Part shown: piece after piece, positions 1 to 44,863 of the stretch
Position numbering within the stretch: position 1 is the first letter of the stretch
Layout of the letters: every line of letters starts with the position of its first letter
Source: a virus
Direction: 5' to 3' (one strand)
DNA: 44,863 bases
Virus record (IMG/VR): IMGVR_UViG_3300033145_000591
Location: 1 to 44,863 of that record
Notes under the pieces: model-generated
The model's database searches: none
The model's input: the letters and a program-made list of their open reading frames with translations, nothing else
Told to the model about the DNA's origin: nothing
Translations under genes and position numbers: made by a program

Positions 1-114
1 GATACCTTTTTTGTTGGGGTCTCCATATAATCAAGGGCAGCCTTTTTGTCCCTTTCTTTTTTGGTATCCCTTAAAACAACTTTCCTTGCCCCAACTGTTA
101 CAATTCTTCCTTCT
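1..114. repeat. Terminal redundancy, left copy (circular-assembly overlap)
   Basis: These 114 bases are identical to 44750-44863. The portal reading frame continues unbroken through the overlap, so the molecule is circular or circularly permuted with a unit length of 44,749 bp. It may be an assembly overlap or a true terminal repeat; the sequence alone cannot tell. Confidence 0.95.
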
Positions 115-842
115 TCAAAATAATCAAGTATCTCAACTTCCCCTGTCTCTGGGTCAATCAGATCAACACCGGTCAACTTCCCAATATTCGCAAGCCTTTC
201 TTTTACCTTGTGCTCGTAATCGGGGACAGTATCTCCTTTGATTAAATCTACGTTTCTATAGACTCCTTCTTTTTCAAGTTCTTTAAGATCATCCCAATAA
301 TGGATGCTACGTTTAATGGCAAATTTGGCTCTTGTAAGTCTTTTGGCTGCTGGGTCAGGGAATATATCTTGGTAATCTTCGCAATCGAAGTTGAGTCCAT
401 CGAATTGCCAATTAGTGGTATTAAACCTTGGAGTAACTGAGAGATAGGATGTCCCGTAGACAAGGTTCTGTTTGACAAAGTCAGTGAACTCAATGAAAAA
501 TTCTCTATCTGGATTTTGGAGAAGAACACCTATCACCTGTTGTAATTGTTTTGCTATTCTTAAATCTGCTTCTTCTGTTGGAACAATAGCTATTATCGGC
601 TGAACAGCAAAGAGTTGCTGCATTATCTTTGCAGTCAATACCTCTACCATCGTGAAAGTAAGCCTGTCCTTCACATTATGCTTGTAGGGGTATTCTGCCT
701 TATCCCTGAAAAACCTGTATCTTTTATACCAGGTTTCTGCATTATCATGCCATGTCTTACAATAACTCTCTGACCTGTTAAATCTCTCTATAACAAGTTT
801 AAGAGTATCAAGGTCTTTTTCTGATACCTTTGCTTTTGCCAC
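1..842 (-). CDS. Portal protein, N-terminal part (gene cut by the window edge)
   Basis: This is the N-terminal half of the dodecameric portal that sits at the capsid vertex and passes DNA. The frame starts at GTG 842 (peptide VAKAKVSEKDLDTLKL) and is open to base 3. It joins, across the circle, the frame at 44863-44350 and then, after one frame change, 44452-43856. The rejoined protein would be about 578 residues, a normal portal length. The identification rests on the C-terminal part (portal-like helix and ATATG-type segment), its position before a scaffold and capsid gene, and its size. The start is preceded only by a weak GGATAAG; an in-frame TGA lies just upstream, which fixes the earliest possible start. 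Confidence 0.85.
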   Translation of the reverse strand, partial: MAKAKVSEKDLDTLKLVIERFNRSESYCKTWHDNAETWYKRYRFFRDKAEYPYKHNVKDRLTFTMVEVLTAKIMQQLFAVQPIIAIVPTEEADLRIAKQLQQVIGVLLQNPDREFFIEFTDFVKQNLVYGTSYLSVTPRFNTTNWQFDGLNFDCEDYQDIFPDPAAKRLTRAKFAIKRSIHYWDDLKELEKEGVYRNVDLIKGDTVPDYEHKVKERLANIGKLTGVDLIDPETGEVEILDYFEEGRIVTVGARKVVLRDTKKERDKKAALDYMETPTKKV

Positions 843-871
843 TCATCTTATCCACACTCACGGTATCAGCC

Positions 872-1096
872 CTATATTGCTCTCTGTCTCCCGCCCGAAG
901 GAGGTCGCCTTCTTCCCCATCCTCTCTTTAGTGCTGGGTTTACTCCTGCTGCCCCACCTATTTTTTGTGGCCTTCTTGGTGAACTTGATATTGGACTTGA
1001 TACTGGTCTTGATGGCCTTGGCGCTGGTCTTGATGGCCTTGGTGCTGGCATTCTTGGTACTGACTGCCTTGGGGACGGTCTTCTTGGTGCTCTCAT
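872..1096 (-). CDS. Small basic Pro/Arg/Ser-rich protein upstream of portal
   Basis: This 74-residue protein is built of short repeats of the type PAPRPSRP, followed by a GGAAG linker and an Arg-rich tail (GWGRRRPP). An AGGAGG Shine-Dalgarno lies 5 bases before the ATG, and the next gene downstream is the portal. The sequence has no hydrophobic core and is likely disordered and strongly positively charged. A role near packaged DNA or as an assembly co-factor is only an inference. I do not recognise a family. Confidence 0.7.
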   Translation of the reverse strand: MRAPRRPSPRQSVPRMPAPRPSRPAPRPSRPVSSPISSSPRRPQKIGGAAGVNPALKRGWGRRRPPSGGRQRAI

Positions 1097-1111
1097 TTTA
1101 ACCTCCTTTTC

Positions 1112-1273
1112 TCATTTACCCTTTGGTGATGGGTAACTCCACTCTTTCCCATCTTTAGCGGAAACAGGTATCTTCTCTGTTGGATTACCAGTTGATTTAT
1201 TACAGTCAACTGCCGCCCCACCATTATTCTCATTTGGTTGTGTTGGTTCCTGCGACCATTTTAACTCTGCCAT
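1112..1273 (-). CDS. Small hypothetical protein (53 aa)
   Basis: The ATG at 1273 is preceded by AAGGAG with 6-base spacing and overlaps the end of the amidotransferase gene by 13 bases, typical of translational coupling. The product begins MAELKWSQEPTQPNENNGG and is polar, Pro/Asn/Lys-rich and probably unstructured. It fills the space between the sugar cassette and the Pro/Arg-rich gene. Function unknown. Confidence 0.65.
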   Translation of the reverse strand: MAELKWSQEPTQPNENNGGAAVDCNKSTGNPTEKIPVSAKDGKEWSYPSPKGK

Positions 1274-2436
1274 ATTGGACTCCTTAGTTTATATTTCCCC
1301 ATTAATGTAGCTTCATCTTCAGAACATTCTAAAAAGATGTCCTCATTAACTATCTTATCACATATTTCAAAGAATGCTCGACTACTATAACCAGTTATTT
1401 TTAAGAAATCTTCCAATGCTTCTGGGTCTAGTTTATGGTCATGTGCCTTAACCCACCGTATTCCTTCATCTCTTTTAAGCCTCCCTTCTCTTATCCAACA
1501 ACTTGCCACATCCGTTACTCTTGCATGACCATACTTTGGATATTTAAGCCAAGGATGAACCAGATACCCCTTGCTATCTATCTGGTCATATTGCTCAATA
1601 TACCCCTGTCTTATCCATTCGTGTGTATCCTCAAGCGTTTTAAACCCCAATTCCCTAGCCTTTTTCATATTGTTATAACCACTCCAAGGAACATAGTAGG
1701 ATAGGTAGATGGGTGCTACCTTATGTTTGAACTGCCATGTGTTGTCGATAAGCCCAGAATTAGTCCTTTCCCACTTCCCGCTAGTTTTTGGAACACACGG
1801 TTGCATATCTTCCATTGTTATCCCATCGCCACACCAGTCCTTTAGCGGATATGGTTTAACCACATCATTGTTTACCTGTTCCAAAGCAGATGGTGTTTCC
1901 TCTGTAAACCCACCACCATATTCATAATTGATATTCTCGCCATACACTACAAGCGGGATATTCTTCTCGGTGGCCACCTGTAGAGGCCATGTGTATATAC
2001 ATCTGTCAAAGTACCATGTAGGGCTACCCAATCTCTCAAATGCCCTTCTTGTCATCTTCCTTGCAATCTCAGGGCTTATGATAAGAGATTCGATGTTACA
2101 CTGAAACGCTTTCAGCATATTAAAGAAGTTCTGTTTCCCTGTATCTGTCCAGCTATAGTTGCTGACATTAACCAAAAGAGGGTTCATCTGCATCTCCCTT
2201 TTCATCATATAAACCTGATACCAGCTATCTTTCCCGCCCGATACTGGAATAATGCAGTCATACCCACCATCATTCCTTCTGTGCTTGGTACATAGCTGTA
2301 CCAGTTCTTCATACCTCTTTGCCCAATCTATTTTCTTTTTCTTTTTAGCATTAAGGCAAGGATAACACACACCATTCTTATCAAACTTAATTCCTGGCCT
2401 TGTATCTGGCATTAAGCATTTTTTACAGTAGCGCAT
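1261..2436 (-). CDS. N-acetyl sugar amidotransferase (WbpG/PseA-like PP-loop enzyme)
   Basis: A 391-residue member of the PP-loop ATPase family that adenylates a sugar N-acetyl group and replaces it with an amidine using ammonia, as in PseA/PtmG/WbpG of nonulosonic-acid and B-band O-antigen pathways. Visible features: an N-terminal zinc-type pair CKKC (residues 4-7), a second CYPC (24-27), and the PP-loop SGGKDS at 66-71. Length matches the family. GGAGGAGTT precedes the ATG. It overlaps the NeuB gene by 25 bases, so it belongs to the same operon. Its likely substrate here is a legionaminic-acid-type sugar or its CMP form, giving an acetamidino derivative; that is inference from the neighbours. 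The ammonia-supplying glutaminase partner (HisH-like) is not in the window and would have to come from the host. Confidence 0.9.
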   Translation of the reverse strand: MRYCKKCLMPDTRPGIKFDKNGVCYPCLNAKKKKKIDWAKRYEELVQLCTKHRRNDGGYDCIIPVSGGKDSWYQVYMMKREMQMNPLLVNVSNYSWTDTGKQNFFNMLKAFQCNIESLIISPEIARKMTRRAFERLGSPTWYFDRCIYTWPLQVATEKNIPLVVYGENINYEYGGGFTEETPSALEQVNNDVVKPYPLKDWCGDGITMEDMQPCVPKTSGKWERTNSGLIDNTWQFKHKVAPIYLSYYVPWSGYNNMKKARELGFKTLEDTHEWIRQGYIEQYDQIDSKGYLVHPWLKYPKYGHARVTDVASCWIREGRLKRDEGIRWVKAHDHKLDPEALEDFLKITGYSSRAFFEICDKIVNEDIFLECSEDEATLMGKYKLRSPIWQS

Positions 2437-3089
2437 AACTCCTCCAATTCATCTGGCATGACTGATACGGGTTCATCAACACAACCTTTCTCTATCATAA
2501 AGTGTTTCTCTATTAATTCAGCACCATGAAATTTAACAGCATATATACAGTTCTGTATTCCTGTTGTATGGTCTGAATAACCCCATTTATAATCAGGGAA
2601 TAACTGTTTTCTCATATCAAGCATGAACAAATATGGATATTGCGCTGGATACTGGCATACTGTATGCATAAACGTAATCTCACACCCATCAAGCCATTTG
2701 ATAGCATTCTCTACATCGTAATTGCTGGCATTATCACTAACACTTATTATCACTGGTTTCTTTTTCTCTGCAACTGCTTCTAAAAACTTCTTATCAAACA
2801 ATCTTGGGCTTGCTATCTTGTAAGTATCAACCAGTGGTTCAAGAAAATCAATAGCACTATAGCTATGGGGGGTTGACATAAACTCAATACCAATAGCAAT
2901 ACACCGCTTTACCAGAAACGATGTATCAGCATAGGTAATATTAGGATATGGTAGTTCGTCCATTCCCTTGAATGTCTGAAACTTTACTATGTCTGCCCCT
3001 GCTTTGTGTGCAGCAGTAACCATATCAGTTGCCATAATATACTTACCACCATGATTTATGCCTGCCTCTGCTATGATTTGCATTCGCAT
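2412..3089 (-). CDS. neuB: NeuB/LegI-type nonulosonic acid synthase, short form
   Basis: This family condenses phosphoenolpyruvate with an N-acetylated hexose to form a nine-carbon sialic-type acid. Family motifs are all visible: IIAEAGINHGG at the N-terminus, VKFQTFK, FMSTPHSYSAIDFL, YKIAS, WGYSDHTTG and IEKHFM near the C-terminus. At 225 residues it is much shorter than the usual 330-350: the C-terminal antifreeze-like (SAF) domain is absent and the loops of the barrel are trimmed. In known NeuB dimers the SAF domain caps the partner's active site, so activity without it is uncertain. The start at 3089 (or 3083) follows AAGGTGG. It overlaps the 244-residue unknown gene upstream. Confidence 0.88.
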   Translation of the reverse strand: MRMQIIAEAGINHGGKYIMATDMVTAAHKAGADIVKFQTFKGMDELPYPNITYADTSFLVKRCIAIGIEFMSTPHSYSAIDFLEPLVDTYKIASPRLFDKKFLEAVAEKKKPVIISVSDNASNYDVENAIKWLDGCEITFMHTVCQYPAQYPYLFMLDMRKQLFPDYKWGYSDHTTGIQNCIYAVKFHGAELIEKHFMIEKGCVDEPVSVMPDELEELCATVKNA

Positions 3090-3805
3090 ACCACCTTTGC
3101 ATATAATTTGTTTATTGCCTGTCTGCTTCTAACGGCTGAGTAATAACGACTATTAGGATCATGGTCATAATAAATAAGAAATTCTGTATCTGGCTTTACA
3201 TTGGAATAGCCAACATACGATAGAAACATATCCTCTTTACCCCTAATAGTATCTAAAAATAAGACATCGCCTGCATCAACCTGATATAACTTTTCATTAA
3301 GCTCAACATTAATATAATTAATGGGATAGGTAATAACCCACCGCCCCCCCTTTCTCGAATACTCTGTTATTCCAATCATCTCCCTGCCATTAAGTACAGC
3401 ACTAATAACTTTTTCGGTCGTATCTAGCTCCTCATATTCAGCATCCACTTGCTTAATCTGTACCTTTTTATACAGTTTATCAGCCCCAATCTCCGTTATT
3501 GCTTCAAATCTTAATTCTGTTAGATCAATATCATCCCCAACGATTCTCACACATTTCATCTTGTCGCCATAAAATATTGTTGTAAAGGTATATGTTGGTT
3601 CAAAGAATATAGTTTGTTGATACACATCTTCGCCACCACAAGCGTGTTGAAGATACGCAGAATAGGTTAAATTCTTTCCATCATATAGATCACCCCTACA
3701 GATAATCTTCTGTCTGAATACATTTCTTTTTATCGTTTTAAGTTCTAGTGATCGATAGGCTACATAAGCAGCACAGAAGCTATTCGCAAAATCAATTAAT
3801 TTCAT
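3071..3805 (-). CDS. Unknown protein in the nonulosonic-acid operon (244 aa)
   Basis: This gene overlaps its upstream neighbour (dehydratase) by 14 bases and its downstream neighbour (NeuB) by 19, so it is co-translated with them. The protein begins MKLIDFANSFCAAYVAYR; its middle is rich in charged strands and it contains FLDTIRGKEDMFLSYVGYS. No signal peptide, membrane segment or catalytic motif I recognise is visible. The position suggests a role in making or transferring the sugar, for example as a transferase, tailoring enzyme or acceptor, but nothing in the sequence proves it. Confidence 0.8.
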   Translation of the reverse strand: MKLIDFANSFCAAYVAYRSLELKTIKRNVFRQKIICRGDLYDGKNLTYSAYLQHACGGEDVYQQTIFFEPTYTFTTIFYGDKMKCVRIVGDDIDLTELRFEAITEIGADKLYKKVQIKQVDAEYEELDTTEKVISAVLNGREMIGITEYSRKGGRWVITYPINYINVELNEKLYQVDAGDVLFLDTIRGKEDMFLSYVGYSNVKPDTEFLIYYDHDPNSRYYSAVRSRQAINKLYAKVVCECKS

Positions 3806-4724
3806 ATACCAACTCCTTCAATTCCTTCTCTGTTAGCCATCTTGTGCCATTTGAATCAGGCACATAAATGGAATCGCCTTGAACTGCTTTTGTAATCACA
3901 TAAAAATCATCTATTTCATAACAGTGTGGCATTTCTTCTGCCGATACCAGTATCTCGTAATCCCGCTCCCCTGCCCGCTTGCCGACAATCTTAACTTCCT
4001 GCCCGTCTTTCTTCATGGCACTAACTAAAGTCCCTAGCTTAAACGCTGGCATCTTTAAAATAAATGTTTCACTTCCCTTCATTTCACTTCCTGCTTTTAA
4101 AACCAAATCAACTGCCTGTGGGATAGTCATAATAAACCTTGTCATGTTCGGGTCAGTTACTTTAACCACATCATTATCAAACATCTCAAGCACAGAGCCA
4201 CTACTACCTAACACATTCCCAAACCTTACATTACAAAACTTAGTGGTATCCTTGTAATTCTCTGCGGTTACAATAAGTTTCTCCCCCATTGCTTTACTTG
4301 TACCAAGCACATTAATCGGATTAACAGCTTTATCAGTTGAGATGTTAACTACTCTATCAACATTATTTTCTCTTGCTGCTTCGATAACATTCATAGTGCC
4401 AATTACATTCGTCATAATAGCTTCAGACGGATTGCATTCGCATAAATGAACGTGCTTTAAGGCAGCAGCATGAAAGATAATATCTACGTTATTGAAGGCG
4501 AGAAGGAGGCGGGTTATATCTCTGACATCACCCTGTAAATACCTTACTAATGGTGATCCAAGAGATTCCTGAACACTATGGAGAGCATTCTCTCTGTTGT
4601 CTAGTATTCTTATCTGACGTGGCTTTAGAGATAGGACTTTTTTAACAATTCCCAACCCTATCGAGCCGCACCCGCCCGTTACTAGAATAGTCTTGTTTTG
4701 ATAGAAATTCTTTGACTGCACCAA
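3792..4724 (-). CDS. UDP-sugar 4,6-dehydratase (LegB/CapD-like, Polysacc_synt_2)
   Basis: An NAD(P)-dependent short-chain dehydrogenase that converts an activated GlcNAc to the 4-keto-6-deoxy sugar, the entry step to bacillosamine-derived sugars. Visible: Rossmann glycine motif TGGCGSIG (16-23), FHAAALKHV (84-92) and the catalytic stretch STDKAVNPINVLGTSK (129-144). The residue in the place of the usual Tyr is Leu. WbpM/CapD-type enzymes carry Met there and PseB-type carry Tyr, so this is closer to the WbpM/LegB side. At 310 residues it is compact and soluble, lacking the membrane domain of WbpM. The start is TTG 4724 (alternatively GTG 4721), 83 bases inside the aminotransferase gene. Confidence 0.88.
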   Translation of the reverse strand: MVQSKNFYQNKTILVTGGCGSIGLGIVKKVLSLKPRQIRILDNRENALHSVQESLGSPLVRYLQGDVRDITRLLLAFNNVDIIFHAAALKHVHLCECNPSEAIMTNVIGTMNVIEAARENNVDRVVNISTDKAVNPINVLGTSKAMGEKLIVTAENYKDTTKFCNVRFGNVLGSSGSVLEMFDNDVVKVTDPNMTRFIMTIPQAVDLVLKAGSEMKGSETFILKMPAFKLGTLVSAMKKDGQEVKIVGKRAGERDYEILVSAEEMPHCYEIDDFYVITKAVQGDSIYVPDSNGTRWLTEKELKELVYEIN

Positions 4725-5697
4725 TTACATAATCCTGTTCAATGGGGGTCATGGACGGATATATGGGTAGGGATAATATTCTTTTTGATATTAATGAACC
4801 ACACTCAAAATAAATCTTCGTTTCAATTCCTTTTTCTGTAAGAAATGTCTTTAACGCATCCCTTCTTGGGGTTGCGATAGTATATAGTTGATACACCGCA
4901 TAATCTCTCGACTGCGGGGTTGTTACTAAATTACCTAATTCCTCACTATACCTTTCTGCAATCATTCTTCTTAACGCAAGTATCTTATCAATTTTGTTTA
5001 GCTGAGCAATGCCAAGGGCAGCAGTTATTGAGGACATCCTGTAATTACTGCCAATAATATTCTTATCATTCCCATGATCTGACAGAAGTCTTGCAAGAGA
5101 AGCAATAGCTTGGCTATCTGTAACAATACACCCGCCTTCTCCTGTGGTTATGATTTTGTTCTGGCAAAAGCTGAACATGGCGGCTTCCCCAAACGTGCCT
5201 ACTTTTTTATCCCCGATAGCAGCACCGAAAGATTCGGCAGCATCTTCTAGCAGAATCAACCCCCGTTCACCTGCCAGTCGTTTTATCTTGTCCGTATCCC
5301 TTGCGGGATAGCCACCGTAATGAACAAGAATAATTGCCTCAGTGCCAGGCGTCATTACCCTTTCGACACTATCAGCATCCAACCCATACGTTTCACTTTC
5401 TGATTCAGCAAATACAGGGTTGCCGCCAGCCAGCCTTACAGCGTTATACGTTGCCTTGAATGTCAGTCTTGGCACTATAATATCACCAGTTAATCTGTTT
5501 GCGGTTATCAATGTTGAGAGCGCCGTTGTCCCTGAATTGAATAAGACACAGTATTTAGTGCCGATGTAACTTTTGATGTTATTTTCAAAATAACTAATTG
5601 CCCCACCCTTTGCCCATTGCAAACCCATTTTAATAACTTCTGAAATATTTTCTACATCTTCCTTATCATTAAATATCTTAAAGAGTGGTATGTTCAT
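4642..5697 (-). CDS. DegT/DnrJ/EryC1/StrS sugar aminotransferase (LegC/PseC-like)
   Basis: A PLP-dependent enzyme that aminates the 4-keto sugar. Visible: NSGTTAL (54-60, phosphate-binding), EDAAESFGA (151-159, PLP-ring Asp152) and SFCQNK (176-181) with the Schiff-base Lys181 followed by TTGEGG. Length 351 is normal. The last ~16 residues run past the normal family end and overlap the dehydratase gene by 83 bases, so the natural stop may have been lost. It is the first gene after the tRNA-like element in the direction of transcription. In the legionaminic pathway it would make the 4-amino sugar acetylated by the hexapeptide protein encoded at 5821-6126. Confidence 0.9.
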   Translation of the reverse strand: MNIPLFKIFNDKEDVENISEVIKMGLQWAKGGAISYFENNIKSYIGTKYCVLFNSGTTALSTLITANRLTGDIIVPRLTFKATYNAVRLAGGNPVFAESESETYGLDADSVERVMTPGTEAIILVHYGGYPARDTDKIKRLAGERGLILLEDAAESFGAAIGDKKVGTFGEAAMFSFCQNKIITTGEGGCIVTDSQAIASLARLLSDHGNDKNIIGSNYRMSSITAALGIAQLNKIDKILALRRMIAERYSEELGNLVTTPQSRDYAVYQLYTIATPRRDALKTFLTEKGIETKIYFECGSLISKRILSLPIYPSMTPIEQDYVIGAVKEFLSKQDYSSNGRVRLDRVGNC

Positions 5698-5711
5698 TTA
5701 ATCCTCACTGT

Positions 5712-5816
5712 TGGGCGGGGCAGGGTTCGAACCTACATTATGAGCCAGCTAAACTCAACTCAAGATATTGAGACATGCCTCGCACTTGGGTGTCTGCCAT
5801 TTTGCACCACCCGCCC
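5712..5816 (-). tRNA. tRNA-like element, anticodon arm not canonical (possible degenerate tRNA)
   Basis: On the minus strand a perfect 7-bp acceptor stem (GGGCGGG at 5816-5810 with CCCGCCC at 5719-5713), a discriminator A, and a canonical T arm (GTAGG TTCGAAC CCTGC, 5736-5720) are present. A D-arm-like segment follows the acceptor (GTG/CAC stem with a GG-containing loop, 5807-5790). The total length is 105 bases. The middle does not fold into a normal anticodon arm. One 5-bp/7-base arm (5757-5741) would give loop TTAGCTG, anticodon AGC, but leaves some 32 surplus bases before it; a second hairpin, CTCAA/TTGAG, lies in that surplus. It may be a decayed tRNA, an insertion-bearing tRNA or a tRNA-like RNA. 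No CCA is encoded. Confidence 0.5.
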
Positions 5817-5820
5817 ACAT

Positions 5821-6126
5821 TCATTTAACCACACTCCCAATAGGAATCTTTGCGTTTTCTTCTATTATGGCACCTGGTAATATCACAGTATGAGCACCAA
5901 TCTTTGCACCCTGTTTTATCTCCACACCAGCATATTTTCCTCTCTCTGTATCCTCACTATAGATAGCACAATGAGCACCAATCTGCACATTATCGTGTAT
6001 AATAACTCCATAACCAGCCTGGATATAGGTAAAACACCCAATATCCACGTTATTACCCAATATAAGATTCTCTGGATATGACACAACCCAATTCCATTTT
6101 GTTGGTTTAAGATGTTTTATCTTCAT
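5821..6126 (-). CDS. Small hexapeptide-repeat (left-handed beta-helix) acyltransferase, LegH-like
   Basis: This 101-residue protein shows hexapeptide periodicity (LGNNVDIG, IHDNVQIGAHCAIYS, IKQGAKIGAHTVILPGA, EENAKIPIGS), the mark of trimeric left-handed beta-helix acetyltransferases. Such enzymes N-acetylate the 4-amino sugar in the bacillosamine and legionaminic routes (PglD, LegH). It is about half the usual size: the N-terminal UDP-sugar-binding domain of PglD-type enzymes is missing, so the nucleotide-sugar specificity cannot be judged. It lies in the sugar cassette, overlapping its upstream neighbour by 20 bases. An O-acetyltransferase role is also possible. Confidence 0.82.
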   Translation of the reverse strand: MKIKHLKPTKWNWVVSYPENLILGNNVDIGCFTYIQAGYGVIIHDNVQIGAHCAIYSEDTERGKYAGVEIKQGAKIGAHTVILPGAIIEENAKIPIGSVVK

Positions 6127-6301
6127 CTAATTTACCGCCATATATCATAAAATCTGTAAGTTTCTTTAGTAGAAATGCTTTTACCGCTGGATTTTCAGGA
6201 TAAATCCACTTAGCTATCTTCACAAAAAGATTAGATAGTTTCCAGCGCAGTTGATACCACTTGGGTTTTTCTTTAGCTATCACATCATAAGTTTTAATCA
6301 T
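6107..6301 (-). CDS. Small unknown protein in the sugar cassette (64 aa)
   Basis: Begins MIKTYDVIAKEKPKWYQLRW; basic and aromatic-rich, with an amphipathic helix in the middle (NLFVKIAKWIYPENPAVKAF). It overlaps the epimerase gene upstream by 8 bases and the acyltransferase gene downstream by 20. No known family seen. The tight packing argues that it is translated. Confidence 0.6.
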   Translation of the reverse strand: MIKTYDVIAKEKPKWYQLRWKLSNLFVKIAKWIYPENPAVKAFLLKKLTDFMIYGGKLDEDKTS

Positions 6302-7094
6302 CTAACGTCTTTAATATCTTTATAATGTTATCGCTTGCATTAGGGATTGTCATGTCAGCATGTTTACTTTCCCTGTCTTTATTCCTCTCCCCAATCATTA
6401 TAATCTGCTCTGGTTTTAAAAGAAACCGTGCCTCGTAGAATGCAGATGATGAGTTGGTAAAAAATCTATTGCAGTTTTTGAGTAACCCAAGAAATTTTGG
6501 GCGTTCTTGATTTGCCAAGTTTGCATGAGGCCACCCATCCCAATAATAATCACCATTTGAATATATCCATAGATAATTATCACCATGAATTCTATTGTGA
6601 ATTTCCTGCAAATCATTAATTCTTTTATCAACTATAGAGGGTGAATTATATAATACTAGGGTATATTTGTATTTAGGCACTATGCTCTCATCAATCTCCC
6701 AATTATCCAGCATTACGTTTCCTACTACACGGGCATTCGGCTTTACTTCAACGGCGGCACAATAATCATAAACCCTACTCATCGCCTCATTATTAGTACA
6801 TAACTGCATCATGCTCATGTGGGTAATCGCCCATCTGTAAACCTCATCATGTGTGCCTTGTGATACCTCCCCTGCCCATAGGTGGATTATGGGTTTCCCC
6901 CCCCCCCACCATTCCAAACAATATTCAAAGGTTTCCTTCCGATCTCCACAAGCAATAATGTGAGTTGCATAAGTAGGCCCATAGTGTAGGTAGTCGGGAG
7001 CATACATTCCCTCTTTCATCAACTTCTCTTTCAGCAAACTTACCGCACCATCGCTTGCCCTGTTAAAGCTGGCTAAAAATATTTTCGGCATCAT
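6294..7094 (-). CDS. UDP-GlcNAc 2-epimerase-like (hydrolysing; NeuC/LegG family), short form
   Basis: Family landmarks: ACGDRKETF, HLWAGEVSQGTHDEVYRWAI (compare the GGExTxGxxDExxRxAI motif), VVGNVMLDN and TNSSSAFYEA. In nonulosonate routes this family hydrolyses the UDP-sugar and inverts C2 to give the free manno-configured substrate of NeuB. I chose ATG 7094 because AAGGA lies six bases upstream; an in-frame ATG at 7115 lacks such a site. The protein is 266 residues, about 100 shorter than typical NeuC/LegG, mostly at the N-terminus. The codons for Trp-Trp-Gly-Gly-Gly contain an unbroken run of 11 G (6897-6907), a likely slippage site. Confidence 0.82.
   Translation of the reverse strand: MMPKIFLASFNRASDGAVSLLKEKLMKEGMYAPDYLHYGPTYATHIIACGDRKETFEYCLEWWGGGKPIIHLWAGEVSQGTHDEVYRWAITHMSMMQLCTNNEAMSRVYDYCAAVEVKPNARVVGNVMLDNWEIDESIVPKYKYTLVLYNSPSIVDKRINDLQEIHNRIHGDNYLWIYSNGDYYWDGWPHANLANQERPKFLGLLKNCNRFFTNSSSAFYEARFLLKPEQIIMIGERNKDRESKHADMTIPNASDNIIKILKTLDD
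6897..6907 (-). repeat. Homopolymer tract G(11) inside the epimerase gene
   Basis: Eleven consecutive C on the plus strand (G on the coding strand) lie within the epimerase reading frame. The frame is intact at this length. Tracts this long change length by polymerase slippage in bacteria that use phase variation. Other runs noticed in the genome are 7-8 bases long. It is also a place where sequencing length errors occur. Confidence 0.85.
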
Positions 7095-7659
7095 TAAAAT
7101 CCTTTTCAGTATCAATGTCGATACTTCTCTCTGGTGGCATGATATACGCCCTGCTATAATTTATAGGGCTATCTCCTAACGTAGAAGATTCTATTATATA
7201 AATAGCACCGTTTCTTTTATATCTGAGATGTTCGGAACGACCCTGCTTTCTGTTATACTCGGTTATGGATACCAGATTCCTGTAATTGCCACTTAAAATA
7301 TTAAAACATTCTAAAACATCTTCTACGGTGCGAAGTGGGCTTGTTGGCTGTAATAATAACACGCTCGTGTCAGAGGTAATCTTGGCAAATTGCATGGCAT
7401 CTTTGATCACATCATATATACTCGCATCATCAGTAGCCAGGGAATCGGGTCTTTTCCTTAACGAAACACCGAATTGAGTGGCATAACTAAGAACATCATC
7501 CCAATCGCTTGATACAACAACATCCCTGTACCCATAATCTTTTAATCCGAGTGCCACCTTAATCGACCAGTAAATCAGGGGTTTGCCGCCAAATAACATC
7601 ATGTTTTTACCAGGCAACCTTTTACTATTCTTCCTTGCTGGGATTACTATTAGACTCAT
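7063..7659 (-). CDS. neuA: CMP-nonulosonic acid synthetase (NeuA/LegF-like cytidylyltransferase)
   Basis: Transfers CMP from CTP to a nonulosonic acid, giving the donor used by glycosyltransferases. The nucleotide-binding N-terminus IPARKNSKRLPGKN (6-19) matches the family IPARxGSKxxPxKN, followed by PLIYWSI, VSSDWDDVLSYA, LQPTSPLRT and the C-terminal DIDTEKDF. At 198 residues it is slightly shorter than the usual 220-235. It is the first sugar gene of the cassette in transcription order, one small gene after the large terminase, and overlaps the epimerase gene by 32 bases. Confidence 0.92.
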   Translation of the reverse strand: MSLIVIPARKNSKRLPGKNMMLFGGKPLIYWSIKVALGLKDYGYRDVVVSSDWDDVLSYATQFGVSLRKRPDSLATDDASIYDVIKDAMQFAKITSDTSVLLLQPTSPLRTVEDVLECFNILSGNYRNLVSITEYNRKQGRSEHLRYKRNGAIYIIESSTLGDSPINYSRAYIMPPERSIDIDTEKDFNDAENIFSQL

Positions 7660-7668
7660 CTCATCCTC

Positions 7669-7881
7669 CTAATCTATTCTTATTTCTGCACAAGGAAACA
7701 ATCTAAGCACTTTATTTTGTGGAATATCAGCTTTACTAGGCATAATCGCCCTTTTACCAGCTACGTATCTACTCGGTTTTGATTCCCAATGCAACCACTC
7801 TAAATCTTCTTCGCACTCCCCACACCCATCTGGCATAAACCAATTATTCTTATCATTGAACACAGAATCTAAATAAAGCAT
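7669..7881 (-). CDS. Small unknown protein between terminase and sugar cassette (70 aa)
   Basis: Begins MLYLDSVFNDKNNWFMPDG and has CGECEEDLEW, a single CxxC pair that is too little for a clear zinc site. The ATG directly follows the terminase stop codon and is preceded by GAGGT, so translation is coupled. No family recognised. Confidence 0.6.
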   Translation of the reverse strand: MLYLDSVFNDKNNWFMPDGCGECEEDLEWLHWESKPSRYVAGKRAIMPSKADIPQNKVLRLFPCAEIRID

Positions 7882-9282
7882 CTACCTCATCCTCCCATGC
7901 CTTCTCAGATTAGCATCTCTTATCTTCTTTAACTTGTCTTTCATCTTAGGAAGCAACAACAATCTAGCAACACCGTGACTTACGGCATCACCGATATGAG
8001 AGTGAATATCCTTAACCGCACTATCCTTTAATATCTTGCCAGAACTATCTTTATGATAATGCCAGCCACCACGAAAACACCTAATCATATTCCCTAAATG
8101 CTTGCTTATCTGAACCATCGGCTCGCCATCAACCATTCTGTTAAACATCTCCTTTAAGCACTCCCTCCTTGCATCCCAGCCGCTCTCCCCTCTCTCAAAC
8201 GATGCACCTAACTCAGTATTTATCACATCTGCTGCCGTCTGGGACGAATCAGACTGCTCACGATTCATCATAGACGGGTCCCCGATATCCCTGTATTTCT
8301 TAATATCACGATAACGGGATGCAACAATATTCTTAACCCGTGTCTCAATCAACTGCCTGACCCCGATATTCTCACCACGAACACAATCAGTAAAATTAAA
8401 CCTTCCTCTCGGTGTTATCTGCATAAATACACAAGTAGGATTCAACCCACCATCCCAAAACCGATAAGTATCAAACATCTTATCAGGTTCTAATACAGAT
8501 TTTGTTACATGAAGTTTCTCGTTAAACTCTGGTGTTACCGCCTCCCCAACAGCTATAAAACTAAACTCACCATCAACATATCTACGATACAAATCAGGTC
8601 TGTCTTTATATGCAATCTTTACCTGCTCTCTGTTATACTGCTCTATATTATCATTCTCACCATAGGGGATGTTAATCGTTTCGGTATGAACATGAACCTT
8701 CTCTCCCTTAATCTCAACCCACATATCGATCGGGTCACTGATAAATTTCCTGTAAGTCCAGTGATCTTCATCTGCGGGATTCATAGTTACCTGCACACGA
8801 GGCGGTATATACCCTCTCCTGCCACACCTCGAGAACGCTATATCAAATACTTCTTCCCTCAACCCAGCATTCTCTTTAGCGGCAATAGGTGCTGGCTCTT
8901 CCAACCATACCCACTCTGGCTCATCTCCCTGTAACTTAGATAACGATGCCATATCATCAATCCCTATTAATCTTCCCTCAACATTCAAAAACTGCATCTT
9001 CTTCCCACCATCACTAAATATCGCTGCCCCGTTACTTGCCTTAATAAGAGATGGAACTGTCATTGCTTTAATATTCTCAAATGTATCTCTGATAATAAGA
9101 CCCTTTGAAATATGATCCCCCTTGTCCCTCATCTGAACCGCATGTCTCGCAATCCCCCACAACCCAGCAAAGGTTTTCCCCTCCCCTTGCGGGCCAATGA
9201 GAGCAATTATCGGGGCATCACTATTAACAAATTTAAGCTGTGCCTCAGATAATATAACCTTCTCAGGTGGTTTGTCAACCAA
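7882..9282 (-). CDS. terL: Terminase large subunit (packaging ATPase/nuclease)
   Basis: The motor that drives DNA into the procapsid and cuts it. Walker A GPQGEGKT is at residues 30-37, Walker B WVWLEEP at 124-130 with the catalytic Glu, an RNaseH-like first Asp in FWDGG (D277), and a later acidic DPSMMNREQSDS. The length, 466, fits podovirus-type large terminases. The start is TTG 9282 since an in-frame TAA lies immediately upstream. It follows small genes and the likely small terminase, and the portal lies beyond the sugar cassette, so the packaging block has been split by an insertion of about 6.8 kb. Confidence 0.95.
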   Translation of the reverse strand: MVDKPPEKVILSEAQLKFVNSDAPIIALIGPQGEGKTFAGLWGIARHAVQMRDKGDHISKGLIIRDTFENIKAMTVPSLIKASNGAAIFSDGGKKMQFLNVEGRLIGIDDMASLSKLQGDEPEWVWLEEPAPIAAKENAGLREEVFDIAFSRCGRRGYIPPRVQVTMNPADEDHWTYRKFISDPIDMWVEIKGEKVHVHTETINIPYGENDNIEQYNREQVKIAYKDRPDLYRRYVDGEFSFIAVGEAVTPEFNEKLHVTKSVLEPDKMFDTYRFWDGGLNPTCVFMQITPRGRFNFTDCVRGENIGVRQLIETRVKNIVASRYRDIKKYRDIGDPSMMNREQSDSSQTAADVINTELGASFERGESGWDARRECLKEMFNRMVDGEPMVQISKHLGNMIRCFRGGWHYHKDSSGKILKDSAVKDIHSHIGDAVSHGVARLLLLPKMKDKLKKIRDANLRRHGRMR

Positions 9283-9316
9283 TTAATCATCGTCTTTCTC
9301 ACGTATTAGCCCCTAC

Positions 9317-9529
9317 TTAAACCCAGAATTTCCACCACTTACGTTTATACATGACACACGCATTGCCCAAGTTCTTTTTATGTGGGCTCTTTAGATGCCT
9401 GATTTGTTTACTCCTTCTTATACTATCCTCGTTCACCCATCTGGATATATTGCTCCCATGAGCACACCACGAATCCATAAACTCAGACCAGTGATACCAT
9501 TTACAATTACAACAGAATACTTTATCCAC
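9317..9529 (-). CDS. Small Cys-rich zinc-binding-like protein (70 aa)
   Basis: Begins MDKVFCCNCKWYHW and contains further Cys/His in WCAHGS and NACVMYKRK, an arrangement compatible with one zinc site. It is basic and Trp-rich. It overlaps the upstream small gene by 8 bases and lies just before the large terminase. Function unknown. Confidence 0.6.
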   Translation of the reverse strand: MDKVFCCNCKWYHWSEFMDSWCAHGSNISRWVNEDSIRRSKQIRHLKSPHKKNLGNACVMYKRKWWKFWV

Positions 9530-9773
9530 TAACCATCACCTTCGGAATGTTCATGTCAAATATTACACCATATCCCAAATCCTCATCGCATATACCCCAT
9601 AAAACATAAAACCACCGAGGATGTGTGAAAAAAAATACCTTCGGCCTTAAATATGTCTCACCCCAAAAAAACGACCGCTCCCCATTTAACTCAATCCCCA
9701 CCCCAGTAAACACAAGCTCATTATTAAGGGGATATAACCATACCATTATGATTATCAGTAATATTGCCTTCAC
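9522..9773 (-). CDS. Small protein with N-terminal hydrophobic segment (83 aa)
   Basis: Starts at GTG 9773 (overlapping the stop of the upstream gene as GTGA). The N-terminus MKAILLIIIMVWLYPLNN is a signal peptide or membrane anchor; the rest is rich in aromatic residues (SFFWGETYLRPKVFFF). No family recognised. A membrane location is inferred. Confidence 0.55.
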   Translation of the reverse strand: MKAILLIIIMVWLYPLNNELVFTGVGIELNGERSFFWGETYLRPKVFFFTHPRWFYVLWGICDEDLGYGVIFDMNIPKVMVSG

Positions 9774-10012
9774 TTAACTCCCAATATCTTCTTCTTGATA
9801 ATATTGCATTTAGGAACAGAATTTATATGTTTCCACTGTTCGTTAGTGCCAATCCAACTCGTGGCATACCTTATGTCTTCTTTCGTTTCACCAACTAAAA
9901 ATCCAATATCTTCTATAATATATGACTTTTCTTCCATTACTTCCTCTGTCGTTTTCTGACCAGCAAGAGTAAAACTATCAAACCATTTTATATAAACTAT
10001 TTTAAGACTCAC
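9770..10012 (-). CDS. Small hypothetical protein (80 aa)
   Basis: Starts at GTG 10012, coupled to the stop of the preceding 54-residue gene, with a GGGGGT stretch just upstream. Begins MSLKIVYIKWFDSFTL and contains IEDIGFLVGETKEDI, similar in style to small phage proteins that modulate nucleic-acid metabolism, but no family is certain. Confidence 0.6.
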   Translation of the reverse strand: MSLKIVYIKWFDSFTLAGQKTTEEVMEEKSYIIEDIGFLVGETKEDIRYATSWIGTNEQWKHINSVPKCNIIKKKILGVK

Positions 10013-10173
10013 TTAACCCCCAATCCCTCAGCCACTATCAACCCAGCCTTCTTAATTAACTCATCTTTCTTTACTATGACGTAGCCTTGGTTTTCAATAT
10101 AGATAAGAAAGCGTTTTATTAAATGCTCTGCCATAATTTCTGGGTCGCCAAGACTAACATGTTTATCTATCAC
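10009..10173 (-). CDS. Small hypothetical protein (54 aa)
   Basis: GTG 10173 overlaps the stop of the upstream gene (GTGA) and the stop overlaps the next GTG, so the whole run is a chain of coupled genes. The peptide VIDKHVSLGDPEIMAEHL continues into a Lys-rich helix and a hydrophobic end. Function unknown. Confidence 0.5.
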   Translation of the reverse strand: MIDKHVSLGDPEIMAEHLIKRFLIYIENQGYVIVKKDELIKKAGLIVAEGLGVK

Positions 10174-10331
10174 CTCCCGCCCCTGTTTTTCTCGTCAAAC
10201 TCCTCTAAATCTTCCCTCATTCTATCAAAGGCATCATCTATTTTTTTATGACATTCCTCGCAAACCTCTTGGTACTTTTTAGGCTTCTTTTTACACAGAT
10301 AACATAGCTCTATCGGCTTTATCGTTAGCAT
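10170..10331 (-). CDS. Small zinc-ribbon-like protein (53 aa)
   Basis: Contains CYLCKKKPKKYQEVCEEC, two CxxC knuckles about 13 residues apart, followed by an acidic helix. I chose ATG 10331 because AAGGGAAG lies 7-8 bases upstream; an in-frame ATG at 10391 gives 73 residues but has a weaker site. A nucleic-acid or protein-binding role is inferred from the fold only. Confidence 0.6.
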   Translation of the reverse strand: MLTIKPIELCYLCKKKPKKYQEVCEECHKKIDDAFDRMREDLEEFDEKNRGGR

Positions 10332-10430
10332 TTTACACTTCCCTTCCCAGACCACCGCTTTGAATCTTTTGTCCATAGAAATGTCCAACAATAATAGTTA
10401 AAATACATATATTAAAAAAATTTATCAGCC

Positions 10431-10778
10431 TTACCCCCTGAGTAATCTAAAAAAATATAAACGCCTGTGATTAATCCTTTCCATTAACATCGGTGAAAAA
10501 AATTCCTCCATCCCCTCACAACTCCCTTCATAATACCGAGAAAAATGCTCCGCATGAGTCGCCACTATCTTCCTAACCTTCTCCTCACTTAAAAACTTCC
10601 TCAGAACATTATACGAAACACCCAGCTCGTCTGCCCACTCCTTCTTAGTCGCAACCTTCTTGCTCATTAACGGAATTAAACTAATGATAAACTTAATCCT
10701 CGATACACCCCATAACTCCCACTCAAACCCTACCACCTTCCTCTCTATGAATTTTAAAAAAATATCATAACTGCTCAT
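10431..10778 (-). CDS. Putative HTH-containing protein (115 aa)
   Basis: The segment TKKEWADELGVSYNVLRKFL looks like a helix-turn-helix (residues about 44-63), with a Trp-rich N-terminus and a basic C-terminus (NHRRLYFFRLLRG). It could be a small DNA-binding regulator or take part in terminase function; it is the third gene of the late cluster. An AT-rich leader similar to that of the next gene upstream precedes it. Confidence is in the gene, not the role. Confidence 0.6.
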   Translation of the reverse strand: MSSYDIFLKFIERKVVGFEWELWGVSRIKFIISLIPLMSKKVATKKEWADELGVSYNVLRKFLSEEKVRKIVATHAEHFSRYYEGSCEGMEEFFSPMLMERINHRRLYFFRLLRG

Positions 10779-10784
10779 AACCCT

Positions 10785-10821
10785 ACCCCCTGAATTAATT
10801 TAAAATTTATCTGCGGGGACT
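10785..10821 (-). promoter_or_regulatory. Leader repeat copy 1 before the HTH gene
   Basis: Minus-strand leader with AGTCCCCGCAGATA, then an AT-rich stretch and AATTCAGGGGG next to the start codon. It matches the leader at 11114-11153 over about 36 bases with few differences. A third partial copy (GTACCCGCAGACAG) lies at about 11174-11190. It may be a shared operator or mRNA element. Confidence 0.4.
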
Positions 10822-10822
10822 A

Positions 10823-11110
10823 TCAAACCCCAAGCCTGTCGGTTAAATCATTAATTTGATCTCGGATGTCATTTAGCCGATTCGTGAACACATAAACCAT
10901 TTTCCCTATTGGTACGCTGGTTGGACATTCAGCGATGGGTAGTGGTTCCTTCCCGGTTTCTTCCTTTAAAATTGGGGCTAATCCATCTCTAAGTTTTTGT
11001 ATTGTCGTGTCTATGTTTGAAATTTCCCCTTCTAGCTTATCTAATGCGCTTTTTACGTCAGATTGGTCTTTTTTTGTGCATACTTCACTTTTATTATCAC
11101 AATTCATCAT
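10823..11110 (-). CDS. Small coiled-coil protein (95 aa)
   Basis: Begins MMNCDNKSEVCTKKDQ, followed by heptad-like helices (ALDKLEGEISNIDTTIQKL) and a second helix at the C-terminus (FTNRLNDIRDQINDL). It probably oligomerises. AGGAGG lies 6 bases before the ATG. Located just downstream of the likely small terminase. Function unknown. Confidence 0.65.
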   Translation of the reverse strand: MMNCDNKSEVCTKKDQSDVKSALDKLEGEISNIDTTIQKLRDGLAPILKEETGKEPLPIAECPTSVPIGKMVYVFTNRLNDIRDQINDLTDRLGV

Positions 11111-11269
11111 AATAACCTCCTGAATTTAATTAAAAAAATATCTGTGGGTAACTACCTCTTAAAAAAACAATAATCTGTCTGCGGGTACTGTATATTTTAC
11201 ATACCATAGGGTATCATGTAAGTATCTGGTCTAAGGGGCATTCAGCATACATATACTCTATCATATCAA
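11111..11269. promoter_or_regulatory. Intergenic stretch with leader repeat copy 2 and a palindrome
   Basis: No gene is visible here. It holds the second leader repeat (11114-11153, minus strand) and a short inverted repeat ATACC-ATAG-GGTAT at 11201-11214 that could be an operator. No convincing -35/-10 pair was found. Confidence 0.35.
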
Positions 11270-11635
11270 CTACTTACCCTTGCCATCAGTGATCTCATAC
11301 CCATCTATTACCTGAGCATCTTCAACCTGCTCCGGCTCCTTGCCTGATATTAAGTAGCTTGTTGGCTCTACTGCTACCCTTTGCACTGGTTTTCCTAGCT
11401 TTCTATCAAGGAAATCCATTATCATCTTAGGATTGTTCCACAGCATTGCTGAAAACTTCTTCTTTATGGTCTTAGGAGTTAACTTTCGTCCTGTTTTACC
11501 ATCTATTCCGAGACACTCTTCCATGAGCTCTACGGTCCATTCAACCTTCTTTTTGAAGTTGATTGAGCCTTTTGTCCTACCTCCCAGCTTATTTCCTGGC
11601 TTAAATCCTAGCTTATGACCCTTTTGGAAAGTCAT
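11270..11635 (-). CDS. Putative terminase small subunit (DUF5681-like N-terminus)
   Basis: The 121-residue protein opens with FQKGHKLGFKPGNKLGGRTK, the basic Gly-Pro-Arg motif typical of DUF5681-type proteins that sit beside large terminases. A helical region with NPKMIMDFLDRKLGKPVQRV follows, also typical of this group. It is upstream of the large terminase in the same transcript, separated by small genes. DNA recognition for packaging is the likely role; the match is by motif and context only. Confidence 0.65.
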   Translation of the reverse strand: MTFQKGHKLGFKPGNKLGGRTKGSINFKKKVEWTVELMEECLGIDGKTGRKLTPKTIKKKFSAMLWNNPKMIMDFLDRKLGKPVQRVAVEPTSYLISGKEPEQVEDAQVIDGYEITDGKGK

Positions 11636-11676
11636 GATTTACCTATGTTTGGTTCGTAGTGTTATTAATGTATTAT

Positions 11677-12129
11677 TTACCCTTTAACCATGTTTGATAT
11701 ACATCTAACTGAGGTTGATGTTACTCCTGATACTCTAGTTATTTCCGCGACCGACAACTCATTTATTAATATCATATCAGCTATTTTCCTTCGATTTTCC
11801 GGTAATTTATCTTTATTTAGATTGAACTGTGAGATTACTTGAGTGTTGGTATTTGTAGCCATGTACGGCTGATTGTTATCTATTGGTATTTCGTACACTT
11901 CGTTTTGGTAGGCTTTCTTGATTATTCTACTTAACCGGTGTGATATTAGGAAACTGATTCTCTTTTTTAGTGTGCCTTTGGCGGGTTCGTATCTGTCGAT
12001 TGCTTCTTTTAGTACTCCGAGTGCCTCGACTTCGATGTTATCTCTTTGTATTGTTGGATGTTTTTTTAATATATCCGTTACTATGCTAAGCGTGTATTCT
12101 ATCCAGTGAGCTTTTTCTATGCGGTCCAT
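11677..12129 (-). CDS. Sigma-factor-like regulator (sigma70 region 2/4-like)
   Basis: The 150-residue protein has a region-2-like helix pair (VLKEAIDRYEPAKGTLKKRI followed by FLISHRLSRIIKK, residues about 38-72) and a C-terminal helix-turn-helix of region-4 type (ELSVAEITRVSGVTSTSV). This arrangement resembles short phage and sporulation-type sigma factors. As the first gene of the leftward late cluster, behind a consensus promoter, it is a good candidate for the switch that turns on late transcription. It lacks a full-length region 2 match, so a plain DNA-binding regulator is the alternative. Confidence 0.6.
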   Translation of the reverse strand: MDRIEKAHWIEYTLSIVTDILKKHPTIQRDNIEVEALGVLKEAIDRYEPAKGTLKKRISFLISHRLSRIIKKAYQNEVYEIPIDNNQPYMATNTNTQVISQFNLNKDKLPENRRKIADMILINELSVAEITRVSGVTSTSVRCISNMVKG

Positions 12130-12216
12130 ATAGGCTAGCTTACCTGATTCATATTTTTTAAGTGTATACTTACTATCTTATCACATATTTTATGAGTTGC
12201 TCGTGTGTTTTGCCTG

Positions 12217-12245
12217 ATAATAATTTATTTATTTTGTTTTGTCAA
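12217..12245 (-). promoter_or_regulatory. Sigma70-type promoter for the leftward cluster
   Basis: On the minus strand TTGACA (12245-12240), 17-base spacer, TATTAT (12222-12217). Transcription would start near 12210, leaving about an 80-base leader before the sigma-like gene at 12129. Confidence 0.7.
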
Positions 12246-12453
12246 GCCGAATCGTGATAATAAAACTTGGTTTATTTCTGTGTGTTATGTAAACCAACTA
12301 CATAATAAAGTAGGTTAACTATGTGATGTTAGGGGATTATCCCTGATTTAGTGCGTCGGTTTATTGACGGTTTTAACATATTTTTGACATGGGTTTAAGC
12401 TGGTGTAATTGTTATGTATTTTAAGTAGTGTCAGTATTATGACGGGTTCGGGT
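12246..12453. other. Divergent AT-rich intergenic region
   Basis: Together with the flanking promoters this is a gene-free stretch of over 300 bases between divergent clusters. It contains an imperfect inverted repeat around 12285-12325 (ACCAACTAC...GTAGGTTAAC), possibly an operator, and a lone TTGACA at about 12392 without a clear -10. I see no gene in it. Confidence 0.4.
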
Positions 12454-12488
12454 TTTGAACACACTATTTAAATGCAATGGGGGCTGGT

Positions 12489-12517
12489 TTGTTTTGGCAT
12501 GGGGATTGCTTTATAAT
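12489..12517 (+). promoter_or_regulatory. Sigma70-like promoter for the small rightward cluster
   Basis: TTGTTT (12489-12494), 17-base spacer, TATAAT (12512-12517). It lies 36 bases before the ATG at 12554. Confidence 0.6.
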
Positions 12518-12553
12518 AGGGTAACACAAACAAAAGCCCTAGAGGGTAAGATT

Positions 12554-12727
12554 ATGAGATACAAAGTCATATATTATGAACAATATTGCAAGGATACAGC
12601 CGTTATCTACTTACCAAGCAAGTTAGCACTAACAGAGTTTATAATTGAGAAGGGACATAGTGCTATTATGTCCTGGACTAAGATTGACAATCAACTTGAA
12701 CCCTATGAATACGAAATGGAGGTATAA
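12554..12727 (+). CDS. Small hypothetical protein (57 aa)
   Basis: Begins MRYKVIYYEQYCKDTAVIYL; a small alpha/beta-looking protein. ATG 12554 follows GAGGG by 7 bases and lies after the promoter at 12489-12517, whereas the longer frame from 12455 would begin upstream of the promoter. First gene of a four-gene cluster ended by a terminator. Function unknown. Confidence 0.6.
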   Translation: MRYKVIYYEQYCKDTAVIYLPSKLALTEFIIEKGHSAIMSWTKIDNQLEPYEYEMEV

Positions 12728-12728
12728 A

Positions 12729-12824
12729 ATGAAAGAAAGGCGACAAATAGTAATATGGAGAATATCAGCAACCCTATTTTGTTTGACGTTTTGGGCGATA
12801 GTAATTTGGTTAATTTTCTTTTAA
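12729..12824 (+). CDS. Very small single-TM protein (31 aa)
   Basis: GGAGG lies 5 bases before the ATG. MKERRQIVIWRISATLF is followed by a hydrophobic run to the end (FWAIVIWLIFF), a basic N-terminus plus one membrane helix. It fits exactly between two well-spaced genes. Function unknown. Confidence 0.5.
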   Translation: MKERRQIVIWRISATLFCLTFWAIVIWLIFF

Positions 12825-12838
12825 TAAGGAGATATAAG

Positions 12839-12997
12839 ATGACAATATCAGAACAAATTCAAGACTTTACCACAGGCTGGCATAAATACTTTCAGGAGTG
12901 CCAAGGGAAGTATCTGCTAGAACCAGAGGACGAGCAGATCATTTTAGACATAGCATTGGAGTTAATAACCTATAACTATGTGATAAGGGAGGGATAA
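12839..12997 (+). CDS. Small hypothetical protein (52 aa)
   Basis: Start at ATG 12839, preceded by AAGGAGATATAAG. The product MTISEQIQDFTTGWHKYF continues as an acidic, helical peptide ending IREG. It is in the early-looking rightward cluster. No family recognised. Confidence 0.6.
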   Translation: MTISEQIQDFTTGWHKYFQECQGKYLLEPEDEQIILDIALELITYNYVIREG

Positions 12998-12999
12998 TT

Positions 13000-13278
13000 A
13001 TGGAATTACAAGACGACAGAACAGAAGAAGAGAGAAAAACTCATTGTTGGATAATAGCAATGACCGATAGTTTTATGTCTGGTTGGGGTAGGGCTAAGAA
13101 TGGTATTAGCTATGCTGGCTGGGCTTGTGAGTACACACACCTTGACCAAGTTGAAAGGTGGGTAAGAAACCGGAGCGATGCTAAAAGGGTTAGGATTGTT
13201 GGTACTAACTGGAGACCACGAGGAGAGGGGCACACACACATATATGTAGTGGATGCTGGCCACCCGTCACTTAACTAA
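13000..13278 (+). CDS. Small hypothetical protein (92 aa)
   Basis: GGGAGGGATAATT precedes the ATG. The sequence contains THCWIIAMTDSFMSGWGRA and ends HIYVVDAGHPSLN; a small alpha/beta protein with no membrane segment. It is the last gene before the terminator at 13289. No family recognised with certainty. Confidence 0.7.
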   Translation: MELQDDRTEEERKTHCWIIAMTDSFMSGWGRAKNGISYAGWACEYTHLDQVERWVRNRSDAKRVRIVGTNWRPRGEGHTHIYVVDAGHPSLN

Positions 13279-13288
13279 AGGAGATAGC

Positions 13289-13319
13289 AGCCCCTCTCAT
13301 TATGGGAGGGGCTTTTTTT
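13289..13319 (+). terminator. Rho-independent terminator
   Basis: A perfect 8-bp stem AGCCCCTC / GAGGGGCT (13289-13296, 13306-13313) is followed at once by a run of seven T. It ends the cluster 12554-13278. On the minus strand there is no T run, so it acts in one direction. Confidence 0.9.
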
Positions 13320-13408
13320 CCTGTGCTGGTGGTCAACTAAGGCGCGAAGTACGCTTAGAATTGAATTGTGGGAGCCTCAGGCTATACTGTGTCATTTGTT
13401 GTTGTCGA

Positions 13409-13720
13409 TTATCCCTTGTCCCACAAATCCCATGCAACTGTCCTAAAATCTGATAAGCGCACAATCAAAAGAGAGGGTTTATGATCTGCACCCACTACCA
13501 ACATATCGTTATCTTCTATCCATTTATACAGGCTTTTAAATCCTTCTGCTCTTTTCTTACACTGAACCCTTATCTTTTCCTTGCCACTGATATGAATATC
13601 AATGTCGGATGCACTGCCTGGAGATGTACGCTGCATATGCTCTACAATAAAATGTTCCCTCAACTCTTCCATTACCTTATTTTCAAACCTAGTTCCTTTT
13701 GCTTTCTGTTTGTTCCCCAT
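13409..13720 (-). CDS. Holliday-junction-resolvase-like / PD-(D/E)XK nuclease
   Basis: The 103-residue protein begins MGNKQKAKGTRFENKVMEEL, with the conserved Glu of an archaeal-Hjc-like or RecB-type nuclease helix, followed by SASDIDIHISGKEKIRVQCKKR, which carries the D...Q-x-K/K core. This is the standard order of a minimal PD-(D/E)XK fold. It would cut branched DNA during replication or before packaging. AAGGAGGGAAA precedes the ATG. It is the last gene of the leftward replication transcript. Confidence 0.75.
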   Translation of the reverse strand: MGNKQKAKGTRFENKVMEELREHFIVEHMQRTSPGSASDIDIHISGKEKIRVQCKKRAEGFKSLYKWIEDNDMLVVGADHKPSLLIVRLSDFRTVAWDLWDKG

Positions 13721-13961
13721 TTTCCCTCCTTTTGCAGTACCTGCAAGTGAATGAATAGTTTAGATTGGCGTACCCTCTTGATTTCCTTGACACGAGAGCC
13801 ATGTTTCTTATATATTCCTCGGCCTTAGTGATACAGCATTCATAATGTGAACAGGCGTGGTTTCTGTGGTTTTCAACCTCGTCGTATGTAAGGATGCGGT
13901 CAATGATAGCAATATCGCTAAGTATTGCCAGTGGTATGGGGCGTTTTCTTTTCTTTTTCAT
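13689..13961 (-). CDS. Small Cys-containing protein (90 aa)
   Basis: Begins MKKKRKRPIPLAILSDIAII. It contains HACSHYECC and a terminal FTCRYCKRRE knuckle, suggesting one zinc site. Its ATG overlaps the stop of the helicase gene (ATGA). Context points to a replication accessory role. Unknown family. Confidence 0.6.
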   Translation of the reverse strand: MKKKRKRPIPLAILSDIAIIDRILTYDEVENHRNHACSHYECCITKAEEYIRNMALVSRKSRGYANLNYSFTCRYCKRRENGEQTESKRN

Positions 13962-14731
13962 TCTTTGGTACGCTCAACCAGGAAGTTGCCCACTTTCTGA
14001 ATGGGTATTGCTTTGTGCATAATACCCGTACGCCTTGCTTTCTCAACAATAACAAAACTCTTTGACAATCCCACCTTATCAACCTGCCTGTAAATAAACA
14101 GGATTGTATCAGCTTCACAGCTTATCATGCCTGAATCCCTGATAAGATCATATGAGGCATCCTCTGGCGTTTCCAGCTTTGCCTTGTGGATATGACACAC
14201 CAGAAATATTATCATATTATTAGCGATAGCAAATCGTTTTAATTTGCGAACCAACGATCCAATAGTAAGTGAGGGGTTTTTGTATGTGTATAAATCAAAT
14301 AGAAAGTGAAGGTGATCTATAAACACCACTTTAGTGTGGTATTTCTCTCTTGCTTCAAGGCATCGTTCAAGCAACCACTCAATATCGTTAGCCTTTAACT
14401 CTCTTGGCATGTAGAAAACCATATTCTCACAGTATTCAGTATCACCAAAACAGTGAAGGAATTCACGTGGTGGCATTTCAAAGGTAAAGAATAATGGAAA
14501 TTCCTGTTGCTTGCACAGGTGATCGGTCAGGGACTGAGCGAACAGGGTTTTCCCGTGGCCTGTGACGCCAGTGAGGACGACCAGCTCCCCCCCCGTGAAC
14601 CCCTCAACTGCACAGTTAAGGGTGGGTATGTGTGAATATACCGGCCGTTGCTTGCCTTGTAGTTTTATTAACTGTAGCATCTCATAATTTGATATTACTC
14701 TATCATCACCGTTATAGTCTATAAGTGTCAT
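13958..14731 (-). CDS. DnaB-type replicative helicase / RecA-fold ATPase
   Basis: This 257-residue protein corresponds to the C-terminal ATPase domain of DnaB-like helicases: Walker A GVTGHGKT (55-62), FFTFEMPPREF (81-91, DnaB H1a-like motif), Walker B VVFIDHLHFLFD with Asp139, an arginine/lysine-rich IGSLVRKLKRFA helix, and LVCHIHKAK. The N-terminal primase-interacting domain of DnaB is missing, as in many phage versions. It works with the initiator-like gene encoded upstream at 15330. The phage has no DNA polymerase, so it must recruit the host replisome. Confidence 0.85.
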   Translation of the reverse strand: MTLIDYNGDDRVISNYEMLQLIKLQGKQRPVYSHIPTLNCAVEGFTGGELVVLTGVTGHGKTLFAQSLTDHLCKQQEFPLFFTFEMPPREFLHCFGDTEYCENMVFYMPRELKANDIEWLLERCLEAREKYHTKVVFIDHLHFLFDLYTYKNPSLTIGSLVRKLKRFAIANNMIIFLVCHIHKAKLETPEDASYDLIRDSGMISCEADTILFIYRQVDKVGLSKSFVIVEKARRTGIMHKAIPIQKVGNFLVERTKE

Positions 14732-14762
14732 AGTTTCCCCTACTTAAACTTATGTCTGTGGT

Positions 14763-15071
14763 TCAAAACATAAACCTCATTTGTTTTTTGTATTTCTTTT
14801 CCCGCCTTCTCAACGCTCTTGATTTCATGTCGTGTCGGTTATGACATAGCTGGCATAGGGCCGCTAGGTTTAAAAGGTTTGATTCCTCTGGTTCGTCATT
14901 GTAAATATGTGCTACCGTCAAAATAACCTTACTTCCTGTTTCTGGATGGGGTTTATAGTTTTCTGCACCACACCATTCACACCTGTTTTTTGCCCTGTAA
15001 AACCTAACAAACCTAGAACGCAAAGCCCAATCTTTAGGATACCTGTCTTTATTTTCTGGCAGTATTGGCAA
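14763..15071 (-). CDS. HNH endonuclease-like protein
   Basis: This 102-residue protein shows CEWCGAENY, then VAHIYNDEPEESNLLNLAAL and CQLCHNRHD, the two CxxC pairs and the His-Asn-His arrangement of an HNH/McrA fold. Start TTG 15071, with AGGAGG 4 bases upstream. HNH proteins in phages act in packaging, as homing enzymes or in DNA repair. Its place in the replication block and the absence of an interrupted gene speak against a homing role, but this is not proven. Confidence 0.85.
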   Translation of the reverse strand: MPILPENKDRYPKDWALRSRFVRFYRAKNRCEWCGAENYKPHPETGSKVILTVAHIYNDEPEESNLLNLAALCQLCHNRHDMKSRALRRREKKYKKQMRFMF

Positions 15072-15086
15072 TAAACCTCCTTCTTA

Positions 15087-15170
15087 TCACTCCCAATTGG
15101 GCTCGACATAATATCCTTTTGGATGTTTCACCTTACAACTACTCCACCTACTTTTAATTTGTATTTTCAT
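15087..15170 (-). CDS. Very small basic protein (27 aa)
   Basis: GAGGAGG lies 4 bases before the ATG, an unusually strong site for such a short frame. Sequence starts MKIQIKSRWSSCKVKHPKG. It overlaps the end of the previous gene by 17 bases. Its stop is close before the HNH start. Function unknown. Confidence 0.4.
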   Translation of the reverse strand: MKIQIKSRWSSCKVKHPKGYYVEPNWE

Positions 15171-15333
15171 ACTTCCTCCTCATCCTTATAACTCGTTTAG
15201 TATCCTTAATTACATCAGCACACAACCTGATATATGTGCCAAGTTCGTTAGTAAGGGCTGGATATTTATCCCTTAATACCCTTGAATTACGTATCTCTAT
15301 TTCATAAAAGTGGATTTCGTCTAGCCAGGTCAT
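15154..15333 (-). CDS. Small hypothetical helical protein (59 aa)
   Basis: The ATG overlaps the stop of the initiator gene (ATGA). MTWLDEIHFYEIEIRNSRVL leads into a basic C-terminus (KDTKRVIRMRRKYE). Likely helical; a replication accessory is possible from context. Unknown family. Confidence 0.55.
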   Translation of the reverse strand: MTWLDEIHFYEIEIRNSRVLRDKYPALTNELGTYIRLCADVIKDTKRVIRMRRKYENTN

Positions 15334-16034
15334 ACGCCACCATTCGGAAAGTATTCTTTATTCAACTCGCTTTCCTTCGGCCGGTTGGGGATTTCGTCAT
15401 TCCACCGCTCGCCGTTTAACCACGTTGTTGGTAGGGGGACGAACTTTCTCTTGTCCTTTGTCCAGCCTTCGGTCTTTGCCATTGCCGTTACTACCCTGAG
15501 TATCTTCTGGTGTAATTCCTTATCGGGTGCTAACTTAATGTATATCTCTTGTGCTTTCTTCTTGTTTTCTCTTTTAGGATATACTTTCCAAAACTCATTG
15601 AACATTTGCACATGTGTATTAACTTCCTTTAACTTACCTTTACTTATATTAACTTGTGCGGTAGTAACTCTGGAGTAACTCTGGAGTTGCTCGGGAGTAG
15701 GTGGGGATATGGTCGGGCGTGATTCTCTATCTGGTCGTAAACATGGCTGTTTATCTTTAAAGTCGGGGTAGCATAGATATTTTTTACTACCATATCTTAC
15801 TATTAAATGCTGGTTTTCCATCTCTTGCAGGTAGTTTTCTATCTGGTTCGTACTAATTCTGTCCTGCCATGGGAAAATCGTGTTTTTAATCACCACGGGA
15901 TTAGCCAGGTAACACCCGTTAACATCCAGGTGTGTCAGCATCCAAGTGTATAGTAGCCGTGCCGTATCGCTTGATAGTTCCTTCATTTTCTCACTCATAG
16001 AAATAGACTTTAACAACATTCTCCCCCTAGCCAT
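15330..16034 (-). CDS. Replication initiator / DnaD-like helicase loader
   Basis: I chose ATG 16034 (MARGRMLLKSISMSEK) because GGAGGTTCAAGG lies before it; a longer frame reaches 16163 but begins near the transcription start. The 234-residue protein has an N-terminal winged-helix-like region (SSDTARLLYTWMLTHLDVNG and QIENYLQEMENQHLIVRYG). A C-terminal segment FNEFWKVYPKRENKKKAQEI and PLPTTWLNGERWNDE follows, the common ending of phage replisome-organiser proteins. It would bind the origin and load the helicase encoded downstream. It is the first gene of the leftward early transcript. Confidence 0.8.
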   Translation of the reverse strand: MARGRMLLKSISMSEKMKELSSDTARLLYTWMLTHLDVNGCYLANPVVIKNTIFPWQDRISTNQIENYLQEMENQHLIVRYGSKKYLCYPDFKDKQPCLRPDRESRPTISPPTPEQLQSYSRVTTAQVNISKGKLKEVNTHVQMFNEFWKVYPKRENKKKAQEIYIKLAPDKELHQKILRVVTAMAKTEGWTKDKRKFVPLPTTWLNGERWNDEIPNRPKESELNKEYFPNGGV

Positions 16035-16056
16035 GACCTTGAACCTCCAAGCATAA

Positions 16057-16115
16057 AAGGCCACAAAAAAGACCAAGGGGTGAGCTACCAAAGTGTTGGT
16101 TTTCCCCCTGGCCTT
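16057..16115 (-). ncRNA. Structured leader of the leftward early transcript
   Basis: The RNA folds into nested stems: AAGGCCA/TGGCCTT (16115-16109 with 16063-16057), GGGG/CCCC inside it, and an inner hairpin CCAA-CACT-TTGG. It starts about 45 bases after the probable transcription start and ends 22 bases before the initiator ATG. No T run follows, so it is not a terminator. A regulatory or antitermination role is conceivable. Confidence 0.4.
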
Positions 16116-16169
16116 AGTTGCAGCCAAATATATCACAAAATTTATTTTACCCCGATAGCTCATGACTAC

Positions 16170-16198
16170 ATACTAAACGATCCCCCACAATTTGTCAA
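16170..16198 (-). promoter_or_regulatory. Sigma70 promoter, leftward replication transcript
   Basis: TTGACA (16198-16193), 17-base spacer, TAGTAT (16175-16170) on the minus strand. The start would lie near 16163. Confidence 0.8.
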
Positions 16199-16234
16199 GC
16201 TAAATAATTATTTTAAAATAAGTGAAAATAAACC

Positions 16235-16263
16235 TTGCAATTTAAAAAAATAGGGTGTATAAT
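16235..16263 (+). promoter_or_regulatory. Sigma70 promoter, rightward early transcript
   Basis: TTGCAA (16235-16240), 17-base spacer, TATAAT (16258-16263). The spacer is A-rich. Start near 16270. It is back to back with the leftward promoter, with 36 bases between the two -35 boxes. Confidence 0.8.
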
Positions 16264-16291
16264 GTACTTAACAATCAATAAAGGGTATCTT

Positions 16292-16477
16292 ATGATAAAT
16301 CAAACTAATTATATTGGGGTGCAGGAAACCAACGCAGATTCCCTCTGCGGCAGGAGATACCCTCATCAAATTCCTGTGCCCCATGTTTTTTTGGGGGTTT
16401 GGCATGACTGTTACATGCGTGATCTCTACTGCTACTCACTCGTGATGTGGCAAAGCAGACACGGTGTTATGGTATAG
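16292..16477 (+). CDS. Possible small protein within the structured leader (61 aa)
   Basis: ATG 16292 is preceded by AAAGGG with 6-base spacing. The product begins MINQTNYIGVQETNADSLCG and is Cys/Tyr/His-rich. It overlaps RNA stems that look selected for folding, so the reading frame may be incidental or could act as a leader peptide. No homology recognised. Confidence 0.35.
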   Translation: MINQTNYIGVQETNADSLCGRRYPHQIPVPHVFLGVWHDCYMRDLYCYSLVMWQSRHGVMV

Positions 16478-16604
16478 GATGTAGGTCTTTGTAAATGGGG
16501 GAACGGTACAATGGCTATCCGTGCCGGAGTAGCCAGCCTAGTACCCCATGCGGGGAAGCGAGCAGGGGAAGGGTACTCGGGTCAAAACCCCTGTCGCAAC
16601 CCCC
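16316..16604 (+). ncRNA. Long structured 5' leader of the rightward early transcript
   Basis: Several strong stems lie between the promoter and the ATG at 16624. (1) GGGGTGCAGGAA (16316-16327) pairs over 12 bp, with two G-U pairs, with TTCCTGTGCCCC (16371-16382). It encloses the perfect hairpin CGCAGA/TCTGCG (16333-16349) and is followed after ATG by seven T, like an intrinsic terminator. (2) GGCTA-CCG/CGG-TAGCC (16513-16534). (3) GTACCC/GGGTAC (16541-16546 with 16571-16576) with an alternative CCCC-ATGC-GGGG hairpin inside. (4) GGGGG (16497-16501) with CCCCC (16600-16604), closing the last domain. This looks like a folded regulatory RNA with an attenuator. Confidence 0.5.
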
Positions 16605-16623
16605 TAACTAAAAGGAGGGTATC

Positions 16624-16998
16624 ATGTGTTTAAGAACAGCGGATAGGGTTTATAAAAAAAATAGTCGTAAGATTGTAGGTTATAAGGTGTTGGAAAGGAT
16701 TGGAAGGGGTAAGTATGAAAGTGGTTTTTTCCCTGGGGTCTACACCATTGGGAAAAAGTATGAGCGTAATCCAGCAAAAGGAAAAATCTTAGCCTCTGGT
16801 GGTAAACGGTATCCAGTTGGATTTCACATTCTTGAGAAAAAGAGAGATGCACAAGGTTGGCTTTTTGAGGATAACGAAAGGATAGTACGGGTAGAGGGAA
16901 CTGGTGTTTTAGCTGTTGGGAAACAAAGTGGTTGTGATAAGGGAAAATGTTATATCTGTAAGTATCAAAAAATAACAAAAAGCGTGGGGGATAAAGGA
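16624..16998 (+). other. Body of the leader's first downstream gene region (see CDS 16624-17019)
   Basis: No separate element; the stretch is occupied by the coding region described in the next entry and shows no further hairpins of note. Confidence 0.1.
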
Positions 16999-17019
16999 GG
17001 GAAAAAATGGCAGACTTAA
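16624..17019 (+). CDS. Hypothetical early protein (131 aa)
   Basis: AAAAGGAGGGTATC precedes the ATG. Begins MCLRTADRVYKKNSRKIVGY; the C-terminus has GCDKGKCYICKYQK, a possible zinc knuckle. Lys/Gly-rich, with beta-strand-like segments. It is the first clear gene after the structured leader, so its expression would depend on read-through of the attenuator-like stem. No family recognised. Confidence 0.75.
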   Translation: MCLRTADRVYKKNSRKIVGYKVLERIGRGKYESGFFPGVYTIGKKYERNPAKGKILASGGKRYPVGFHILEKKRDAQGWLFEDNERIVRVEGTGVLAVGKQSGCDKGKCYICKYQKITKSVGDKGGKKWQT

Positions 17020-17183
17020 TGGATGAATGTAGAAACAAAACCTGTGAGTGGTGTGGTAAGAAATATGCCTATCACCTGATGATAGGTGAGTTGTGCCAGA
17101 CCTGTGCAGAAGATGATGATGTTTGTGTTGCCATGGAGAGGGAGGGGGCAATGGAGGGTGAGGTAGAGCCATGCCTAGAATAA
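17007..17183 (+). CDS. Small acidic zinc-ribbon protein (58 aa)
   Basis: GGAGGGAAAAA precedes the ATG at 17007. CEWCGKKYAYHLMIGELCQTC gives two CxxC knuckles (residues 13-16 and 30-33), followed by an acidic tail. It overlaps both neighbours by 13 bases. A protein- or nucleic-acid-binding adaptor is possible. Confidence 0.65.
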   Translation: MADLMDECRNKTCEWCGKKYAYHLMIGELCQTCAEDDDVCVAMEREGAMEGEVEPCLE

Positions 17184-17866
17184 TATACAAAAGTAAAGAT
17201 GGTAAAACACGCTACAAGGGGGTAACCACAATTATTGGCGAGATATGGACTTACATGAAAAGTAAGTCTCTGCTGGACTGGTCTTGCGGGTTGGCTGTTA
17301 ATTATGAAGGTGGTGTCCACAAGCCAATCTACCACGAATGGGAAAGGGACAGGGCTGGCAGGATTGGGACGCTGGCGCACGAGTACGTTACCAACTTCAT
17401 AAAAACCCAACCAGAAGGGCCAAAAGACCCAACCACCTTTAATGCTGAGGAAAGCAAAGAAGCACACAGGATATATGAAATCTATCACGGGTGGGTATTG
17501 GGGAATGTAAACAAAGCCACCTACCTAGAACACAGCATGATAGACGAGAAGTACCAGTACGGTGGCACACCAGATTTCATTGGTGTGCTTAAAGACGGCA
17601 ACCAAGTTATCCTAGACTGGAAAACGGGGTATGTTGACGAAATCTCATGTCTGTATCAGCTATCAGCGTACTACAACCTATGTATGGTAAACCATCCAGA
17701 GATTAATGTTGATAAGGGGGTTATCGTAGGATTAAACTGCGACAAAACCAAGATTAAGCTAACAGAATATAGTATTGAAGAAATGCTGGCTGGGTTTGAT
17801 GGGTTCTGGCATTACCTAAAAGCCCATCATAACAGGGTAAAAATAGAGGAAAGGAGGGGAAAATGA
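17171..17866 (+). CDS. PD-(D/E)XK exonuclease (Cas4/RecB-like)
   Basis: The 231-residue protein carries the nuclease core: GRIGTLAHEYV (His/Glu of motif I, residues about 64-74), YGGTPDFIGVL (motif II Asp), VILDWKTG (motif III D-x-K) and YQLSAYYNL (QxxxY motif IV). This is the order found in RecB-type and Cas4-type exonucleases; no iron-sulfur Cys cluster is visible. It is coupled to the ERF gene downstream, and together they form a phage recombination pair: the nuclease resects ends and ERF anneals the strands. Confidence 0.88.
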   Translation: MPRIIYKSKDGKTRYKGVTTIIGEIWTYMKSKSLLDWSCGLAVNYEGGVHKPIYHEWERDRAGRIGTLAHEYVTNFIKTQPEGPKDPTTFNAEESKEAHRIYEIYHGWVLGNVNKATYLEHSMIDEKYQYGGTPDFIGVLKDGNQVILDWKTGYVDEISCLYQLSAYYNLCMVNHPEINVDKGVIVGLNCDKTKIKLTEYSIEEMLAGFDGFWHYLKAHHNRVKIEERRGK

Positions 17867-18492
17867 GCTTACAAAAAATACAGGCAGAACTAAAGGCACC
17901 AAAAGGGCAGTACAATGAATTTGGTAAGTATAATTATCGTTCCTGTGAGGACATACTTGAGGCAGTTAAGCCATTACTGGCTGAGTATGGATATGCCCTT
18001 ATTGTTAGCGATAAGATTGTTGAGGTTGGTGACAGGGTATATGTTTGTGCTCAAGCGGGGTTGATTAAGGAAAAGGAGGATGGTACGCTAGATGAAAAAC
18101 AAACAACAGCCTATGGTTTCGCAAGAGAGCCAGAGAACAGGAAGGGAATGGATGAATCACAAATCACAGGGGCAGCATCCAGCTATGCACGAAAGTACGC
18201 CCTGAATGGATTGTTTGCGATAGACGACACAAGGGATGCTGATGCCACCAATGATGGGAATGGAGGCAAAAAAGCAAAGCAGGAAGAACCACCAGAACCA
18301 GAGAAATCTGATAAAGATAAAAGGAAAGAGGACGGAGCAACCAAGTGCAAGGAATTGCTGGGGACGTTACCCAAAAACACACAGAAGTTAATCGGGGAAG
18401 AATACGGCAGGTTCGAGCTTATGAATCTGAAAGAATTAATCAAATGCCACAAGGCAATGTCAAAGGAGGTAACAGATGGGGGACAAACCTAA
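17863..18492 (+). CDS. erf: ERF-family single-strand annealing protein
   Basis: Residues 17-27 YNEFGKYNYRS and the middle block KGMDESQITGAASSYARKYA followed by LNGLFAIDDT are diagnostic of the ERF superfamily. The C-terminal third is a charged linker (Lys/Glu/Pro-rich) plus a small helical domain. 209 residues is a usual length. GGAGGGGAAA precedes the ATG, which overlaps the nuclease stop by 4 bases. The protein anneals complementary single strands in recombination and possibly genome circularisation. Confidence 0.92.
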   Translation: MSLQKIQAELKAPKGQYNEFGKYNYRSCEDILEAVKPLLAEYGYALIVSDKIVEVGDRVYVCAQAGLIKEKEDGTLDEKQTTAYGFAREPENRKGMDESQITGAASSYARKYALNGLFAIDDTRDADATNDGNGGKKAKQEEPPEPEKSDKDKRKEDGATKCKELLGTLPKNTQKLIGEEYGRFELMNLKELIKCHKAMSKEVTDGGQT

Positions 18493-18694
18493 ATACAATG
18501 TAAGTATCCTGGTAAAAGATAAATGGCATAGTGGTGGAGCGTTATGGGAATCGGCAATAGATAAAAAACATACCTTTAGCGGTAATGTAAAAATCAATGA
18601 TATTGAGCACCCTGTTTGTGTTTATGAGAACAAACAGAAGGACGCAGAACCGCTACCACCAAAGGCTGACGATGAATCAGATGCACCATTTTGA
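18476..18694 (+). CDS. Small protein with SSB-like acidic C-terminal tail (72 aa)
   Basis: The last residues, DDESDAPF, resemble the conserved acidic tail with a terminal Pro-Phe by which SSB recruits replication and repair partners. The body (MGDKPKYNVSILVKDKW, then HTFSGNVKIND) is beta-rich but too short for a full OB fold. It overlaps the end of the ERF gene by 17 bases. It may be a minimal single-strand-binding protein or a decoy for SSB-interacting host proteins. Confidence 0.65.
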   Translation: MGDKPKYNVSILVKDKWHSGGALWESAIDKKHTFSGNVKINDIEHPVCVYENKQKDAEPLPPKADDESDAPF

Positions 18695-18730
18695 TACAAT
18701 GCCAATGATGGAGTTTATGGTATATAGAAG

Positions 18731-19273
18731 ATGAACGGTAAAATAATATTAGATTTATGTGGTGGTACAGGTGCATGGTCGAAACCTTATGCCGATGCTG
18801 GTTATGATGTAAAAATAATAGATAACGGTATAGACGTGAGACTATTTAAAAGGCTATCAAAAAACATATATGGGATACTTGCAGCCCCGCCTTGTACCCA
18901 CCTTTCTGGAAGTGGGGCAAGGTGGTGGGGTGAAAAGGGGGAGAAGGCCCTGCTGGAAGCATTGTCTGTGGTAGATGCGTGTTTAAGGATGGTGGTTGTC
19001 TATGGGCCAAAATTCTGGTGTTTAGAGAACCCAGTGGGGAGACTTGCAAAATATTTAGGGAAGCCCAAGACATACTTTCAACCCTATGAATATGGCGACC
19101 CATATACAAAAAAGACTTGTCTGTGGGGTGGATTTAACATGCCCACGAAGACACCAGTTGAACCGACAGAAGGTGGTAAAATATGGAGAATGCCACCATC
19201 TAAAGACAGGAGTAAATTAAGATCAATAACCCCAGCAGGATTTGCAAAAGCATTTTTTGAGGCGAATAAATGA
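18731..19273 (+). CDS. DNA cytosine-C5 methyltransferase-like protein
   Basis: LDLCGGTGAWS (residues 7-17) is a SAM-binding motif I, AAPPCTHLSGSG (residues 51-62) holds the PC of C5-methyltransferase motif IV, and FWCLENPVGRL is the ENP motif. At 180 residues it is only about half the length of a bacterial C5 enzyme and shows little target-recognition region. It may modify phage DNA against restriction, or methylate another substrate. It is in the early recombination transcript. Confidence 0.8.
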   Translation: MNGKIILDLCGGTGAWSKPYADAGYDVKIIDNGIDVRLFKRLSKNIYGILAAPPCTHLSGSGARWWGEKGEKALLEALSVVDACLRMVVVYGPKFWCLENPVGRLAKYLGKPKTYFQPYEYGDPYTKKTCLWGGFNMPTKTPVEPTEGGKIWRMPPSKDRSKLRSITPAGFAKAFFEANK

Positions 19274-19299
19274 AACCAATAACAGCAGGAGGATAATTC

Positions 19300-19443
19300 A
19301 TGATTTTATTTTGCAGTTGTGAGCATAGGTATCAGGATGAAAAATATGGCGGGGGCAAGCGAGTATTCAATAAAATGGAGAAAAAGCCTACCTCTCCCCA
19401 AGAATATCGTTGTACTGTTTGTGGGAGGGTGCGTACTGGTTAG
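19300..19443 (+). CDS. Small zinc-ribbon protein (47 aa)
   Basis: AGGAGGATAATTC precedes the ATG. MILFCSCEHRYQDEKYGGGK ends with YRCTVCGRVRTG, giving CxC and CxxC pairs, a treble-clef or ribbon type zinc site. Function unknown. Confidence 0.55.
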   Translation: MILFCSCEHRYQDEKYGGGKRVFNKMEKKPTSPQEYRCTVCGRVRTG

Positions 19444-19474
19444 CGTTTAATCATTAGCCGTAGGAGAATATATT

Positions 19475-19720
19475 ATGTTGCCAAGTGAATGCTCGTTTTT
19501 TAAAAGAGCTTATGGTGGTGGGCGAATATCTAAATGCCCAACATGGTTAGGCATATCCCTTATCACCCTGCTTACTATTCTATCTCTTGCATTAGGCATG
19601 GTTGCCTACCAGATGCAACAGGTTAAAGAATGTATGATAGTTAATCTGGAAGTTACTAAGGCGAATGGTAAATTGGTTAAAGGATATAGTGAGGCGTTGG
19701 TGGAGTCGTTGGAGGAATGA
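19475..19720 (+). CDS. Small single-TM protein (81 aa)
   Basis: AGGAGAATATATT precedes the ATG. After a Cys/Gly-rich N-terminus there is one membrane helix (WLGISLITLLTILSLALGMV, residues 24-43) and a helical C-terminus with Glu/Lys. It could be a membrane-bound regulator or lysis-timing protein, but no family is recognised. Confidence 0.65.
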   Translation: MLPSECSFFKRAYGGGRISKCPTWLGISLITLLTILSLALGMVAYQMQQVKECMIVNLEVTKANGKLVKGYSEALVESLEE

Positions 19721-19773
19721 TATGCAATATAAGATAAAACGTAGTACGTATATTAGTTATTAGGAGTATAATA

Positions 19774-20019
19774 ATGATTGAGAAGGTTTTAGAGCTTGGT
19801 TACTACCCCGTTGACCCTTCTTGTGCGGGGGAGGGGGCGCAATTTATTAATGGGCTTTGGTATATGCCTCGGTGGGGTTGTGATACCTTTGAGCACATAC
19901 AAGATATGCTGGAAGAACAACCATCCAGCGAACAGTCGGGTAGCCAGATTAGATATGCTTGTAATGTTTGCGGTAAGAATTGGGAGAATAGGTTGCAAGC
20001 CATTTATTGCTGTCGCTGA
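19774..20019 (+). CDS. Small Cys-rich protein (81 aa)
   Basis: TAGGAGTATAATA precedes the ATG. Begins MIEKVLELGYYPVDPSCAG; the C-terminus RYACNVCGKNWENRLQAIYC is a zinc-ribbon-like half. The frame ends inside the first copy of the 23-base repeat. Unknown function. Confidence 0.6.
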   Translation: MIEKVLELGYYPVDPSCAGEGAQFINGLWYMPRWGCDTFEHIQDMLEEQPSSEQSGSQIRYACNVCGKNWENRLQAIYCCR

Positions 20020-20035
20020 TTTAATCATTATATGA
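20013..20035 (+). repeat. 23-bp direct repeat, copy 1
   Basis: TCGCTGATTTAATCATTATA plus TGA occurs here and again at 20221-20243, each time at the end of one gene and just before the Shine-Dalgarno of the next. A shorter relative (GTTTAATCATTA) is at about 19445. It suggests gene duplication or insertion at a shared junction sequence. Confidence 0.85.
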
Positions 20036-20046
20036 AGGAGGATAAA

Positions 20047-20220
20047 ATGACTGATTGGAAACTTAGAGAAGATGCAGAACCACAGGGCGGTAGCGATGGA
20101 TTTTGGTATGATATAAACAATGGCTATATCAAGCCAGAACTCTTGCTATCAGATGTATCTCAAATACAGAGAGTCAATGAGGCAGTTGATACTTTAAGTA
20201 GCTTTGAAATGCACCGCTAG
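20047..20220 (+). CDS. Small hypothetical acidic protein (57 aa)
   Basis: ATG 20047 follows AAGGAGGATAAA. Begins MTDWKLREDAEPQGGSDGFW; acidic, probably a small alpha/beta protein. It lies between the two copies of the 23-base repeat, so it may be a movable unit. Unknown family. Confidence 0.6.
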   Translation: MTDWKLREDAEPQGGSDGFWYDINNGYIKPELLLSDVSQIQRVNEAVDTLSSFEMHR

Positions 20221-20243
20221 TCGCTGATTTAATCATTATATGA
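20221..20243 (+). repeat. 23-bp direct repeat, copy 2
   Basis: Identical to 20013-20035 (start TCGCTGATTTAATC). The copies are 208 bases apart and flank the gene at 20047. Confidence 0.85.
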
Positions 20244-20251
20244 GGTAATTT

Positions 20252-20452
20252 ATGAAGATAGAAGCTAGGGAAGGTTATGGGATAACACTCAAAGAGGTTT
20301 TTGAAGGAGTAAGGCTTGAAACAAAAGAAGGGGAAAACGTAAGTATCTGCATGAGAGATGGGGGATTTGAAATGGCTGTGTGGTTTGCTGGAGACACAGA
20401 GGGGCAAGGGGGGAAATACTCAATCCGAAGGGGCGAAATTAATATATTATGA
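20252..20452 (+). CDS. Small hypothetical protein (66 aa)
   Basis: GAGGTAATTT precedes the ATG. MKIEAREGYGITLKEVFEGV leads into alternating strands (VSICMRDGGFEMAVWFAG); probably a small beta-rich domain. Coupled to the next gene by a 4-base overlap. Unknown function. Confidence 0.6.
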   Translation: MKIEAREGYGITLKEVFEGVRLETKEGENVSICMRDGGFEMAVWFAGDTEGQGGKYSIRRGEINIL

Positions 20453-20745
20453 CACTAAGAGAAAAACAATCTAAGTTTATGTATATGCTACACCTGTTGA
20501 TAGAGTTTGCCTATAGAAATGGGTATGAATTAACGGGCGGTGACCTTTTTGCTACAAGTGGGCATAAAGATGGTAGCTTTCATTATAGGAGACTAGCTAT
20601 TGATCTTAACCTGTTTATTGATGGTGAGTATCAGGAAACAACTGAAGCACATACTGAACTAGGTGAATATTGGGAAAGTTTAGGTGGAACGTGGGGTGGT
20701 AGGTTTAAACATAAAGATGGTAATCATTATAGTTATGGGGAGTAG
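20449..20745 (+). CDS. Putative small peptidase-like or unknown early protein (98 aa)
   Basis: Begins MTLREKQSKFMYMLHLLIEF. It then shows HYRRLAIDLNLFIDGEYQ, ELGEYWESLGGTWGGRFKHKD and a final HYSY. The RLAIDLNLF and GxxWGGRF pattern with His residues resembles VanY/M15-type peptidoglycan peptidases, some of which serve as phage endolysins. Only the central core is present and there is no signal peptide. This is the best candidate for an endolysin in the genome. It is the last rightward gene, ending 1 base before the convergent leftward gene, with no terminator between. Confidence 0.55.
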   Translation: MTLREKQSKFMYMLHLLIEFAYRNGYELTGGDLFATSGHKDGSFHYRRLAIDLNLFIDGEYQETTEAHTELGEYWESLGGTWGGRFKHKDGNHYSYGE

Positions 20746-20746
20746 G

Positions 20747-23461
20747 CTACCAACTGGACCCCCAGCTAGTCTTAGTTCTTGATTTCTTTTCTCGCTCTAG
20801 GCGTGATTTGCTACCTATAATAGACCTTGGCACGGACTCACCCCCTTCCCTACCCTGTAGGTATTTACTCGTTTGTGCTGTGCCAGGTAGCCCACCTAGC
20901 TTTGCAAATGGTTCTATAAGGGAGGCATAATCTCCACCTGCTGCACTAACCAATGAACCTCCAGCTTTCTTCAAGGTGCTGTAAAGGGGGCCACCAAAGT
21001 CCCCTTCACCAAATCTTGCCTGCCCTAACCCTGGCACAACATCACCAAGTTCCTTTATGCTCTCCACTGTAGATTCACTCATTGATAGACCAGCATCTCT
21101 GGATTCCTTGAATTTCCTAACGGGAGTACCATAGGGAGAATTAACACCAAGCCCATCTTCATAAATAGAATTAACCAGTATCGTACCACCGATATAATAT
21201 AATACCCTACCCACATTCTCTTTGCTCATGGGTACGTTTTTGCCCAACCCAAGCACATCTTGCGTAAGGAATGACCAGTCATTTATAACAAATGTCTGTA
21301 ATGCTGTGAGTGTTTGGCCTTCAGTGCTTCTTTGTATTTTAGAGCGATGGATGTTACGGCCAGAGGCGTTGGTTTTAATTACCCAATCATTCGCCCATCT
21401 GACTGCTGCTTTATGATCCATCTTATAAGCACCTGTGGCTTTACGATAGAACGCATCCCAACTAGCCATTGCCGCCTGTATGTCTAGCCATGCCAAGGGT
21501 TTCATGGCTGCCTGTGTCACCTTGGTCTTTGCCTTGCCCATTCCCGACATGAAATCAGCAACAGTGGCATCAAACTTCCTGCCTATGATGTTACTGTTGT
21601 CCATTATAAACTTCCTTCTTTCGGGCGAGAATATAGACATTGCACCCTCAATGGTATACTTGGGTCTGGCTATGACAAGGGTGTTTCTCATAACTGATGG
21701 CTGTATCGCAGCACTCCTGACATTGCCAGCGAGAATAGCCATGCTCACATTGTTTGTGAGTTTTCGTATTCCATTCTCTACTGACTTATTAGTCCACTTT
21801 TCAATACCAGAACTTCTTATGCCAGCAGCATAGTCAAGCCAGTTGGTAACATCATTGTATTCCTGTGTGTGAGTATCCTTAATGGTGTTCATTAAGTCTC
21901 TAGCTTTTGCTATCTTGGGGGATATATGGATATGCTCCAATGTTTTACCAGTATATTTCTCGAATGACCTGAAAGCATTGGTATCAACCGCTATGTAATT
22001 CTTTGTTCTTCCCTTTGCAAAAGGCAAAGAAGTTCCACTGGGATGGATAAATTCTGTTGTTCCCTCAATAAACTCAGCATTAAGAAACTTCATTGGGTCT
22101 GGTCTGCTTAATATGTCATCACCAAGATTCTCTTTATACCAGTTCAGTTTCTTAAAGAAAGTAAAATAGTTCTCTACCTTGCCAATAGGTTTCATGCCAG
22201 ACAATACCCTTGCCTCATTAATCCTGTCAAAGAGTCTGGCGTATTCAGCATCCATCTCTATAACTACTCTATATTCTGCTTCGGTGAGGTCTGGTATTTT
22301 TTTCCTCATCAGGGCAAGGATTTTTTTACCCTCCTTTTGTCGGCTTACCATATATGTACCAATCCTGTCGGCATCAACCTTTGTGTCCTTCCATCTCTTA
22401 ACCATTGGCACATAATGGTCTTGAAATTCCCTGACTGCTGCCATGTCTGCATCATCTATGGGGTCATAGACAGCTTTCTTTACCTTGCCAGTAGGGTCTA
22501 GTTTTTCAAACATTCTAATGGGAGTTTCTACCCCTCTTTGTAATCCCTTTAGAAACCCACCTTTCCCTGCTGGCGTTATCTCCTTCATTGCTTCCACTTC
22601 TGTTTTCCAAAGTGCTTCCTTTCCTGGTTTACTAGGTACTAGTTTTTCTGGATGAGGTAGTTCCCCTGTGCTTCTTAGATATTGCTTTTCCTTCTTTGTT
22701 AAACCCAATGAGTCAGCATATTTGCTTAGTGCTGATTTACCTTTTCTTATCTGTTTTCCCCCCGCACTAAGGGTATCTTTATACGCTCTGAACTTCCTTA
22801 CATTAGAACTCTGGTCAGGGAATGGGTCGTGGAATGCTTTCTTAAAACCCTCAAAACTACCTGCTCTAGGGCCTATTTGTTCCAGCCCTACCTTGGCTGT
22901 TTCCGCTCCTGCCGGCACTACCTTAGAAGCTGATTCTACCGCCCCCTTGGTTGCCATTGTTGCTGCTTCAGTCGCTTCCTTCACCCTTGGGAATGCTTTC
23001 TCTGCTGGGATAGCTTTCTCTATTTTTGTAGGATGTCTTAATGCTTCTTTTAGAAAGGCTTTGCCACCCTTCAATACATCACTACCACCGTAAGTACCCC
23101 ATGATAGTGCTCTCTTGCCAGCTTCTTTTACCCCATGTCTAGCCCCTGACAATGCCCCTGTGGTAGCCATAAGTGCTAGCTCAGATGGGTCAAGCATGGC
23201 TTCGGCTATGTTTTGTACATAGCCAGCTTCGGGGTCAGCACCTACCTTGTAGATTTCTTCTTGTTCTGGTGTGGGTGGTTGCCATGTAAGTGGGTCAGAA
23301 GCATAGTTCTCTGGATGAGAAACATCTGTAACGGGAGTATCTACTACTTCCCTATACTCAGGATACTTTTTCAGTACCCTTGCCCCTACTTCACCCGCAC
23401 TAAGGTCTTTATATTCTGGGTATTTATTTTTAACTTTTTCACCTAACTCAGATACGTTCAT
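20747..23461 (-). CDS. Large internal virion / ejection-type protein (904 aa)
   Basis: The longest gene in the genome and the last of the late transcript. The N-terminus has LGEKVKNKYPEYKDLSAGEV and RVLKKYPEYREVVDT, a repeated KYPEY motif seen in large phage virion-associated proteins. The rest is mainly helical and basic, with an Ala-rich stretch around residues 150-200, and no enzyme motif recognised. Size, place after the tail-hub gene, and helical composition suggest a protein ejected with DNA, like the inner-core proteins of short-tailed phages. It overlaps the upstream gene by 4 bases. Confidence 0.65.
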   Translation of the reverse strand: MNVSELGEKVKNKYPEYKDLSAGEVGARVLKKYPEYREVVDTPVTDVSHPENYASDPLTWQPPTPEQEEIYKVGADPEAGYVQNIAEAMLDPSELALMATTGALSGARHGVKEAGKRALSWGTYGGSDVLKGGKAFLKEALRHPTKIEKAIPAEKAFPRVKEATEAATMATKGAVESASKVVPAGAETAKVGLEQIGPRAGSFEGFKKAFHDPFPDQSSNVRKFRAYKDTLSAGGKQIRKGKSALSKYADSLGLTKKEKQYLRSTGELPHPEKLVPSKPGKEALWKTEVEAMKEITPAGKGGFLKGLQRGVETPIRMFEKLDPTGKVKKAVYDPIDDADMAAVREFQDHYVPMVKRWKDTKVDADRIGTYMVSRQKEGKKILALMRKKIPDLTEAEYRVVIEMDAEYARLFDRINEARVLSGMKPIGKVENYFTFFKKLNWYKENLGDDILSRPDPMKFLNAEFIEGTTEFIHPSGTSLPFAKGRTKNYIAVDTNAFRSFEKYTGKTLEHIHISPKIAKARDLMNTIKDTHTQEYNDVTNWLDYAAGIRSSGIEKWTNKSVENGIRKLTNNVSMAILAGNVRSAAIQPSVMRNTLVIARPKYTIEGAMSIFSPERRKFIMDNSNIIGRKFDATVADFMSGMGKAKTKVTQAAMKPLAWLDIQAAMASWDAFYRKATGAYKMDHKAAVRWANDWVIKTNASGRNIHRSKIQRSTEGQTLTALQTFVINDWSFLTQDVLGLGKNVPMSKENVGRVLYYIGGTILVNSIYEDGLGVNSPYGTPVRKFKESRDAGLSMSESTVESIKELGDVVPGLGQARFGEGDFGGPLYSTLKKAGGSLVSAAGGDYASLIEPFAKLGGLPGTAQTSKYLQGREGGESVPRSIIGSKSRLEREKKSRTKTSWGSSW

Positions 23462-24525
23462 TCAAGTATCCCCAAGGTATCTTCTATGCCCTTCTTAGCA
23501 CCTGTGTATATATGGCCTAACCCCCCACCTTTTGGGATAGTAGTAGTTGCTGTGGTAGCTGCCCCCTGTCTTGTGGGGTGCGTTCCTTTCCCCCGAAAAT
23601 CCTGCCATAAAGTAGGACTTGTAAAATCACGAGCTGGAATCCCCAACCCCGTCAACACTCGGTTAACTTCTTCTTGTCTTTCTGGTGGTATTTCATCATA
23701 TCCCTTACCGCCTGGTTTTTCATAGGCTTTTAACATAGAACCAAGTATGTTTTGTTCCAGTTCTGCCAATCGTGCTTCTTCTTTCGCCTGCTTTCTTTCT
23801 TCTTCTGTCTCGGCTCTTTTCTTTTTCCCTGGTGCATCAGCTAAGTCTTGCTTACCCTTTTCAATCTGTTGCCCCATTTTGTCGATGGTCAGTATTTTAA
23901 TAAGTTTTTCTAGGGCTTCACCAGCTTTATCTTTATGGCTTGCCGCAATAAACATACCTGCGGCTTCTTTTTCCTCCTCCGTTCCCTTTAACATTATATC
24001 ATATAGTTCTCGCTGAAAACCCTTTCTCCCAACGTACATTTCAGCTATTTCTTTAGCACTCTCTCTGCTTAGTTTGCTACGCTCATCCATTCTACCCTGT
24101 CTCATTTCTTCTCTGCCAAACATCCCAGTTTGTTCCATAAATTCTTGCATTAATCTAGCTTCATCAGCACCCTCTTGTCTCTTGTTAGCCATCCTAGACT
24201 GATAGCCTTGAGGGTCTACTTTAGATGCAACTCCTTCTATCGCTCCACCAAGAAATTCTTTGCCAAAGTCTTTAACACCACCCCAAAATCCACCACCCTG
24301 CTGTTTCTGCTGTAACATCTCAAGAAGTCCTTGCTTCCCAACTGAGGGAGCATACCCTGCTTGTGCTGTAGATGGGGGGGCTTGTGGTTGTTGCTGACCA
24401 CCCATTAGTTCAGCATAATTAGCCTGCCCTAATGTTTCATCAAACTGCCCCTGTGCCCCTATTGGGGGTCTGTTAAGTTTGAAATTATCAGGATTAACCC
24501 CTAACTGTCTTTTATATTCTCCCAT
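23458..24525 (-). CDS. Putative internal virion protein, helical (355 aa)
   Basis: Begins MGEYKRQLGVNPDNFKLN and has a Gln/Pro-rich section (QQQPQAPPS), then long charged helices (residues about 120-270, rich in Glu/Lys/Arg/Met) of coiled-coil type, and a Gly-rich tail. It lies between the 904- and 724-residue genes, all of which probably form the virion core or ejection apparatus. No enzyme domain recognised. Confidence 0.6.
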   Translation of the reverse strand: MGEYKRQLGVNPDNFKLNRPPIGAQGQFDETLGQANYAELMGGQQQPQAPPSTAQAGYAPSVGKQGLLEMLQQKQQGGGFWGGVKDFGKEFLGGAIEGVASKVDPQGYQSRMANKRQEGADEARLMQEFMEQTGMFGREEMRQGRMDERSKLSRESAKEIAEMYVGRKGFQRELYDIMLKGTEEEKEAAGMFIAASHKDKAGEALEKLIKILTIDKMGQQIEKGKQDLADAPGKKKRAETEEERKQAKEEARLAELEQNILGSMLKAYEKPGGKGYDEIPPERQEEVNRVLTGLGIPARDFTSPTLWQDFRGKGTHPTRQGAATTATTTIPKGGGLGHIYTGAKKGIEDTLGILE

Positions 24526-24542
24526 CTCTTATCTCCTACATA

Positions 24543-26717
24543 CTAAAACATATTAAAAAGTTGTATTAATATACCAGCCCATCCTTGTGCTTTAAGCATA
24601 TCAAATTCATTGCCCCATTGATATGCCTGGTTCTTTATCTGTTGCCATTCCCGCATATCTCTTGATGTACTCAAAGCATAGTCAATCATTAAAGCACCAG
24701 CCTCTATGTCCAATCCCCTTGCCTTTAACTGCTCTGCTGATATACCAAGGTTCTGTGCTACTTCTGCATTAAACGTTTCAAGGTCAAGCTGACCAGCACC
24801 AAGAGCAGCTTTAATATCCTCTGATTTGTTCCCCAACATATTATCAAGGTTCATTTTCTTATCTTCGTTGCTTAACTGCCCCCACGTTCCCAATGTGCTG
24901 TTAAGGCTTTCGTGTCTACTAAGCACCTGATTATAATCTTCCTGCGACATCTGACCAGCAGCTACAGCCTGTTGCATCTGTTGTTCTATCTGCTGCTGTC
25001 CAGCTTGGATGCTTGCTATTGCCTGTTCACCACCGATACCACCTGCCTGCTGTGCTCTCTGTCTTTCTGCTGTACCAGCTTCAAATCCACCAAGCCCTAG
25101 CTGACCACCTGCTTGAGCAGCACCAGCCTGTTGCTCCCTGCTTTGCAGAGCTAACTGCTGTCCCTTAAACCTTATGTCGGCAATACCTTTTTGTATGTCC
25201 GCAGCTTTGTTCTCCTGTAATTTCCTGTATTCCTTTTGTAAATTAGCCATTGACACGTCTGATCCAAACACACCCTGTTGCTGTGCCATGTCATTCATAT
25301 CACGCATCAAATCAGATTCAGCGTCCTGATAAGATTGTTCAACATCGCCTGATACAGCACTAATTAATGCCTGCTCGGTTTCTGGAGTGTACTGACCAGT
25401 AGTTGCCATCTCCTGTAATGCGTTCTGATAAATGTCCTGCTGGTATCCTTCTGCCCCTGTCATAGCTTGAGAATATCCCTGCATCGTATCCTGCCAGGGT
25501 TGCATCTGCCCTTGAATATCCTGCCCCTGCAATCCCGTAAGATAGTCTTGGTATTCTTGTGTCCCTGGTGGTGGTGCTAAATCCATCTGCCCTGGGAAAT
25601 GATCAGCATATTGTCCTTGCCCCTCTGTATATGTGCCAGTTGGGACTTGTACGCTACCTGGTGCTTGTTCTACCCCTGGTTGTGACCAAGGACTTTTCAT
25701 ATTCCAAGGCATCCAAGGTTGTCCAGGCTCTAAGCCCCCTATCCAATCCATTTCAGGTCGTTGCCCAGGGACATCCATCGGGGTGCTAGGTGGGCAACAA
25801 TAAGCGTTTCCGTTTGTGTCATATTCCTTTGTGTACCCAGGGAGTAAACAATCCCCATCAAACTGTTTAAAATTACAATCAGCAAACCCATCTTCCCCAC
25901 CCCCACCACCATCACTAGGTGGACAACAGTATGTTTCTCCATTATAAAGCACCTTTCTCCACTTAGCGTTTAAGCAGTCACCATCGGGGTGGATTTTATT
26001 ACATCCTTCTGGGGGGTTTCCATCTTCCCCATCCTCCTTTTCAACACAATCAGGAATAGAAGGGTCGTAGTCCATGCCCTTCTGAGCACACCAGTTACGC
26101 CAGTAAGTATCATCCTTTTCCCCACTCCCCTTTTCAACACAATCAGGAAAGTAAGTATCATCCTTTTCCCCACTCCCCTTTTCAACACAATCAGGAATAG
26201 AAGGGTCGTAGTCCATGCCCTTCTGAGCACACCAGTTACGCCATTTCTTATTCTCTAATTCATCACTAGAACTTCCGCCAGGGTCTGTTGCCACATCACC
26301 ACTACGTACAACCCTCTCACGTCCTTGTGTTGTCGGAGAACCATAGTCTTTTTCTATGGTTTGACACTTCCCGTTCAAAAATACCTGCCCTGGTGGGCAT
26401 ATACTATTGTCTGGGGTTATTGGTGTTACTGTATCTCCCCCTGTATCACGTGGCGTTGGTTGTATTGGTGTAGGTTGTGCGGGTGCAGTACCAGCTCCTC
26501 CACCACCAGTAAAACCATCCTTTGGCACACAAACCTTTTTAGCAGGGTCATAATCCATACCCTTCTGAGCGCACCAGTTACGCCCGTAAGCATCCCCCTG
26601 TGTTGGGTCTGTTGCTACGTCACCACCTGTATCTTGTTGAGTGGGTGTTGTTGTGGTTGTATTCTGAGTACCCCCAGGTGGGGTATATACACCACCAGTA
26701 TCTTTAGATAATGCCAT
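24543..26717 (-). CDS. Large virion protein with Cys-rich repeats and Gln-rich helices (724 aa)
   Basis: Two halves. Residues 1-330: Gly/Pro/Thr-rich linkers joining Cys modules. One module, WCAQKGMDYDP...C, occurs three times, and another, CxxxxxDGDCL...YCCPPS, twice. A 16-residue block around DCVEKGSGEKDDTY is tandemly duplicated. Residues 400-720: long Gln/Ala/Glu-rich helices (for example EQALISAVSGDVEQSYQDAE) typical of phage ejection proteins. Cys-rich modules with disulfides are unusual in cytoplasm-assembled phage proteins. Likely a virion-core protein with an exposed part; exact role unknown. Confidence 0.6.
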   Translation of the reverse strand: MALSKDTGGVYTPPGGTQNTTTTTPTQQDTGGDVATDPTQGDAYGRNWCAQKGMDYDPAKKVCVPKDGFTGGGGAGTAPAQPTPIQPTPRDTGGDTVTPITPDNSICPPGQVFLNGKCQTIEKDYGSPTTQGRERVVRSGDVATDPGGSSSDELENKKWRNWCAQKGMDYDPSIPDCVEKGSGEKDDTYFPDCVEKGSGEKDDTYWRNWCAQKGMDYDPSIPDCVEKEDGEDGNPPEGCNKIHPDGDCLNAKWRKVLYNGETYCCPPSDGGGGGEDGFADCNFKQFDGDCLLPGYTKEYDTNGNAYCCPPSTPMDVPGQRPEMDWIGGLEPGQPWMPWNMKSPWSQPGVEQAPGSVQVPTGTYTEGQGQYADHFPGQMDLAPPPGTQEYQDYLTGLQGQDIQGQMQPWQDTMQGYSQAMTGAEGYQQDIYQNALQEMATTGQYTPETEQALISAVSGDVEQSYQDAESDLMRDMNDMAQQQGVFGSDVSMANLQKEYRKLQENKAADIQKGIADIRFKGQQLALQSREQQAGAAQAGGQLGLGGFEAGTAERQRAQQAGGIGGEQAIASIQAGQQQIEQQMQQAVAAGQMSQEDYNQVLSRHESLNSTLGTWGQLSNEDKKMNLDNMLGNKSEDIKAALGAGQLDLETFNAEVAQNLGISAEQLKARGLDIEAGALMIDYALSTSRDMREWQQIKNQAYQWGNEFDMLKAQGWAGILIQLFNMF
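26038..26243 (-). repeat. Intragenic repeats in the Cys-rich virion gene
   Basis: A 65-base unit at 26038-26102 is repeated exactly at 26179-26243, and between them a 48-base unit is tandem at 26103-26149 and 26151-26197. The units are multiples of three bases or keep the frame, so copies can be gained or lost without disrupting the protein. All lie inside the coding region. Confidence 0.85.
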
Positions 26718-26727
26718 TTACTTTCTC

Positions 26728-27189
26728 CTAATCAAATGACTTCATGTAAGGCTTAATTCCCTTCATTAATGCCCATAATCCTAAAAGTCCTGCTGCTCCG
26801 CCACCAAGAGGGCCGAGCATTTGTGTTGCTGCCATTGTTGACGCTCCTACACCAGCAGCCGCAACTCCTGGTAGCATAGTTCTCTTAAGCCCTCTGCTCA
26901 TTTCCATTCCTTTTCGTTGTTCTCTGGTGAGTTTTTCATTTTCTCTGGACATCTTCCGCTGAGCATCGAAGCCTTGTTTTTTTGCCGCATAGTCTATGCT
27001 TAAACCACTTAAGATACCACCAACCAGACCTGTGCCACCAGTCTGACCACCACCACCACCTGCGGGAGCCGCACCACCACCTTTCATATTCCCACTATAC
27101 CCACCTGTACTTGTTGCTTGCATTGGCTGGTCTGACCCACCACTTTTTAGTGCTACCGAACCATACCCACCTATAGTTCCTAAAGCCAT
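26728..27189 (-). CDS. Gly-rich putative internal virion protein with hydrophobic C-terminus (153 aa)
   Basis: The N-terminal third is Gly/Ser-rich (for example GGGAAPAGGGGG), the middle is a charged helix (QRKMSRENEKLTREQRKG), and the C-terminus has hydrophobic Ala/Gly helices (AAAGVGASTMAATQMLG and AAGLLGLWALMKGI). Size and composition resemble the small ejected membrane-interacting core protein of short-tailed phages. No homologue recognised. Confidence 0.55.
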   Translation of the reverse strand: MALGTIGGYGSVALKSGGSDQPMQATSTGGYSGNMKGGGAAPAGGGGGQTGGTGLVGGILSGLSIDYAAKKQGFDAQRKMSRENEKLTREQRKGMEMSRGLKRTMLPGVAAAGVGASTMAATQMLGPLGGGAAGLLGLWALMKGIKPYMKSFD

Positions 27190-27220
27190 TATCTTCTCCC
27201 CCTTGTGTTATAATAAACTA

Positions 27221-28735
27221 TCATCTTATATAGTGTGAAATACTCATCTGCATTGTTATTGGCAATCCTGAATTTCCATCTCTTTCCAACATTACGAGCG
27301 TTAATAAACTCGCACCAGTAACAGCAAAATCATCGGTTGTGCAATCAGTCCAGTCAGCATCATAGTCTTTCTTATATGAAATCTGAGCTATATCACCAGC
27401 TATCCCTTTCCATGTTGGCTGAATCTGAACTACCTCTTTATATTCCCCTGGTCTGCCAAAATCCAGCCATGGGGTTTCGTGATAAGAATCATAGGCATCA
27501 CCGTCATTGTTATAGCTAATAGATTTCTGCTTACAATATCCATCTTCATCACCATAAACTAAATCCCTGCTCCCAGGATAAAGCAAAGAATCTGACCAGT
27601 CAATACCCTGAATCTCATAGCCATAGTATTCACTAATAGATGCCCACGTTCCACCCTCTGCATCTGTGTAGAACCCGATACAATTAGTATCCCTTTCCTC
27701 TATTCTCCATTTATCATACTTCCAGTTATAGACTATAACATAATTGCAGGTCTCGCTTCCTTCAATGGGAACAGTTAATATATATTCCTGCCTTGCATCA
27801 TTTGATACAGCATGGCATCTTCCGATACTGTTAAGATACAGACTGTTTAATAGTTTAGATACCTTGCTATCGGCTGGGGCTGGTTCTGGTTCGCTTGTAC
27901 CATTCGTCATTTGTATACCTTCTTCATTCACAAACCATAGATACCCCATCACTTGTGCTACTGTTCTGCCAGCATTGTTCATTGACTGACTATCAAGAGT
28001 GGTTCTGCTGAATGGAAGTGCCCCTCCCGTCCATGCTATTACATGAATAGTATTCTTCTTAAACACTATCAGGTTTTCATATAACCCCTTAATTCTTACA
28101 ATCTCATCACCAGTTTTATCTCTTACGTCAAGACTGTCTGTTGCTGTCCACGTTGTACCAACCCCCTGGTTTGACCACCTGATTCTGCTTTCTAATTTAC
28201 TGCCACCTTCCGTAGTGTTACCAAGGATTATTCTGTCTTTGAATATCTCTACATGCTTTGAGAGATAATTTCCACTAGCACCAGCAAGGGCAGTTAGGGT
28301 AGCATTAAATCCATCCCATGTATAGATCGCATTAGTGCCGTCTGTTATCACAAAATAAGTCAGGTAATGAGTTACGTCTACATAATCGGTTGCACCAGTT
28401 AAAAACTCACCACCACTACCAAGGGGTACAAAATAACCACCAGGGCAGTATTGATATGCTGTGCCACCAGCCACAACCAATCTCTTATTAATCCACTCCC
28501 CGCTACCACTAGCCCATAAAGACCCCTCATAGATTGCCTGAACAGCACCATCAAGGGGGTAGTCTATGCCAATAGAGGACATTACCTTTTCACCGAAGTC
28601 TTTGGTAACCGCCCCAACTTCTCTGGTGTAATCTACGTTCTTACATTTCTGTGTGCTGTTAGATGGGGATTCTTCCTCAACTACACTATCATCATACCCA
28701 TGACTGAAATTTGCTATTTCAAATTCTTCTGGCAT
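27221..28735 (-). CDS. Tail hub / stabilisation protein, beta-propeller-like (504 aa)
   Basis: Opens with a conserved-looking N-terminus (NVDYTREVGAVTKDFG) and then many strands with WSNQGVGTTWTATDSLDV, LYENLIVFKKNTIHVI, MGYLWFVNEEGIQMTNG and YNWKYDKWRIEERD. Repeated short tryptophan/tyrosine-strand units suit a beta-propeller, as in head-completion/tail-hub proteins of P22-like and T7-like phages. In these phages the protein closes the portal channel and carries the fibres. It follows the adaptor and fibre genes and precedes the internal proteins, consistent with that role. Confidence 0.65.
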   Translation of the reverse strand: MPEEFEIANFSHGYDDSVVEEESPSNSTQKCKNVDYTREVGAVTKDFGEKVMSSIGIDYPLDGAVQAIYEGSLWASGSGEWINKRLVVAGGTAYQYCPGGYFVPLGSGGEFLTGATDYVDVTHYLTYFVITDGTNAIYTWDGFNATLTALAGASGNYLSKHVEIFKDRIILGNTTEGGSKLESRIRWSNQGVGTTWTATDSLDVRDKTGDEIVRIKGLYENLIVFKKNTIHVIAWTGGALPFSRTTLDSQSMNNAGRTVAQVMGYLWFVNEEGIQMTNGTSEPEPAPADSKVSKLLNSLYLNSIGRCHAVSNDARQEYILTVPIEGSETCNYVIVYNWKYDKWRIEERDTNCIGFYTDAEGGTWASISEYYGYEIQGIDWSDSLLYPGSRDLVYGDEDGYCKQKSISYNNDGDAYDSYHETPWLDFGRPGEYKEVVQIQPTWKGIAGDIAQISYKKDYDADWTDCTTDDFAVTGASLLTLVMLERDGNSGLPITMQMSISHYIR

Positions 28736-28939
28736 TTATTTTACTATCCTAATATGTCTAAGAACTTTTGATATTGTATCCCCTGGTATTCCCACACCGA
28801 TTGCCAAAGCAAGAATACCTATTGAGCCAGCTAATAGTTTACCGTTAAATCCCATGACGATTGCCACTATTTCAAGTAATGTAATACAAAGAATGCCTGT
28901 GATAACTATTGCCTTATCAACCTCTCGCTTTTCTGCCAT
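28736..28939 (-). CDS. Small two-TM protein, holin candidate (67 aa)
   Basis: A charged N-terminus (MAEKREVDK) is followed by two membrane helices (AIVITGILCITLLEIVAIVM and LLAGSIGILALAIGVGI) and a basic tail, the layout of a class II holin. It would make the membrane holes that release the endolysin. It lies among tail genes with no recognised endolysin beside it, so the holin call is tentative; a structural membrane protein is the alternative. Confidence 0.5.
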   Translation of the reverse strand: MAEKREVDKAIVITGILCITLLEIVAIVMGFNGKLLAGSIGILALAIGVGIPGDTISKVLRHIRIVK

Positions 28940-28958
28940 CTACTTCCCCTATTGGAAA

Positions 28959-29840
28959 TTAAGGAACATGCTTTGCGTGACTTACATCAAACCAATCAGT
29001 TCCATTACAAACTAAGTAGAATCCACCAAAATCTGTAATAGTTACATTTGCTCCTACATGCAACATTATATCTTGTTGAGCACTATTATCATGCTCTACT
29101 AGCATATCATTGGTGGTATTTATTCTCACTACGGCAAGATATTGTCCATTAACTCCATTAACAAATCCACTTATCGTTATATCCCCACCTGTTCCATCAA
29201 CAAAGAGAGTATTTACTCCTGAAACGTCTATACTATCCCCATCATTGGCAGTTGTTATTGCGAGGGTTGCGGATGATATTGCTCCGCTCACACTCAAACT
29301 TTGGCCTACAGTCATATCGCCAACCAAATCCATATTCCCATTACTATCTATGTTTGCCAATATAGCACTACCAGAATCTCGTAATACCCAATCATCAACA
29401 CCAGCATTATCACCTAGATTATTGTAAATGCTATCCCCTGATTTAAGATATATATATTTCCCCGCAGCTGCCATAAATGACATATTTAGCGTGGACTGAA
29501 ACATGGCTGTTGGCGTACTGTTAATATAGAAAAATATCCTATCAGCATTTCGATAGATCCTTAAGGCGTTTCCCTGTTCACCACCAGCAACAACTGTATC
29601 CTCAAACATGGTTACGTGGTCTCCGATTCCTACATTGGGTTGAATTTTTAAGTCGTCCGTACTATTAAATACAATGGGGGTATCTACACTATCTGTAACA
29701 CTCACGCTCTCAGCCACATCCATCCTTCCTGATATAGTGGCATTATCTGTTACTTTCAAATCACCGAAGATATATTCACCAGCGATTGCCGGGGTAGCAG
29801 ACATCAGAATAAAACTAAGGAGTAGTCTTAGCTTTCGCAA
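28959..29840 (-). CDS. Secreted fibre-like protein with signal peptide (293 aa)
   Basis: A Sec signal peptide is visible: MRKLRLLLSFILMSATPAIA, with an AIA cleavage site. The mature part is beta-rich and Gly/Asn/Asp-rich, with repeats such as ATISGRMDVAESVSVTDS and ITISGFVNGVNGQYLAVV, the style of a phage fibre or head-fibre domain. Phage structural proteins normally lack signal peptides because virions assemble in the cytoplasm. It overlaps the 99-residue fibre-related gene upstream by 26 bases. Confidence 0.7.
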   Translation of the reverse strand: MRKLRLLLSFILMSATPAIAGEYIFGDLKVTDNATISGRMDVAESVSVTDSVDTPIVFNSTDDLKIQPNVGIGDHVTMFEDTVVAGGEQGNALRIYRNADRIFFYINSTPTAMFQSTLNMSFMAAAGKYIYLKSGDSIYNNLGDNAGVDDWVLRDSGSAILANIDSNGNMDLVGDMTVGQSLSVSGAISSATLAITTANDGDSIDVSGVNTLFVDGTGGDITISGFVNGVNGQYLAVVRINTTNDMLVEHDNSAQQDIMLHVGANVTITDFGGFYLVCNGTDWFDVSHAKHVP

Positions 29841-30114
29841 CCCACACCCCCCCTTCCCTTCTCTCTCTCAGAAGGTCTGTCCCATCATTTCTGATTCTCC
29901 AAGTACCATTTGCGGTAATATCGGTAGAACCAGGGCTACAATAATAATGAGCCGAGCCATTAACGTATTGCCTGTTCACCACCTGATAATCATCGGTGGG
30001 ATCTTCTTCGGGGGTTAGTGGAAATGTATTAAACTTCTTTAACCCACCAATGGTTTCAGAACCCCCACGAGAAACATAATCTCTGGGGTTAACTTTGTTA
30101 TAACCATTCGGCAT
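29815..30114 (-). CDS. Tail fibre-related short protein (99 aa)
   Basis: Contains GGLKKFNTFPLTPEEDPTDD followed by YQVVNRQYV. This F-x-P...P...(V)(V)N/TxxYV motif marks the shaft-repeat unit of many phage tail fibres. No signal peptide. The start of the next secreted gene overlaps its end. It may be an assembly or shaft fragment of the fibre. Confidence 0.65.
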   Translation of the reverse strand: MPNGYNKVNPRDYVSRGGSETIGGLKKFNTFPLTPEEDPTDDYQVVNRQYVNGSAHYYCSPGSTDITANGTWRIRNDGTDLLRERREGGVWVAKAKTTP

Positions 30115-30390
30115 TTATCCAACCCATACTTCAAGTACGCCAGAATCAATGGTAGTTAAAACAAAACCTACCATTGGTTTAGGCTGGTCCCAAATCAGAA
30201 CACTGTCTCCAGCACCCGCATCACTGCCTTTCTTCGTTGCTACTGCATTGCCAGGAGTTTCAGATACTACTAAATCATCTGCTCCAGCTGTTATCCCACG
30301 CCAGCGCATTTCTTTAATCATAACTGGTGAGGTAGTAATTGTTGCTGCTGTATCTAACAGCATAGGGTTTGCATTTGTGTCATTTGCCAT
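30115..30390 (-). CDS. Small structural-like protein (91 aa)
   Basis: Begins MANDTNANPMLLDTAATITT and contains MRWRGITAGADDLVV and WDQPKPMVGFVLTTI; a compact beta protein without a signal peptide. Such short beta proteins occur near fibre genes in phages, possibly as decoration or fibre components. Unknown family. Confidence 0.6.
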   Translation of the reverse strand: MANDTNANPMLLDTAATITTSPVMIKEMRWRGITAGADDLVVSETPGNAVATKKGSDAGAGDSVLIWDQPKPMVGFVLTTIDSGVLEVWVG

Positions 30391-30400
30391 GCTAATCTCC

Positions 30401-30919
30401 TTATTCTGTGATGTCTGCCTGTCTGCGATGTTTCCTTGTTTGCCACTTTAAATCTATTGCAAAGTCTGCCGTGTATGATGGGTCATCATTATAAACACCA
30501 ATGTATATATTGTTCGTTTGAGTAACATCGTCGTTTGTGAACCAGATTGTATCGTCATCTCTCATACTTGTTACAGAACTATCATAGTCCCATATCTTTA
30601 CAGTTTCATTCTCAACACAAGTGGTTGTCTGGTCATGCCACCAGCCAGCGGAAACAAAGGTGGTTGCATTATCAACGGCAGTGCTATACCATATATCAAA
30701 GATATACACCTGCCAATCATCACTTGTCTCGGTATCTATTTCAAGCCCAACAATAACACCTGCCTTTGCCCCCATATCTACATCTATAAGTTTTGATGAA
30801 GGGGCATCCGTCCCAACATCAACAATAGTAATAGACCTCTCGTATATGGTCGCATCGTCACCATAACAAGGGATTGCAAAGATTAAAATCAGGGCTAATA
30901 CATAAAGCAACTTTTTCAT
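30401..30919 (-). CDS. Secreted beta-rich protein with signal peptide (172 aa)
   Basis: A signal peptide MKKLLYVLALILIFAIPCYG with a short mature beta-rich part (SSKLIDVDMGAKAGVIVGLE, FVSAGWWHDQTTTCVENETV). AGGAGGAAGAA precedes the ATG. The mature protein has no catalytic motif; the beta-sandwich-like composition suggests a binding or surface role. The fourth base of the cleavage region is Cys, but no proper lipobox is visible. Confidence 0.7.
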   Translation of the reverse strand: MKKLLYVLALILIFAIPCYGDDATIYERSITIVDVGTDAPSSKLIDVDMGAKAGVIVGLEIDTETSDDWQVYIFDIWYSTAVDNATTFVSAGWWHDQTTTCVENETVKIWDYDSSVTSMRDDDTIWFTNDDVTQTNNIYIGVYNDDPSYTADFAIDLKWQTRKHRRQADITE

Positions 30920-30928
30920 TTCTTCCTC

Positions 30929-31537
30929 CTAATATAAGTTTAGTATTTGTTCGTAATGATTCTCTTTCTGCGACTCATAAGCCCCAATGTCAGGCTTTGT
31001 TCCCTTTATCCTGTTCCCATCTTTATCATAGTTAAAATCCCATATCCTCGTTCCAGTGTTCCTACATGGTGACGATGATAGTGTGTGAAAATCCCCATTA
31101 CTTGCATCAAGAAAGAGGGGGTCTGAACTCCAAAATGTACTTGTCTCCGTTACCGTTCCTCCTTTAGCTTCTGCTTGAGCTTCGCTGCTACTGAAAAGAC
31201 TGTTATTTATTGTAACAGTAACCCCATTTGCTATATCAAGCACATTATTTGTTTCATCAAAACCAATGCAATTATTTAAGGTTACTGAAGCATATATATC
31301 AAAACCCCCATCATATAACGTGATATTATTTATTGTCCACCCACTATGACTTACTGATATATTTTCCCCATCTATAATTTTGAAGCTATATACTCCTCCT
31401 CCACTTCCCAAAGTAACATAATATACACCTGCCTGATCCCAATCACTTACATCCCACTTCTGGATGTCCCATTGAGCATATATAGAACCTATAAAGATTG
31501 TAAGTAGCAGTACAAGTAGTATTAATAATCGTTTCAT
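30929..31537 (-). CDS. Secreted beta-helix protein fragment with signal peptide (202 aa)
   Basis: Signal peptide MKRLLILLVLLLTIFIGSIYA. The C-terminus (DPLFLDASNGDFHTLSSSPC then KGTKPDIGAYE) matches the end of secreted right-handed beta-helix proteins of many bacteria, which often finish with DxDGNxR...PDIGAYE. Only two or three coils of helix are present, so it is a short member. In bacteria these proteins are secreted polysaccharide-binding or -degrading adhesins. The gene overlaps the upstream one by 4 bases. Confidence 0.7.
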   Translation of the reverse strand: MKRLLILLVLLLTIFIGSIYAQWDIQKWDVSDWDQAGVYYVTLGSGGGVYSFKIIDGENISVSHSGWTINNITLYDGGFDIYASVTLNNCIGFDETNNVLDIANGVTVTINNSLFSSSEAQAEAKGGTVTETSTFWSSDPLFLDASNGDFHTLSSSPCRNTGTRIWDFNYDKDGNRIKGTKPDIGAYESQKENHYEQILNLY

Positions 31538-32529
31538 TGAATTGTTACCCCACCAGGAATACTTAATCCTTTACCCAAAGAGGAAACATCAGGGATGGAT
31601 GTTGTCGATGTTGATGTTGATGAACTCGAAGTTGAGGATGATGTCGTTCCCTCAAAAGTCCCAATATAACTGTTACTAATTACAATGTTATCTGTATAAA
31701 CTATCCTATCGGATGGCATCCCTGGTGCAGCTCCAGCGGAATAAGCAAGAATCCATGCATAGTTAACAACCGCACTCTCTCCGCCAGGATAACCCAAGCC
31801 GGTATAGTCCATTAGGAGAGTACCATCAAACCAATATTTAAGACTCCCCGTAGAAGGTTGCAGGGCAAATTCATAGCAGTGCCATTCTCCAACTTGGTCA
31901 ATGGGATATACCTCGGTTCCTTCATTACAAATAGTGTACCATTCTTCAGGATTATACCAATGGAAACCGAAATGAGATTTACCATCAATACGATACTGCG
32001 TATCATAATAACCGTGGATTTGAAATGATACGGAAACAGTCCCACCATCATAGGACCCCTTTAAGGTTGGCCCTTTACACTGACCGCTGCCTGCCGCTGG
32101 ATTCATATGGTCAATATGGTTATACCACATATACCACCTGAGATGAGTCCACTCTGATGCACTTTGGTCAGAAAAATTAAACCGAGGATAGCCACAATCC
32201 ACTTCATCTTCTTCAATCATAAGCCTGAGAGAATAATCGCCATTGTATTTTCCCCGAGTGGAAATTCCCTCACAATCCGCATCTGGGTCAATCTCTGTTT
32301 GCGTTGGGTTACATTTGTTGCGCAATTCACCAGGTGGAGGTGAACATTCTCTGCATAATGAATCTCTATCCCCCCAATCATCAAGTAAAAAATTAGACTC
32401 AAAATCATCACAAGCAATGGCAGCAGCTTTTACTTCTGCTGACTCACTATCACAGTCTACCCCTGCATGAGAGTTAGTTGCAAACAACAATATTATTATT
32501 AAATAAAATTTAGTATGCGCCAACTTCAC
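31534..32529 (-). CDS. Secreted jelly-roll (concanavalin/polysaccharide-lyase-like) protein (331 aa)
   Basis: Signal peptide MKLAHTKFYLIIILLFATNSHA. The mature part has CDDFESNFLLDDWGDRDSLC, SEWTHLRWYMWYNHIDHM, then GEWHCYEFALQP and KYWFDGTLL, the pattern of secreted glucanase/lyase-type jelly-roll domains with many Cys (probable disulfides). A Ser/Thr-only tract (about TTSSSTSSSSTSTSTTS) near residues 300-316 is a linker that could be O-glycosylated. Function may be polysaccharide binding or cleavage outside the cell. Confidence 0.7.
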   Translation of the reverse strand: MKLAHTKFYLIIILLFATNSHAGVDCDSESAEVKAAAIACDDFESNFLLDDWGDRDSLCRECSPPPGELRNKCNPTQTEIDPDADCEGISTRGKYNGDYSLRLMIEEDEVDCGYPRFNFSDQSASEWTHLRWYMWYNHIDHMNPAAGSGQCKGPTLKGSYDGGTVSVSFQIHGYYDTQYRIDGKSHFGFHWYNPEEWYTICNEGTEVYPIDQVGEWHCYEFALQPSTGSLKYWFDGTLLMDYTGLGYPGGESAVVNYAWILAYSAGAAPGMPSDRIVYTDNIVISNSYIGTFEGTTSSSTSSSSTSTSTTSIPDVSSLGKGLSIPGGVTIQ

Positions 32530-33283
32530 TTGTTTTTACCCCCAAAACATCATATTGCATAGTTGCTTCATAACTATCAGCATTACCAACTCTTATGCTA
32601 TCAACTAGGCTACTTGTTACTGTAGCCAATGTTTCCCAACCAGATCCAGGATATACTTGTGTTCCTGCTTGATTATAAACCTTAAATCCTATTTCTGTGT
32701 CGTTGTCATATTTCAATTCTACCTGATACCATGTATTTTGCGTTACCGTATAAGACCCAAAATTTTCAGAACTATCGCCATCCCATCCTCTACCCTGTAT
32801 ATTTATAGTTCCAGAATTATCTATCAACCTTACCTGTGCCAAAGAAACAGATGATCTGAATGTTAGAAATGGTATATTCTGCCCATCAGACAGAGTTTCA
32901 GCTGTCCACCTAAAGCATATTCTTGCATACATATCACCTTCATCATAATCACCGCCACCATCATCATCTAATACATAATCAGCACCTCCACCAGTAGACT
33001 GCAAAACATAAGAACCCTCAATAGTTGCTACCGATTCAGCCGTTAAGCCATCTCCAACTGCTGAATCAAAATCATCAGCCCCACAACCAGTTGTAGTTCC
33101 TTCTTCCCAACCACATTCAAACAAACAAGTACCACTGCATATTTCTTTTGTAGATGTTGTGGTTGTAGTTGCTCCACCACTCGTATTCCCCTCACCAGGC
33201 GAACCCGTTCTGCCTATAAGAGTAGCCATACAATAGGAGAACCCAAGAAATAAACAAAGTAGAAAGACTATTAACTGTTTCAT
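32510..33283 (-). CDS. Secreted LamG/ConA-like protein with signal peptide (257 aa)
   Basis: Signal peptide MKQLIVFLLCLFLGFSYCMA. The mature part starts with a Gly/Thr-rich linker (GGATTTTTSTK), then CSGTCLFECGWEEG and a concanavalin-like beta-sandwich (ARICFRWTAETLSDGQNIPF, NTWYQVELKYDND, IRVGNADSYEATMQYD). It is related in style to the gene downstream. Likely a carbohydrate-binding or adhesion module outside the cytoplasm. Confidence 0.7.
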   Translation of the reverse strand: MKQLIVFLLCLFLGFSYCMATLIGRTGSPGEGNTSGGATTTTTSTKEICSGTCLFECGWEEGTTTGCGADDFDSAVGDGLTAESVATIEGSYVLQSTGGGADYVLDDDGGGDYDEGDMYARICFRWTAETLSDGQNIPFLTFRSSVSLAQVRLIDNSGTINIQGRGWDGDSSENFGSYTVTQNTWYQVELKYDNDTEIGFKVYNQAGTQVYPGSGWETLATVTSSLVDSIRVGNADSYEATMQYDVLGVKTSEVGAY

Positions 33284-33292
33284 TAAACCTCC

Positions 33293-34432
33293 TTAAAACG
33301 TCACAAAAAATCCTTTATGACCAATTACATACCAATCGTTAGCAGCTCCATATATGAAGGTTACTAAATTACCCTTTGCCCCTTCAAGTTCTCCCGATGT
33401 TCCAGTAGAACCTCCACTATCTATTTCTATTTCATCAGCACCATCAGCAGCAATAACTATAGTTCCAGCATCAGCAGTATCCATGATAGTAACGTAGGCT
33501 CCTTCAAAAACAGGCGGTAGAGTTATGGTGTAACTTGTTGCCCCACCTGCATATATAACTCCACCCTTACACTCGGCAACACTTAATGTTTGAGTTGTGG
33601 AATAGGCCACTGTCTTTACTGTGGCCAATAAATGCATGCCGGAAGAGCCAATTGTTATATCATCATCTGCATCTATATCTATAACAGTTGTAAGGGTTCC
33701 GGCTATTTTAACTTGAACATTTAAATTCATATCTTCATCTGTGCTAGGTGTACTGGTTAAATTCCCCAATATTTTTGCATGAGGCTCATTGGTATCGGCA
33801 CCATCTGCATCAGTAAGTGTTATTTGCGGATTCGTATTAGGATTGGCGGTCACAGAATCACAAATTAATGCTGTAAATGTACCTGTTGCCGGTGTAGTAT
33901 CTCCAATTGCCTCTCCTTCAATAATAATATCTTCACTTGTAGCTGTTTCTATTTCTTCAATAGTATCCCACTCTGCATCTGCAGTAACACCACTATCTAT
34001 ATCTCCCGTATGAACACAACCAGAACAATTCACATCTTCTACCGTGCACCCATCTTCCGTGCCGTCACACTTAAAATCACCAAAATCTTCATTTGCTAAC
34101 ATTTCATCTTCTACTTTTCCATAGGCTGTACCACCGGTACCAGTGCCAGTAAGAACCGTATCATCAGTTGGGGTGCTTGCTCCAGTACCAACCTTAGCTG
34201 CTATGGCATTAAGTATTCGCGATTGCCTATCGTGACTGTGAGCTGTTGCTATAGTAGAGGGATCAACGTCTAGCCCAGTAGTAGCAGCACTTGGCATTGT
34301 TGCTGGGTATGGCGATTCACTTCCAACCTCCCACGCTGCATATATGTTGCTGAGAATAAATGGTATTCCTACCAACATTAGCAATACAACAATTACCGGA
34401 AACCATTTCATGTATAGTTTTTCTACTTTCAT
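33293..34432 (-). CDS. Secreted fibre-like protein with signal anchor (379 aa)
   Basis: N-terminus MKVEKLYMKWFPVIVVLLML continues hydrophobic to SNIYA, a signal peptide or anchor. The body is Thr/Asp/Gly-rich and beta-prone, with AKVGTGASTPTDDTVLTGTG, phrases common in metagenomic phage tail-fibre proteins, and ends with a strand block like fibre tips (GNLVTFIYGAANDWYVIGHK). It is therefore the best candidate for the actual fibre or tail spike, yet it has an export signal. Confidence 0.65.
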   Translation of the reverse strand: MKVEKLYMKWFPVIVVLLMLVGIPFILSNIYAAWEVGSESPYPATMPSAATTGLDVDPSTIATAHSHDRQSRILNAIAAKVGTGASTPTDDTVLTGTGTGGTAYGKVEDEMLANEDFGDFKCDGTEDGCTVEDVNCSGCVHTGDIDSGVTADAEWDTIEEIETATSEDIIIEGEAIGDTTPATGTFTALICDSVTANPNTNPQITLTDADGADTNEPHAKILGNLTSTPSTDEDMNLNVQVKIAGTLTTVIDIDADDDITIGSSGMHLLATVKTVAYSTTQTLSVAECKGGVIYAGGATSYTITLPPVFEGAYVTIMDTADAGTIVIAADGADEIEIDSGGSTGTSGELEGAKGNLVTFIYGAANDWYVIGHKGFFVTF

Positions 34433-34444
34433 TTTAAAACCTCC

Positions 34445-34537
34445 TCAGTAAGTAGCGGCAAATCCATTCCCTGCCCAGAAAAGGAACACCAAAAACAATA
34501 AACAAAAAACCCATGCAATCCATTCTTTCCAATCCAT
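34445..34537 (-). CDS. Micro-protein with one hydrophobic segment (30 aa)
   Basis: MDWKEWIAWVFCLLFLVFLF followed by WAGNGFAATY. GGGGAG stands ten bases upstream of the ATG. It fits between two secreted-protein genes. It may be a membrane peptide or signal-only remnant. Low certainty. Confidence 0.4.
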   Translation of the reverse strand: MDWKEWIAWVFCLLFLVFLFWAGNGFAATY

Positions 34538-34564
34538 AAGTTATTTACTCCCCATATTCAATCC

Positions 34565-34915
34565 TCATTCTTCCACTATCTGCAACCCACCTACAGCGGC
34601 AGGAGCCGAAGAATCCTGTGAAAAAAAAACTTCACCACTAAAATCGCTCTCATTCCCTGAATCATCATAGGCTGTTACAGCAATGTAACTATCGTTAAGA
34701 GAATCACTAAGAGAACATTCAGGATAAATCCCACAATCCAAACGTCTTGAGTCGGTAAATTCCTCACTGTCTGCCCTCCAATATAAATGATATCCCGCTA
34801 AGTCACTTTCTGTATTTGCATCCCAAATTGCTTTCCATGATTTAGTTCCTGGCAAGGCAAATACCATTGAGGAAAACAGTAGGATGGTTGCTACAATAAG
34901 TATTAGTCTTTTCAC
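34565..34915 (-). CDS. Secreted fibronectin type III-like protein (116 aa)
   Basis: I chose GTG 34915 because AAGGAG lies six bases upstream (TTG 34921 has none). Signal peptide MKRLILIVATILLFSSMVFA, then one fibronectin-III-type domain: WDANTESDLAGYHLYWRA and YIAVTAYDDSGNESDFSGEV. Such domains occur in secreted bacterial surface proteins. It lies at the head of the secreted cluster in transcription order. Confidence 0.75.
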   Translation of the reverse strand: MKRLILIVATILLFSSMVFALPGTKSWKAIWDANTESDLAGYHLYWRADSEEFTDSRRLDCGIYPECSLSDSLNDSYIAVTAYDDSGNESDFSGEVFFSQDSSAPAAVGGLQIVEE

Positions 34916-35127
34916 GCCCAACTCCTTTCGATAAAATCATTCATTTCATCTGCCATGCCTCTGTATACATCTATCTCAAATTCTGTTCCTTCACTTACTA
35001 AAGACAATGCATTTAGAATTATCATTGCCTTTGGTCTGTCAAGCACCAGATACCTTACACCATTCTCCAACGGTCTAATATCAATCCTTGTCGCATCTTC
35101 TGCTGTTATCAGAATGTGTTTAGTCAA
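34912..35127 (-). CDS. Small hypothetical protein (71 aa)
   Basis: Start probably TTG 35127, overlapping the previous stop by 8 bases with GGGATGG before it; an upstream in-frame start at 35172 has no better site. MLTKHILITAEDATRIDIRP continues to FEIDVYRGMADEMNDFIERS. It looks like a small alpha/beta protein. Unknown family. Confidence 0.5.
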   Translation of the reverse strand: MTKHILITAEDATRIDIRPLENGVRYLVLDRPKAMIILNALSLVSEGTEFEIDVYRGMADEMNDFIERSWA

Positions 35128-35299
35128 TATCCCATCCCATCTTCTCTGCAACTTTCTTAAATACCGCTTCAACTATCACAAGAATTTCATCCCAGCTTAC
35201 CTCACCATCATCTTCTTTAGCATCTCCCACCATCTTGAACGCCATTATCGCACATGGTATTAAAGAAATTATCAGTTTAATTAGATTTAATTTTCCCAT
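35120..35299 (-). CDS. Small helical protein (59 aa)
   Basis: GGAGGATTT precedes the ATG. N-terminal hydrophobic helix (MGKLNLIKLIISLIPCAIMA), then an acidic linker and an amphipathic helix (EILVIVEAVFKKVAEKMG). A single membrane helix at the N-terminus could make it a spanin-, holin- or anti-holin-like protein, but there is no certain match. Confidence 0.5.
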   Translation of the reverse strand: MGKLNLIKLIISLIPCAIMAFKMVGDAKEDDGEVSWDEILVIVEAVFKKVAEKMGWDID

Positions 35300-35387
35300 A
35301 AATCCTCCTTATAAAATTGTAAATTTGTTTAATTGTTTCCCATCTTATCATTATTGATTTCTTTGGCCATTGCCATGAATGTCTCAT
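35277..35387 (-). CDS. Possible micro-protein (36 aa)
   Basis: ATG overlaps the stop of the upstream gene (ATGA). The peptide starts MRHSWQWPKKSIMIRWE and is very basic. It overlaps the next gene by 23 bases. Only the start-stop coupling supports it. Confidence 0.25.
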   Translation of the reverse strand: MRHSWQWPKKSIMIRWETIKQIYNFIRRIYGKIKSN

Positions 35388-35827
35388 CCAATGCAAAGTG
35401 CTATGCAATTTGCTGTTCCCGTAGGTAGCCCCGTTTTTGTCCAAGTCAATGTAAACCCATCTGCATCGTAAGAAGAAATAGTCGCATAGGTATATTTATC
35501 AGCAGCAATAGAAAGAAAAGTAATACCAGAACTTGATGCATCTGTATCCCCATCATATCCAACATCACTCTCATATGCAGTAGTGCCGTATTGAAACCCC
35601 CACGATGCGGCATCTGATACAGTTTCACAAGCAAAAATAATCACAGTTGTTGGAGTAAACCCAACACCAGTAACAGGGTTAGCTCCAGCAACAGATACAT
35701 TATAGTCCCACGAAACAACCTTCAATAACCCCCCAGAATCCAAGTCTGTTGAATTATCAAGGATGTTACTAATTATTGTTGCAAATGTATCTGTAATAGC
35801 TGGTTTGTCTGGATATGGTAATGTCAT
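35384..35827 (-). CDS. Fibre/decoration paralog 3 (147 aa)
   Basis: ATG 35827 overlaps the stop of the previous gene (ATGA). N-terminus MTLPYPDKPAI, then GVGFTPTTVIIFA and the C-terminal block DADGFTLTWTKTGLPTGTAN. It shares this layout with the two genes upstream at 35824-36273 and 36277-36741, so all three arose by tandem duplication. The GVGF-x-P strand pair and the DGFTLTW...GxPTGTA ending are known from phage receptor-binding and decoration beta-sandwich domains. Sequences have diverged widely, as in receptor-binding parts. Confidence 0.65.
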   Translation of the reverse strand: MTLPYPDKPAITDTFATIISNILDNSTDLDSGGLLKVVSWDYNVSVAGANPVTGVGFTPTTVIIFACETVSDAASWGFQYGTTAYESDVGYDGDTDASSSGITFLSIAADKYTYATISSYDADGFTLTWTKTGLPTGTANCIALCIG

Positions 35828-36273
35828 TTTATAAACACACACAATAAGGTTGCAGTTCCCGTTGGTGCCCCTGTCTTAGCCCATGTAAGCGAAACACCAT
35901 CACTCTCCCATACATTATATGTTGCTTCTTGCCCTTTCCCCGAAGCCTGTAAAAGTTGTATTGCATTGTTACTTCTAGCATAATTATCATCATAATCTTT
36001 ATAAATACTGTAGTCTGTTCCATCTGGGTCAATAAGCCCATGAGAGTAGCTTTTTAAAGTGCTTTCCAACGCCATAATTATGGCTGCTTTTGGCAAAAAC
36101 CCTACGCCTGTAATAGATTCAGCCCCATCAGTTGTCATATTTTTTGTCGTATAAATTACCTTAAATTCTCCTTCAGCAAGATTTTTAAGATAATTCAGAT
36201 TTGCCATCATCCCTGTTAGGCTATATTTTATATCTTCATATATGCTCGGTGTGGTTGGGTATGGTAATGTCAT
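35824..36273 (-). CDS. Fibre/decoration paralog 2 (149 aa)
   Basis: Begins MTLPYPTTPSIYEDIKYSL, has GVGFLPKAAIIMALES and ends DGVSLTWAKTGAPTGTATL. Middle copy of three tandem paralogs. The N-terminal 45 residues are helical and could be an attachment helix; the rest is a beta-sandwich. Its ATG lies 4 bases after the stop of its upstream neighbour. Confidence 0.65.
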   Translation of the reverse strand: MTLPYPTTPSIYEDIKYSLTGMMANLNYLKNLAEGEFKVIYTTKNMTTDGAESITGVGFLPKAAIIMALESTLKSYSHGLIDPDGTDYSIYKDYDDNYARSNNAIQLLQASGKGQEATYNVWESDGVSLTWAKTGAPTGTATLLCVFIK

Positions 36274-36276
36274 ATT

Positions 36277-36741
36277 TTATCCAATAAATAAGAAATACAA
36301 ATCGGCTATATAAATCGATTCAGGCGTTCCGAACTCTGCAACTTCAATAATAATCCCGTCTGCATGAAATGAAGTTATAGTCCCCTCATATCCATTCCCC
36401 GTAGTCTGCTCTATGTAAAAAAAAGCTGCGTTACTAACATAAGGAGTACCAACATATTTCTGATACATACACATTTCTACTAGGTCATCACCAATAACCC
36501 CCCACGATAATGTTCCCCCACTACCAAAGTTTGTATCAGCAATTACAAAAACAGCTTTTGGCAAAAATCCTACACCATTGACATCAATAGTACCTGCCGA
36601 ATTAAATGATGCACTCTTTACGGAAAACTTAAACGGGTTAGTAATAGTGCCATCCAAATATTCAAGGTTCTGCTCAATTCTGTCAATACTATCACCAACA
36701 TTCTCATCTATGTTAGGAGAAGAAGGAAACGGTAATGCCAT
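36277..36741 (-). CDS. Fibre/decoration paralog 1 (154 aa)
   Basis: Begins MALPFPSSPNIDENVGDSI with helical N-terminus, GVGFLPKAVFVIADT, and a C-terminal block (FHADGIIIEVAEFGTPES). First of three paralogs in transcription order, directly after the adaptor gene (1-base overlap). The most divergent end region suggests different targets. Confidence 0.65.
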   Translation of the reverse strand: MALPFPSSPNIDENVGDSIDRIEQNLEYLDGTITNPFKFSVKSASFNSAGTIDVNGVGFLPKAVFVIADTNFGSGGTLSWGVIGDDLVEMCMYQKYVGTPYVSNAAFFYIEQTTGNGYEGTITSFHADGIIIEVAEFGTPESIYIADLYFLFIG

Positions 36742-37436
36742 CAGTAAATATTCCTCCTTCCTTTATGTAACGAGGTATGCCTGTCAGAATAGGATTTCAT
36801 CCTTAAATCCCTGCCCCTGAATTTCTGCATCCTGTCCTTGTTCTTAGCAGCCATATAATACTCAACCACCTGCTCTTTATACCCCTCAACCATAGGCTTA
36901 TCCCTTAGATAGCGAGCACCTTTCAAACAAGCTGTTGCAATGATTAAAGACGGGACTTGAGTATCGATTTCTTCCTCATCTGCAGCAGCCGTTAAATCAA
37001 CAGGATAAGCGTAATAATCAAGGTAGAGTAGTTTGGCACCATCGGGGGTGGGAACGAGCCTGTAGTTAGCACCTTCTTTTACATAGTGCTTCGGGTCACC
37101 AGTACCAGTAAGACTATATATCTCCTGATACGCAAGCTCGTAATATTCATCTGTTGTGAGGGGTGGGAGTGGTTTTTCATCAGCACGGAAGAACAAACTC
37201 TTTTCTTCTATGAAGTCAGAAGGCCATGCATTAACAGCTATACTTGTACCCACGCTTGAACGGGCAGTTAATGTCCATTCAAACCTGTGTATGCCCTGTG
37301 AATCAGTTGCTAAAACAGGAAGCGTACCATCTGCTATCTCTGACCTTGCTTCATTAATCCACGTACCGATATTGACAGATAAGTCTGTTCTTAATAACTC
37401 ATCCTCTACCCGTCCCTGAAGGGTTAGATAATTCAT
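36741..37436 (-). CDS. Head-tail adaptor protein (231 aa)
   Basis: The N-terminal pattern MNYLTLQGRVEDELLRTDL followed by IGTWINEARSEI is the familiar start of podovirus-type adaptor proteins that dock under the portal. It continues with WPSDFIEEKSLFF, DEYYELAYQE and KHYVKEGANYRLVPTPDG, also typical of this group. Its position after capsid and decoration genes and before tail genes fits. It ends in a helical basic C-terminus. Confidence 0.75.
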   Translation of the reverse strand: MNYLTLQGRVEDELLRTDLSVNIGTWINEARSEIADGTLPVLATDSQGIHRFEWTLTARSSVGTSIAVNAWPSDFIEEKSLFFRADEKPLPPLTTDEYYELAYQEIYSLTGTGDPKHYVKEGANYRLVPTPDGAKLLYLDYYAYPVDLTAAADEEEIDTQVPSLIIATACLKGARYLRDKPMVEGYKEQVVEYYMAAKNKDRMQKFRGRDLRMKSYSDRHTSLHKGRRNIY

Positions 37437-37449
37437 TCATTTATCCCCC

Positions 37450-37857
37450 CTATCTTTCTCGGTAACGGACTACGAGGTAGTTCGCATTTGGTTTACACTC
37501 GCCACCTTCATTAAGAAGATAGGCAGTAAGGGTGTCTGTACTCCCAAGCGATGTTGATATTAAGGAAGCTGAGTTAATAAACGTTCCCGCATTATCACTC
37601 ATTTCCAGCGTTCCAGCGGCAAGGCTACCAATAATAGTTGAGGCAGTGGTGTAGAATTGGATTGTAGTTGAGATCGAACTTGACAAACCATCAGAATTAT
37701 TGGCATGAAGAAGCACCTGCTCTACAATAACTGGCCTTGACGGAGTCCACGACATTATCGGCTCGGTTGTAACTGTCGAAGATAACTGTATTGGTGCTAC
37801 AAATTCTCCCCTTTTGCCCTTATAAAATATCGGGCATTGATCACTAAAAGCAGTCAT
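37450..37857 (-). CDS. Capsid-adjacent Ser/Thr-rich protein, paralog B (135 aa)
   Basis: Tandem paralog of the gene at 37870-38277: both have QCPIFxxGxxGE near the N-terminus, MSWTP, LLHxNxSDGLS and FINSASLISTSLGSTDTLTA, and end VVRYRER. Same length. Probably a capsid decoration or head-completion protein. It is rich in Ser/Thr and stands next to the glycosyltransferase-like gene, which makes it a candidate acceptor. Confidence 0.65.
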   Translation of the reverse strand: MTAFSDQCPIFYKGKRGEFVAPIQLSSTVTTEPIMSWTPSRPVIVEQVLLHANNSDGLSSSISTTIQFYTTASTIIGSLAAGTLEMSDNAGTFINSASLISTSLGSTDTLTAYLLNEGGECKPNANYLVVRYRER

Positions 37858-37869
37858 TTAATTCTCCTC

Positions 37870-38277
37870 TTATCTTTCTCGATAGCGAACTACTAGAAAG
37901 TTCCCGTTTGGCTTACAAGCACCAGCCGCCTCAATAATCCATGCGGTAAGTGTATCTGTGCTTCCCAATGACGTTGATATTAGAGAAGCTGAATTAATGT
38001 AAGTCCCTTCTTCTCCCGCAAGTGCTGCCGCTACGTTTGAGATACTTCCTATGCAAGTTGATGCAGTAGTAAAGAATCTAATCGTAGTTGAGATTGCAAC
38101 TGACAAACCATCAGAGGCGTTGGAATGAAGAAGTATCTGTTCAACAATAACTTCTCTTTGTGGTGTCCACGACATCGCTGCGGTAGCAGTGTTGGTACAG
38201 GATAACTGAAAGGGCGCAATATATTCTCCCTTTACGCCCGTCTTAAATATCGGGCATTGCTTGCTAAAATCAGTCAT
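37870..38277 (-). CDS. Capsid-adjacent Ser/Thr-rich protein, paralog A (135 aa)
   Basis: Begins MTDFSKQCPIFKTGVKGEYI and ends FLVVRYRER, a close paralog of the next gene downstream. Lies directly downstream of the Maf-methyltransferase gene with no gap. Beta-rich and soluble. Function inferred from position between capsid and adaptor genes. Confidence 0.65.
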   Translation of the reverse strand: MTDFSKQCPIFKTGVKGEYIAPFQLSCTNTATAAMSWTPQREVIVEQILLHSNASDGLSVAISTTIRFFTTASTCIGSISNVAAALAGEEGTYINSASLISTSLGSTDTLTAWIIEAAGACKPNGNFLVVRYRER

Positions 38278-39780
38278 TTAATTCTCCTTACTAGTTGTGA
38301 TAAATGTTTTGCGAGTTGGGGTTTTAAGTATCTTCAACCCACGTCTGCGCAATTCTTTTCTCCACCATTGTGGCGGTCTGATTGTTAAATGGGGTTCAAG
38401 ACAACGTCTGATTTTCCAGTCGGCTGGCATACAATCAACATGAAAATGCTGGTACTTTGAAACTCTTTTCATCTCAGCTATCGAATCACTAATCTTGTCC
38501 AGTGGTATGTGTTCCAGTATGTCAGTCGCTACCAAATCAAATGCCTTATCTTCACATGGGATATTATGAGCAAATGCCATTGTGCATCTGTCAGCAACAC
38601 CATCCCACTTCTCTACTACACTATCTACTATGTCACATCCATAAGCATCATACCCATCCTCTACAAGTTCCTTTACCCCACTACCATTTCCACATCCAAC
38701 TTCAAGGATTGTCTTAATTTTTAAATCCTCAATATATTTTGTGGGAAATGTTCCTGCGTGGTCATATCCTTCTTCCCATGCAAGACTATACTTTGCAATT
38801 TCCGCTTGTTGCCAGTCCTTGCCCGCTTCCATTGCAGCCTTACAATGAGCAATCGCACTTTTCAAATAATACTGTTTAACGAATGGCAATAGCCCATCTT
38901 CTCGGCTTACTCCAAGTATTCCTCCTTCAGTTGCATTAATAAACGTGCCAGGGAACCTTGAAATTAAATCCTCAAGCCATACTTTAAAAATCCAATGGCC
39001 TGTTGTTGTTATAACCTCTTTTCCAAAAACATCTATCCATGGGACTCTCCGAATATCATCGTTTACCTCGTCATTACTATGTTTGCCATCAACATAATAT
39101 TTCCCATCTTTCTGCCAGGACAATTCATTCCCAACGAGAATAAACGTTCTGCATTGTAGTACCTCGGTTGCTATAAAAACAGCCTCATTAAAAGAATTCC
39201 CACATCCTGGAATTGGCCGAGACATTCCACATACTCTGCATACCTCTTTCTGTACGCTTTCATCTGGGCATCCCATAGGGATAAAAACAAGGTTGCCTTT
39301 CCAGTTTTCAATAGTACTACGATGGGAAAAGGTAGAACAGAGAAGATTAATACCCTCTCCGTTCACCTTTGATAAATCCCTTGTCCAAACTTCTTCATCG
39401 CAATCAACAGAAATAATGATGTCAGGTTTTACATCATTTTGCATGAGAAACTCTGCAACACTATTTACTGCGATTAAGATGAAGTTATCTCGGTACTCAC
39501 CTTCTATGTCTTTGAGATACTTAACATTCTTTTTCAAAGCTGGTGATGCACCAACAATGATACATACTTTATCACTGCCAGTACCCACCAGTTCATGAAA
39601 GTTGTTATGCTTCTCAATATCAGGCATATTCCTCTTGATAGTATCAGCCCAGGTTTTTTCTCCATGAGCAATAGAGTTCTTCGACAACTTCTCCAATGCC
39701 TCTCTTATTTTGGGGCGTACTGCCGTGTACCCCCCGCCATCTTTCCGTATCCGTTCGCTAATTTCGTCAACAATGCTCAT
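38278..39780 (-). CDS. Maf/DUF115-type nonulosonic acid transferase fused to a SAM methyltransferase (500 aa)
   Basis: Residues 70-290 match DUF115 (motility-associated factor, MptE-like): KVCIIVGASPALKKN (71-85), FILIAVNSVAEFLMQNDVKP then DIIISVD (100-126), CGNSFNEAVFIATEVL (193-208) and FINATEGGILG (280-290), a marker of the Maf family. Maf enzymes transfer CMP-pseudaminic or CMP-legionaminic acid onto Ser/Thr of flagellin. Residues 355-500 are a Methyltransf_11-type domain with ILEVGCGNGSG (358-368) and FDLVATDILEHIPL. It is the gene directly downstream of the major capsid gene and could glycosylate and methylate virion proteins. Confidence 0.82.
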   Translation of the reverse strand: MSIVDEISERIRKDGGGYTAVRPKIREALEKLSKNSIAHGEKTWADTIKRNMPDIEKHNNFHELVGTGSDKVCIIVGASPALKKNVKYLKDIEGEYRDNFILIAVNSVAEFLMQNDVKPDIIISVDCDEEVWTRDLSKVNGEGINLLCSTFSHRSTIENWKGNLVFIPMGCPDESVQKEVCRVCGMSRPIPGCGNSFNEAVFIATEVLQCRTFILVGNELSWQKDGKYYVDGKHSNDEVNDDIRRVPWIDVFGKEVITTTGHWIFKVWLEDLISRFPGTFINATEGGILGVSREDGLLPFVKQYYLKSAIAHCKAAMEAGKDWQQAEIAKYSLAWEEGYDHAGTFPTKYIEDLKIKTILEVGCGNGSGVKELVEDGYDAYGCDIVDSVVEKWDGVADRCTMAFAHNIPCEDKAFDLVATDILEHIPLDKISDSIAEMKRVSKYQHFHVDCMPADWKIRRCLEPHLTIRPPQWWRKELRRRGLKILKTPTRKTFITTSKEN

Positions 39781-39791
39781 AGATTAATTAC

Positions 39792-41051
39792 CTAGAAACT
39801 GAGTTTTTCAAGATAACCATGTAACTTATCAGGGTTACGAAGCTCAATGGTATATTGACCAGAGAGCTGATACCCCTGGTTTCTACCAGTTTTTGCCATC
39901 TTCTCCAAATGCCAAGCATCACCCTTTAAAGAACATAGGTGTACCGCATTTTTGTCCAAAATAAGGAGAATACTACTCGGGCAAAACCTATCTACAACTA
40001 CAGGCAGCTCAAAGCCCAAATCGGTCTTTACCTTATCTGCATAAGTGCCGATTACCAGTTCTCCAGAACCCTTCCTAACTCGCTGTTCCTCAAGCAAGGC
40101 AATTACCCTTGCCTGTTTCGGGCCCGTGATGATAACAGGATTACTGCCATCACCAAGCCCCCCCTGGTTATAAATCTTTTCACAAAGATCGTTGATTCTC
40201 CCAAGGGTGAGAGTACCCCAACTAGCATCTGTTATGGTATCAGTGTTTGCACCAGCAACCGTCAACAGAGGGTGTTTGATATTTGACAATATGCCTGACA
40301 TTGTCCTAGTCGCAATGTCTGGAGTACCAGCATTAGCAGCAGCGTATGGAATACCCATCAGGGCAGCCATGTTCAACTCCCGCTTCATCTCAAGCGTTCT
40401 CAGCTTAATCTGATGCTTTTTCTCATCTTTAATCGCATAGAGGTCAATATGTTCCCTCGTTTCCGTTATCTGAATACCTCTCTCAAACACCTGAGTATAA
40501 TTCTTCCTTCTCGTTCTTGCCTGAGAAATATCATCAGAATAAGTTGCCGTATCTCCCTTCGGATTCCCAACTATAAAGTATTTACAACCTGTTACAGAAA
40601 GACCTGCATTACCAAGCGTTGCTGTTCCAGTTCCCATCGAAGTGGAAAGAGTTGAATTTACTCCATACCATGCCAGGGAAATCGTGCTGCTTAGCGTCAT
40701 ATCTGGGACTCTCCATGTATAGCCAAATTTCTCATCTCGCAGAAGTGACCCAGTTTTTATCACAAGACTAAGCTCTGCTGTTGTGCTATGCGAATCTTGA
40801 TAAAGCACAGCGCAATCGCAACTTCCATGCCCTACGCTTAATGTCCCAGATATAAACGCTGGGTGAAGAACATCTTCAAAATAAAAGTGTTCTATGTTAC
40901 TTACTGGTGCGCCCATAGCAATCTGTCCAAGCGTGGCGGTATCCTTTAAAAGAATAGCCGCCAAAACGTCTGAGACGTCTAGCTTGTCCATCTGACCAGT
41001 GGCACCATACAATCCTTCTGCAGCCATAAAACCAGCTGATGTTAAAGTCAT
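39792..41051 (-). CDS. Major capsid protein (DUF5309-like, HK97 fold) (419 aa)
   Basis: Follows the scaffold gene by 15 bases. The middle NYTQVFERGIQITETREHID with KKHQIKLRTLEMKRELNMAA resembles the DUF5309 major head proteins, where NxTQxxxxxxxVSxT precedes a long E-loop-side helix. The 419-residue length is normal. The N-terminus MTLTSAGFMAAEGLYGATGQ is cut by no visible protease site. The region 100-160 is an unusual Ser/Thr/Gly-rich insertion (SLAWYGVNSTLSTSMGTGTA), exposed perhaps on the outside. Confidence 0.82.
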   Translation of the reverse strand: MTLTSAGFMAAEGLYGATGQMDKLDVSDVLAAILLKDTATLGQIAMGAPVSNIEHFYFEDVLHPAFISGTLSVGHGSCDCAVLYQDSHSTTAELSLVIKTGSLLRDEKFGYTWRVPDMTLSSTISLAWYGVNSTLSTSMGTGTATLGNAGLSVTGCKYFIVGNPKGDTATYSDDISQARTRRKNYTQVFERGIQITETREHIDLYAIKDEKKHQIKLRTLEMKRELNMAALMGIPYAAANAGTPDIATRTMSGILSNIKHPLLTVAGANTDTITDASWGTLTLGRINDLCEKIYNQGGLGDGSNPVIITGPKQARVIALLEEQRVRKGSGELVIGTYADKVKTDLGFELPVVVDRFCPSSILLILDKNAVHLCSLKGDAWHLEKMAKTGRNQGYQLSGQYTIELRNPDKLHGYLEKLSF

Positions 41052-41066
41052 TATCTTATCCTTTCA

Positions 41067-41849
41067 TTACGGGTTAAGTTTCAATTCCAGAAGCGCATCT
41101 ATATCCCCATCAGCCATAGCTTTATCATACTTTTTCTGCTTATCATCTGCCATCGGTACTGCACTTCCCGTATTGGGAATATAAGCATCTTTATTCTTTT
41201 GCTGTTCGGCAAGCAATTCCTTTCTGATTTGCTCCTCCGTCTTTTGGGCTGGTGGTTTGCTCCCATCAGCAGCAGGCATTTCATCTCCAATCAGGGTGTT
41301 CATAATATTATATTGTTTCTTTGCGGCTTCCTTCATCTGCTCCTGCCCCATCACAAATGCTTTTTTCAAACTGGCTTTCGTTCCAGTATTAAGATACTGG
41401 TTCTGCCGTAGCACTTGTTGGGTATAGGGAGCAGTCATATCCCACAACTCTGGGTTTTCTGCTCGCAATTCCGCAATATCATCGTCCCGTTTCATCTTTC
41501 CCATTTCATCTCTTGCCAACTGCCGTGACTTCATTTCGGGGTTATCAAAGAAGTCTGTCCCTTTATCAACTTGCTGTTGGAGGGTTTGAGCTAATTGAGC
41601 ACGTTGTCCTGATTCGGTTTGTAACGCCTGTTTCAACTCCGACATCTCTTGCCCCTGCTGTGTTATCTTTTGCTGACCTTCTTTCAACGATTTTGCCACT
41701 TCTTCGTATGATTTAAAGCCAGACTTTTCAAGGAAGTTATCAGCATTAACGCTGGTTTCCTGTGCTTCAGGAGAAGGGATCGCTTCCTGCTCTTGCCCTG
41801 CTGGGGGAGCTTCTGCGGGTTGTCCTTCTGTTGGTATGTTTTCTGTCAT
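41067..41849 (-). CDS. Scaffolding protein (260 aa)
   Basis: Acidic, Pro/Gln-rich N-terminus (MTENIPTEGQPAEAPPAGQE), a long helical middle rich in Gln/Glu/Lys (SLKEGQQKITQQGQEMSELK), and a charged C-terminus, the classic composition of a scaffold that fills the procapsid and leaves it. Upstream of the capsid gene with only a short gap. C-terminal helix likely binds the capsid protein. Confidence 0.8.
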   Translation of the reverse strand: MTENIPTEGQPAEAPPAGQEQEAIPSPEAQETSVNADNFLEKSGFKSYEEVAKSLKEGQQKITQQGQEMSELKQALQTESGQRAQLAQTLQQQVDKGTDFFDNPEMKSRQLARDEMGKMKRDDDIAELRAENPELWDMTAPYTQQVLRQNQYLNTGTKASLKKAFVMGQEQMKEAAKKQYNIMNTLIGDEMPAADGSKPPAQKTEEQIRKELLAEQQKNKDAYIPNTGSAVPMADDKQKKYDKAMADGDIDALLELKLNP

Positions 41850-41879
41850 GACGTTCTCCTTATCCAGACCATCTGGGGG

Positions 41880-42248
41880 CTACTGGTCTTTTGGTTGTTT
41901 GTTGTATTCATCTACTCTTTTCTGTGCTGCTACACCGTTTGCTATTTTCATATCAATATGGTCTTTTAGTTTGTTAATACCGCTTAACTCCTTCATCTTC
42001 ACGTCAAACCCATCTTTATTATTTTCTGCTGTATATGATGCAAACATCTGGTTGAAATCCCATGTCTTATTAATCCATTCAAGAACCATAATCCAACCAG
42101 TACACTTCGACATTGCCTCTATTGCCTTGCCAGTTTTAATAGTTTCTTCTTCTCCCCTTAACCTTCCCTGCATCTGTTGCTTGATTATCAGATTGTTTTC
42201 CTTTGCTGCCAGATGCCTTATTGTTGCCCCGTCTTTTTTAAGTGGCAT
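41880..42248 (-). CDS. Helical protein between terminator and scaffold (122 aa)
   Basis: Start chosen at ATG 42248 (MPLKKDGATIRHLAAKE) because AAAGGA lies before it; upstream starts at 42260 and 42296 are closer to or inside the terminator hairpin. Contains LIIKQQMQGRLRGEEE and EWINKTWDFNQMFASY; helical, probably a minor head protein or assembly factor. Unknown family. Confidence 0.6.
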   Translation of the reverse strand: MPLKKDGATIRHLAAKENNLIIKQQMQGRLRGEEETIKTGKAIEAMSKCTGWIMVLEWINKTWDFNQMFASYTAENNKDGFDVKMKELSGINKLKDHIDMKIANGVAAQKRVDEYNKQPKDQ

Positions 42249-42263
42249 AAATCCTTTCATCAG

Positions 42264-42308
42264 ACCAAAAAGAAAGCTCGCCCAACGCCGTGACACGCCA
42301 GCGAGCTT
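42264..42308 (-). terminator. Intrinsic terminator-like hairpin upstream of the scaffold block
   Basis: On the minus strand AAGCTCGC (42308-42301) and GCGAGCTT (42281-42274) form a perfect 8-bp stem around a 19-base loop, followed by TTTCTTTTT. Placed inside the late operon, it may set the ratio of portal-side to capsid-side messages or be read through. No promoter was found just downstream. Confidence 0.65.
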
Positions 42309-42346
42309 ATGAGAAAAGAGGGCTTTTCCTTCCTTTTCTTCTTGGT

Positions 42347-42535
42347 CTATCTATATGTTAGATTAATTCTACTGGCATAACCAGTTGCCTGCTCCTCTCT
42401 TAATGCTATTAATTGTGCCTGCCTTTGTGCATGATTAGTATTAGCCCTTTGATTACCAATCCTGCCCGTTTCGGCATAACCCTTATATATATCGTTTGCC
42501 CTTGTCTTTACTTTAGGACATGGCTTGCACGTCAT
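42347..42535 (-). CDS. Small hypothetical protein (62 aa)
   Basis: ATG 42535 follows AAGG and overlaps the end of the radical SAM gene by 23 bases. MTCKPCPKVKTRANDIYKGY leads into Gln/Ala-rich helix (QRQAQLIALREEQAT). A CxxC at residues 3-6 is alone. Unknown function; last gene before the terminator. Confidence 0.55.
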   Translation of the reverse strand: MTCKPCPKVKTRANDIYKGYAETGRIGNQRANTNHAQRQAQLIALREEQATGYASRINLTYR

Positions 42536-43859
42536 AATGCCTTGCCCCCCTGAATTGTTCATCTTTAAAATAGAGATTGCCAAATTGTGTTGATAAATCA
42601 CTTGCCTGATGTTGGTAATGGTCAAGTATCAACTCTGAATTTGCCTGTAACAAATAAGCATAAAACTCATCATCTGGCATATCAGTGAAATTAACGGTAA
42701 GTTTATCAGAGTTAGTAAACTTATCGAAGAAGTCTGCTGCATCTTTTAATAACCCATTCTGAACCGCTATATCAAATAACTCACAACCAGGATAAGGTGT
42801 GGGTGGTCTGATAGTGCGAATCACATCATAGGTGTTATATTCTTTGATAAACTCTATGTTTGCCTGCAATGATTGTGGAGTATCACCAATATTCCCCCAT
42901 AGAAAGTTCATATTAAAGGGGATACCAGCTTCACGGGTAAGTGATGCTGCCTTGATATTCTGTTTTGCTGTCTGCCCTTTTCTCATTGTCTTTAAGACTT
43001 CATCGTCCATAGACTCAAAACCATAATCAAGATACTTGCAGCCACTATCACGCAAGCATTCAAGTAAGTCATCATCCACAATATTAACACGACTATCGCA
43101 AGCAAACTTAATCCTACCAATAAGTCCTGCATTTTTTAATCCTTCGTGAAATTCAAACATTCTCTTTTTAGAAGATACGAATAATTCATCCTGCATAAAA
43201 AAGTAATTAATACCATAAGTTCTAAACAACTCTGTCATTTCTTCTATAACACTGTCTATGCTTCTTACCCTTAATCCTTCGTGCATCCTGTAACAGAAAT
43301 TACATTTACCAACACATCCCCTTGAAGTTAATATACCAAGTGTTTTATCGCCTTTCTGCCAACCTGGCATCCTAATAGCATCTGCATATTTATCAATCGG
43401 GAATAAGTGCCATGCAGGAAATGGGATAGTATCTAGGTCTTTAACATAACCCCAGCCCTTTATAGGATACTTATCACCTTCAGCAAAATCCATCCTCTCA
43501 GACTCTCCAATAAACACCTCATCACAACCCGTCTGTTCTAGCATATACTCAGGACACCCACTAGCACCATGCCCGCCTAATACCAACCAGCTATCACCCT
43601 TAACCTTATTAATCTCTTTACACAATGGTAATACTGTTTCTTTGAATCGGGCAGCCAAGAAACCAAGTCCGATAATATCTGGTTGCAGGGACTTGGACAT
43701 CTCAGCTACCTTTTTATTAGAATAGTGATAAATGTCCTGATTGATTATATTAACATCTACCCCTTCTTTTTCTAGGACGGCTGCAAGATAACCAATCCCT
43801 ACTGGAAAATGATTATCTTCCTGATAGTTGTCATGAATAATAAATACTGCTTTACTCAA
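42513..43859 (-). CDS. B12-binding radical SAM protein (448 aa)
   Basis: N-terminal cobalamin-binding-like domain: DNYQEDNHFPVGIGYLAAVL, MSKSLQPDIIGLGFLAA and WLVLGGHGASGCPEYMLEQ (residues 10-113). The radical SAM barrel follows with the cluster motif CVGKCNFC (CxxxCxxC, residues about 181-188), YFFMQDELF and YGFESMDDEVLKTMRKGQT. Such enzymes methylate unreactive carbons or rearrange substrates using S-adenosylmethionine and B12. Start TTG 43859 overlaps the portal stop. It is an unusual accessory enzyme between portal and scaffold; the substrate is unknown, possibly the sugar or a lipid. Confidence 0.88.
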   Translation of the reverse strand: MSKAVFIIHDNYQEDNHFPVGIGYLAAVLEKEGVDVNIINQDIYHYSNKKVAEMSKSLQPDIIGLGFLAARFKETVLPLCKEINKVKGDSWLVLGGHGASGCPEYMLEQTGCDEVFIGESERMDFAEGDKYPIKGWGYVKDLDTIPFPAWHLFPIDKYADAIRMPGWQKGDKTLGILTSRGCVGKCNFCYRMHEGLRVRSIDSVIEEMTELFRTYGINYFFMQDELFVSSKKRMFEFHEGLKNAGLIGRIKFACDSRVNIVDDDLLECLRDSGCKYLDYGFESMDDEVLKTMRKGQTAKQNIKAASLTREAGIPFNMNFLWGNIGDTPQSLQANIEFIKEYNTYDVIRTIRPPTPYPGCELFDIAVQNGLLKDAADFFDKFTNSDKLTVNFTDMPDDEFYAYLLQANSELILDHYQHQASDLSTQFGNLYFKDEQFRGARHYDVQAMS

Positions 43860-44452
43860 AATCCAAGTCCTTGTTGTTGTGCCATCTTGGGAACACCACC
43901 TGGTGCTGCTGCCCCCTCTGGTGCTGTCTGCTGTCCTTGTGGTGGTTGACCCTGTGGCTGTTGAGGAGGTGGGGGTGGTTCTGCTTCCATAATCAACTCA
44001 TCAATATTTTTGATCTCCGCCTGCTCCAACCCCATCTTTATTACTGCCATCTTATTAACTCGATAAGGCGGGTTATTCATCTGTGCTTCCTGTGGATTAA
44101 CCGCCATCAATAAATTCTGTGCTTCCTGAACCTGTTGCTGTCTTACATCTTTATCTGCCGTGATTGAAGCACCCTGTGGTTTAACATCCAATGCAGCCAG
44201 AATATCATCAATCTCATAATCATAAAATCCAGGTTCGTACTTATCGCCAATTATCCTTGCAAAATAATCTTCTGGCATAAATTGTCTTATAATCTGAATA
44301 AGTTTAATGCCAATAGGTCTTACACCACAAAACTCAATTAACTTATTAACTAAGTCTGGTCTGACGTTACTGGCTTCTTGCAGTCTAACGATTCCTGTGG
44401 CTGTCTCTCTACGTTGCGGAGTTTGTCCTCGTCCGTATTCATACTCTCCCAC
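43856..44452 (-). CDS. Portal protein, C-terminal part (second frame)
   Basis: Opens inside the portal with YEYGRGQTPQRRETATGIVR followed by LQEASNVRPDLV, the ATATG-type segment conserved in short-tailed-phage portals, then a helical region and a Pro/Gln-rich tail (PPPPPQQPQGQPPQGQQ) ending MAQQQGLGF. The frame is -1 relative to the upstream portal frame and carries a stop (TAG at 44480-44482) just above. The true protein is a join of this with 44863-44350. The tail overlaps the start of the radical SAM gene. Confidence 0.8.
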   Translation of the reverse strand: MGEYEYGRGQTPQRRETATGIVRLQEASNVRPDLVNKLIEFCGVRPIGIKLIQIIRQFMPEDYFARIIGDKYEPGFYDYEIDDILAALDVKPQGASITADKDVRQQQVQEAQNLLMAVNPQEAQMNNPPYRVNKMAVIKMGLEQAEIKNIDELIMEAEPPPPPQQPQGQPPQGQQTAPEGAAAPGGVPKMAQQQGLGF

Positions 44453-44863
44453 AGCATCTTCGCCCCGCTTAACAACTGTCTAAAGTCAATAGGTTCGAGG
44501 TCATCCATGTTTGATACGGGAATAATCTGCCCAGGAGCCGAATATATGCTATCTGGGTCTGTGTCACTTCCAATCCTCAACTTCCATACTGCATTAAGCA
44601 ATATCTCTAAGTTATCTAATCTCTGGCTTCTTATTAAATCAATGTAGTCCTGATCGTCTGATAATATCTCTGGTATCCCAATCCCGAAGAACTCTCTTGG
44701 GACTGGAACAAATCTTATATCTACAAAGGGTAAATCATAGGGTAAAACAGATACCTTTTTTGTTGGGGTCTCCATATAATCAAGGGCAGCCTTTTTGTCC
44801 CTTTCTTTTTTGGTATCCCTTAAAACAACTTTCCTTGCCCCAACTGTTACAATTCTTCCTTCT
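44350..44863 (-). CDS. Portal protein, central part (first frame, up to the frame change)
   Basis: Continues the frame from 842-1 through the overlap: LDYMETPTKKVSVLPYDLPF, FVPVPREFFGIGIPEI, DDQDYIDLIRSQRLDNLEIL and PIDFRQLLSG. Beyond 44465 this frame yields an unrelated tail (LRNVERQPQESL) ending at TAG 44352-44350. The conserved portal sequence is instead in the other frame. One added base in the GGGG run (44463-44466) would rejoin the frames as IDFRQLLSGGEDAVGEY and give one protein of 578 residues. Confidence 0.8.
   Translation of the reverse strand, partial: EGRIVTVGARKVVLRDTKKERDKKAALDYMETPTKKVSVLPYDLPFVDIRFVPVPREFFGIGIPEILSDDQDYIDLIRSQRLDNLEILLNAVWKLRIGSDTDPDSIYSAPGQIIPVSNMDDLEPIDFRQLLSGAKMLWESMNTDEDKLRNVERQPQESLDCKKPVTSDQT
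44750..44863. repeat. Terminal redundancy, right copy
   Basis: Identical to bases 1-114. See the left copy. Confidence 0.95.

Follow-up and report, generated by a model that had tools for sequence, protein, structure and literature searches.

A phage nonulosonate-synthesis cassette and a Maf-type transferase gene beside the capsid gene as a candidate virion-glycosylation system

The complete 44.7-kb phage genome of IMG/VR record IMGVR_UViG_3300033145_000591 (the window, i.e., the whole analyzed stretch, 1–44,863) raises the question of why a virus would encode, amid its packaging genes, homologs of the enzymes that make an activated sialic-acid-like sugar, and where that sugar would go. We lean, a little beyond even confidence, toward the answer that the phage itself produces an activated nine-carbon sugar of this kind and decorates its virion with it; the basis is gene identities, gene order, two predicted folds, and genomic associations, from which we infer activity, isomer, acceptor, and benefit.

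The synthesis cassette among the packaging genes

The cassette runs from 7659 to 1261 on the minus strand, as do all features given below, between the terminase and portal genes; its upstream border is the terminase large subunit gene (7882–9282; PF04466, phrog_979). This agrees with the phage packaging-block setting given in a preliminary description of this DNA, whose claim of seven enzyme homologs at 1261–7659 is likewise borne out: Pfam and NCBIfam profile searches assign all seven with matches much too strong to be due to chance, and other viral contigs contain sibling cassettes with the same set. Each frame is intact and open over 6.4 kb. The single overlapping operon described earlier holds for the majority of neighboring frames, which overlap by 8–83 nt, but not for a 123-nt gap (5698–5820) that holds a tRNA-like element (5712–5816; Rfam RF00005, 28.8 bits, just under the gathering cut-off of 29, E 3e-4); ARAGORN found no tRNA in the window. 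Besides the enzymes, the interval contains two frames without a family in profile searches, namely a 64-aa one overlapping both neighbors (6107–6301) and a 244-aa one inside the operon (3071–3805; no match in Pfam, NCBIfam, or PHROGs), and the system extends past it to 38278–39780 and probably also takes in 42513–43859.

Three of the enzymes are a 310-aa UDP-GlcNAc 4,6-dehydratase (3792–4724; Polysacc_synt_2, PF02719, 4.5e-87; WbjB/CapE/PseB/SpsM-like; best PDB match 4j2o, 219 bits), a 351-aa DegT-type UDP-4-keto sugar aminotransferase (4642–5697; PF01041, 8.8e-83; LegC/PseC-like), and a 391-aa N-acetyl sugar amidotransferase of the WbuX/PseA type (1261–2436; TIGR03573, 326 bits, over the cut-off of 203). 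The aminotransferase conserves the PLP-Lys region QNKIITTGEGG and the EDAAE motif, and has lost a C-terminal loop that its siblings keep; the amidotransferase has the PP-loop SGGKDS, with SGGKD and four Cys invariant among siblings.

The nonulosonate synthase, the epimerase, the CMP-synthetase, and the acetyltransferase are all shorter than their bacterial counterparts. The synthase (NeuB/LegI-like, 225 aa; 2412–3083; best PDB match 6ncs, 290 aa) consists of the TIM-barrel domain (PF03102, 5.8e-42; 144 bits vs a cut-off of 22) and stops after it, so that the C-terminal SAF (antifreeze-like) domain, which supplies an active-site Arg in characterized NeuB enzymes, is absent; 53 of the 91 viral NeuB frames are below 305 aa. 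The conserved Glu of the K-I-G-S-G-E motif is also absent, both here (KIASPR) and in the siblings. The hydrolyzing UDP-sugar 2-epimerase (NeuC/LegG-like, 265 aa, ATG at 7091; 6294–7091; PF02350, 7.6e-15; Epimerase_2 55 bits, over the cut-off of 30.6; NeuC_NnaA 2e-19) keeps the GDR, GE, and D(E)xxRxAIT acidic residues (GDRKETF, HLWAGE, HDEVYRWAIT), and the His of the YHP/QHP motif of full-size epimerases is Asn in it and in all trimmed siblings; its gene contains a G11 run. In the predicted model (pTM 0.74) the GT-B fold is complete despite the small size, 254 of the 265 residues aligning to 5zlr (Z 21.4). The 198-aa CMP-nonulosonate synthetase (NeuA/LegF/PseF-like; 7063–7659; PF02348 [CTP_transf_3], 3.4e-19; TIGR03584, 2.8e-26) has an N-terminal PAR-x-x-SKR-x-P-x-KN that is invariant in four sibling viruses, and the left-handed beta-helix (hexapeptide) N-acetyltransferase is reduced to 101 aa (5821–6126; PF00132, 1.1e-9; NeuD/PglB TIGR03570, 5e-8).

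These trimmed forms are kept in five other viral contigs, and those of NeuB and the epimerase are common to divergent viruses at 33–55% identity with their motifs conserved; we rejected assembly error as their source because the siblings share the trimming. Scans of 84,980 prokaryote species genomes, of a sensitivity limited by their peptide patterns, found no trimmed NeuC that could point to a bacterial donor.

Identity of the sugar

The preliminary description argued for legionaminic over pseudaminic acid from the hydrolyzing 2-epimerase and from Leu instead of Tyr in the dehydratase active site. The epimerase argument gains support: sequence comparisons favor a legionaminic-type product because the epimerase profile is nearest the hydrolyzing UDP-diacetylbacillosamine 2-epimerase (closest PDB 5xvs/5zlr, 74.5 bits vs 45.4 for human GNE), and we know of no pseudaminic route with this epimerase type. 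The dehydratase argument is not supported. The enzyme's T-x9-M/Y-x3-K triad retains TDK and K with Leu at the M/Y position, but the closest solved dehydratase, annotated as C5-epimerizing WbjB type, has Met there, and the position was rejected as a diagnostic (PMC8987622; SpsM, PMC7439481); a review gives the residues responsible for C5 inversion as unknown (PMC8987622). Bacillus subtilis SpsM, which resembles CapE/WbjB/PseB yet makes legionaminic acid (PMC7439481), is the better argument for the legionaminic route.

No LegB, LegC, NeuB, or PseB equivalog model reaches its cut-off among the cassette proteins, on the legionaminic side (LegB, TIGR04180, 53 vs 475 bits; LegC, TIGR04181, 186 vs 420) or the pseudaminic side (PseB 263 vs 408; PseC 193 vs 424). 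The exact sugar is therefore not fixed by profiles, the isomer is one that we infer, and the resemblance to the legionaminic route would be one of working alike only. It is rather unlikely, if still a serious alternative, that the product, used on the virion in like manner, is instead pseudaminic acid, acinetaminic acid, a nonulosonate of a new isomeric form, or an ulosonic acid of another kind: no equivalog model reaches its cut-off, the dehydratase scores 219 and 210 bits with C5-epimerizing types compared with 147 bits for PglF, and the sibling L007 has a clear PglF-type dehydratase instead, but the epimerase is of a type that pseudaminic routes are not known to use and SpsM shows that such a dehydratase can serve legionaminic synthesis (PMC7439481).

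The Maf-type gene beside the capsid gene

Starting 11 bp past the gene for the SU10-type major capsid protein (39792–41051; PF17236, 5.9e-50; phrog_1328, 1.8e-42), a candidate acceptor, is a gene that fuses a Maf-type nonulosonate transferase domain (PF01973, 7.9e-24; 84.8 bits vs a cut-off of 34.6) to a C-terminal methyltransferase (Methyltransf_11; 38278–39780). The Maf domain has an INATEGGI motif and matches PseD (NF050051, 2.6e-15), although it falls short of the cut-off of the full-length PseD/Maf model (56 vs 670 bits, with positions 204–448 of 640 covered). Its predicted structure matches Maf 5mu5 best (Z 21.2 over 247 residues), followed by MptE (Z 16.6) and sialyltransferases (Z about 10). 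The preliminary description, which gave the cassette no function, had overlooked this gene. Directly past it lie two paralogous Ser/Thr-rich 135-aa proteins (37450–38277; 65% identical), the first with no PHROG match, as alternative candidate acceptors, and between portal and scaffold, in the portal-capsid interval, is a B12-binding radical SAM enzyme (42513–43859; PF04055, PF02310), a probable sugar-modifying partner. The window proteins scanned include no membrane sugar-export gene (flippase, polymerase, or export).

Related viruses were recovered from IMG/VR through alignments, single-protein scans (NeuB, terminase, WbuX, capsid) having yielded no near relative except one 23%-identical terminase. 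Relatives of NeuB are encoded by at least 511 of the 600 IMG/VR candidate stretches, and a near-complete cassette is present in no fewer than three further viral contigs; both counts qualify the earlier view that phages rarely carry a whole route; in L007 and L088 the order NeuB-NeuC-hexapeptide-DegT runs into the portal gene. PF01973 has no match in the closest sibling cassettes (L007, L008, L009, L086, L088, and L013, of which L007, L013, and L088 are short contigs), and therefore the synthesis and transfer halves are not obligatorily linked. A capsid homolog lies at most two frames upstream of the viral Maf gene in 26 of 45 testable loci, a large share of this adjacency coming from two capsid lineages; by PHROGs, at least 15 upstream neighbors are major head proteins, with none among the families listed for the distal frames of the same loci. 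Against a small random control set with many short contigs, NeuB occurs in 18/48 Maf-positive viral records vs 0/34 (Fisher 2e-5) and CMP-synthetase in 16/48 vs 0/34 (Fisher 9e-5). The reverse enrichment, of PF01973 in NeuB-positive records, is not significant alone at the strict cut-off (12/80 vs 1/34, p 0.10) and reaches p 5e-4 at E<1e-3 (25/80 vs 1/34). Blocks of capsid, Maf, NeuA, and radical SAM genes recur (L152, L157, L163–L165), as do methyltransferase-Maf fusions among NeuB-positive phages, and other viruses have B12 radical-SAM homologs in the neighborhood of NeuB or NeuA. No phage record matched in a near-identity search; the hit H1, a Moritella bacterial contig, was rejected as a phage relative.

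Proposed route, alternatives, and known systems

We propose that UDP-GlcNAc would be dehydrated by the 3792–4724 product, aminated by the 4642–5697 product, and N-acetylated by the 5821–6126 product to UDP-diacetylbacillosamine, which would then be hydrolyzed and 2-epimerized (6294–7091), condensed with PEP (2412–3083), and activated to the CMP form (7063–7659). The amidotransferase (1261–2436) could turn an acetamido group into its acetamidino form; further tailoring of the sugar may come from the methyltransferase fused to the Maf domain and from the B12 radical-SAM enzyme. The Maf-type enzyme probably attaches this sugar to a virus protein: its Maf domain would act in the cytoplasm, moving the sugar directly from CMP to Ser/Thr residues of a virion protein, with the capsid protein or the neighboring Ser/Thr-rich proteins as the likeliest acceptors, and the phage might gain shielding, stability, or surface charge.

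We favor this use because every synthesis step is assigned by profile, the epimerase has a complete predicted fold and a profile preference for the bacillosamine-type enzyme, five further viral contigs have kept the trimmed forms, the Maf domain has both sequence and fold evidence, viral Maf genes associate with capsid, NeuB, and CMP-synthetase genes, the blocks and fusions above recur, and no sugar-export machinery was seen among the scanned proteins. On the other side we counted the closest siblings lacking PF01973; the missing SAF domain and GSGE Glu of NeuB, the His-to-Asn change in the epimerase, and the lost aminotransferase loop; the Maf fold shared with MptE diphosphokinases; and the small control set with its short contigs, together with an adjacency drawn in large part from two capsid lineages. 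A functional cassette whose sugar serves to remodel the surface of the infected host, whether capsule, lipopolysaccharide, or flagellin, with the Maf-type gene glycosylating host flagellin, appears unlikely to us; its benefits might include a superinfection block or altered host charge. Bacterial Maf proteins do modify flagellin (PMC11339370) and phage genes altering host-surface nonulosonates are known (PMC12053666, PMC6586298), but these genes lie in the late head operon beside terminase, portal, and capsid, in several lineages the viral Maf gene comes after a capsid gene, and the scanned proteins include no flippase, polymerase, or export gene. Still less probable is a host-acquired cassette that is decaying or partly inactive, its short enzymes being degraded; the absent SAF domain and active-site positions, the lost loop, and the G11 run would fit decay, but not the open frames, the motif-conserving trimmed forms of divergent viruses, or the intact fold of the epimerase model. 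That the gene encodes a pterin diphosphokinase or an unrelated enzyme lying beside the capsid gene incidentally is the least probable reading: in Pfam and BFVD the family carries the name of MptE, which shares the Maf fold as the second-best match, but 5mu5 is clearly the best, sialyltransferases come next after MptE, and the PseD match and the statistical link to NeuB and CMP-synthetase also point away from it.

With slightly less than even confidence, we more tentatively suggest that virion glycosylation of this kind is a widespread, undescribed virus module, in which sialic-acid-like sugars made by the phages with a trimmed enzyme set typical of viruses would be attached to capsids by neighboring Maf-type genes and tailored by B12 radical-SAM enzymes. 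If so, phages could cover their particles with such sugars using their own enzymes, NeuB in hundreds of viral contigs would be explained, viral proteins now named 'MptE-like diphosphokinase' would gain a function, poorly known phage capsid glycosylation would become testable by genomics and mass spectrometry, and the trimmed enzymes would indicate how far a nonulosonate pathway can be reduced in size.

We found no description of a whole phage nonulosonate route in the literature searched. The sequence of reaction types is that of the bacterial CMP-legionaminic pathways (Bacillus subtilis SpsM/C/D/G/E/F; Campylobacter/Legionella LegB-C-H-G-I-F), and the WbjB/CapE-like dehydratase and UDP-linked precursors are further likenesses to the SpsM system (PMC7439481); the phage set differs in its late operon, trimmed enzymes, SAF-less NeuB, and additional amidotransferase and 244-aa protein without a family. 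Bacterial Maf uses CMP-nonulosonates directly, and it accepts unusual donors as well as some chimeric acceptor proteins (PMC11339370). The phage protein shares PF01973, the Maf fold (Z 21), and the PseD match with the Maf/PseD flagellin glycosyltransferases, and a CMP-nonulosonate donor is expected, but it adjoins a capsid gene, has a fused C-terminal methyltransferase, does not have the three-domain architecture of the bacterial proteins, and presumably acts on a virion protein. Mycobacteriophage capsid proteins are described as carrying glycans attached by phage-encoded transferases (Freeman et al. 2023, as cited in PMC12619734 and PMC11256854), a likeness that we propose for this phage; that system, as described in the citing papers, has no nonulosonate cassette or Maf-type enzyme. 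The Acinetobacter epaA/epaB genes and O-acetyltransferases (PMC12053666, PMC6586298) likewise pair phage genes with nonulosonic acids, but those enzymes alter a host-made sugar, whereas the phage studied here would encode de novo synthesis.

Genome layout and the putative nonulosonate cassette

The first 114 bases of the window, an IMG/VR virus record, are identical to its last 114 (1-114 and 44750-44863), and it is therefore a complete genome of 44,749 bp, either terminally redundant or circular. Its head and packaging genes lie almost all on the minus strand, and the predicted cassette for the synthesis of a CMP-activated nonulosonate, a sialic-acid-like sugar (1261-7659, minus strand), indeed sits in the packaging block, as the preliminary description had it, with the terminase (7882-9282, minus strand) and the portal, whose reading frame runs from 842 through the genome joint to 43856. 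Beyond these lie a B12 radical-SAM gene (42513-43859, minus strand), a probable scaffold (41067-41849), an SU10-type major capsid protein (39792-41051), a fusion of a Maf-type transferase with a methyltransferase (38278-39780), two paralogous 135-aa proteins, and an SU10-type adaptor (36741-37436). The portal frame is broken at 44350-44452, with both halves matching the same portal PHROG, which points to an indel from sequencing or else to a genuine frameshift. The 663-nt space separating the radical-SAM and scaffold genes (41850-42512, minus strand) contains overlapping frames on both strands.

Along the transcript, the cassette comprises a CMP-synthetase, a hydrolysing 2-epimerase, a 64-aa frame, a hexapeptide acetyltransferase, a tRNA-like element, a DegT aminotransferase, a Polysacc_synt_2 dehydratase, a 244-aa protein, NeuB, and a WbuX amidotransferase. 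Pfam and NCBIfam profile searches assigned each of the enzymes previously named from sequence, and the proposed overlapping operon is borne out by overlaps of 8 to 83 nt between most neighbours. The 244-aa protein (3071-3805, minus strand) overlaps both the dehydratase and NeuB genes and has no family match. The tRNA-like element (5712-5816, minus strand) scores 28.8 bits with the Rfam tRNA model, below the gathering threshold of 29, and was not called by ARAGORN. The G+C content of the cassette is 36-41% vs 38-47% in the structural genes; thus, it is no sharp compositional island.

A Maf-type transferase next to the capsid gene

The Maf/methyltransferase gene starts 11 bp after the capsid gene, and its product combines an MptE-like/Maf domain (PF01973, 85 bits) with a C-terminal methyltransferase, residues 49-288 matching the NCBIfam flagellin modification protein PseD (2.6e-15). 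The structure closest to its predicted model (pTM 0.75, from a shallow alignment) is Maf (5mu5; Z 21.2, 247 residues, rmsd 3.3), followed by MptE (Z 16.6) and then sialyltransferases (Z ~10). Bacterial Maf proteins use CMP-nonulosonates directly and tolerate non-cognate donors and chimeric acceptors (PMC11339370). The simplest reading is that the window might encode a self-contained virion glycosylation system, in which sugar synthesis would be followed by activation, tailoring, and transfer to protein. Capsid glycosylation is known in mycobacteriophages, as cited in PMC12619734 and PMC11256854; in the literature that we searched, neither a phage nonulosonate route nor a Maf-type capsid transferase was described.

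Scans of IMG/VR recovered at least 511 NeuB relatives among 600 candidate stretches and, with the Maf alignment (INATEGGI), 52 viral loci. NeuB is present in 18/48 Maf-positive records vs 0/34 in a small control set of contigs picked by a neutral 15-base pattern (Fisher p 1.7e-5), as is a CMP-synthetase-family gene in 16/48 vs 0/34 (p 9e-5), and when only records no shorter than 20 kb are compared NeuB occurs in 16 of 25 vs none of 17 controls (p 1.4e-5), all of these p-values overstating independence because the contigs are akin to one another. A capsid homologue lies at most two frames upstream of Maf in 26 of the 45 loci having two upstream frames; in an independent PHROG scan, at least 15 of these upstream proteins are labelled 'major head protein', a label absent from the families listed for the distal frames of the loci. 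Five viral contigs (L152, L157, L163, L164, and L165) share a protease-capsid-Maf-Maf-NeuA-radicalSAM block, and NeuB comes after the block in all of them except in the stretch of L165 that was analysed. The layout of the window, with sugar genes between terminase and portal and Maf soon after the capsid gene, recurs in L075/G070, and methyltransferase-Maf fusions with reversed domain order occur in L074, L085, and G070. Homologues of the window radical-SAM protein are encoded close to NeuA or NeuB in L011, L041, L068, L073, and L081, and in 0 control loci. Viral proteins of this Maf-like fold carry the BFVD label 'MptE-like diphosphokinase', although related genes at the L147-L189 loci lie by capsid and NeuB genes.

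The main weakness of the virion-glycosylation reading is that PF01973 has no match in the sibling cassettes closest to that of the window, which implies that some of these phages would have to use other transferases; two siblings, L007 and L088, have glycosyltransferase-like genes downstream of the capsid gene.

The likely sugar

Legionaminic acid had been favoured on two grounds, of which the 2-epimerase stands and the dehydratase Leu falls. The epimerase profile scores better with the diacetylbacillosamine-type enzyme (74.5 bits) than with human GNE (45.4 bits), and the pseudaminic route is not known to include a 2-epimerase, which together argue for a legionaminic-type route. The Leu at the M/Y position of the dehydratase is non-diagnostic, because WbjB has Met there and the residues behind C5 inversion are not known (PMC8987622). 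The dehydratase itself scores higher with WbjB (219 bits) and PseB (210) than with PglF (147), the L007 enzyme being clearly of PglF type (226 bits). Bacillus subtilis SpsM, of the same structural type as the window dehydratase, acts in legionaminic acid synthesis, where pglF but not pseB can fully take its place (PMC7439481). No cassette protein reaches the NCBIfam equivalog cut-offs for LegB, LegC, PseB, PseC, or NeuB. Taken together, this evidence leads us to term the probable product only 'legionaminic-type', with moderate confidence. The sibling cassette of L086 additionally encodes a PIG-L deacetylase and a formyltransferase (10807-12194), which suggests an N-formylated variant.

Trimmed enzymes

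The CMP-synthetase (198 aa), epimerase (265), NeuB (about 224, lacking the SAF domain), and acetyltransferase (101) are short, the full-size counterparts of the first three on a bacterial Moritella contig having 229, 379, and 347 aa, respectively. Comparably short forms in the divergent viral contigs L007, L008/L009, L086, and L088 rule out an assembly fault. In L007 (5825-7084), NeuA and NeuB are fused in a single 419-aa protein. The trimmed epimerase has five relatives in IMG/VR, whereas searching the genomes of 84,980 prokaryote species twice turned up none, with a sensitivity limited by the peptide patterns. Its AlphaFold model (pTM 0.74) aligns with NeuC 5zlr over 254/265 residues (Z 21.4, rmsd 2.8) and covers the entire GT-B fold; the alignments behind this model and that of the Maf-type protein were shallow, the two having 8 and 5 sequences in one order or the other. 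The roles of the catalytic residues are presumed from what is established for these families. The epimerase positions are mixed, with acidic residues and Arg retained and the His of the YHP motif replaced by Asn in every trimmed form, and NeuB retains the majority of its metal- and PEP-site motifs and lacks the Glu of KIGSGE. The epimerase gene also contains 11 consecutive G on its coding strand (6897-6907), the longest homopolymer of the genome, which may represent either phase variation or a sequencing effect.
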